Under the pieces are notes generated by a model that saw only the letters and a program-made list of their open reading frames with translations, was not told where the DNA came from and ran no database searches. From positions 1 to 40,917 of IMG/VR virus record IMGVR_UViG_3300037427_004114: a stretch of DNA of 40,917 bases; one strand, 5' to 3'. This DNA is from a virus. Shown here piece after piece: positions 1-40,917 of this stretch (the first letter of the stretch is position 1; every line of letters begins with the position of its first letter). A program made the position numbers and the translations under genes.

Positions 1-2215
1 CTGCTGCATTTGGAGCATTATCCTCAACGGCGCAGTTTTGCGTACCAATGCCGACCTTGCCGTCTTTGTCAATGGTCATGCGTGGCAGTAAATCTCCAGC
101 GGATCCTGCCCCTTCTGCCACATTGGTGGATGTATTGAAGGTTAGGTTGCCCCCTGATCCGTCACTATTGGCAGTATGGCACGTCATGGAGGCTCTCACT
201 CCCGGGGCGATGGCGGAGTTGTCTTTTGAGTAAAACTCCACCCCTCCTAAAAGCTTGTTTATGCTTTCCGAGGACCTGTTGTTTCCCAGGCGAATGATAG
301 CGTTTCTATCTCCTGAAATGTCTAACTTAACTCCTGGATTATCAGTTCCTATTCCGACGTCGCCGCCGTTGTTGAAATAATGATCGAGGTTCGGAGTCGA
401 TGCTATTCTGACCTTTGTAGCCCCGTCTGCCGTGCCGTCTCGCTCCTTTAAGTACAAATCTAATCCATCGCCGTCCTGGTTGGCGGTGGATACGAACAGG
501 CCTCCTAGCTGGGTTGAGGCATCACGAACCAACAAACCGTATCTCCCGCCAGAAGTTTTTATCTCAAGGGGTTGGAACGGATCGTCAACCCCGATTCCGA
601 CGTTGCCCGCCACAACCATCGATATATCGGTGTCTGCGGGCTTTAAGAAATATCCCGTAGGATCTTTGTCCGCCCCGATATCGTTAACCATCCTCGACCC
701 ATAAAATACCTCCGCATATACGGCATCTTTGCTCGTGGGGTCAAAGTCGTAGTCGTCCCAGTCGTTTGTAATGTCTACTCCGATGGGCGCGGTATAAAAT
801 TTATATTCGTTGCCTTCTGAAGTCCAATCGTCATTGGCTCCTATATGTGTCGAACTGTTGCTCGCTAGGGAAGTCACCTTAATTCTAGTCTTCGCGTAAT
901 GCTTGAGCTCTGCATGTACTGCAACCTTAGCTATGTCGTATCCGTCTCCATCATTAAGCCCGGTATCTTCGGGCGTGCCCATACGTAATCTAAATTTCGC
1001 AGAGTTCGCGGATTGAGGATTTGCGGTTGATTCAAGTATCTTTAATTGATAATCTCTTCCTCCGGACAGGTCCGGGTCCCCGTCTGTTCCATCCGAACCC
1101 GTATCAATAAAGTTATGGCAAACTAAATATTTCTGATAGCCCGTAGCGCTGTAGTATTCAGACCATATTTCAACAATAAATGGAGACCCTTCGCCCCAAT
1201 TATGCGTCCCATAGGAAAATTCGAGAAACTTAAATGACTCCGAAGACCCTGCCCCGGAAACACTAAATTCATCCGTCCATAAAAGTTCTTCGCCCGCCAC
1301 CTTAAACGAGCTCGCGCCTGGCATACTCAGCTCCCCTTCTATTGTTAGATTTGCCGTTGACATCACCCCGTTGACTTCTTTCTTTTCAAGGGTGAGCCCT
1401 CCTGTCTGGGAGAGAGTTAAGAAATTAACATTATTTACTCCTAGCGCTAAAGCGTGGTTTGTTGTCGTCCCAATCCTCATGATTCCGGGAACATCATTTA
1501 CCGTTTGAGAGACGTCGATATCAATTTCTCCTATAGCGGAATTTGACTTATGCCTGAATTTAATATTTGACTGCCCGTCCCTTACGATATCAAGATGCGC
1601 TTGAGGGTCCGACACTTCCGAGCCCATTCCTACAAGCCCATCCTTGTCGATCCTTACCGCAAGAAACTCGCTCGTCGCCCCCGTCTTGATGCTGACTCCT
1701 TCTCCACCCGCATTGGAAAGCGTTAAGATTTCCGAAGAATCCTGATAAAAAGATTTCTTTGCTACTGGCGTGCCTGCGGTGGCGTCATTGAGGTAGATCG
1801 CCTTATTGTTTGCTAGTAAAATGTCACCCGTTAATTCAAGCTGCTTGGTTGGTGTTGTTGTTCCTAAACCTATAAACCCTCCGTAAGGGGCATCTCCACG
1901 CACATATAAAGCGCTCGCTCCATCGTCCTGTACGTCCAGTACGCCTTCTGTGCCTTCTTGATTAATCACTACCGCAGGGCCCGTGCCGTCATTGGTTATT
2001 AAAAGTTGCTCTGAAGTTGTAACGTTATCATGTACGATCGTAGTTGCCCCTTCTACTGTAAGTTCCGGAACCCTAAGTTTTGATTTAATTGTTAATTCAT
2101 TTCCTGAATCACCAGCGTCTCCGGTTAGTCCTAAATAGGAAAAAGGGGAGTCTTGCAGCTCCTCAAAGGTTCCGTCGTCCTTTTGTCTAACTAAATATAT
2201 ATCGTTTTCTGCCAT
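1..2215 (-). CDS. Tail fibre protein with VGIGT repeats, 3' end beyond the window
   Basis: This frame is open from an ATG at 2215 to the left edge, giving at least 738 residues with no C-terminus in view. The product starts MAENDIYLVRQKDDG and is an extended beta-rich protein. It contains several copies of the motif VGIGTxxPxxxLxIxG (for example VGIGVDDPFQPLEI and VGIGTDNPGVKLDI), which is typical of trimeric phage fibres and of the stalks in front of Peptidase_S74 (endosialidase-type) chaperone domains. Whether such a chaperone domain is present cannot be seen because the end is missing. It follows the other fibre gene on the same strand after a 19-base gap and is probably co-transcribed with it. 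No clear Shine-Dalgarno site precedes the ATG. Role as a side fibre or receptor-binding protein is inferred from composition and position. Confidence 0.85.
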   Translation of the reverse strand, partial: MAENDIYLVRQKDDGTFEELQDSPFSYLGLTGDAGDSGNELTIKSKLRVPELTVEGATTIVHDNVTTSEQLLITNDGTGPAVVINQEGTEGVLDVQDDGASALYVRGDAPYGGFIGLGTTTPTKQLELTGDILLANNKAIYLNDATAGTPVAKKSFYQDSSEILTLSNAGGEGVSIKTGATSEFLAVRIDKDGLVGMGSEVSDPQAHLDIVRDGQSNIKFRHKSNSAIGEIDIDVSQTVNDVPGIMRIGTTTNHALALGVNNVNFLTLSQTGGLTLEKKEVNGVMSTANLTIEGELSMPGASSFKVAGEELLWTDEFSVSGAGSSESFKFLEFSYGTHNWGEGSPFIVEIWSEYYSATGYQKYLVCHNFIDTGSDGTDGDPDLSGGRDYQLKILESTANPQSANSAKFRLRMGTPEDTGLNDGDGYDIAKVAVHAELKHYAKTRIKVTSLASNSSTHIGANDDWTSEGNEYKFYTAPIGVDITNDWDDYDFDPTSKDAVYAEVFYGSRMVNDIGADKDPTGYFLKPADTDISMVVAGNVGIGVDDPFQPLEIKTSGGRYGLLVRDASTQLGGLFVSTANQDGDGLDLYLKERDGTADGATKVRIASTPNLDHYFNNGGDVGIGTDNPGVKLDISGDRNAIIRLGNNRSSESINKLLGGVEFYSKDNSAIAPGVRASMTCHTANSDGSGGNLTFNTSTNVAEGAGSAGDLLPRMTIDKDGKVGIGTQNCAVEDNAPNAA

Positions 2216-2234
2216 CGTACATTATGTTACACTG

Positions 2235-5200
2235 CTACCACGACTGCAGCGAGAATCTTCTCCAAGTATTTTCTTCTATGCATAAATAGACATGCGAGTC
2301 ATCGTATAGGATTTTGCCTTTTGGTCCAACCGCAGTAGGGCTCGTGGGCAACACTTCTCCGTCGCCTGCCCCAGGAGCTGTTTCCGCTCTTGGTATAGTG
2401 GGAATGAGCTCGAACACACTCGTCGCAAAGATCTCTCCGTCAATTTTGACGTCCCCTTCGACGTGTAATTTAAATTTCTTGTCTGTCGCTGGAACCTGCG
2501 CGACATTGGCGCCGTCCGCCAGCCCGATTCCAACATTGGTCTCGTCGGAGAAGAGGACGTCGTAACCCCTGTCCTGTCCTCCAATTAGCTGCTTCGTTCC
2601 CTCCATCTTGCATAACCGCTTTCCTGCTGCCCCGAGCATAAGATCGGTTCCCTCTGAACTAGTAAACAATGCCAAGTCTTTGCTGCTCGCCTCAATGTAT
2701 CCAAGCTTATCTCCAAAAGCTCCGTATGGCGAGCTGAGGAGCTCTGCGTAACCAATCGTCAGCGAGCCTGGCTCGGTACCCCCCAGGGAAGACATCTCTA
2801 GTTGTACATGCTGACTTTCTCCTGGCGACTGGAGTAGTGCGTCACCTCGGACGTGGAGGTTCTTAGACGGAGCGTCTGTCCCAATTCCAACGTCGCCGTC
2901 TTCAGTGATGTGTAAGTTGTAGTTGTCTGTGACCACCCATGTGCCGCCGTCTGCTGTACATTCCCCCTCGGTCCCGCCGATCCCGCCACTGCAGTACGAG
3001 GGCCTGCTGTATCCTACGCTAAAGATTTCATTATTGTTCGCTCCGTCCTTATCTTGAAATAATTTAAACGAACCTACCATGCCTGATCGTGGGCCAAGTT
3101 CAATGACCTCTTTTACTTTTGCGTCACCCAACACGTCCATGTCTGCTCCAACTGATTGGTTTCCATTGACTTGCAAGCTTCCTCCAATCGATTGATTGCC
3201 GTTAACGTCTAGCAGTTCTGTTGTTGTTGTCCCTGCGACAACAAGGTTTCCTAGCGAAGTAATGGTTCCTGCTGAAGTGATATTTCCTGCTGAAGTGATA
3301 TTTCCTGCTGAAGTGATATTTCCTTCAGCCGCAACGTCTCCCTTGAGGTTGCTGGCTCCTGAAATTGTTAGGTCACTATCGAAATTTGTTGTATATGTAT
3401 CCTGGAAACTTGATCCCGGATCAAAGGAGACGTTGAAGATGTCTCCTGTGACTGTGAGGTTTTTGCCAACAAAAATGTTTTCATCGAAACGGGCATTTTG
3501 TTGAACGTAAAGCTCCCCTTCAAGCGTTGTTGAGCCTTTGGCCGTTAAGCTCTGCAGGATAACCGCGTCCGCGTTCATGTTTAACTGCCCGTCTACTGTG
3601 AAGTCTTTTTTCGCATGCAAGTTTTCTGACACCTCAACATCGCCGTCGGCCTTTATGGTTAATCGGTCATTGACCCCCACGTTTGCGTTGTTCGAAATTC
3701 TAAAAGAATCGTCTGACCCTTTAATCCCTGCAGCCCAATTCACGTCCGGTCCGTAACTGGTCCGGTAGCTGATTACGCTGTCCCCGCCGCTTGTAGTATT
3801 CTCCAGCCTTACTAATTCGTTTTCGGCAGAAACAATAGTTAAGGGGCGCGCTGGGCCGGGAGTCCCTATCCCCAGATTACCCTCAACGATAAGCTCGTCC
3901 TTTGCCGTCGTGACCCCCACGAGCGTTGAGAGACCCTTAACGGTCAGGTCCGAATCGAAGTCCGTAAGGTAACTATCTGAATCTCCTCCTGCTCCGTCGT
4001 TGAATTTTACATTAAACACGTCCCCTGTGACCCAAAGGTTTTTTCCCACGTATACATTCTCTTCGAGATACGCATTTCCTTCCGCCCTTAATTCTCCCTT
4101 TAGTAGAGTGTCCGCCTCAACCGTCAGACCGCTCTTTGCGGTAACGTCCCCCGTTAAGATGGAAACCCCTTCCGCTGTTAATGCGCCAGATACTGCCGCA
4201 TCCGCTTTGGCCAAAAAATTTCCCTCAGCCGTAATGGTTTCTTGGGCGAGCAAGGGCTTCTCAAAGTTCGCAGTTGATTCTACGGAGAGCTGTCCCGAGA
4301 CGGTGATATTTTTCTGGAACGTTGCATTCTCTTTTGCTGTGAAACCCTCCACCCATAGGTCTTTATCTAAGGTTACGTCTCCTTTTACTCTTAGGTTATT
4401 CTCTACCGAAAGATCTCTGCCCACCGCCAGATCGTTGAGTTCATTTACTGTAACTCCTTCTGCGTGTCCTATTTTTACCAAACTCCTGTCCGCCTTAATC
4501 AAATTAGACTGAACCACTGTTGAAGGGTTTACTTCTAAGGCGTTAAGGTCCGTAAGGCTAAGGGTGAACGCCTCCGTAACGGTCAAGGCTTGGTCGTCGG
4601 TTACCGTGCTTACGGTTCTCAATTCTCCGCCTACGATTATTTGAGCCCCGGGACTTAGCTCAAAAAAGGTCGTATCTGAGCCTGAGACATTAATGGTTCC
4701 ATCAATTATAACCGCCCCTTCCAGCGGGACGGTTCCTGGGTACGCAGACTTTAGGGAGCTCCCATCATCAATGGATATGTTTCCGTCAACCGTCATCATT
4801 TCTCTTGCGATGGCTTGTCCGACGCTTACTGACCCGTAGGAAACAACTGGCGCATGCATATATACATCATCATAAAGATGAGCTTCACCGCTAACGACCA
4901 GGTCTCCTAAGGCTTTTAGGTTCGAGTCAAGCTGAGTTACAAACTGATCTTGATTTTCCCCATTTGAGTTTTGAAATTTTAAATTAAATATATCTCCCCT
5001 AACTGAAAGGTCGCCCTCGATGCCCACGTTCGAGTTGAATATCGCTGGAGAGCTAAACGTCTTTGCCCCTCCAATTGATTGATCCCCAGTCGTAAGCACT
5101 GAGTAGTCTGTGACTGAGGTTTTGAGATTCTTATATCTTATGGTTTCATTGTGAGACTTGGGCCTAGCCAATAAGAGCATGGCGTCGTCGTCCAATGTCT

Positions 5201-5264
5201 CTGCCGCTCCGTTTGACAGGAGAACACTCTTTTCTGAAAGGTCTGAAATTCTGCTATTTGGCAT
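2235..5264 (-). CDS. Modular tail fibre protein, 1009 residues
   Basis: This is a long beta-rich fibre. Residues 1-60 (MPNSRISDLSEKSVLL...) look like a virion-attachment segment. A 45-residue unit occurs three times, near residues 84-125, 404-445 and 598-640, with the pattern L-x-V-x-G-D-[IV]-F-N-[LV]-x-F followed by D-S-[DN]-L. Between these lie many short G-N/D-L-x-V-x-G turns, and VGIGT motifs near 464, 792 and 911. Residues 187-245 resemble an inserted domain also seen in the tail tube protein at 6638-8428. The C-terminus (YDDSHVYLCIEENTWRRFSL) is the kind of small beta cap that ends many phage fibres; I see no Peptidase_S74 domain. It is the first gene of a minus-strand pair and may be driven from the 5265-5343 gap. 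Receptor specificity is unknown. Confidence 0.9.
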   Translation of the reverse strand: MPNSRISDLSEKSVLLSNGAAETLDDDAMLLLARPKSHNETIRYKNLKTSVTDYSVLTTGDQSIGGAKTFSSPAIFNSNVGIEGDLSVRGDIFNLKFQNSNGENQDQFVTQLDSNLKALGDLVVSGEAHLYDDVYMHAPVVSYGSVSVGQAIAREMMTVDGNISIDDGSSLKSAYPGTVPLEGAVIIDGTINVSGSDTTFFELSPGAQIIVGGELRTVSTVTDDQALTVTEAFTLSLTDLNALEVNPSTVVQSNLIKADRSLVKIGHAEGVTVNELNDLAVGRDLSVENNLRVKGDVTLDKDLWVEGFTAKENATFQKNITVSGQLSVESTANFEKPLLAQETITAEGNFLAKADAAVSGALTAEGVSILTGDVTAKSGLTVEADTLLKGELRAEGNAYLEENVYVGKNLWVTGDVFNVKFNDGAGGDSDSYLTDFDSDLTVKGLSTLVGVTTAKDELIVEGNLGIGTPGPARPLTIVSAENELVRLENTTSGGDSVISYRTSYGPDVNWAAGIKGSDDSFRISNNANVGVNDRLTIKADGDVEVSENLHAKKDFTVDGQLNMNADAVILQSLTAKGSTTLEGELYVQQNARFDENIFVGKNLTVTGDIFNVSFDPGSSFQDTYTTNFDSDLTISGASNLKGDVAAEGNITSAGNITSAGNITSAGTITSLGNLVVAGTTTTELLDVNGNQSIGGSLQVNGNQSVGADMDVLGDAKVKEVIELGPRSGMVGSFKLFQDKDGANNNEIFSVGYSRPSYCSGGIGGTEGECTADGGTWVVTDNYNLHITEDGDVGIGTDAPSKNLHVRGDALLQSPGESQHVQLEMSSLGGTEPGSLTIGYAELLSSPYGAFGDKLGYIEASSKDLALFTSSEGTDLMLGAAGKRLCKMEGTKQLIGGQDRGYDVLFSDETNVGIGLADGANVAQVPATDKKFKLHVEGDVKIDGEIFATSVFELIPTIPRAETAPGAGDGEVLPTSPTAVGPKGKILYDDSHVYLCIEENTWRRFSLQSW
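3268..3321 (-). repeat. Three perfect 18-base tandem repeats inside the fibre gene
   Basis: The unit cctgctgaagtgatattt is repeated exactly three times without a break, encoding three A-G-N-I-T-S hexapeptides in the fibre shaft. The identical bases, rather than only identical residues, suggest recent slippage and a length-variable shaft. Confidence 0.95.
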
Positions 5265-5289
5265 GACTATATACTGGGGAGTTCTCTCT

Positions 5290-5295
5290 ATTATA
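5290..5295 (-). promoter_or_regulatory. Candidate -10 box for the fibre genes
   Basis: On the minus strand this reads TATAAT, a perfect sigma-70 -10 hexamer, 25 bases upstream of the fibre ATG at 5264. No good -35 box lies 16-18 bases further upstream (the best is ATCTGC), so the call rests on one element and on the divergent arrangement of the flanking genes. Confidence 0.3.
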
Positions 5296-5343
5296 CACGC
5301 AAAAAAGCGTATGCAGATTTTTTTTGTTGGTGTAATTAATGCA

Positions 5344-6585
5344 ATGGCACAAGGAGAAAGGCTTCATTTAAGTTACGAACGGATGGCGTTGTTGGTTAGC
5401 GGCGCCCCTGCGTTCGTGGATAGTACTGCCAAGGAGCCAAAAATATTAAAAAGAATTCAAACTATCTCATATTCTTTTGACTTTGGCGCTCAACAATTAA
5501 AAGAACTTGGCTCTCTTGAATATATAAAAGATAGAACTCCATCTGGGTCTAGGATACCTGTAATTTCTCAGCCAACGGTCAATTTACAATTTGAATATTT
5601 ATTTTTAGACACAAAAAATGAAGAAAATATAGGTTTTGGTATTGGTGAAGATAGTATATTTAAAAATTCTCCTTTATATAATAAGCCTAACTATAATACT
5701 CATGCTGAAGTCTTGGGTGATATTGATTTTATATTGGTTGCGGATAATGAGAGCCGCCGGAGCGACGTCTTTGGGGGTCAGGTTTACAGGCTCAAAACTA
5801 ATCCTAACGTAATAAAAACCAGTGATCAGTGGGCCGCCCTTGATGAGGCTGGCAGGGCTTTATATGAAGCCGCAACAGATTTAACCGGCTTTGATGTCAT
5901 TGGGTTTGGGAATTGTTACCTCGGACAGTACTCTATTAATATGGCCATGGGTAGCCCTGTGCAGTGCGGGGTGAGCTATGCCTGCAGCAACCTTAAGTTC
6001 GACACCAAGGCCGCGGGCACCGACATTAAGTTTCCGTCGGTAGATAAAAATGGAACAAATTCAGCGACAACGATTACCTTTCCGGATCTGACTGAGGCAT
6101 TCTCCTCAAGCGAGATCAGCGCCTTAAGGCCCGGCGACGTTAAGGTTACCCTGACGAATAATTCTACCGAAGGCTTTCATGTAATTGACTTGGAGTCAGA
6201 ACAGATATCCATTCAGTCTATAGAAATCTCCACGCCAATTCCTAGACAAAACATAAATGCGTTTGGGTCAGACTACATGAGGAATAGAAAAATCCAATTT
6301 CCTGTGCTTGGAACACTATCAATGAGTTTGCACGTTCAAAAGTTCGCAAACAAGGGGCAGATTAAGGAAATATTCTCCGGGGATGTGGATTATGATGTAG
6401 ACATTACTCTTTACGGCCGAGACTCTGGCGGCGCTCAAGTTGAGAAAGCCTCCTTAAAGGTCTCTAATGCAAAACTAAATTCCGAATCTCATTCTATTTC
6501 AATAGGAGGATTCATGACCGTATCCTCCTCTTTCGTATTTGAGGTCACCCCTAAGACGGGGTTTAGTATTTCACCCCCTTCTTAA
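5344..6585 (+). CDS. Tail tube-fold protein (paralogue of the main tube protein)
   Basis: The 413-residue product (MAQGERLHLSYERMALLVSG) aligns by eye with the 596-residue tube protein at 6638-8428 over three blocks. These are the opening strands (RIQTISYSFDF against RVQSANYSFTI, then SQPTVNLQFEYLFLD against DPPTVNMDFSYYLTN), the middle (GQYSINMAMG against SNYSMEAAVG), and the second half (LRPGDVKVTL against LRPGDIEMTL, then IEISTPIPRQ against FSIDVPMSRT). It looks like a double tube domain, as in T5-type tube proteins. The frame is open upstream to 5158, but that would overlap the divergent fibre gene; ATG 5344 (or 5311) is preferred, though its Shine-Dalgarno site is poor. A Y-R-L-K-T cassette sits at 5785-5868. 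Codons at about 5440-5745 are strikingly AT-rich. Possible roles: a minor tube ring, an alternative tube subunit or a tail decoration. Confidence 0.8.
   Translation: MAQGERLHLSYERMALLVSGAPAFVDSTAKEPKILKRIQTISYSFDFGAQQLKELGSLEYIKDRTPSGSRIPVISQPTVNLQFEYLFLDTKNEENIGFGIGEDSIFKNSPLYNKPNYNTHAEVLGDIDFILVADNESRRSDVFGGQVYRLKTNPNVIKTSDQWAALDEAGRALYEAATDLTGFDVIGFGNCYLGQYSINMAMGSPVQCGVSYACSNLKFDTKAAGTDIKFPSVDKNGTNSATTITFPDLTEAFSSSEISALRPGDVKVTLTNNSTEGFHVIDLESEQISIQSIEISTPIPRQNINAFGSDYMRNRKIQFPVLGTLSMSLHVQKFANKGQIKEIFSGDVDYDVDITLYGRDSGGAQVEKASLKVSNAKLNSESHSISIGGFMTVSSSFVFEVTPKTGFSISPPS
5785..5868 (+). repeat. Y-R-L-K-T cassette, copy 1 (in tube paralogue)
   Basis: This encodes 28 residues beginning YRLKTNPNVIKTSDQW and ending ALYE. 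It matches four other copies in this window: Y, L, a short spacer, I/L, T/S, W (or H), L and a closing Y. It lies between the two tube domains, as if inserted. Confidence 0.7.
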
Positions 6586-6593
6586 ACAAAGAA

Positions 6594-6611
6594 GCCCGCC
6601 GAAAGGCGGGC
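6594..6611 (-). terminator. Intrinsic terminator between convergent genes
   Basis: A 7-bp perfect GC stem (GCCCGCC / GGCGGGC) encloses a 4-base loop, GAAA on the plus strand and TTTC on the minus strand. On the minus strand the stem is followed by TTCTTTGTTT, a usable T-run, so it should stop transcription of the tube gene at 6638-8428. On the plus strand the following bases (CTCAATAAAG) are not T-rich, so termination of the gene ending at 6585 would be weaker. It starts 8 bases after that gene's stop. Confidence 0.85.
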
Positions 6612-6637
6612 CTCAATAAAGTTATTTAATCTATTGA

Positions 6638-8428
6638 TTAAGTCGTTAGGAACGGATCGAAGTTAACAAGTCCGTTGGCTCCATCGTCTCCGGCTCGTGA
6701 GCCTGCAACGAATAAGCCTGCACCCTTATCTTCTGGGCCTCCAACCTGAACTGAGAAACTAATGTCCACGCTCTTGTTGTCTCCGATTGTCGAAGAGAAC
6801 GATTCGCTGTCCACTTGTGCTCCTCTAAGCTCAAAGGTCATGGCGTTTTCGCCGCTTCCGTCAGCCGACGGGTCCTTTAAGGTAAAGGTTAAGTTGTGCT
6901 TCGTGAATTCAAACAACTGCGAAGTAACGTTGCCATCCTTAAGATCAGATGCAATCGCGCTGATAGAACATGTGATCGTGAGGGGGTAGTCCAACGGTTT
7001 CGTATAAGAGTATGGATTTCCAAGCCTTTGAAGAGGCGTCCTCGACATCGGGACATCAATACTGAAGTTCTGAACGTGAACCGTATTTGCGCTTCCTGGC
7101 AGATTCGTCATGAGTCCGGCACCGCCAGCGGTGCCCAGCGTCATTTCGATATCTCCCGGACGTAAGCAGGAAAACCCTTCCTCTCCAGAACCTTGAGTCG
7201 CGTCAATGCCGCTCTCTGCCTCTGGCAAGCTAAAGGTAATTCCGTCAACGGGCTTCCCGTCATCAGGGTTAACCGCAGGAATGTCAATGTTATGAAATCC
7301 TGTGTTCGATTGTAGGTTTAATCCCTCCACCGTAACTGAAGCAGTAGGCATTCCTCCAACCGCAGCTTCCATGCTGTAGTTAGAAATGAACCCGTTGCCA
7401 AGTGCAATGGTGGTTGTTCCAGTTGAGTTGTCCGGGCCGTGGGCGTCCGCAACCTTGCTAATTGACTCGCCCGCCGAAATGGCGCCGTCAAAGTCAATGG
7501 TTACTCTGAGGTTGTCCGCGTCCGTGATGGTCTCAACCGTTCTAACTACGCCATCAATTTTAATTTCGTCACGAACAGCAAGCTCTGTAACGAAATCCGC
7601 TCCAGTGCCCACTACGGCCCCCAGATCGCCGCCGTCCACTTCAACCGTACCGGTGAGTGCCACGTCAGGCGTCGCAGTATCGTCAAATTTAGAACTTCCA
7701 ACTGCATCCGTGCCCTCAGGGGTAGTCAGGATGAAAAAGTTTCTTCCAGCTACTTGAGCTTCGAGCTTGTCGGTTTGGACAAAATTGGTTGTCGTCGCAG
7801 CAAGTTCGCCCTTGGTTCCGACCTTAAAGCCCATATTGGCTTCGTTCTCCCCGTTAGTGAGGTAATAGGAGAAATCCATATTAACCGTAGGGGGGTCAAT
7901 GGCGACAGAATCAATACGTGCCAGTTGGCCGAATTGATTTACGTCTTGTCTATTAATTGTAAAACTGTAGTTTGCGCTTTGCACTCGGCTAAGTTGCCGG
8001 GCTCCTGCGTGAATGGTCCACTTGTCGTCATCTGGACTCGCATCTGTCGAAGCATTCAAGGCGTAACCATTGGTGCCGGACGCGTCGGCAGATGTCAAGG
8101 GTAGAAGCGGAGCTTCCGAGGTACTCTTATTGGCGACATAATATCTTATGACGCCCCCCTCGGTCACTTTCTTTTTAGTGTCTTTGCTATAAGTACCCGC
8201 AGTCCATTCCGCGTGAAGGTCTTTGTTTGCTGCCGATGCCGGCGTGGTTACTAGGTCCCAGTCTGCACTTGGGACTACTAACGAATCTATCGTGGAGGGC
8301 TGTGCTACAATCCCCACGCTTTTTCCGCCATTAATATTCGCGCAAGTGGCTGCCGCATGGTAGCCTGTACCGTCCGGTTGGCCGATGTAAAGCGCTTCAC
8401 TCTGATAGATAATTCTATTTCTTGCCAT
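6638..8428 (-). CDS. Probable major tail tube protein, 596 residues
   Basis: This is probably the tube subunit that surrounds the tape measure and forms the DNA channel. It has two tube-like halves, residues about 140-235 with 340-375, and 420-565. The start (MARNRIIYQSEALYIG) is followed by an extra segment at about 71-137 with a W-(x)4-Y...Y-x-V...W pattern like small glycan-binding modules. A second insertion at about 256-325 (TGTVEVDGG...RTVETITDADNL) resembles residues 187-245 of the fibre at 2235-5264. Both inserts could project from the tail surface. An AAGGA site lies 10 bases before the ATG, the best on this strand, as expected for an abundant protein. It is the last gene before the terminator at 6594-6611. 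The paralogue at 5344-6585 could instead be the main subunit; this one is favoured by the strong ribosome site and by its place after the neck genes. Confidence 0.8.
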   Translation of the reverse strand: MARNRIIYQSEALYIGQPDGTGYHAAATCANINGGKSVGIVAQPSTIDSLVVPSADWDLVTTPASAANKDLHAEWTAGTYSKDTKKKVTEGGVIRYYVANKSTSEAPLLPLTSADASGTNGYALNASTDASPDDDKWTIHAGARQLSRVQSANYSFTINRQDVNQFGQLARIDSVAIDPPTVNMDFSYYLTNGENEANMGFKVGTKGELAATTTNFVQTDKLEAQVAGRNFFILTTPEGTDAVGSSKFDDTATPDVALTGTVEVDGGDLGAVVGTGADFVTELAVRDEIKIDGVVRTVETITDADNLRVTIDFDGAISAGESISKVADAHGPDNSTGTTTIALGNGFISNYSMEAAVGGMPTASVTVEGLNLQSNTGFHNIDIPAVNPDDGKPVDGITFSLPEAESGIDATQGSGEEGFSCLRPGDIEMTLGTAGGAGLMTNLPGSANTVHVQNFSIDVPMSRTPLQRLGNPYSYTKPLDYPLTITCSISAIASDLKDGNVTSQLFEFTKHNLTFTLKDPSADGSGENAMTFELRGAQVDSESFSSTIGDNKSVDISFSVQVGGPEDKGAGLFVAGSRAGDDGANGLVNFDPFLTT

Positions 8429-8438
8429 AATTTAGGTT

Positions 8439-8443
8439 TCCTT
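8439..8443 (-). promoter_or_regulatory. Strong Shine-Dalgarno site of the tube gene
   Basis: The minus strand reads AAGGA ten bases before the ATG at 8428. It lies within a nearly palindromic CCTTTTTAAAAGG stretch that could partly mask it. The 62-base gap to the upstream gene also leaves room for a separate promoter, but I see no convincing boxes. Confidence 0.6.
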
Positions 8444-8490
8444 TTAAAAAGGGTTTGATTCTTATTACATTCTTTTCTTGTAAATGAGAA

Positions 8491-9339
8491 CTAAATTCTC
8501 GGATAGCGATATGTTAGCACTTCGAAGTCAATAAATCCAACAAAAGTGTTTGGGCTAACCTGCTTTGTGATCCTGTCGCTAAGCTTGGAGACGTCCACTC
8601 TGTCTATGTGATGTAGGGCTCCTGGGCTTGCTGCTAATTTTGTGTCTGATAGGGTTTTGTAATTATAGTTCGGCGCATCTCCCTGCTCCGTTATCGGATA
8701 ATCCTCGAAGGACAGCGCTGCAAAAACTTCTTTATTTGAGTCGTTGAAAATTGAAAGCACTCCGTCCAATTGGTAAATGTTTTCCGCAAGTACTACACAG
8801 CGTATATCTGATGTTGTCTGCTCCTCTCCCCCAAAGGAAAAGGGGTCGTTCTTGTTTTTAACATTATTTATAAATATTGCAGGCAGGACTTGGTCGTACG
8901 GTGGGATTGGAGTTGATGTCTGGTTGAACCTGCTGTTTGTGTCAAATTGAGATTCAATAATTAAGTTCTCCTCTGTTTCGCTTGTTACATATGTATTAAA
9001 GTCTTTGACCGCGTAAGAGGCAGTCACCGCCGCGCCCACGCTAATGGTTGAACTGACGACCCTTCCGTTTTGATAATCTATTGCAAGGGTGGAGCTTCTT
9101 GGGGTGTCAACCCCATCTACGCTAACGCTCGACGGAACCTCTGCTCCGCTGATTCCGTTATCGAACACCCACTGCTTATAGGGGCTTGAGAACCCTTCGA
9201 GGCCCGTCGCTAGCCTATCGTCGTCAAGATGAGTTAGGTCTGTATTGTAGTTTTTGAAGGCCTCTCCTTTCCTTAGCAAGTAATTGTCGAACCATAGCGC
9301 AAAGCTTGAGGTTATCGAGTGCTGGAACTGGGGCTTCAT
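8491..9339 (-). CDS. Virion structural protein, candidate tail terminator or neck protein
   Basis: The 282-residue product (MKPQFQHSITSSFALWFDNYLL) is not recognised from sequence alone. It is a soluble alpha/beta protein with no signal peptide or membrane segment. Residues about 70-110 form a small beta module (SVDGVDTPRSSTLAIDYQNG and following), and the C-terminal part (VGFIDFEVLTYRYPRI) ends in a hydrophobic strand. Its ATG overlaps the stop of the gene before it as ATGA, so the two are translationally coupled. In siphophage order, the gene between the gp10-like tail completion protein and the tube protein is usually the tail terminator, which caps the tube and joins it to the neck. That assignment is by position only; the protein is longer than the usual 130-200 residues. 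A minor tail protein is the alternative. Confidence 0.75.
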   Translation of the reverse strand: MKPQFQHSITSSFALWFDNYLLRKGEAFKNYNTDLTHLDDDRLATGLEGFSSPYKQWVFDNGISGAEVPSSVSVDGVDTPRSSTLAIDYQNGRVVSSTISVGAAVTASYAVKDFNTYVTSETEENLIIESQFDTNSRFNQTSTPIPPYDQVLPAIFINNVKNKNDPFSFGGEEQTTSDIRCVVLAENIYQLDGVLSIFNDSNKEVFAALSFEDYPITEQGDAPNYNYKTLSDTKLAASPGALHHIDRVDVSKLSDRITKQVSPNTFVGFIDFEVLTYRYPRI

Positions 9340-9920
9340 CTGATTGTTATCCCCCCGGAGGAGAGTCTCTCCTTGAAATTATTTAATATTTCTGATATGT
9401 AAGACGTGTTTCTGAATCCCCCTCCCCTGTTTCCCTTGCTTTGGATTCCTTCTCCTGACCTACTTGCCGGGGATTCCTCGTGCAAGTATTGCCCCATTCC
9501 TGAAACTCCAAACTCCACCCCCTTGAGCCAGCTCCTTCCGCTGGCCCAGGGCAAAGGCGTCTCTCTGTATAGTTGGTCCTTGCTGGGGATGATGGCTATG
9601 TATATCCTTCTTCCTTGCAGGAGGATGTTTTTTTGAAATTTAATTTGGCAGCCTTTGTCTAATAGCATTCTTAGCCTTGTTGTCGGATCCTCTCCTTTTT
9701 CAAACCCAAGAAAACCAAAAAGAGACCCTCTCTTGACGAGCCCCCCTGTCCCTCCTCCTTGAAGGGCTACGGTTACGGGATGTCCGTCGAACTCCTGAAG
9801 CATTAAGGTTTTCGCTCGGTTGAAGTGCTTGTTCGCCTCTTCGTCGAATCCTCTAACTACCCGCCTGTCTCTGAGCATTAGCTGATTGAGCTGTTTCTTT
9901 AGGGATCTGTTATAGCTCAT
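9336..9920 (-). CDS. Candidate tail completion protein (HK97 gp10-like)
   Basis: The 194-residue product has a helical, basic N-terminus (MSYNRSLKKQLNQLMLRDRR). A beta core follows, with a glycine-rich loop at residues about 53-65 (LQGGGTGGLVKRG) and a C-terminal helix (NTSYISEILNNFKERL). The region before that helix is rich in S, G, R and E and is probably disordered. Helix, beta core and helix in this size range fit the HK97 gp10-type neck/tail-completion family, and the position in the operon agrees, but the similarity is weak and I did not see a diagnostic residue. Both ends overlap neighbours by ATGA (9336-9339 and 9917-9920), so it is translated as one unit with them. Confidence 0.75.
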   Translation of the reverse strand: MSYNRSLKKQLNQLMLRDRRVVRGFDEEANKHFNRAKTLMLQEFDGHPVTVALQGGGTGGLVKRGSLFGFLGFEKGEDPTTRLRMLLDKGCQIKFQKNILLQGRRIYIAIIPSKDQLYRETPLPWASGRSWLKGVEFGVSGMGQYLHEESPASRSGEGIQSKGNRGGGFRNTSYISEILNNFKERLSSGGITIR

Positions 9921-10354
9921 GTCGACTCCACTGGGTTAAGGTGCATGGTATAGAAGTTTACGTCAAACAGCCCGTGAGGCCTCGCGTCCGAGTCTATAAG
10001 AAACATTCTTCCGTCTAGCTCGATTCTTTTAACTCCTTGAATTTGCGCATAGTCTTCCTTCTTTAGCTTAATTCTAACTCTGCGGTCCACCCCGACTTTG
10101 GTCTTGCTCATATATTCTATTTCTCCACCGGTACTATATAGCACCCTTGCCTTGAACACTTGCTTCTGTGGAACGTTCTGTATATTTTGCCCTGAACCTG
10201 TTTCGTTATAAATATAATTATAATTTGGATCCGTGCTGATCACCACTTTCTGCGCTTCCTTGTATACGATGATATCTCTCGCGAAGGTGTCGTGCAGATG
10301 GTTAAATTGCTCTGCGAGCTTTGCTTTTAGGTCGTCGGAAATAAAACTTGACAT
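9917..10354 (-). CDS. Candidate head-closure (stopper) or neck protein
   Basis: The 145-residue product begins MSSFISDDLKAKLAEQFNHL. An N-terminal helix is followed by a beta-rich domain with a characteristic run of strands (RRVRIKLKKEDY, IQGVKRIELDGRMFLI, FDVNFYTMHL). That layout fits small beta-barrel head-closure proteins such as SPP1 gp16, and it is first in the minus-strand neck operon. The frame stays open to 10603, but starting there would bury the oppositely oriented gene at 10409-10693, and the added residues do not look like this family; ATG 10354 is therefore chosen, although it has no Shine-Dalgarno site (AT-rich AAAACAAATT just before it). Its stop overlaps the next start as ATGA. 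Confidence 0.75.
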   Translation of the reverse strand: MSSFISDDLKAKLAEQFNHLHDTFARDIIVYKEAQKVVISTDPNYNYIYNETGSGQNIQNVPQKQVFKARVLYSTGGEIEYMSKTKVGVDRRVRIKLKKEDYAQIQGVKRIELDGRMFLIDSDARPHGLFDVNFYTMHLNPVEST

Positions 10355-10408
10355 AATTTGTTTTACACTAAATAATTTTATGTGTATTGAATATGAAGGA
10401 ATAAGGTT
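10355..10408. promoter_or_regulatory. Divergent AT-rich gap between the two tail operons
   Basis: This 54-base gap is very AT-rich and is the only place from which both the neck operon (minus) and the tape-measure operon (plus) can be transcribed outward. A TTTACA at 10362-10367 is followed 17 bases later by TATTGA at 10385-10390, a weak sigma-70-like pair for the plus strand. No strong pair is visible on the minus strand. Confidence 0.3.
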
Positions 10409-10693
10409 ATGGATGCTGAGGATGTTTTTCGCAAACACTGCGAACGGAATACGGTTTCTCTTTTTAAGGGGTTTCTTATGATATTGGAGGATCTGCGCAA
10501 GGATCACGAGATTCATTTCAATAAACTGAGAAGACACTTGCCCGAAGATTGCCTTCCATTGATTGAGCAGGCCGACTACTTCGATCACGAAAAACTCCAG
10601 CACCTGAGAAAAAGAACCCTAGATATAGGGAACGAGGCCGTGCGCAATATTGAGGGCGGTTTGGAAAACTTTACTATAACTTTCGAGTTTTAA
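10409..10693 (+). CDS. Small helical protein of unknown function
   Basis: The 94-residue product (MDAEDVFRKHCERNTVSLFK) is highly charged and predicted to be mostly helical, with a core HEIHFNKLRRHLPED...YFDHEKLQHLRKRTLDIGNEAVR. It has no signal peptide or membrane segment. An AAGGAATAAGG stretch lies just before the ATG. It opens the plus-strand tail operon, 28 bases before the next gene, and is divergent from the neck operon. I have the impression that small proteins with a similar LRKR.LDIGNE segment occur near tape measure genes in other environmental phages, but cannot confirm it. It could be an accessory tail-assembly factor. Confidence 0.75.
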   Translation: MDAEDVFRKHCERNTVSLFKGFLMILEDLRKDHEIHFNKLRRHLPEDCLPLIEQADYFDHEKLQHLRKRTLDIGNEAVRNIEGGLENFTITFEF

Positions 10694-10721
10694 TAAATAT
10701 AATAACAATAAGGAACAAGGA

Positions 10722-11531
10722 ATGACAACTATACTAGAAGAAAAAACAGAGGAATCCCCTACTGCTAAATTGAGGGAAGTTTATAGCTTTACGGTAGAAA
10801 AAAGCGAAACCGTTAAAGTTACGGAGACAGAGGAACGAGAAGCAAAGGACGGAAGCATTGAAGAAGTCGAGGTTACTAAGGAAGTTGACCAGCCCGTTCC
10901 TTACCGGATCATTATCAAGCAGCCCAACCGCAGGGAGATGGAGGAAGCTGAACTTGAGTACAGTATTGAGATGAGCAAATGCATTAAACGCGGAATATTG
11001 ACCAAGGCCATGCTTGCCAAAAAGTATTCTGACAGCGGAGGGATGATGGCCGAGGAAGACGCCGCACACCTTTCTCGACTGTATATGAAATTTGGCGAAT
11101 GCGCAAATGACCTGCAGCGATTGACAACTAAAACAAAAAAAAGCAAAAAGGATGAAGAAAGGATCTCGGAGCTTTCTGGAAAACTCGGTGAGACCCGAAA
11201 GGAAATTATCGACATGGAGTCTTCTTACGCGTCTCTGTTTAACCACACCGCAGACTCTCGGGCCCAAAATAAGGCTGTCATATGGTACCTCCTTTACCTG
11301 TCCTTCATCAGGAAGGATAACGAGGACGACGTTGAGCCTCTTTTTAAAGGAGAAACCTTTCAGGAAAAAACCGACGAATATTACCGACTCGAAGAGGAGG
11401 GCGGAGAATTGTACGACCTTGTATCCTCTAAACTGTCCACTTATGTAAGCTTCTGGTACTATAGTGCCGGCGGCGTAACGGACGAAGACTTTGAAAACTT
11501 ACAGAAGGATATGGATGAAGGAAAAATCTAG
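10722..11531 (+). CDS. Candidate tail assembly chaperone (first of two)
   Basis: The 269-residue acidic protein begins with a disordered, E/K/T-rich stretch (residues 1-65). A helical core follows with EEAELEYSIEMSKCIKRG and LAKKYSD. A K-rich coiled-coil-like region at about 135-165 (TTKTKKSKKDEERISELSG) comes next, then a helical C-terminal half. AAGGA lies 8-9 bases before the ATG. Its place directly upstream of the tape measure gene, paired with a second overlapping gene, is that of the lambda gpG/gpGT chaperones that load tube protein onto the tape measure. No sequence similarity to gpG is claimed; the role is inferred from position. Abundant helices and charge would suit a chaperone or scaffold. 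Confidence 0.75.
   Translation: MTTILEEKTEESPTAKLREVYSFTVEKSETVKVTETEEREAKDGSIEEVEVTKEVDQPVPYRIIIKQPNRREMEEAELEYSIEMSKCIKRGILTKAMLAKKYSDSGGMMAEEDAAHLSRLYMKFGECANDLQRLTTKTKKSKKDEERISELSGKLGETRKEIIDMESSYASLFNHTADSRAQNKAVIWYLLYLSFIRKDNEDDVEPLFKGETFQEKTDEYYRLEEEGGELYDLVSSKLSTYVSFWYYSAGGVTDEDFENLQKDMDEGKI
11518..11522 (+). promoter_or_regulatory. Shine-Dalgarno site that supports a GTG start
   Basis: AAGGA lies 8 bases before the GTG at 11531 and inside the last codons of the preceding gene. The stop TAG and start GTG share one base (TAGTG), so reinitiation or coupling from the upstream gene is expected and no frameshift is needed. Confidence 0.8.
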
Positions 11532-12517
11532 TGGCCAAGACCTCCTGCCGCCGAAAAGCTTTTCGGGACATTGTTCATGGATTTTCTCCTGAAGAATACC
11601 GAGGAGAGCTGATTTATATTAAACACCTCTCTCCGCACGACCAAGTCGAGCTTGAGGATTTAACCGAAATATACCAATCGCAAGCTGAGGAACGGGGCCT
11701 GCCGACTGAAGCGCAAATGCTTGACTTCCTCGAAAAGGAGGGTAGCTGGACCAGGGAGGACGATAAAAAAGTTGAAGCAATTGAAGGGTTTATTTCGTTG
11801 CTGCAATCCTCAAAGGCAAAAATAGTCTTAAAGTCCGCAATAGACCAGCAAAACGAATTGATCCTCAAGGAGGAGGCTAAGCTTTCTGCCAAGCTGCAGC
11901 AGAAAGACGACTTAATCGGCAACACTTGCGAAAGGTATGCCCAGCAGCGAACTAACGATTTTTATATACTAAAGAGCTTTTACAGCGATAGGGAGCTTAA
12001 ATACCCCTTGATGTCTGAAGGCGAATACAACGAGCTTACCGCCCCTGATCTAGCTATCCTTGTTCGCCTGTATAATGACGTGTTCGCTTCTTTTTCTGAG
12101 GAATCAATACAGTATTTAATACTCGAAGAATTTTATCAACCTTATTTGAGTTTTTCTGATGATAGTATGCAGTTTTATGGCATACCTTTTTGTTTATTAA
12201 CTTATAACCAGGTTAGAATGATTGTATACACTAGGATATTTAAGAGTATATATGAAAATAATAACAATATTCCCGAAAAGGTGCGGAACGACCCCAAGGC
12301 CCTGCTCGATTATGGAAGTATCTCTGATGAGGAAAAGGAAAAGATGAAGGAGAGGTTTGAGTCTAGTGACGGAGCCACTCTTGTTGGGGCGAAAAAGGAG
12401 GATTATGAGTACCTTGGGATCAAGCCCCCGTCCGGCGGAGTTGATCTTCACGCGGCCGCAAAAAAGAAAGGCGGTTCTCTGAATATGGAGGACATGATGA
12501 AACTTTCAGGCGTGTGA
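11531..12517 (+). CDS. Candidate tail assembly chaperone (second of two), GTG start
   Basis: The 328-residue product starts at GTG 11531 (first residues MAKTSCRRKAFRDIVHGFSP). It is mainly helical and acidic; residues about 75-130 form a probable coiled coil, and about 190-245 form an aromatic-rich segment (YLILEEFYQPYLSFSDDSMQ). The C-terminus (GGVDLHAAAKKKGGSLNMED) is basic and probably flexible. It overlaps the preceding gene by one base and lies 39 bases before the tape measure gene, the place of the lambda T part of gpGT, but no sequence similarity is claimed. The codons at about 12110-12272 drop to roughly 27-30% GC and recover sharply at 12270. Confidence 0.75.
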   Translation: MAKTSCRRKAFRDIVHGFSPEEYRGELIYIKHLSPHDQVELEDLTEIYQSQAEERGLPTEAQMLDFLEKEGSWTREDDKKVEAIEGFISLLQSSKAKIVLKSAIDQQNELILKEEAKLSAKLQQKDDLIGNTCERYAQQRTNDFYILKSFYSDRELKYPLMSEGEYNELTAPDLAILVRLYNDVFASFSEESIQYLILEEFYQPYLSFSDDSMQFYGIPFCLLTYNQVRMIVYTRIFKSIYENNNNIPEKVRNDPKALLDYGSISDEEKEKMKERFESSDGATLVGAKKEDYEYLGIKPPSGGVDLHAAAKKKGGSLNMEDMMKLSGV

Positions 12518-12556
12518 GATATATTTAAGGTGTAATACCATGTCAAGGTAAAAGGC

Positions 12557-15500
12557 ATGAGTATTAATGTAAATGTAGGCGGTAATACAGACCCTCTAGT
12601 TAGGGACATTACTGCTGCTGTTGATAGAATCAATAAGTCTGGGCGGCTAAAAATTCAGCTCGACTCAAGGGGCGTTACTCAGCCGCTCGGAAGGATGACT
12701 CGGTCTGCTGACGAGTTTACTAAATCGCTTGAAGCCTCTAACGCTCGCGTCCTTGCTTTTGGCGCTTCCGTGGGCGTAATTAACGCAGTGTCCCAGGCAT
12801 TTAAGGGCCTTGTTCAATCCACAATGGAAGTTGAGAAAAACCTGACCGACATTAATGTTGTTATGGGTTTGACCACTAGGGAGTTGGATAAATTTGGGGG
12901 AGGACTCATGAAAGTCGCAAAGGAGACTGGAGCCGGCTTTAAGGCCGCTTCCGATGCCGCAACGGAATTCGCTCGGCAGGGCCTTAGTATGGCCGAGACG
13001 CTAAAAAGAACCAGCGACGCCCTTATCTTGACTAGATTGACGGGTATGGATGCCGCAGAATCTGTAAAATCTATAACCGCCGCCATGAATACTTTTGGAA
13101 GCGAAGTGAAAAACTCCACCGAACTAGTCAGTAAGTTTGCTGCGGTGGATGTAAAGTTCGCAGTTAGCGCAGGCGACTTTGCTCAAGCTATATCTCGGGC
13201 CGGTCAGTCTGCTAAGCAAGCCGGCGTAGATATCGATACTTTTGTCGGCATGGTAACTGCCGCGCAAGAGAGGACCGCTCGTGGAGGGGCTGTTATAGGT
13301 AATGCTTTAAAAACCATTTTCACTAGAGTTCAAAAACCTGCGACCCTGAAGCAACTGGAGTCTCTTGGTATTGCCGTTCGCGACATCAGTGGGCGCACTA
13401 TGGAGGCGGACAAAATAATCGGGTCATTAGCCCAAAGCTGGGACAATCTCACTGACGCCCAGCGCGCAAGCACGGGGCAGACTGTGGCGGGAATGTTTCA
13501 GATTAATATATTAAAAGCTGTTATGGCGGACATGGCAAAGCAAAACAACGTGACGTCTGAAGCTATGAAAATTTCTGCCCGGGCTACCGACGAATCTACT
13601 AAAAAAAATGAAGCCCTGCGGCAAACCATGAGCGCCCTTGCGGGCGAAACTGGCGTCGCTGTACAGGAGCTAGCCAAGAAGATAGGCGACATCGCCCTTG
13701 CTCCGGGCATTAGTCAGGTGCTCGACAGCATCAAGGGAATGGCTGAAGGTATGGGCGGCCTACTTGGGGACGGGGAAAATGAAGGCAATAAATGGGCCAA
13801 GGGGCTCCTGAAGGGGGTTGGGAATATGCTGACTGGCCCGGGCCTGGTTATTTTTGCTGCCGTCGCCGGGAAACTTTTCTTTAACGCGTTCAAGTACGCA
13901 AAGGACAGCCTGGGAAGTCTATTAAACATCAACAAGGCCGCCACACAAAGGGTTACGCTCGAGCAATCTCTCATGCAGGTGATTACCAAAAACGACCATA
14001 TCATGAAGGAGATGCTTCGCACCGACACAAATCGTGAAGTTAAACAAAAAATCATTACCGACCTCATTCGCCAGCAAACCCGAGAGGCTGAAAGGCTCTC
14101 GAGTATTACGAGGAGCATGAGCGGGCCAATGCTAAGGATGGGGATCTCTCCTGACCTTACAGACAAGAGAGCCTCTGGGTACATTCCTAATTATGCAAGC
14201 CCCGCAACTCAAGAGAAAAGGGAGGCTGCTAAGGGCGGCTACGTCGCGGGCAAAATCAAGCAAGGACCCGGCTTCGTATACAACGACAAGGAGGAATGGA
14301 AAAAATTCCCGGGACTGAAAGAGCCGGGGCTGCTGCCTCCACAACCCTCTGAGGCATCGAAGAAGTACGCAGAGGATTTTTCCAGCAAGCATGGGTTTGA
14401 CCCATATGCCGCAGGGGGATATGTACCGAATTTCGCTATAGCTATTGCTGAGAAGAGGTGGACAAAACAGAACGCCTTGAGCGTCTATAATAGCGCCAAG
14501 AAGACGCCCGAGGAGAGGGCTGCTGCTGAAGAGTGGCTCGCCGAAAGAAATCACCTCGGCGAATATAATACAAAATCAAGCGCAATCACGGTTCCTGCCG
14601 CCCAATACCAACGCGGGCAAGCGGGCAAAATTCAAGCGCAGAAAGTTAAGGGGGCTAAGGAGTTTGACGCCACCAGTTTATTTACATTGCTAGCATTAAA
14701 AGGCAGCTCCGCAGTATCAGCATCAGTATACCCCGGAGGAAAGGGCAAGGAATCTATTTACGGTCTGGCCGCCAATCAGGACGGAGTCCTGCCTAAAATA
14801 AAATTTGGCATTTCGGGATTCAAGAAGGGGAATATTGCCACCGCAGAGAATTCAGAAAAAGATAATTTAGAAATAATTCAAGACATGCTGCTTGACGGCG
14901 CCGTAGCCAAGGGGGTGGAGTTCTCTAATAGTTTAAACCTCGGGGACTCAAAGAATGGAGGCCCCCCTTTTAGGTCCACGCCAAAAACGATGGAGGCGGC
15001 GTTGAGAAAGGGCGGCAGCGGGGCTCTTGGCGCACTGTCCGGCTTAGGGGGAGCCCTCTTCGAAGCCGCTATATCGACAAGGCTTCCCGCAACGGATATA
15101 GGCGGGGGGCCTGGAAAATTCAAACATGCCGGCGGCGGCGAGACAAGGGTCGGCGGTGATTTCGATGTCAGGGACATTAAGAACCACCCGCTTATAGCTG
15201 CACTTTTTGACCCGGGCCCAATAGCAGATGTCGGAGACTATAAGACCCAGTCAAATGACGAGACCAAGAAGAGTATGGCTAACAAAATTGCAAAGGAAAT
15301 GATCTACCGTAGGCACCCTGATTTCGTTGGGGAAGGAGATCAATCAGGCAAGGGGGTATACATAGATAGCGAAAACAGTAAACCTATGTATGGCAGAGAG
15401 GGGGGAGCCGTAAGCGGAAAGCTTAAAGACTTGTCTTCAATTAAGGCCTCCGGATTTGTTCCTAATTTCGCCGCAGTGTCTGCAAGCTGGCTGAGGAAGA

Positions 15501-18500
15501 GGGGAATTTCTAAGGTTAGTAGGGGTATACTACGAGCCACTGACAGCGAAACGGGATCATGGACAGATTTCGGTACAGACGGAGCTCTTTTAAACGCTTC
15601 GCGAGGCCCAAAAAACTTAAAAGGTGGAGCCTTTAGGAATTTTAATACAATAAATGAATACGCAAAGAAGCGAGGCTTAGGGTCTGTGTATTCTGGGGAC
15701 GTTATACAGCAGCGCGCAGGGAAGGGCTCCACTCCTTGGGCGCGAATTGTTAATAGTTTTCCTCAATTAAAATATAGATTGCAGAAGGGAATGAAAACTT
15801 CTGGCAGTTTTCAGCTTGGAGAAGGGAACGAATTTGATTTTAAAAGCGCAACTGATTTAAAAAAACAAATTAATCGCCACGTTAAAAAGTATGGCGAGGA
15901 TGATCTTGGATGGCTTGACACAAACATGCAAATGGATTTCGGGGAAGAGGTTCAAGGGTTTGATTGGAAAACCTCAAGGACTAAAGGCGCGGGCGATGCA
16001 AGAGCTGGATTTAAGGCTGGCGGCCACGTTCCTAATTATGCATCAAAATTTTCAACACGAGCATATACTAGAGGTGTGGGTATGCGCCACACTGATGCTT
16101 TGATTAAGGAACCTAGCGATCCTAATTTTACTGGGAACATGAAATCGTACATGGAGTACCATAAGGAAGGTCCTAGTACTAGGCATATAGATTATATGAA
16201 ATCTTACAACAAGGGGGATGCGTTTGATTTGTTTAGCGCAGCCTCAAGGCAAAAATTTATGAAGGGAGGTGGGGCTTATGCGTCTGACAAAATAAAGCAA
16301 CAAAGGTCATACAAGCAGGGCTCTACCTCAAACTGGGAGGATCTATTGTACGCCTTTCCTCAAATGAAATATCGCATGCAAAATGGGATGACTACAAGTG
16401 GAACTATTACTGCTCACATGAAAAATAGATTGCTTAATCAAAATTTTAAGACAATCGCTGGGTTGCTGCCTGTAATTAATAGTCTTGATCGTGAGGAATT
16501 TCGGGAAACGTTGGGCAATATAGGGGCGTTTAATGGTACCCCTGGCATGCACAAGGTCGAAATAACCGATTTGTACACCCGCCTCAAGAAGGGCGGGCGA
16601 GGTGACGGGAAGGCTTATGGCAAAAAGGCTGGAGGTTTCATTCCTAATTACGCAGACCCACTAAGCGACGCCATAGGAAGGGAGAGGGGCGCCGGCGTTC
16701 CTGTTTCTCAAATTAGAGTTGGAACGCATCGAAAGTTAGTCGGAAAAAGTAATCCCGCCGGACTCGGCGTTACCAATACCCACGACGAACCCAACGGGCT
16801 GCGTGATGTGTTTGGAGCAGGACAAGGGATTGTTCCTAACTTTGCCATGGGCGGGTCCATAAAAGAAATGCTTGGGATAGGTTTAGACGAAACCATGTCG
16901 AGCTTAAATGAGGAAATGGACCAGCTTGCCAAGGAGCTTTCTAAGTTCGAAGGAACCGTAGAGTATACAGAGCAAAGGCAGCAAAAATATGGTAAATCTG
17001 TCGACTCTGCCCGGGAGGAAGTTGACCGGCTGAAGGCCGAAGAGAAATCATATAGGGACGGCGTCAGGGGGAGAAAGATCGGATCAAAAAATCACCAAAA
17101 AGTTGAAAAACAATTAACCATTGCTGAAGACCGGCTTAAAAGCGAGGAGCTCAAGCAGGGTGTCGCTTCAAGGAGAAATACTAAAGCGAAGGACAGCCTG
17201 ACCGCCGCCGAAAATAAATTAAAAACAAATCAGCAGGCGCAAGCGCGAGTCAGCGGGCGCCAGGGCCGGTCAGGCATGCTAGGCATGGGAGCTATGATGG
17301 CAATGCCAATGCTTGGTGGCATGATGGACCCTACGGGCAGCCCTTTGAATCAAGAAGGTACCGGCATGAACTACGGCGGGGCGGCGAGCTCTGCTATGAC
17401 TGGCGCCAGTACGGGACTGATGATGCTTGGACAATTTGGGGTCTGGGGAAAGGTCATAGGTGGCGTAGGCGGAGCCTTGTGGGGGCTGGCGAATGCGTCA
17501 AATGCCGCCGCAGAAGCTCTTGAGAAAAAGAGGAAGGAGGAGGATCGAAAAGCCTATGTGTCGGCTGGCCTTCAGGCTGAATCTATAGCAAAAAGCAAAA
17601 TGTTTGACCTTGAGTCCGCTGGGTTAAGCCTGGACTCGAAAATTGAAAAACTAAATCTTAATTTAACTCAAAAGTTTGGGAGGCAGGTGGGAGAGCAATG
17701 GACAAAGCACGGTAAACGAGGCGTGGGCCTTGCGGAGTATACAATGAGTGGAACCTCGGGAGGCGACCACATTCTTGACCCTCATGCATCTGACGAGGGA
17801 CACGTGAAGGGAATGGCGAAGTTCCTTTTGAGGTGGGGCGTAGGGTCACTGTCCTCAATGGGAGGGGTGAGTGAGCATAGGGTGGGCGACGTAGGGCCTG
17901 GCGGCTCGGCTCCGACGGAAACCACCCAGACCTCAACTTCGACCCGGCAAAGTACGCCCGCAAGATACGGAATGCTCTTGCCTGGCCTAGGCTCCTCTGA
18001 GAAAATTAAAGAATTACAACTTGCATACGAGAACGCAGTCGCAACGGAGGGACTGTTAAGTAACCGTAGGACAGACGACGGCGCAATAATAACCGGAGCG
18101 GGATCGCAAGTATCCGAAAAGTACTTGAAGGATTATGGAGTCGAAAATCTGAAGGCCGGACGCGACGGAAGAGAAAAACTAAAACCCACTCCAGCTAAAG
18201 ATCGGAATCCTGCGCTTTGGACGACGTCCTCGCATGGAGATATACTTAAGGTTACAAAAGAAAGGATCGAGGCCGAGAAAAAACTTATCGAGGCTATTCG
18301 TGAGAGCGGAGAGGACATTTCTCTTGGCGCCCTCAGCAAGGCTATTGCCCCGGGCGGGAAAATGTCACAAACGATTATCGACAGGGTTGTGAAGAGCTTT
18401 ACGGGGGAGAAGGAAGAGAAAGAGAGGGGCAAGAGTGCCGGGGAATTTTTAAGAGATTTTGAAAGGGGCAGGTTTAAGGATCTAGAAGATCTGCAAGAGG

Positions 18501-21500
18501 GGTTCAAGAATGTCAGGGGTGAGTCCGAAGGTGTGGACAGCGTGATGACAGGCGCCAGAGACATTCTCAGCAAGCGATTCCAGGTTATTGATTCATTCTT
18601 ACAGGAAAGGCTGGACAAAGACGAAAACTATCAAGTTGAGCTTCCCCCTAACGCGGATGGAACAATTGAGACCCAGTCCGCGCGCGAACTCAAGCGCGAG
18701 ATGGAACAGGCTATAAAATCGCTGGGTAAAAATGGCAAGGAGTTGACTAATAAAATGAACGACCCCAAGTTAATAACAAACATCAGTAAAATGGCAAGGC
18801 TCAGCGCGGTCATCCTGAAGGGGTGGAGCGACACCGCCGACAATCTCGAAAAGAGCAACCGAGCCGTCATTCTGCAGCTGAATCTAGATACGGCTAAGAT
18901 CGCAGCTCAAAGAAAAACTAACGAGCACCTTAGGGCGATCGAAAGCGCTTATAAGCAGCAATTGAGAAATATTGTTTCAGGGGACAGGCTTTACGGCTCG
19001 GGAATGTCCAGGGTGCACGACGCTCAAAACAAATATGCCAAAACCATGATGGCTGCGCAGGTCGCGCACGGAAAAGGTAAAATCAAAGCTGAGGAAGATT
19101 ACAGAACATCCACCCTTTCCGAGCTGGGGAAGAGGGGTTTTGCGGAGGAGTTAAAAATTCTACTCGCTGGACTCGGGGGCACAGATAAGCCGAAGCCTAA
19201 CGAAACTGAGGCTAACAAGAAAAAGCGTGTGAACGAAGCGGCCGAGGAGAAACAAGCAGAGCTTAAAAGGTCGTTTTCCTTAAATTTCACTAAGGACTTT
19301 CTGAAGAGCCTGAGAGTCGAGCTCGATGACAAAGGTTTAGAGACGCCGGAATCTGTGGATCGACGAAGTGCCGCCCTGGGCGTTGCCTCGAAAGCGGATA
19401 TTCAAGAGCTTTTCAGATATATTGACAGCTCAGGCGCTGGTGGCCTGGATCTAATCCCTAAACTGCTTAAAAAAGCTCAGTCACAAAGAGAAGAAGCTCT
19501 AACGACCAATAAGCATACCTTGGAACTAACAACTAGGCAGGCGGATCAGGAAAAAGCCATAACCCTATTGCTTGACAAGAGGCTCTCTAAGATGGAATCC
19601 ATGGAGCGGGTCGGCGCGAGACTAAACAAGCAAGCTGAAAACGCAACTAGAATTCGTGGACAAGAACAAACTACTTCGGCTCTGAAATTTGATCGAGACG
19701 CCGGGCAGGGCTTTAGGGGGCGATATTCTACTGCTGTGCAAGGACACAGAAAGGCAGGCATACAGATGGAGGCCAGTATCGTAAATAACATGTCCTCCAT
19801 GACGACTGCAAACAGAAATTTAATTAAAAAGGCTGCGGACGAAGCCGACATACCCTTGACCGAAGGCGAACTTAAGGATCTGACCGCCAAGGCCCAGGGG
19901 CCGAACTTTGATTTAGCTGAAGCGCTAAGAGCCAAAGCTAAGTCGGAAGCCGGGAGCGCAAGGCAGGCGAGGTCGAAAGCTTTTGTAACACATTCGCTGG
20001 GAGCGGTCACGAGTAACGCTCCGACCGTCGTTGCTGGCATCGGCGGTCAACGTACGCCGGTTATGGAATATGTCGAAAAACAGCTAGAGCTTGAGAAAGG
20101 CAATTACGATGTATTTGATATAGCTGCCCACCAGAAAACCGAGGAAGCCGCCCGAGGCAAAACAGACGTAGAGGAGTGGAACAGACAAAAAGCGGAGCTC
20201 AGGGCCCTCGACATAGCCGCCGAGGCAGCTCAGAAAAAAAGCGACGACCTTGCTGCCAATGACAACGAAAGGATGAGGGCTATCGCAGACATGGGGCTAG
20301 AGATAAAAAACAACCTTACAACAGAAGGGAAAGTAACCGCAGAACTTAGGGCCCAACTGGCAGTACAAAAGGAATTAATAGATGCGCGCGAGGCTCATAT
20401 TACCGGACCCGGATCCGCCGGACGAGGATTCGACGACGGCCTTGGAGCTCTGAATGACGAAATGAAAACTTTTCGCTATAACCTCACTCAGTCAATCCCT
20501 AAAGATTTTTCAAACGCATTAGGCGGAGCCCTTCACAGCGCCATTCGGGACGGAGAGAAACTTGGGGACACTTTGCGTAAGGCGGCCCTAGGGTTCTTGG
20601 ACACATTGAACCAAAAATTCATGGGTCACTTCGCGGACCAAATAACCCTGAGCCTATTTGGGCCAGGTAAATCCGCCGCCCTTAATAAAGGAGGACCGGT
20701 TCCCGCTAGGTTAACTAATGGGGAGTTTGTGATGGATCGGTCAGCCGTGAAAAAGTACGGAGGCGGTTTTATGGACTCGCTTAATAAGGGGAAGTCTCCC
20801 GTTAGTCGGCAAGAAGGAGGGCCAAGCCTCGCTGAATTTTTCAGAGAACCCATCAAGGGGAATACGGTGGAGGACGCCTTTGGTGAGTACATAAAACAAT
20901 CGAGGGCTAGAAGTTTTGAATCGTCGTACTTTGAAGCCAGGCCCGGGCCGCTCACTGGATCCAAGCGGCAAAACCTGCCTGGCATAGACCCCATGGGTGG
21001 AGTGGGCCCTGGGGGGATAACTCTAGATTACTTGGGCAGAACCCGGGACGCTTTCAATAACCCAATAAAACCTGGAGGGTCGCTGGCGCCCATGCCTAAC
21101 CCCTCCTCGAAGGCTCCCCGGGGCCTCTCGCCACAACAATTTAAAAATATTCAAAAACTACCTCCTCTTGGGACCCCTGATGTGTCTGGTATACCAGGCT
21201 TCGAAGGTAGATATGCAGATACCGAAGACAGCAAGAAGCTTCATAGTTTCTTCTCTAATGCAACCTCCACAGGTATTGAGAAAGGAAAGGAGCAAGCCGC
21301 CGGAAAAATAAAACAGATCGGGAAAGGGCAAGGCGGAGGTGGATTCTTTAGTATATTTGGCGACCTGTTAATGTTACCGTTTAAATTACTTGGAGGACTT
21401 TTTGGAATGAAGGACTTTAACAAAGGCGGGCAAGTAAAAGGTTACGAAGGGGGCGGTGGAGTTCAGGGCTTGGGCATGGCCTTGGGGAGTATCGCTTTGG

Positions 21501-22696
21501 GACAATTGCTGAAAGAGGACGAAGAGCCCGAGCACGAAGCGTTACGCGACAGCTGGGCTGAGACCAGGTACAATAAGGAAACTAAACAGGTCACCGGTAA
21601 CCGCCCTTGGGAAAAGAAAGGTCGCCGCATGTCTGCTCGTTACATGCAGCAAAACCAGCGCGTTCAAGACTACGCCGGAGCATTGTCTCAACAGAAACAG
21701 GCCCAGCTGGATGAAAAGCTTAAAAAATTCGAGGAAAAACAGCAGCTCGGCCGAGGAATATTCTCCGCCGTGGCAAGTTATGGCCTAGCTAAAGCGGGCT
21801 CGCACCTTCAAGAGACCGGTGCTTTCGGCAGGGCCGACTTAGCCATGGGGCTAGGCACCAGCGGGCAAGTGAAGGGGCCGGACGGCAATATGATGAACGT
21901 TAAAATGTCCCCCGATGGAAGAGTCGTTAGGTCTAGTAGTGATTCCATTATAGACATGTCCAGTAAAGGAGTTATAGAAAGCAGCGCCTTCAATATGTCC
22001 AAAACGGGAAGCATGCCTAAGTGGCTAGGGGGCTCCGGCGAGTATGGAACTTCTATGGTTGAGGGCCCCGGGGGATTTAAGGAAATGATTACTGAAAAGA
22101 GGTTTCAGAAAGGCGCAGACGGAAACTTCTTTTCCGCTACGCCCGAAAGCGGGAATTGGGGAGAGCGGTTTGGCGCCAAGCCTACCGCTAACGAAAAGCG
22201 CGGGGCTAATATTTTTGGATACAAGAAGGATGACGACAAGTCCCGGCTAGGCAACACTTTAAGCTGGATGAATCAGCAGGTCAACCCATTTACTTGGGAA
22301 AGGAAAAATTCCGGAGGAAAAATTGCAGGCCAGCCCGGGGTAGACAAAATACCTGCCATGCTTACCGAGGGGGAATACGTTATAAACGCAAATGCCGCTC
22401 GCCAAATAGGAGAGCCCACTCTTAACAAAATTAACAGCGGACGTTTCGCTAACGGAGGCATAGTTTCTGACGAACCTAAGGATAGGTCCTCTGGCTCGGG
22501 AGCAGATAACACCAACAACATAACCATAACTATCAATGTTGATAAAAGCGGCGGAACCTCCGAAGCAAACGTTTCTAATGAGGGGCAGGGAGAAGAAGGT
22601 AATATGAACCAGCTGTCCACAAAGATAAAAGAACAAGTCGTTACTATAATTAAAGAAGAGAGTCGCCCCGGAGGCATGCTCGATGACGGGAAATAA
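12557..22696 (+). CDS. Tape measure protein, 3379 residues, with embedded modules
   Basis: This sets tail length and is expelled with DNA at infection. Residues about 85-330 match the TP901-type tape measure core (VEKNLTDINVVMG...GGAVIGNALKTIFTRVQKP). Six P-N-[FY]-A motifs stand at about 541, 621, 966, 1156, 1360 and 1424 and bound compact modules. The 621-966 module has a PD-(D/E)XK-like set (E836, D868/D870, D894-Y-K896). Residues 1430-1565 are coiled coil; about 1574-1650 is hydrophobic and glycine-rich, possibly membrane-active. Residues 1650-2620 are long charged helices. About 2640-2700 (DFSNALGGALHSAIRDGEKL) resembles the lambda gpH C-terminal domain. Two G-E-[FY]-V signatures lie near 2715-2745 and 3255-3300. 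At about 0.15 nm per residue the tail would be near 500 nm if all of it is extended. An AAGG site precedes the ATG. Confidence 0.96.
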   Translation: MSINVNVGGNTDPLVRDITAAVDRINKSGRLKIQLDSRGVTQPLGRMTRSADEFTKSLEASNARVLAFGASVGVINAVSQAFKGLVQSTMEVEKNLTDINVVMGLTTRELDKFGGGLMKVAKETGAGFKAASDAATEFARQGLSMAETLKRTSDALILTRLTGMDAAESVKSITAAMNTFGSEVKNSTELVSKFAAVDVKFAVSAGDFAQAISRAGQSAKQAGVDIDTFVGMVTAAQERTARGGAVIGNALKTIFTRVQKPATLKQLESLGIAVRDISGRTMEADKIIGSLAQSWDNLTDAQRASTGQTVAGMFQINILKAVMADMAKQNNVTSEAMKISARATDESTKKNEALRQTMSALAGETGVAVQELAKKIGDIALAPGISQVLDSIKGMAEGMGGLLGDGENEGNKWAKGLLKGVGNMLTGPGLVIFAAVAGKLFFNAFKYAKDSLGSLLNINKAATQRVTLEQSLMQVITKNDHIMKEMLRTDTNREVKQKIITDLIRQQTREAERLSSITRSMSGPMLRMGISPDLTDKRASGYIPNYASPATQEKREAAKGGYVAGKIKQGPGFVYNDKEEWKKFPGLKEPGLLPPQPSEASKKYAEDFSSKHGFDPYAAGGYVPNFAIAIAEKRWTKQNALSVYNSAKKTPEERAAAEEWLAERNHLGEYNTKSSAITVPAAQYQRGQAGKIQAQKVKGAKEFDATSLFTLLALKGSSAVSASVYPGGKGKESIYGLAANQDGVLPKIKFGISGFKKGNIATAENSEKDNLEIIQDMLLDGAVAKGVEFSNSLNLGDSKNGGPPFRSTPKTMEAALRKGGSGALGALSGLGGALFEAAISTRLPATDIGGGPGKFKHAGGGETRVGGDFDVRDIKNHPLIAALFDPGPIADVGDYKTQSNDETKKSMANKIAKEMIYRRHPDFVGEGDQSGKGVYIDSENSKPMYGREGGAVSGKLKDLSSIKASGFVPNFAAVSASWLRKRGISKVSRGILRATDSETGSWTDFGTDGALLNASRGPKNLKGGAFRNFNTINEYAKKRGLGSVYSGDVIQQRAGKGSTPWARIVNSFPQLKYRLQKGMKTSGSFQLGEGNEFDFKSATDLKKQINRHVKKYGEDDLGWLDTNMQMDFGEEVQGFDWKTSRTKGAGDARAGFKAGGHVPNYASKFSTRAYTRGVGMRHTDALIKEPSDPNFTGNMKSYMEYHKEGPSTRHIDYMKSYNKGDAFDLFSAASRQKFMKGGGAYASDKIKQQRSYKQGSTSNWEDLLYAFPQMKYRMQNGMTTSGTITAHMKNRLLNQNFKTIAGLLPVINSLDREEFRETLGNIGAFNGTPGMHKVEITDLYTRLKKGGRGDGKAYGKKAGGFIPNYADPLSDAIGRERGAGVPVSQIRVGTHRKLVGKSNPAGLGVTNTHDEPNGLRDVFGAGQGIVPNFAMGGSIKEMLGIGLDETMSSLNEEMDQLAKELSKFEGTVEYTEQRQQKYGKSVDSAREEVDRLKAEEKSYRDGVRGRKIGSKNHQKVEKQLTIAEDRLKSEELKQGVASRRNTKAKDSLTAAENKLKTNQQAQARVSGRQGRSGMLGMGAMMAMPMLGGMMDPTGSPLNQEGTGMNYGGAASSAMTGASTGLMMLGQFGVWGKVIGGVGGALWGLANASNAAAEALEKKRKEEDRKAYVSAGLQAESIAKSKMFDLESAGLSLDSKIEKLNLNLTQKFGRQVGEQWTKHGKRGVGLAEYTMSGTSGGDHILDPHASDEGHVKGMAKFLLRWGVGSLSSMGGVSEHRVGDVGPGGSAPTETTQTSTSTRQSTPARYGMLLPGLGSSEKIKELQLAYENAVATEGLLSNRRTDDGAIITGAGSQVSEKYLKDYGVENLKAGRDGREKLKPTPAKDRNPALWTTSSHGDILKVTKERIEAEKKLIEAIRESGEDISLGALSKAIAPGGKMSQTIIDRVVKSFTGEKEEKERGKSAGEFLRDFERGRFKDLEDLQEGFKNVRGESEGVDSVMTGARDILSKRFQVIDSFLQERLDKDENYQVELPPNADGTIETQSARELKREMEQAIKSLGKNGKELTNKMNDPKLITNISKMARLSAVILKGWSDTADNLEKSNRAVILQLNLDTAKIAAQRKTNEHLRAIESAYKQQLRNIVSGDRLYGSGMSRVHDAQNKYAKTMMAAQVAHGKGKIKAEEDYRTSTLSELGKRGFAEELKILLAGLGGTDKPKPNETEANKKKRVNEAAEEKQAELKRSFSLNFTKDFLKSLRVELDDKGLETPESVDRRSAALGVASKADIQELFRYIDSSGAGGLDLIPKLLKKAQSQREEALTTNKHTLELTTRQADQEKAITLLLDKRLSKMESMERVGARLNKQAENATRIRGQEQTTSALKFDRDAGQGFRGRYSTAVQGHRKAGIQMEASIVNNMSSMTTANRNLIKKAADEADIPLTEGELKDLTAKAQGPNFDLAEALRAKAKSEAGSARQARSKAFVTHSLGAVTSNAPTVVAGIGGQRTPVMEYVEKQLELEKGNYDVFDIAAHQKTEEAARGKTDVEEWNRQKAELRALDIAAEAAQKKSDDLAANDNERMRAIADMGLEIKNNLTTEGKVTAELRAQLAVQKELIDAREAHITGPGSAGRGFDDGLGALNDEMKTFRYNLTQSIPKDFSNALGGALHSAIRDGEKLGDTLRKAALGFLDTLNQKFMGHFADQITLSLFGPGKSAALNKGGPVPARLTNGEFVMDRSAVKKYGGGFMDSLNKGKSPVSRQEGGPSLAEFFREPIKGNTVEDAFGEYIKQSRARSFESSYFEARPGPLTGSKRQNLPGIDPMGGVGPGGITLDYLGRTRDAFNNPIKPGGSLAPMPNPSSKAPRGLSPQQFKNIQKLPPLGTPDVSGIPGFEGRYADTEDSKKLHSFFSNATSTGIEKGKEQAAGKIKQIGKGQGGGGFFSIFGDLLMLPFKLLGGLFGMKDFNKGGQVKGYEGGGGVQGLGMALGSIALGQLLKEDEEPEHEALRDSWAETRYNKETKQVTGNRPWEKKGRRMSARYMQQNQRVQDYAGALSQQKQAQLDEKLKKFEEKQQLGRGIFSAVASYGLAKAGSHLQETGAFGRADLAMGLGTSGQVKGPDGNMMNVKMSPDGRVVRSSSDSIIDMSSKGVIESSAFNMSKTGSMPKWLGGSGEYGTSMVEGPGGFKEMITEKRFQKGADGNFFSATPESGNWGERFGAKPTANEKRGANIFGYKKDDDKSRLGNTLSWMNQQVNPFTWERKNSGGKIAGQPGVDKIPAMLTEGEYVINANAARQIGEPTLNKINSGRFANGGIVSDEPKDRSSGSGADNTNNITITINVDKSGGTSEANVSNEGQGEEGNMNQLSTKIKEQVVTIIKEESRPGGMLDDGK
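14177..16849 (+). repeat. Six G-x-[IV]-P-N-[FY]-A motifs in the tape measure protein
   Basis: The motifs are GYIPNYA (14177), GYVPNFA (about 14417), GFVPNFA (15452), GHVPNYA (16022), GFIPNYA (16634) and GIVPNFA (16826). Most are preceded by small residues (A, S, G). They separate segments of about 80, 345, 190, 204 and 64 residues that differ in sequence. No motif occurs in the helical C-terminal two thirds of the protein. Confidence 0.9.
15062..15244 (+). other. PD-(D/E)XK nuclease-like signature within the tape measure
   Basis: Within the 621-966 module an E lies in GALFEAAIS (E836). It is followed by a D-F-D (D868, D870), then about 23 residues later by ADVGDYK (D894, K896). The order E, D, D-x-K on alternating strand/helix segments is what PD-(D/E)XK phosphodiesterases use to bind metal. 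The evidence is motif-level only; no homologue was searched. Confidence 0.4.
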
Positions 22697-22698
22697 AC

Positions 22699-23862
22699 AT
22701 GAGCTTTTCCAGTTATGAACAAGAGTTTGTCGTTAACAACCAGCTTCTGTACGGCATAACCTCTCTTAGCGCCAGCTATGGAGCTAGTGTATCCCCGTTG
22801 AATTTGGCAGGCATAGGCTATATAGACAGTTTCATTAGCGGACCGGTTGAGGCCGAGTTCTCCATCGCTCGTTACATGATTGGGCCAGATGTGTTAGACA
22901 GTATTACCGACAATCAGAAAATTACCGGAGGGTTCGTGCTTGGGGAAGGAACAAAGCAGATCGGCTTTCAGGGGGGTCGATTAGTCTCCCGCAGGGTGTC
23001 CTGTAATGTCGGCGAAATTCCTACCATTGATAATACAATTAGAGTATATGGCAATTTTGGTGATAATATTCCCTCTATCGTTGGAGGTGTGAATTATAAT
23101 GCTATTAGTGTCCCTGTTGAAAGTAGGACATATACTGTTCCTACCCAGGGAAGTATATCGATTAGCATCGGAGGCAGTACTGATTATAGCATATTGGCAT
23201 TCAATTATAATAGAGAGCTTAACCTTGAGGCCTTATATGCTTTAAATAAAGAGAGGATGGACTCTCTTGAGGATTATGAAGCTCTTGACACACAAATTAT
23301 TTATCCAATCCAAACAAGGTTTGATTTTACTCTCTCTCAAGAAAATTATAGTATATTAAATATGAGGGGCTTAATGGATTATGATAAGATTGATTCCTCT
23401 TCTAAGGATATAGTTATTACAATAAAAGATCCTGAAGATAGTAGTGTTATAATTAATCAGTATACCGCAAAGAATGCAAAGCTGTCCTCCGTGTCTCAGA
23501 CCTCCGCCGTGGAACAAGACGTTGCCGTAAACTTGAGCTACGTCGGCTACGAAACTGATTCCCGCACCCCGGATTCATCGGGGACAACTAGCGAGGACGA
23601 TGCCTATAGGCTTAAGACTGACCACACCGACACCATAACTAACACTCAACACGCCGCGCTGACTCCGGACGAGAAAACCTACTACAGGCTTAAAACTAAC
23701 CACACGGTTACTATAACTCAAACCCAGTGGGGCGCGCTGACATCCGGGCAGGATTTGTACGAGAGTATTGACTACTACGAAGCAATAACTTTTACTGATG
23801 ACACAACCTCAACGGAGGCTATTCATGGGGGGATAATTGTGGGAGGCGCTTACGATGGCTGA
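22699..23862 (+). CDS. Distal tail tube-fold protein, first after the tape measure
   Basis: The 387-residue product (MSFSSYEQEFVVNNQLLYGI) shows the same two-part layout as the tube proteins at 5344-6585 and 6638-8428. Its blocks are GITSLSASYGASVSPLNLAG, then GPVEAEFSIARYMIG, then GRLVSRRVSCNVGEIPTIDN. The second half has FNYNRELNLEALYALN and YPIQTRFDFTLS. It starts two bases after the tape measure stop and probably forms a ring at the distal end of the tube, as post-tape proteins do in lambda and T5. Two tandem Y-R-L-K-T cassettes occupy about residues 303-355, after a disordered S/T/D-rich linker. Codons at about 23030-23465 are AT-rich (about 25-35% GC) and change abruptly to about 53% at 23465. 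Confidence 0.85.
   Translation: MSFSSYEQEFVVNNQLLYGITSLSASYGASVSPLNLAGIGYIDSFISGPVEAEFSIARYMIGPDVLDSITDNQKITGGFVLGEGTKQIGFQGGRLVSRRVSCNVGEIPTIDNTIRVYGNFGDNIPSIVGGVNYNAISVPVESRTYTVPTQGSISISIGGSTDYSILAFNYNRELNLEALYALNKERMDSLEDYEALDTQIIYPIQTRFDFTLSQENYSILNMRGLMDYDKIDSSSKDIVITIKDPEDSSVIINQYTAKNAKLSSVSQTSAVEQDVAVNLSYVGYETDSRTPDSSGTTSEDDAYRLKTDHTDTITNTQHAALTPDEKTYYRLKTNHTVTITQTQWGALTSGQDLYESIDYYEAITFTDDTTSTEAIHGGIIVGGAYDG
23605..23682 (+). repeat. Y-R-L-K-T cassette, copy 2
   Basis: This encodes 26 residues beginning YRLKTDHTDTITNTQH, in tandem with the next copy. The usual W is replaced by H here. Confidence 0.75.
23683..23763 (+). repeat. Y-R-L-K-T cassette, copy 3
   Basis: This encodes 27 residues beginning YRLKTNHTVTITQTQW and ending DLYE, directly after copy 2. 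Confidence 0.75.
23842..23846 (+). promoter_or_regulatory. GGAGG site that decides the next start
   Basis: A perfect GGAGG lies eight bases before the ATG at 23855. It rules out the longer reading from a TTG at 23837, which would place the site inside the gene. ATG 23855 overlaps the preceding stop by eight bases. Confidence 0.85.
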
Positions 23863-24787
23863 GTTTATAGATTTTAAAAGATGCCTGATAGAGCTCGGGG
23901 ACCAGCAAATTTATGCCACCTCCGCATCGCTTTCCATGTCCTACTCCCTTTCTGACGATCGCAGGCTGGATGGCTTCGATGCCGACTCGAAGGGGGGCGC
24001 CGTTAACGACCCCACTCTCGTAGCTAAGGGAGCTCCGAAGGGTAAGCTGTCTTTCGATTTTATTATTGACGACGACCATTTCCCGGGAGGGGGTAACCCT
24101 ATTAAAACTATTTTCAATATAAACAAGTCTATGAGCGACGGGTTTATCCCTATGGGCAGGATAGGGCCTTATCGGTTTTGGTACGCAGCAGTAACCAACC
24201 TTTCTTTTGACATGCAGCCTTTTCAACTTATTAAGGCTAAGGCGGAGTATGATATTTTCGGGACGATTTTTGAAATTGGAAACAAAGAACTTCCTTCCGC
24301 TCCCGAGATTAATCCCGCCGAAAGCTTGAAGGGCTTTGGGGAGATTGAGGCTAACGGGATAGATCTCCAGGTGGAGAACTCCAATTTTGACATCCGCATG
24401 CTGTCCGCCTCATTCTCTCAGTCGGTCAACAGGTCTTTGAACTACACAATTCGCGCTAACGAACACTCCTCCCGGCAAGAATACCCGGGAGCTATTCTTC
24501 CATACAGGGCAGCCTTGAGGGATATAGAATACACCTGCAATATCAAGTCTAATAAAATTATTAACTATCTCAATCAGGACGGAGTGATGCAACGTCGAGG
24601 GGAGTCGGGGATGCCAAACGACATTTCCGTTCAACTGCATTTACACGGAGCAACAAAGAATAATTCCGGAGAGTCCCCTTTGATCGCTCAATTCTCCTGC
24701 GTCGGAAAAGTTACCGAGCAAGCGTTGACCGTTAGCGAAGGTGGATATTTAAGTGGAGGGTTTTCTGTCAAACAGATAATAAAGTAA
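23855..24787 (+). CDS. Distal tail tube-fold protein, second after the tape measure
   Basis: The 310-residue product (MAEFIDFKRCLIELGDQQIY) again has two repeated halves. The first contains ATSASLSMSYSLSDDRRLDG, KGKLSFDFIID and YAAVTNLSFDMQPFQLIKAK. The second contains RMLSASFSQSVNRSLNYTIR and ALRDIEYTCNIKS. This is the strand-rich double-tube pattern of the preceding gene and of the two tube paralogues further left, though divergence is greater. It overlaps the gene before by eight bases and is followed by the gpM-like gene after one base. A ring joining tube to tip is the likely role. Start chosen from the GGAGG at 23842-23846. Confidence 0.85.
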   Translation: MAEFIDFKRCLIELGDQQIYATSASLSMSYSLSDDRRLDGFDADSKGGAVNDPTLVAKGAPKGKLSFDFIIDDDHFPGGGNPIKTIFNINKSMSDGFIPMGRIGPYRFWYAAVTNLSFDMQPFQLIKAKAEYDIFGTIFEIGNKELPSAPEINPAESLKGFGEIEANGIDLQVENSNFDIRMLSASFSQSVNRSLNYTIRANEHSSRQEYPGAILPYRAALRDIEYTCNIKSNKIINYLNQDGVMQRRGESGMPNDISVQLHLHGATKNNSGESPLIAQFSCVGKVTEQALTVSEGGYLSGGFSVKQIIK

Positions 24788-24788
24788 T

Positions 24789-27700
24789 ATGGGCGCAGCA
24801 ATAGATACAGAGAATCCATACAAGGGCTTTTGGGATCCGATGAAGAGTTATCGGGAGGGCGACCAGGTGACATACTATTCCGTTCCTGATTCCAACGAGG
24901 CAAATTACGCTTCTACGGATTTTTATCGCTGCCTAAGCGGGACCTCTCCCGTTCGTGTCAATGTTTACAATGACTGCCCTTTGCAGAATTTTAAATTTCC
25001 CATTGTCAACTCTAAGGGCCAGGTCGTGGCGCAAGTCGACCCAGGCCGCGGGGACAACCCTCGAGTCTTGGTTGTTGATGATTTTTACGATGGCGAAACC
25101 GTTAGGACAAGCTGGCAGAGTTTTAAATACTATTCAGCAGGAACGTGGGAAGGCCCAAATGGGGCGGAACCGCTCATTATAAACGGAGCCAAGTGGGTAA
25201 AGGTTGAGCCCTTAACCTCGCAAGCTGGGGACGTCACCCAACAGAAATTCGGCTCAACGGAGCTGACTACTGCTGGCGTAGGACTGTACTCTGGTGCTCC
25301 CGGGCTGTCCACGATAACTTTTGACGAAATTGCAGACTCTCCCGACGGAGGGGAGCTGGACTCTGACTCTTACTATATATCCAGCGTTCAAAACTACAGG
25401 GGATATTGGTCTGCGGCAGAAAACTACAAACGATTTGAGGTTGTTCGCCATGACAAAACCAATTCCTTCTATTACGCAAAAACCGACATAGCTTCCACCG
25501 AGACGGCTTATTCCGAGGTGTTCGCTTCCGTGGTGATATTACCTCCGGAGCAGCCCATGGCGGTCAATCACGTTGGGAGCATACAGCTTCCCGCGGGACA
25601 ATCCGCCCACCAATTTAAGCGCGGACAGGTGGTTGGGCTAAGTCTAGCCAGGTTCTCAGGAAAGCAGTACAGGGTTGGAGGCGCTTCCTCGACCCTTATA
25701 ATATTGTGCTCTACAGATAGCTCTTCTTCCGACGACGCTTTTTACTATGAAGAAGTGGGTCTTACGATTACCGCCGTGTACGGCGACGCCCTTACTCTTG
25801 ACTCTAGCGACGAATGGTCTAGTGACTCGTTTTTCTTTGACCCTGACTACGGCTCGTCCGTGAAATTCCGCGCAAATAATTCTGTATATGATTACGGAGA
25901 CGGGTATAAAACTATCCGACCTAAGGGAGCTAATAGCCTAAGCATGGAATTTGATCTAAAGTTTTCCAACCGAAGCAGCACAGAGGCCACGGCTATATTA
26001 CATTTTCTTGAAAATAAACTGGGGCAGCACGAGGTCGATAAAAGATCTAACTACCTTGAATACGACCTTGGGCTTGAAGGCTTCAAAATGGATGATGCTG
26101 GGTTGTTTTTTCCTTATAGGAATAGCGAAAATCTTACTAAGAACTTTTATTCTTTTAATTTTTCACATGACACTCAAGCTGAAGATGTCCACTCTGTATC
26201 TGCAACTATATTTAACAATGATACTTCAATCTTGAATGTGAACTCCGGTCTATATCTTAACAACCCTCCTGATTATAGCTCAACGAAGAACTACGCAAAG
26301 CATGACGTCGCGTACGACACCACCAAGAAATCTTTTTATTACTATTACGCCGACCAGAATTCGCAGGGAGATCCCCCTGTCCACTCGGACACTTCCGTCA
26401 ATAAAGACAAATGGACTAGGGAGTTTTACTGGAAGCCGTCTTTACCTTTTGGGATAAGCCACTCCCCTTCAATTGAGGAGATATCTTCTCGGGACTCTGC
26501 TTACTCCCAATACAACCCTGATAATAAAAATAATATAAACCTTCTCAATTTTAATATTACCTTTGATAACCGTAGTGACGAAGAAGCTTTTGCTATATTG
26601 CATTTTCTTGAATCTCGATTGGGGTATAAGTCTTTCTTGTTCATACCCCCTGCCCCGTATAATCGGAAGCGTAGGTTTGTTTGTCAGGAATGGGAGCATA
26701 CTTATAATTTCGCCAACAATCATACCATAAGCGCAAAATTCGAACAGTATTCCCTTGGCCAAAACACCCCTCTTGACGATGACGAAATGGACTCCCTTGT
26801 TCACGAAGTAGAGAAGTCTGCCGCAAGGCTGGTTTCTGTCGGGGAAATTGTTCTTAGCTCAAGTTCTAGCCCGGGGGAAAATGAATCGTTTTTTCTAAAA
26901 AATCAAATTGAAATTAAAAACGTAGGAGAGACCCTTGCTACAAACATCGCTCACTCGCTCCCCTTGGCGACAGCAAGTGCGGGAGTTTTTTACGCCAGTG
27001 GCATAGGTTCGTACGACATTGTAACCGGGGACGGCGAATCGAGAATCTCCAACGGAACCCGCCACGACAACGATGAAGGGGGAGCATTTATGTATAAGGA
27101 TTCCTCCGGAGGCGTACGAGTTCAAGATAACCTAGGCCGAATTGGCGCCGTGGTCGATACGACTTCAGGTGGCGAAATTACTGCTTCTAGTTTTTCTCGT
27201 GATTCTGAAGGAAGTGAACATAAAAGCAAAGACTTTTTAACCGCAGTGACCGATCTTGCGCCCGGGGAGTCCGCATATTTGGAAGTGTATTTTAAGCAAG
27301 ACCCAGGCACTACCAGGCAAAGGTACGCCGACAAATTGACTGTAAATTACAAAAGCGATGGAAGCGATCAGAGCTACAGTACCGATTTGGTTGCCAATGT
27401 AAATCAGTCCGCCGAAGATCTGGCTGTTACTATTAAAATTGATTCTCCTGCAACGCTTGATAATCCCTATAGCAAGCAGTACTCGTTTGAGGATTCTTCC
27501 GAAATATGTTTCGTAAAGGAGGGCGATTCTCTTGCCAATGCCAGGTACACTGCCGTTTTTAACTCCGGAATTCTCGCCGAGCCAAGGAACGCAGCTGAGG
27601 TTAACGCTCTGATTGACGAATGCCACATTGAAGGCTATATTGCAATAGGAGTTAAGTCTGTGCTTGAGTCAGGCGCCACACAATGGAAGTATCTCTCGGA

Positions 27701-28637
27701 CGAAGCAGTTGTTGCCGCCGACGTTACGAATATTGTTGCTGTAGAGGGCCACTTTCTTGTTTTGGATATTGAAAACGGGACGCTCAAGTCTCTCCCCGTT
27801 TCTTCTCTGATCGACGGAGTGGCGGTTGAGTATCGCGAATTTGATCTTGAGTTCTCTAATATAAATTTGAAAAATGAGCTCGTTTCTCAGTTCTCCAAAG
27901 GTAATCTGGCGCAGGTTAAGCAGGTTGATTTTGAAATCACCGGCGTTATTGGGTCCTCCTCCTCTTTATTGCCAGCCCTACGATCCGGAGCTGGGTATCC
28001 GCCTGGCTGCGTCGTCAATTTAAAGGTCGGCGTTGGAGGAAATCCCGCCTATATTGTTGGGCGGGGAGGTAAAGGGGGAGACGGACTCGTAACCGAAGGC
28101 TTGGCCAGTCAGGGTGACAACGGCTTAATCTCTAAGGACTCAGCTGACTTTGCTACTTCCGGCGATGACGGCGGAGGGGCGCTCCTTATAGACGAACTGA
28201 ATTCTAAGGTGACTTTTAATATAACTCTGTCCCCTGGGTCTAAAATATACGGTGGTGGGGGTGGTGGCGCAGGCGGCGAGAAGACGCAAAGTTCCATCCT
28301 GGCTAACAAAAGCGGTAAAATAAATTTTGGCGGCGGGGGAGGTGGCGGCGCGCCTCTGGGAGTGGGAGGCCAAGGCATGGGCGACCAGGGCGCTTTTTCC
28401 CTAGGAGGCAGCGGAGGAAGCGCGGTGAACAACTCCATTAATGACCAGTATTGGGTGAGGGACGGGTCCGACGGAGGAGGTTTTGGGGCTGCGGGGCTAA
28501 AGTATTCTGGAGGTATTGTTAGTGGAGGAAACCCTGGCAGCGCTATAAAATACTATGTACAAAACTGCCTCGACCTGACCGTCCTCAATGCCAACGAAAA
28601 TATTATTGGGGCCATAGAGGGGCCCGCTAGCGAATGA
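24789..28637 (+). CDS. gpM-like distal tail protein with glycine-rich adhesin-like C-terminus
   Basis: This 1282-residue protein has a duplicated gpM-type (minor tail protein) domain, residues about 350-490 and 550-655. The shared core is NLSMEFDLKFSNRSS...AILHFLENKLG against LNFNITFDNRSDEEAFAILHFLESRLG; gpM-like proteins link tube to tip. Three W...Y..GD.V-like modules are inserted near 10-50, 202-235 and 493-548. Residues about 680-900 are beta-rich, Ig-like. Residues about 1090-1260 are dominated by glycine (KIYGGGGGGAGG, INFGGGGGGGAPLG, SDGGGFGAAGLK), the composition of polyglycine-helix adhesins such as T4-type gp38 tips. The C-terminus thus may touch the host receptor. This fusion of ring and adhesin is unusual. 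It is one base after the preceding stop, and the next gene follows with a one-base gap. Confidence 0.85.
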   Translation: MGAAIDTENPYKGFWDPMKSYREGDQVTYYSVPDSNEANYASTDFYRCLSGTSPVRVNVYNDCPLQNFKFPIVNSKGQVVAQVDPGRGDNPRVLVVDDFYDGETVRTSWQSFKYYSAGTWEGPNGAEPLIINGAKWVKVEPLTSQAGDVTQQKFGSTELTTAGVGLYSGAPGLSTITFDEIADSPDGGELDSDSYYISSVQNYRGYWSAAENYKRFEVVRHDKTNSFYYAKTDIASTETAYSEVFASVVILPPEQPMAVNHVGSIQLPAGQSAHQFKRGQVVGLSLARFSGKQYRVGGASSTLIILCSTDSSSSDDAFYYEEVGLTITAVYGDALTLDSSDEWSSDSFFFDPDYGSSVKFRANNSVYDYGDGYKTIRPKGANSLSMEFDLKFSNRSSTEATAILHFLENKLGQHEVDKRSNYLEYDLGLEGFKMDDAGLFFPYRNSENLTKNFYSFNFSHDTQAEDVHSVSATIFNNDTSILNVNSGLYLNNPPDYSSTKNYAKHDVAYDTTKKSFYYYYADQNSQGDPPVHSDTSVNKDKWTREFYWKPSLPFGISHSPSIEEISSRDSAYSQYNPDNKNNINLLNFNITFDNRSDEEAFAILHFLESRLGYKSFLFIPPAPYNRKRRFVCQEWEHTYNFANNHTISAKFEQYSLGQNTPLDDDEMDSLVHEVEKSAARLVSVGEIVLSSSSSPGENESFFLKNQIEIKNVGETLATNIAHSLPLATASAGVFYASGIGSYDIVTGDGESRISNGTRHDNDEGGAFMYKDSSGGVRVQDNLGRIGAVVDTTSGGEITASSFSRDSEGSEHKSKDFLTAVTDLAPGESAYLEVYFKQDPGTTRQRYADKLTVNYKSDGSDQSYSTDLVANVNQSAEDLAVTIKIDSPATLDNPYSKQYSFEDSSEICFVKEGDSLANARYTAVFNSGILAEPRNAAEVNALIDECHIEGYIAIGVKSVLESGATQWKYLSDEAVVAADVTNIVAVEGHFLVLDIENGTLKSLPVSSLIDGVAVEYREFDLEFSNINLKNELVSQFSKGNLAQVKQVDFEITGVIGSSSSLLPALRSGAGYPPGCVVNLKVGVGGNPAYIVGRGGKGGDGLVTEGLASQGDNGLISKDSADFATSGDDGGGALLIDELNSKVTFNITLSPGSKIYGGGGGGAGGEKTQSSILANKSGKINFGGGGGGGAPLGVGGQGMGDQGAFSLGGSGGSAVNNSINDQYWVRDGSDGGGFGAAGLKYSGGIVSGGNPGSAIKYYVQNCLDLTVLNANENIIGAIEGPASE

Positions 28638-28638
28638 C

Positions 28639-29682
28639 ATGACTGATTCTTCAAAAAAAAATATAACTCAAGAAATATTTAAACTTGAGCCCGACGCCAT
28701 AATAGAGATGTTTGAGATTGACTTCTCTCATCTTAAGAATGATTTTTCTTTTTTAAGCAAAACCCACAAGATTTCCCTAGGCGGAGGTTCCGTGGAGGGG
28801 CAAGAGGGGGATCATCTTTACCGGTTCTGCTCTTCGAAAAACTCTCAAAAGGCTATTATTTGGCAAGGGAAGCCTTATCAGCCGCTCCCTATCCATACTT
28901 CTGAATTTGAAATTCCATCCGACGGAAGACTCCCCCGCCCGAAGCTCACAATAGGAAACCCCTCCGGGCTTCTGTCGAGCATTGTCGCGATGAATTACGA
29001 TTTTCAAGGGTGCAAGGTTACGAGGAAGCGGACCTTTGTTAGGTTTCTCGATGACGCAAACTTTAACAGCGGAAACCCGAGTGGAGCCCCAGATGAAAAC
29101 GCTCACCTGCCCGACGAAATATTCTACATTAACAAAAAAACCGCGGAAACAAAAACAAGTCTTCAGTTCGAGCTTGCGTCAATATTAGAGATGGAGGGAG
29201 TTAAGTTCCCCGCCCGGCAAATGCTGGCAAACCACTGCTCTTTTCGATACCGCGGCGAGGGGTGCGGGTATAAAGGGGGCCCGTGCGAAACTGAGTCCGC
29301 TAAATACTTTTCTCAATACGGGGTTGAGATTTTTACTCACCCGGGAAATGATTCTCCGATTCAGTTTTACAACACGGGACATATCACTTCGGTACCTTTC
29401 GTTAAATGGAAGTCCGAGTTTGAAGTGGGCTACAAGAAAGGGGACGTCGTCAACCTCCCTGGAGGTAAGCCCCCTGAAATTCCTGTAATTTTCGTATGCA
29501 TCAAGTCCCATGTGAGCCCCTCTCCGAACCCATACGTTTCTAAGGAATTTTGGATTGCAGACTCGTGCCAAAGGACTCTTCCGTCCTGCTTAAAGAGGTT
29601 TGGCTCAAGCCTTATCAACGGAGGAAGTCAAGGCATTCCTTTTGGGGGCTTTCCCGAAACCGATGGCTTCAGCCATGCATGA
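28639..29682 (+). CDS. L: gpL-like tail tip protein with iron-sulfur cysteine pattern
   Basis: The 347-residue protein resembles lambda minor tail protein L. The N-terminal part has WQGKPYQPLPIHTSEFEIPS and LPRPKLTIGNPSGLLSS. The C-terminal part has cysteines C200-x8-C209 and C310-x6-C317. Lambda gpL uses four cysteines with, as I recall, the same x8 and x6 spacings to bind a [4Fe-4S] cluster. Between the two pairs are 100 residues here, against about 22 in lambda. The extra segment contains W-x-S-E-F-E-V-G-Y-K-K-G-D-V-V, a W..Y..GD.V module like those in the gene before. C216 is an additional cysteine. The ATG follows the previous stop after one base, and the last bases overlap the JAMM peptidase gene. 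Confidence 0.88.
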   Translation: MTDSSKKNITQEIFKLEPDAIIEMFEIDFSHLKNDFSFLSKTHKISLGGGSVEGQEGDHLYRFCSSKNSQKAIIWQGKPYQPLPIHTSEFEIPSDGRLPRPKLTIGNPSGLLSSIVAMNYDFQGCKVTRKRTFVRFLDDANFNSGNPSGAPDENAHLPDEIFYINKKTAETKTSLQFELASILEMEGVKFPARQMLANHCSFRYRGEGCGYKGGPCETESAKYFSQYGVEIFTHPGNDSPIQFYNTGHITSVPFVKWKSEFEVGYKKGDVVNLPGGKPPEIPVIFVCIKSHVSPSPNPYVSKEFWIADSCQRTLPSCLKRFGSSLINGGSQGIPFGGFPETDGFSHA

Positions 29683-30022
29683 AATTAATGGAGAAGTGCT
29701 GTCCTCCGCTAGGTCTTACTCCCTATCTACCCCTTATGAGGAGACTGCTGGACTGGTCTTTAGTTTCGATAAATTATATTTTTATCCAATGCGGAATTTC
29801 TCTTTCAATAAGGTGTCCCACTTTAGCCTCCATAGCAGGACCCTTCTCCTTCGGAGTAAGATTCACTCCGTCTTTCATTCTCACCCCACTTCTGACGCAT
29901 ATCCATCCGAGCGAGACATCAGCGTTTCGTCTTATACGGGGCTGCCGTTTTTGATATATAGCTGCCTTTATGACAATTTTTTATTTTTCGATACTCAAGA
30001 GTGTAATGTCGTAAGGGAATAA
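29663..30022 (+). CDS. JAMM (Mov34/MPN) metallopeptidase, gpK-like without NlpC domain
   Basis: The 119-residue product contains a complete JAMM zinc motif, H72-S-H74-P-x6-S82-x2-D85 (FHSHPTSDAYPSERD), with E26 or E27 upstream (YEETAGLVF). Lambda gpK joins this fold to an NlpC/P60 peptidase; here only the JAMM half exists, and the next gene starts two bases later, so the NlpC part is absent. Tail-associated JAMM proteins act in tail-tip maturation or murein processing; the substrate is unknown. The frame is open from 29600, but 29663 (or 29675, overlapping the gpL stop) is preferred to avoid a long overlap; neither has a well-placed Shine-Dalgarno site. Codons turn AT-rich in the first half. 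Confidence 0.88.
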   Translation: MASAMHEINGEVLSSARSYSLSTPYEETAGLVFSFDKLYFYPMRNFSFNKVSHFSLHSRTLLLRSKIHSVFHSHPTSDAYPSERDISVSSYTGLPFLIYSCLYDNFLFFDTQECNVVRE

Positions 30023-30024
30023 GG

Positions 30025-33000
30025 ATGAAAACTGTATACTTACATGGGTCTTTTGGTAAAGAATTTGGGCACGAATGGTCGCTCAATGTAAAAAGCCCTG
30101 CGGAGGCTATACGGGCCATAAATATAAATACCGACAATCGGTTTATGGATCATGTGCACGAGCAGGAGCTTGCCGGAGCAAGGTTTTCAATCGTAACCGT
30201 TACTCCGTCCGAGAGGGAAAAGCTCGAATCTTTTACTTCCAGGGGGGAGTTTGACCCCGCCTTAGCGTCCTCTATCTTTTCTAATGAAATGACTGCGTAC
30301 TGTTCTTCCTCCAAGAATGAATTTCACTTTGTTCCAGTGGTCGAGGGGGAAGCCTTTCTTCCTGCTTTAATTATCGCCGGAGCAAAGGCCGCCGTAGTCG
30401 CGGCGGGATCCATGAGCCTTAGTACTTTTGCTTTTTACGCATTAGGGGCCATGGCTATAGGAGCAATCTCAAACATGCTCTTTCCTTCCCCAGAGCAAAA
30501 CGATGAAACTAGAAAAACTAAATCATATCTTTTTGACGACCGACCGAATATAACCAAGCAGGGAGCTCCTGTGCCGGTAGGGTACGGAATGCTAAAGATT
30601 GGGTCCAACACTCTGTCGTTTACTAGAGTCAATAAAGACAAGCACCCAAATGGTACGACCGACGATATGACCGAAACGTTCACCGAATATACCGTTACCG
30701 ACATACTTTCCGAGGGCCCCATTGAGGGACTGTGCGACATGCATGGCCGGGTCGTAAACGGGTCTAGCCCCAATCTTAAGGGGCTAATTAACAATTTCCA
30801 CTCGTTCGACGAGAACATGAGTCTAAAGTCTATATATTTGAATGAGATCCCTGTGATGGAGCCGGGCGGAAGTTTGAATTTTATACTAAACGAAGGACAG
30901 GGCGCGGGCACTGCCACTGGGTTAGAGGATCAGCCGCAGTGCAGTTTGGGGTATATGGACCAAACAGAAAACAGAAAAGGCCAACTCCTCCCGTTCTCCG
31001 AAATTGAAACTCAAGGACAGGCCGAGCTGCCCGGGCCGTCGAGCGATAAAGCCACTACCGGAGCGGCGATCCTGGATGGAGCTAAGTTGTTTGCCTATCC
31101 CGTTACTGCTAGAGGCGTCGGACAACTGAAGATAACGTTGTCTCCCCAGGCCATGTATAACAACTGGACTGAAACCCGCAACCGAAGGGGGTTTTTGGGC
31201 ATGGGAGCCAGAATGAGGGTTGATCGAGGTACCGACGCGGTCGCAATTACAATCGGCGCCAAAATAAAATACGGACGGTCCACCTGCCCTCTTATCTCGC
31301 CCCTCAACGGGTTTGGCGGAAGCGAAGGGGGAACTGGCTGGGAAACTACAGGAGCGGGCAATAGGAAAATTACCAAAACTTTAGGGATTGACCACCGAGT
31401 GCCCGAGGATCTTACCCAAGGCGAGCAAAACAATTTGGCGAGGGTGTTTCTTGCAGCCCTCTTTGAGGATCTCTCTCAGGCCTTTGAGCGTAACAATGGA
31501 ATTCGGGCGTTCTGCAAGGAGTATAAGTCCGTTATTGATAGCACTGATTTGCTTAATGGCTCCGTGGAGGGGGGGTTTTTCGAAGTCGCTGATGCGGCAG
31601 GAACCTTTCCTCCCATTGCGCCTAGAACTTTTAAACAATTCGTCAACGATTACTGTAACGGTTATAGACTTAATAATTTAGCCAACAATGTTAGGACATA
31701 CTCAAAAGACGACACTCCTTCAGTCAATAAAACAGGCGCCCTTTTGGTCCACTTGTACTCTCAGATTAGATCCGGGGCGGGAGTGGAGGAGTTGAGTCAT
31801 AATAACTATGACGACATAATGTCAACCCTTAAGTCTGCGTCCCTTAAGGGCTTTAGGAAGAAAGGTGGACATAATAAGATTCTCGGTTCCGACGGGTATT
31901 TTTACGACTCCACGCACGTTGGCTTGGAGAGTAAAATAACGGTAAAAACTATTTCTACTTCCCCCGCCGGGCTCAATCTTCAGACGGCGCTACCTTATTT
32001 TGGGCCTAGCGAAAATTTAATCCTTAATTTAGTTAGACTCACTAAGGAGATCGTGGACCCGCAAGAGCAAACTACCACATCTAACCGCATAAACCTTAGC
32101 GGCATATCTTCCGTGACTACTTTGATGGGCAAGCCTCTTCGATATCAACACCCCGGGGCCGCAATGATTAAGATTCCATTCGACGCTGTCAACTTCCCCC
32201 AGCTGCCTGAGCGAAACTACCTTGTGAAATTGAAAAAGGTCCCAGTTCCTGAGAACTATAACCCCCGAACGAGGAAATACTACCGAGCGTGGAACGGCCT
32301 GTTTAAAGGGCAAAGAGACGGAGAAGGCTACTCGGAGATTGGGGAGACCTCGATGGAGTGGACCGACAATCCAGCCTGGATATTGGTCGACATGCTCCTT
32401 AATCAACGATTTGGCGTCGGAACCTTTGGGTTTACTCTTAACGAAATAGATATATGGACCTTATATGCCACTGCTAAATTCTGTGACGAGCTTGTCGAGA
32501 CGGGATTTCCTCTTGAGCACCCTAAACGCTCTTTTACGTCCACACAAGCAGCTCCAACCAAGAGCGAGTTTCTGGATGAAAGTCACACTTTTGATATTGA
32601 AATAACATCAACATCCAGCAACGTGAATTCCGAATTCAATGGAGCAGCAGCTGATTCAAGCACCTACTCTGCAGGAAAAAAAGTAGCCTTCTTTATGGAC
32701 GACGGAAGCTTTGAGGAAAGAGAACTTGTGTCCGTTGTTGGCCAAACCCTTATACTCGCCGGACCTTCTTTTGCCGACCACCCTTCCTCTGTGCATACGG
32801 ACGGAAACTACTTAACTTCTGGCCAATGCGTTTTGTCTGAAAGCTACCCCATACTTGAGCCCAGGTTCTCGGCCAGCGTGTTATTCTCCCAGAGGGAGGA
32901 GGCGCTTAGGGTTATTAAGGAGATCTGTACTATATTTAGGTCAGTGCTGGTTTATTCCGCAGGAAAGGTATCTCTGACTACGGAAAAGAAAAAGGACCCT

Positions 33001-34959
33001 TCCATGATGTTTACCGACGCAAACGTTAGCAAGGAAGGGTTTTCGTATGCAGGCGCACCTAAGAACTCCAGGGTGACTGCGGCCAAAGTTAGGTTTGCGG
33101 ATAAATATGACAACTTTAGAAGTAAGGTCGAGTATTACGAAGACTCTTCTGGGATAGACAAATTTGGCTATAACTTGAACGAAGTTATTGGAGTCGGCTG
33201 CACCTCGAGGGGGCAGGCCAAGCGAATAGCTAAATTCATGGTGCTCGCTCCGGGCTTGGAGAATGAATACGTTACCTTTGAGACCGGTATGGAGGCTGCC
33301 CTGCTTGCTCCCGGCTCGATTTTAGAAATTTCTGATTCTAGGAGATATGGGGAGAACGTGAACGGAAGGCTTAAATCTATTCATAAAAATACTGCCGCCG
33401 GGGGATCGGTTGTGGTTGATAAGCTTTTGGGGGATTTGTTGTTCTATGACCCAGAAGACCCCGGTAGTAATAAAAGCAGGGTTGAGCTTGCTGTGGTTTG
33501 CGGCAAAGGTTTTGAATTCTCAGGAGTTCAAGGCCAAGAAGGGTCTCTCTATCAGAAGATGAAGGAACTTACCGGAGGTAGGACACAAAATTTTACCTCC
33601 GAAGAGCAGCTGTCTATGATTTCTGGAATATCTCGTCCGCAGGTTGCCTATTTTGACGGAATTATCGGCGAAGACAAGAGGTCTATTGTTTCTCTCAAGA
33701 GTAAGCGCCGGTTTGCCTGCTTTCTTTCTACTAACATGGTCTCCGCCGAAGCCCATGGGTTAGAAAACGAAGCTCTCGTGGGCTTCACTTCTTTTGGCAC
33801 CCTCCCGTCCCCTCTGCAGTACGGAGAAAAATATAAGGTTTTTGCCTCTACCGTTAATACTTTTAAGGTTAAGGCGGAGGTGGAGGTCGGCGGGAGCTCT
33901 ACTTGGGTTGATGTGGAATTTAGCGACATTGGTTTCTCTGACCGAGGAAACGCCGACGATACTAATTTTGTTCCGTCCACTCCTGGCGGAGAGCATTTTT
34001 ATTACGCCATTGATTCCGCAGCCACTAATTCTTCATTGGATCAGATAGGGCCCGGAGCCGTTTGGTCAATTAGGGGGTACCATAGAGATGTCTTGAGGTC
34101 TATCCAACAAATACCTGCCGAGGACTTGGTAAAAATCGACACCTATTTAGGAGGGAGCCCAATTGAAAACTCTGGGTACAGCTATTCCGAAAGAATTGGA
34201 CGGTACAAGGTCTCCTCGCCCTTATATTCCTCTGACGGAGACAACGAAACCGCTTCAGTATCTCAGGTCTCGACAAAAGGGGTTGGGCTTGGTGGGTTTT
34301 CTTTTTTAATTCCCAAATCCTCAAGCCTTAATCTAGCAGATACCCACTACAAGGCTCCTAGCGACGATTCCGCCCCTGGAGGCTGGATTAAGTCGTCTAG
34401 ATTTGGGTGGATGCTTGAACTCTCCAAGAATAATTTCAGGATTAGCCAAACCGGGGTAAACCTAGAAGAGGGTTCGGTCTTTATTACCCGAATTAATCAA
34501 GACTCCGACATCTTTGTCTTCCACGGCGCGTCGAGCTCCACATTAAATATTGGCAATGATAGTCAATTCGTCATTAGTAGTCACAGTAATCAAAAATATA
34601 TCCGAACCGGCGGAGGTTCAGTTTACGAAGAAGAGGTCTCCTCTCAAGGCTCTGTAACTGCCCCGACCGACAGCGCTAACTCCGCAATAAGCAACGCTCT
34701 ATCTAAGATAGCCCTTGATATTAATAGCTTCAAAAATGTCGGGAGGATACAGTATAGGGTCATGTCTGTTTCTGAGTCTGAGGCAGGAAAATATAGAATT
34801 AGGGCCTCTGAGTATAATAAAGATAAATTTGAAATAATCGAAAAGGAGTTAAATATACAAAAACCTTTGTTTCCTATCCCCCCTCAACATTCTATGAACG
34901 TACCTAAGTCTCCTAGTAATTTGATCGTAACCTCACTGTCTAACCCAATCGCCTCATGA
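30025..34959 (+). CDS. gpI-gpJ fusion: tail tip hub protein
   Basis: This 1644-residue protein begins with a lambda gpI-type domain (YLHGSFGKEFGHEW...SPAEAIRAININT, residues 1-75). Hydrophobic helices follow at about 112-153, as in gpI. It then continues as gpJ: SEGPIEGLCDMHG and SIYLNEIPVM, a NPAWILVDMLLNQRFGVGTF segment near 782-805, and the IDIWTLYATAKFCDELV block. gpJ forms the central hub and joins the tube to the host-binding tip. Near 1228-1330 there is an inserted beta module (AHGLENEALVGF...) common in phage fibres. The C-terminus (YRVMSVSESEAGKYRIRASE) is where lambda gpJ continues into fibronectin-like domains; here it stops and the next gene takes over by an ATGA overlap. AAGGGAATAAGG precedes the ATG. 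Confidence 0.9.
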   Translation: MKTVYLHGSFGKEFGHEWSLNVKSPAEAIRAININTDNRFMDHVHEQELAGARFSIVTVTPSEREKLESFTSRGEFDPALASSIFSNEMTAYCSSSKNEFHFVPVVEGEAFLPALIIAGAKAAVVAAGSMSLSTFAFYALGAMAIGAISNMLFPSPEQNDETRKTKSYLFDDRPNITKQGAPVPVGYGMLKIGSNTLSFTRVNKDKHPNGTTDDMTETFTEYTVTDILSEGPIEGLCDMHGRVVNGSSPNLKGLINNFHSFDENMSLKSIYLNEIPVMEPGGSLNFILNEGQGAGTATGLEDQPQCSLGYMDQTENRKGQLLPFSEIETQGQAELPGPSSDKATTGAAILDGAKLFAYPVTARGVGQLKITLSPQAMYNNWTETRNRRGFLGMGARMRVDRGTDAVAITIGAKIKYGRSTCPLISPLNGFGGSEGGTGWETTGAGNRKITKTLGIDHRVPEDLTQGEQNNLARVFLAALFEDLSQAFERNNGIRAFCKEYKSVIDSTDLLNGSVEGGFFEVADAAGTFPPIAPRTFKQFVNDYCNGYRLNNLANNVRTYSKDDTPSVNKTGALLVHLYSQIRSGAGVEELSHNNYDDIMSTLKSASLKGFRKKGGHNKILGSDGYFYDSTHVGLESKITVKTISTSPAGLNLQTALPYFGPSENLILNLVRLTKEIVDPQEQTTTSNRINLSGISSVTTLMGKPLRYQHPGAAMIKIPFDAVNFPQLPERNYLVKLKKVPVPENYNPRTRKYYRAWNGLFKGQRDGEGYSEIGETSMEWTDNPAWILVDMLLNQRFGVGTFGFTLNEIDIWTLYATAKFCDELVETGFPLEHPKRSFTSTQAAPTKSEFLDESHTFDIEITSTSSNVNSEFNGAAADSSTYSAGKKVAFFMDDGSFEERELVSVVGQTLILAGPSFADHPSSVHTDGNYLTSGQCVLSESYPILEPRFSASVLFSQREEALRVIKEICTIFRSVLVYSAGKVSLTTEKKKDPSMMFTDANVSKEGFSYAGAPKNSRVTAAKVRFADKYDNFRSKVEYYEDSSGIDKFGYNLNEVIGVGCTSRGQAKRIAKFMVLAPGLENEYVTFETGMEAALLAPGSILEISDSRRYGENVNGRLKSIHKNTAAGGSVVVDKLLGDLLFYDPEDPGSNKSRVELAVVCGKGFEFSGVQGQEGSLYQKMKELTGGRTQNFTSEEQLSMISGISRPQVAYFDGIIGEDKRSIVSLKSKRRFACFLSTNMVSAEAHGLENEALVGFTSFGTLPSPLQYGEKYKVFASTVNTFKVKAEVEVGGSSTWVDVEFSDIGFSDRGNADDTNFVPSTPGGEHFYYAIDSAATNSSLDQIGPGAVWSIRGYHRDVLRSIQQIPAEDLVKIDTYLGGSPIENSGYSYSERIGRYKVSSPLYSSDGDNETASVSQVSTKGVGLGGFSFLIPKSSSLNLADTHYKAPSDDSAPGGWIKSSRFGWMLELSKNNFRISQTGVNLEEGSVFITRINQDSDIFVFHGASSSTLNIGNDSQFVISSHSNQKYIRTGGGSVYEEEVSSQGSVTAPTDSANSAISNALSKIALDINSFKNVGRIQYRVMSVSESEAGKYRIRASEYNKDKFEIIEKELNIQKPLFPIPPQHSMNVPKSPSNLIVTSLSNPIAS

Positions 34960-37900
34960 GTACTTCTGCTATAATGCTCTCGTTTAAGGTTTACAGCGCA
35001 ACCGATATTTATTACGCTTCCGGAGTGTCTTCGCAGGGATCGTTCGTTGAGAAGCTTGGGTCTGGCGCAGACCTCATTTCGGGAGAACCTCCCGCCGACT
35101 TGGAGAGTGCGGGCTCTATAGTGAGGTGCCCCGTGAGCCTAGGCGGTAAGTATGGCGATTTTAGGGTAAGGGTTTACGCTGAAAATGACTTGGGACTTCG
35201 GTCCGATTTCGTGGAGGTGAGGCAGCAGTTGATGTCTCCTGATATAGAAGGAACTTATGTTTTTGGCGAAATAACTGTCATTGGCGGAGAGCTTATATCA
35301 AAGAGCATACCTGATTCCTCCGCTAGTGGGAATGTTGTTGCCGCCGCATTGGAAATCCCTGAAAAGGGTTTCAATCTCTCATGGGAGCTTATCGCTCCCT
35401 ACGGCCACCCGAGCGAGGGAACTTCGATCGCCTCAAGCCCGGAAGGCGACGACGGATTCTTTAAGGGTTTTGAGATTCAAGTTTATAAGTCCTCTTCTAC
35501 TGGCTGGGAAGAGGTCACGGACTCCGCGATTCTTAAGGCAGCTTTCGGTTTAGATCTTAATAATACGCCCAGCTTCTCCCTGCGGACTAGCGCTGACAAT
35601 TTCGATAAGCTTGTTGAGGGCGCTAGCGATAAAAGAACTATTAAAATTAAAATAACCGCTAAGGTCTCCGCCCAGCAACTTTCTGAAAATGGAGTCGATC
35701 GGGAGTCGAGCGCTGAGATAATTTTGTCAAGCCCCGTACCTTCGTTTAAGACGCATTCCGCCGAAGTCGTTGGGGCGAGTTTTGTTTTGGACTACGAAAT
35801 GGACGACGAAAAGTTTTCGAAAATCAAAGTAAAGCAATATAGGCAAAACGGAAACGAATGGGAGGCAACTAAATCTTCTGTCTTCACTAAGAGAGGGAAG
35901 GCCGGAAGGGTTTCTATGCCTCAGAAGTGGTCTAACGGAGTCGACTCTACTCCGTATTCTAATATATATAGATACATTATAGAGCTTTACGATTCCTTTG
36001 GGCTTGCTTCTTCGCTGATTCCCTTGGAAGCCGGAGGCATGAGCTCGACAATAGATATTTCCAATGCCGGAGCTAGGGATTTTGAGGCGGTTGTAAAGAT
36101 CGGCGATGTTACTGTCTCCGAGGCCGGCAGTTCGTTTAATATTAGCTGGAGTATATTGGACTCATCCGGAAGACCTATCGAGGTGGGCGATGCAGACGCA
36201 GATGCTCATCAGATTGTAAAATCTGTGGCAGGTTATTTTTCTGCCCCAGGCGGTCTGACTCCCAGCGAGGGCGACCATATTGTCGATGCGTTCTCCACCC
36301 ACGCAAACGACGCCAAAAGATTTGGCCAAACTTTTCTCTCCCGGCCTAATGATTGGTCTAAGTCGCAAAATTTAACTAGTTCAATAGTTAATGTAACTAA
36401 AGAGGAGAACGCTTGGATCTACGCTTGGCTCCAAAACTCACAAGGGTCCGGACAGGCTAATAGAAAATTAAAATTTACTCTTTTATTGTTGGATGGCAAT
36501 GGCGATGTTGTTGACGAGAGATCCGGGACCGGCGAAAATGTGGAACCCTCGATTGATAGTGATATGATTTTTTCTGGTGATAAGTCTGCTGGTGATATCA
36601 GAATAAATTTAGAACTAAGTGAGATTGTACAAAAAATTAAAGTCTATAGAAGGCCGTACGCAAAGGTTCAAAGTAACCCAAAATGGGAATACGTTCAAAA
36701 GGATTTAACTGGAGAATTGCAAGGCAACTCCGCCCAGGCTCCAATCGCCTCCATGTATAATGATAGCGAGGCTGCATTTTTTGGAGACCACACCAACGCT
36801 AGCGCAATCTCTTTAGGCGAAGAATATTTTATCGGAGAATGGCCTGGCGCGCTAGGAGGAACAGGCGATAATGAAAACACAAACTTACGAGCCGTAATCG
36901 AAGACAAGGACCTTCCCCTTTTGCAAAAGGCCGGTAAAACCCAAGAACAAACCAGGTACGACTACTTCCTTGTTCCGCATGATGAATTTGGCGCAGGAGT
37001 TGGCACAATGATTAGCGAGGTAAAGGTTTTGGCCTGGAACTTAATTGTCGCAGACGAGGATGGACGGCGTCAGGTTGACGATAACCCTCCGGGAGGGGTA
37101 GAAAACCTCGAGGTAACCGGAGCATTTGAAACGTTCTTCCTTTCCTGGGACGCTCCTTCTGATAATGATGTAGATAAATATAAGATTACCGCTATTATCG
37201 ACAAAAGAAGCGACCGTACTCTATTTGATTTAGAAACGGGCGGCGCATTGAAGTTTGACGACGATGATTCGACCCCGACAAGCGCGAATACTCTGGATAA
37301 TGAGGCGTGGACAAAATGGGAAATTACTAGCGCGACGGATGTCAACGGCGTCTCCCTTGAGGCCACCAATCCTTATGGGCAAAGAAAAAGCGCCTCCGGA
37401 AAACTTCATGGGACAGTTATTGATAAAAATGGGGGACGCTTTGCTTCTACGGTAAGTACGGGAGAATATGAGGCCGGCGCAAACTTTCCTGAGATATTGA
37501 AAGGCAGCAATGCCACGTCGGGCGAAATATTAATATCGGGCGATCAGGTCCATAAGAAGACCGATAATGGGGACGAGCAAATCGAGGGTGTTGAATATAG
37601 GGTTTTTGAAACGTCCCAAACCCAACTGCAGGTTAGCGGCGGCAGCGGTCAGGTGGGGTATTTCTACGTAGAGACTATTGATCGCTCCGGAAACTACAGT
37701 AAGGTGGTCGGAGAGGATACTGGTGGTGCCAAGCTGCCCGCCCCAAAAAAATTGACACTTGGGGAAATCGCAAGCACTACCCTGGAGGATTTCGAAGAGA
37801 AAATGACCGAAAACTTTCCTGGGGCCGTCATCAGTAATGGTGCGGGCGGAGGCTCGGGGGGAAGTGGTCATAACTTTAGTATAGTCGGCAATATTCTGGA

Positions 37901-40900
37901 GTGGGCCGATACGGTGCTATGGAAAAATGGCGAATCTTATTTCATTGCTGGAGGAAGAATTGATCTATCCGGGAACACTTACTTTACTCCCACTAACGCA
38001 GGGAATCCGCACGCAGGGAGTCCTATAAAATATGTCTACTGGGATCCGATTGGGGGTTACGATCCTGGTGGTGAAACAACCTCCACTGGAACGTTTAAGC
38101 CGCGCGAAAAGCGGCCGGAGGGATCTTCCACTGATTATATTGGCTATTATTCTTTTTCGATATATAATCCTGCCAGCGCTTCCTATAACCTTCCCGACGG
38201 ATGGAATTCTAGCCTTGCTGCAGTTGCTGATTATAGACTTATCAGCAATCATGCTTCCACCCTGACCCACAGCGCGTGGGTCGCTCTTGGGACGGACGAG
38301 CAAAGGGCTTCGTATGAGCCGGCTTACTATAATTTTAATGATGTATTTATATCGGGAAGTTCCGAAGCTGAGGCTAAGTTTAATCTAAATTTGTTGCTAT
38401 CATCCAGCGATATTGATCAAGGGATGGGGCTTCACGTTCCCTACGAAAGTCCTGCCGAAGGAAAGCATGGTAGGACAGTTATCATTCCTGATAATGGCGT
38501 CGAAATTGTAAAGATAGATCGAATTGGTACGGGCTGGGCTATTAGGGCTGCATGGCACGCGTTTGCTAACGCGGTCATCGGCTCCGCACATATTGGGGAA
38601 GCCGCAATTCTCGACGCTCATATAAATACCCTGACGGCAGATAAGATAACCGGAGGAAGGATTCACGCTGGTGAAACTATAGAACTGGGCACTGATAACA
38701 ATGGAACGAGCGAGATCAGGGCGGGAACGTTCTCGGGGACTTCCCCTAACGAATCGCTCAGCAAGGGGTTCCAGCTCTTTGGGGATGGGGAGTTTATTTT
38801 TAAAACAGAAGACGGCGCCACTCTTAAGCTCGAAGATGGTCAATTAATAATCCAGGGAGCAACAATAAAAGCCTCAAGCGGTGCTCCTGCGGCTTCTGTT
38901 AATATTTCTAGCAGTTCTAACTTCGTTCAGCTGTCTAACGCTGAAACCGGGGCCAACAAGGATGTTATTTCTCCCTCCAGCGGAATCTCAACTTATCAGG
39001 TTAATGTTTCGAATGCATATTGGGACGGAACGTCAAGCGGGATGGGGCCCGAAACGGTTTCTGTTCAAATATTAAATGACTCGGGCGAAGATATTACATC
39101 CCTGCCCGGCCTTCTTAATCTATCCCTCGATTCTGACCTTGATGTTAATGAAGGGTTTGAGTTTAGCCTTGACTGGAGCGCTACCTATGGAAATAGGTTT
39201 GTAAAGGACCTTACGATCTCCGCTGAATCATTCATTGGAGTTGCCCCGTGGCAGTGGGAAATTCTCCCTTGGGAGTCAAGCTTATCTTATTCGAAGGACG
39301 CTTACGTCACGTGGTGGAACGATAATGAAGGGCCTGTGTTCAAGTCTCTTACGGATTCAAATTCCGGGAATACGCCGCCTGGGAGTGACGACACAAGCTC
39401 TTATTGGGTGTATATGGGTTTTGACAACTGGATAAATAAAACGGGCGGCCAGGCCTTGTCCACTCAATACGCTCTTAATAATCCTTCCGTTGCTGAACAG
39501 GTTACTGTTAAGGTTAAGATTAGATACCCCAAGTCTTCCGGAGGTAATTCGTACCAACTTAAAACCGATTCCAGCGACCAAATAACTAATACAGCGTGGG
39601 GCAACTTACCCGCCACCGACCCCGAGGACGGCACTCCTTGGCAGGGCCTCTACGAACAAATTCCAGAGCAATGGGAAACTATTGCTGAAGACGACTTCAG
39701 GGTTCGCTCGGATATACAGCGGATTGACGGGATCGATGGCTCTGCGGGGATTGACGGTAATCACGGGGCCGACGGAACGTCCATGCTCTTTAAGGGCTCT
39801 AGCGCCTCGCACCTCACTGACCCCGAAAATGGTTGGACTTATTATAATACTACTGATGGCAAAAGCTATGTATACCAAGACGCATGGTATCAAATGACCG
39901 TCGATGGGGTCGATGGTAATAATGGCGTTAACGGTAATGATGGCCTTTCTGTAGTCTGGAAAGGAGAGAGTGCTGATGCGCCGGAGAATCCAGAGAAAAA
40001 CTGGGCATATAGGGATACTGATAATGGAAAAGTCTATATCTGTACGGTCGCCGCCCCTGGCGCTGGCAGCACATGGGCATTAATGGTTAATGATGGCACT
40101 GACGGCACTGACGGCACTGACGGGGCTGACGGACTTAGCGTATACATTACATATAATGATAACTCGATTGATAACCCTCCATCTACCCCTACGGGAGATG
40201 GGACAACTCCCGCCGGCTGGCATACCGCCCCAACGTCAGATTGTAAATGGATGTCTCAGAGAGTGGGCAACAGTCTGTCTGCGCCGTGGGATGAAGCTAC
40301 CTCGTATGACGCTGGAGAGATTGCTACTTTAGATATTCCTTGGTTCATTTCCCAGCTGTCCTCATATATTGAGGGGGCGGATAATATACTCCAATCTTCA
40401 TGGAGCGCTGGAGTCGTCGGGCCGGGTAATATCGGCGACCAATTCACGGGCACCCTGACAAACACAAGAACGGCGGGCGAAGGTTATGCAAACATAAACG
40501 GAGACGCTAATATTATAGAAATCGCAGAAACCCCAAGCGGCGAGGATGGTTTGGTGTGGGTATCTAGGGAAAATGATTCTGCGGACGATGGAGAGGGGGG
40601 GTGGCGCATAGAGTACCCAGGGCTAAATGCTAATAAAAGATATCTTTCTGTTGTATATATTAAGGTTGCTGATGAGGGGGAATACCCTGAGGGTCATCAC
40701 CATGGAATTTTTTACCACGGCACCGCGTACTATGACGAAGTCGAGATGTTGGGGGGAGTGGGTAATTCGGGCAATCCCTATTTTTCATATTTCCCTACTA
40801 AGTTTTTTCCGGAGGGCGTGTGGTGTGTTAGCATAGGCTTTATACACCCTTACGGCACTTATAGCACTGGAGCAACTAACCCCTATTGGGGCGGAGTTTA

Positions 40901-40917
40901 CCGTTTGGACACCGGCG
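34956..40917 (+). CDS. Tail tip central fibre / gpJ C-terminal part, 3' end beyond the window
   Basis: The frame is open from ATG 34956 to the right edge, at least 1987 residues (MSTSAIMLSFKVYSATDIYY). Fibronectin type III-like domains include PPGGVENLEVTGAFETFFLS at about 710. Near residue 1218 is ILDAHINTLTADKITGGRIH, typical of the straight fibre stalk in the C-terminal part of gpJ proteins. Two Y-R-L-K-T cassettes lie near 1093 and 1533. A W-E-S-S-L-S-Y-S-K-D module is near 1452. Three collagen-like G-x-y runs (DGIDGSAGIDGNHG about 1589, DGVDGNNGVNGNDG about 1649, DGTDGTDGTDGADG about 1712) alternate with small W..G...P modules of the type found after such runs. It is coupled to the gpI-gpJ gene by ATGA and appears to be the separated C-terminal half of gpJ, for receptor binding. 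The end and any chaperone domain are not seen. Confidence 0.85.
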   Translation, partial: MSTSAIMLSFKVYSATDIYYASGVSSQGSFVEKLGSGADLISGEPPADLESAGSIVRCPVSLGGKYGDFRVRVYAENDLGLRSDFVEVRQQLMSPDIEGTYVFGEITVIGGELISKSIPDSSASGNVVAAALEIPEKGFNLSWELIAPYGHPSEGTSIASSPEGDDGFFKGFEIQVYKSSSTGWEEVTDSAILKAAFGLDLNNTPSFSLRTSADNFDKLVEGASDKRTIKIKITAKVSAQQLSENGVDRESSAEIILSSPVPSFKTHSAEVVGASFVLDYEMDDEKFSKIKVKQYRQNGNEWEATKSSVFTKRGKAGRVSMPQKWSNGVDSTPYSNIYRYIIELYDSFGLASSLIPLEAGGMSSTIDISNAGARDFEAVVKIGDVTVSEAGSSFNISWSILDSSGRPIEVGDADADAHQIVKSVAGYFSAPGGLTPSEGDHIVDAFSTHANDAKRFGQTFLSRPNDWSKSQNLTSSIVNVTKEENAWIYAWLQNSQGSGQANRKLKFTLLLLDGNGDVVDERSGTGENVEPSIDSDMIFSGDKSAGDIRINLELSEIVQKIKVYRRPYAKVQSNPKWEYVQKDLTGELQGNSAQAPIASMYNDSEAAFFGDHTNASAISLGEEYFIGEWPGALGGTGDNENTNLRAVIEDKDLPLLQKAGKTQEQTRYDYFLVPHDEFGAGVGTMISEVKVLAWNLIVADEDGRRQVDDNPPGGVENLEVTGAFETFFLSWDAPSDNDVDKYKITAIIDKRSDRTLFDLETGGALKFDDDDSTPTSANTLDNEAWTKWEITSATDVNGVSLEATNPYGQRKSASGKLHGTVIDKNGGRFASTVSTGEYEAGANFPEILKGSNATSGEILISGDQVHKKTDNGDEQIEGVEYRVFETSQTQLQVSGGSGQVGYFYVETIDRSGNYSKVVGEDTGGAKLPAPKKLTLGEIASTTLEDFEEKMTENFPGAVISNGAGGGSGGSGHNFSIVGNILEWADTVLWKNGESYFIAGGRIDLSGNTYFTPTNAGNPHAGSPIKYVYWDPIGGYDPGGETTSTGTFKPREKRPEGSSTDYIGYYSFSIYNPASASYNLPDGWNSSLAAVADYRLISNHASTLTHSAWVALGTDEQRASYEPAYYNFNDVFISGSSEAEAKFNLNLLLSSSDIDQGMGLHVPYESPAEGKHGRTVIIPDNGVEIVKIDRIGTGWAIRAAWHAFANAVIGSAHIGEAAILDAHINTLTADKITGGRIHAGETIELGTDNNGTSEIRAGTFSGTSPNESLSKGFQLFGDGEFIFKTEDGATLKLEDGQLIIQGATIKASSGAPAASVNISSSSNFVQLSNAETGANKDVISPSSGISTYQVNVSNAYWDGTSSGMGPETVSVQILNDSGEDITSLPGLLNLSLDSDLDVNEGFEFSLDWSATYGNRFVKDLTISAESFIGVAPWQWEILPWESSLSYSKDAYVTWWNDNEGPVFKSLTDSNSGNTPPGSDDTSSYWVYMGFDNWINKTGGQALSTQYALNNPSVAEQVTVKVKIRYPKSSGGNSYQLKTDSSDQITNTAWGNLPATDPEDGTPWQGLYEQIPEQWETIAEDDFRVRSDIQRIDGIDGSAGIDGNHGADGTSMLFKGSSASHLTDPENGWTYYNTTDGKSYVYQDAWYQMTVDGVDGNNGVNGNDGLSVVWKGESADAPENPEKNWAYRDTDNGKVYICTVAAPGAGSTWALMVNDGTDGTDGTDGADGLSVYITYNDNSIDNPPSTPTGDGTTPAGWHTAPTSDCKWMSQRVGNSLSAPWDEATSYDAGEIATLDIPWFISQLSSYIEGADNILQSSWSAGVVGPGNIGDQFTGTLTNTRTAGEGYANINGDANIIEIAETPSGEDGLVWVSRENDSADDGEGGWRIEYPGLNANKRYLSVVYIKVADEGEYPEGHHHGIFYHGTAYYDEVEMLGGVGNSGNPYFSYFPTKFFPEGVWCVSIGFIHPYGTYSTGATNPYWGGVYRLDTG
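38232..38318 (+). repeat. Y-R-L-K-T cassette, copy 4 (divergent)
   Basis: This encodes YRLISNHASTLTHSAW and ends ASYE. The K-T is replaced by I-S, but the other landmark residues and spacing match. Confidence 0.6.
39552..39656 (+). repeat. Y-R-L-K-T cassette, copy 5 (extended)
   Basis: This encodes YQLKTDSSDQITNTAW and ends GLYE, with about eight extra residues between the W and the closing Y-E. Confidence 0.65.
40092..40127 (+). repeat. 9-base tandem repeat coding a collagen-like run
   Basis: Four consecutive units of about gacggcact (the first has gat, the last ggg-gct) encode D-G-T repeated three times, then D-G-A. This is the most uniform of three collagen-like runs and is likely to vary in length by slippage. 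Confidence 0.85.

Follow-up and report, generated by a model that had tools for sequence, protein, structure and literature searches.

Tape-measure proteins (TMPs) with embedded peptidoglycan hydrolases carry an enzyme domain inside the tape measure. In siphophages, the TMP sits in the tail and adjoins the incoming DNA end. During injection, the lambda TMP is located at the inner membrane beside ManYZ (PMC13190303), and SNIPE, a host-encoded anti-phage defence, acts as a nuclease at this TMP/inner-membrane interface (PMC13190303). The nearest concept is that of the polyvalent proteins in phages and conjugative elements, large injected polypeptides whose several effector-like domains vary in their order (Iyer et al. 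2017, PMC5512222); the text of that paper makes no mention of tape measures. Polymorphic toxins, colicins and pyocins combine a conserved delivery part with an exchangeable and diverse nuclease part. In polymorphic toxins and restriction enzymes, change is driven by specificity or inhibitor escape; the combination described below, fixed catalytic positions with the remainder swapped wholesale, resembles them. The PD-(D/E)XK superfamily (Mrr, HJC, RecB-type and type II restriction enzymes) is characterised by a G-x3-E helix, a conserved D, a (D/E)xK strand and, in the helix that follows the strand, a basic residue.

The locus described here can be compared with each of these systems and departs from all of them. 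It lies in an uncultivated linear virus of 40917 bases; the window, meaning the whole stretch of DNA analysed, covers 40,917 nucleotides. A module within its TMP displays the four PD-(D/E)XK elements in the same order and with plausible spacing. Unlike the hydrolase-bearing TMPs, the signature is of nuclease type and is swapped among close relatives; unlike SNIPE, it is found in the phage's own TMP. A likeness to polyvalent proteins is possible, as the lineage has variable cassettes, one of them an acetyltransferase above the Pfam cut-off, on a polypeptide that would be injected; the carrier here is a TMP with G-x-x-P-N-F-A linkers and allele exchange. In contrast to polymorphic toxins, colicins and pyocins, the module is internal rather than C-terminal, it is virus-borne and no immunity gene was found nearby. 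Full-text literature searches turned up no account of a tape measure with an internal nuclease domain; subscription papers and preprints lay outside their coverage, and the search on the term PD-(D/E)XK may have failed.

The 3379-aa ORF was identified as a TMP by its PhageMin_Tail/TMP profile match (PF10145 at aa 121-312, E 1.6e-26), a PHROG match to tail length tape measure (7e-53) and its place as a long ORF among tail genes annotated with Pfam and PHROGs. A protein J-like gene (phrog_31) is found among the tail-tip genes, and the window was therefore read as a siphophage. A 1644-aa ORF at 30025-34959 appears to be a fusion of I- and J-type tail genes (tail assembly protein and central fiber J). 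The TMP contains six linkers that fit the pattern [AGS]-x-G-[FYHI]-[IV]-P-N-[FY]-A, at aa 541, 621, 966, 1156, 1360 and 1424. Between them, aa 541-1430, hereafter the bay, comprise a conserved spacer of 86 aa, the nuclease-like module, two mutually related modules and a conserved 64-aa segment. The original prediction had bounded the module by two PNFA motifs; the flanks at aa 624 and 969 were correctly placed, but they belong to a set of six. The features are as follows.

12557..22696, + strand: TMP ORF of 3379 aa that carries the cassettes (Pfam, PHROG)
14177..14434, + strand: 5' arm of the bay, with linker 1 GYIPNYA (aa 541), the conserved spacer of ~86 aa and the start of linker 2 (GYVPNF); mean column identity 73% (alignment A7, 14 TMPs)
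14438..15451, + strand: nuclease-like cassette, aa 628-965, between GYVPNFA (aa 621) and GFVPNFA (aa 966), defined by same-slot homologues and by breakpoints at the linkers
14642..15340, + strand: conserved core of this cassette, aa 696-928, used for the 65-row alignment A8, with invariant G832, E836, D870, K896 and K910
15062..15064, + strand: E836, predicted catalytic Glu in a helix, invariant, with G832 four residues upstream
15164..15166, + strand: D870, predicted metal-binding Asp, invariant save in L067
15236..15244, + strand: D894-Y-K896, the (D/E)xK element, with D or E at 894 and invariant K896; a strand in the L036-allele model
15284..15286, + strand: K910, invariant Lys by column conservation, in the next helix (helix 194-208 of the L036-allele model)
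15473..16021, + strand: second cassette, aa 973-1155, paralogous to the third and clustering by blastp with cassettes of L023, L024, L136 and L163
16043..16633, + strand: third cassette, aa 1163-1359, a relative of the second (blastp clustering)
16634..16846, + strand: 3' arm of the bay, GFIPNYA-DPLSDAIGRE...DEPNGLRDVF...GIVPNFA, at the same position in relatives, where homology resumes after the cassette

The second cassette had no Pfam match above the cut-off. The tandem cassettes of ~190 aa at 15473-16633 are without a family match and have relatives in the TMPs of L023, L024, L136 and L163; a stretch resembling 'GSTPWARIVNSFPQLKYR' is repeated among this group. The bay of L023 and L024 also holds a long low-complexity insertion at TMP aa ~650-1140, made of repeated 'GSKNQ' units.

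Conservation was measured on 53 same-slot modules picked by position and clustering, not by motif (alignment A4, with L067 left out). The only interior invariant columns were G832, E836, D870, K896 and K910. The 65-row alignment A8 yielded the same list; thirteen of the extra rows in A8 were collected with a motif regex, so that the unbiased count is the 53 modules of A4 plus the exception L067, which keeps the E and the K and is without D870 and without an acid at 894. E836 and D870 carried the highest information among 191 columns (A8, near-identical rows down-weighted, ~49 effective sequences), and position 894 was E in 51% and D in 49% of A8. Elsewhere in the module, mean column identity was 18-20%, near the alignment floor. 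Spacings were 19-35 residues from E to D, 22-30 from D to K and 14-21 from K to K. An E in a helix, a D and a (D/E)xK element thus occur in order and are conserved in the 53 modules, L067 being the exception; judged by sequence, the fixed residues are the E…D…(D/E)xK signature of PD-(D/E)XK nucleases.

The motif coordinates given in the original prediction (E836 at nt 15062, D868-F-D870, and D894-Y-K896 ending at nt 15244) were exact. Variation in close homologues would have spoken against the site; E836, D870, D/E894 and K896 do not vary among them and are changed in one distant homologue, L067. The proposed D-F-D motif is reduced to one conserved residue, D870, since D868 is variable (21 of 56 rows). 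Catalytic positions are altered in four variants (TMP aa 563-930 of L067, aa 975-1250 of L157, aa 1255-1526 of L127 and aa 739-898 of L135), which are possibly inactive copies.

A search with the module alone returned two relatives, 64% and 44% identical, both within TMPs (the former in two nearly identical contigs) and with motif residues identical to those of the window. Searching with the TMP N-terminus gave 70 loci, nearly all of which have a module of roughly 240-390 aa in the same slot between the same linkers; 80 of the 200 matching stretches found in viral contigs by a spacer search were kept. Profile analysis detected the core in 66 of 71 TMP ORFs of the lineage. The five ORFs without it were L068, a 500-aa fragment, and the distant L070, L072, L073 and L077; L070 contains two linker-bounded cassettes bearing the same motif type. 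Modules were clustered after trimming of the shared linker domain; to join separate groups, either a threshold of E<1e-3 or an iterated profile search was needed. Direct detection between D-type and E-type profiles was minimal. A jackhmmer-type iterated search started from the window allele alone reached nearly all other modules, and this result, together with the common slot, signature and spacing, is the reason why the two groups are considered homologous.

The module is confined to TMPs in the data searched. Nine of ten long records (76-211 kb) contain the core once, inside the TMP, and the tenth contains none; the exact linker DNA pattern occurs 1-4 times per long record, in a ~2-kb cluster coinciding with the TMP. 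No free-standing copy of the module was found in these data, which included the ten long records. None of the 50,697 records of cultured phages (INPHARED) matched the module, the spacer or any of several other cassettes, and the module and the TMP N-terminus had no match in GTDB contigs.

Comparing closely related TMPs revealed that the module is replaced as a unit. In 43 pairs with N-terminal 440 aa that are 97-100% identical, the median module identity was 29%, the level of random pairs, and it fell below 35% in 77% of these pairs. L037/L076 show the reverse, with 79% identity between the N-termini and 94% between the modules. In BLASTN comparisons of pairs with near-identical N-termini, homology stops and restarts at the linkers or within ~15 nt of them: L040 and L042 match up to nt 11890 (linker at 11870-11887), and the match resumes at 12689, where the next linker begins; L031 and L032 match up to 11892 and again from 12716, likewise a linker's first base. 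On either side of the TMP, L045 and L049 share 97.7% identity though their cassettes differ. The module therefore behaves as an exchangeable cassette. The conserved spacer and the downstream segment would serve as homology arms, so that recombination could swap whole cassettes and leave the TMP intact. Between alleles of one kind (recent pairs), dN/dS ranged from 0.05 to 0.40, with 0.22 for the window and L008, indicating that the modules are under purifying selection and are maintained, not decaying. A second variable TMP region, at ~aa 1000-1680 past the last linker, differs between L045 (nt 6698-8728) and L049 and likewise between L040 and L042. It is independent of the nuclease cassette, since L031 and L032 share it while their cassettes differ.

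Other, more distant TMPs of the lineage contain cassettes in arrays; these total 183, of which 130 are distinct at 90% identity, and form ~40 sequence groups. The cassette at L139:8614-9069, inside the TMP, is a GNAT acetyltransferase (PF00583, 5.4e-5, above the Pfam cut-off). Eight first cassettes (L127, L128, L135, L136, L145, L157, L163 and L168) make up a second nuclease-like family, with an invariant D followed by E-x-K in the arrangement D-x(9-11)-E-x-K ('VDLIGEG..PVEVKSG'). This spacing is the usual one for PD-(D/E)XK enzymes. Profile comparison between the main module and this second family gave no match. Inspection by eye pointed to cassettes resembling a P-loop kinase ('GPSGVGKST') and ADP-ribosyltransferases ('VFHGTT', 'LYRG') at TMP aa ~1395-1500 of L136, aa 1466-1901 of L128 and aa 1338-1562 of L163; Pfam gives them no support, and they are leads only.

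The fold of the module was addressed with two AlphaFold models. The model of the window module was of medium quality (pLDDT 71, pTM 0.63) and had no PDB or BFVD match in Foldseek. The model of the L036 allele, built on the 65-row homologue alignment, was good (pLDDT 83, pTM 0.81), and Foldseek again returned no PDB or viral match. Its residues E141, D166, E187, K189 and K203 are equivalent to E836, D870, D894, K896 and K910 of the window. Helix 129-146 contains E141, strand 185-191 contains E187-x-K189 and helix 194-208 contains K203; D166 adjoins a short bridge at 167. These predicted element types are those expected at a PD-(D/E)XK site. Unlike members of the superfamily, the module has its predicted strands before the E helix and not between E and D, and the gap of 20-28 residues from D to (D/E)xK holds an intervening helix. 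It is housed in a TMP and lacks a detectable sequence or fold match to the superfamily. The order in the L036 model (strands, helices, E helix, D, helix, ExK strand, helix) gives no linear alpha-beta-beta-beta-alpha-beta core, and the canonical strand between the E helix and D is absent from both models. The module may be a permuted or very derived PD-(D/E)XK member, or its site may be convergent. No credible match emerged when the module, its homologues and consensus sequences were compared with Pfam, PHROGs, NCBIfam, PADLOC and PDB sequences. A Foldseek match to Bse634I at rank 14 (E 1.7, probability 0.03) was treated as noise and not used, and hhalign against Mrr and McrC, a weak test with single-sequence templates, gave no match above the level of the unrelated control YjiA.

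The original prediction of an embedded PD-(D/E)XK nuclease is therefore borne out for the site signature and its conservation, while the fold is unconfirmed: neither model matches PD-(D/E)XK structures, and the order in the better one is not the linear canonical one. The module had also been described as different from the helical rest of the TMP, and both models are indeed mixed alpha/beta, yet mostly helical. Assignment to the superfamily is not yet warranted; a predicted PD-(D/E)XK-like working is.

A metal site on a different and perhaps new fold, belonging to a convergent nuclease, another phosphodiesterase or a ligand-binding enzyme, would account for a good model that has no PDB match and places its strands N-terminal of the E helix. 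We consider this unlikely, since the order and identity of the residues, the D/E alternation, the G-x3-E helix and the (D/E)xK strand are all PD-(D/E)XK traits, and this superfamily is known to evade fold and sequence searches and to take insertions. Less probable still is a role in which the PD-(D/E)XK-like nuclease is no delivered effector and works on the genome of the phage itself or on assembly, for example by trimming or gripping the DNA end in the tail. The position of the TMP next to the DNA end and the conserved catalytic residues would agree with such a role. It predicts conservation, however, yet versions only 20-30% identical are swapped between phages otherwise 94-98% identical in DNA, and distant TMPs hold other cassettes instead.

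In other siphophages, variation in parts of the TMP follows dependence on the inner membrane (PMC13190303), and the relatives of the window possess a second variable TMP region; both observations would fit a non-enzymatic structural spacer or host-factor-binding domain that varies with the inner-membrane receptor of the host. A binding domain would not keep exactly E, D, (D/E)xK and K invariant amid general variation, which makes this reading very improbable. A structural role at the DNA end and a pure spacer role were both weighed and ranked low.

We favour, as the probable explanation, a metal-dependent nuclease-type cassette with a PD-(D/E)XK-like site, exchangeable within the TMP of an uncultured long-tailed phage and delivered at injection. 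Its active site would consist of E836, D870, D894 and K896, with K910 assisting. The TMP would exit the tail at injection and take the cassette into the periplasm or cytoplasm, where the enzyme may cut RNA or the DNA of the host, of a plasmid or of a resident or competing phage; changes outside the active site would then reflect shifting targets, specificity or escape from inhibitors. The location of the lambda TMP at the inner membrane (PMC13190303) makes delivery plausible, and cytoplasmic entry of the domain does not follow from it. If the cassette is a delivered effector, one would expect allele exchange, purifying selection and a broader collection of linker-bounded cassettes, as observed. 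Both delivery and enzymatic activity are things we infer, and the cassette is probably delivered with the TMP. Counting against the nuclease-cassette reading, no co-varying immunity gene was found within ~5 kb of the TMP in L045/L049, so the adjacent cognate immunity gene typical of polymorphic toxins is missing there. Since no such gene travels with the cassette, the phage would have to protect itself through specificity, timing, DNA modification or location.

Whether the TMP of this lineage works more broadly as a cargo bay, with exchanged nuclease-type, acetyltransferase and enzyme-like cassettes injected with the genome as first-strike effectors against hosts or rivals, appears evenly balanced. 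The case would extend the phage-injected multi-domain effectors, and there is an open chance that it constitutes a new delivery class. If the proposal is true, the TMP joins the known delivery vehicles for phage effectors, and the extreme allele exchange within a structural gene would be explained. Unstudied nucleases and other effectors could then be found by reading between linkers, and whether TMPs bring folded enzymes into the cell becomes testable.
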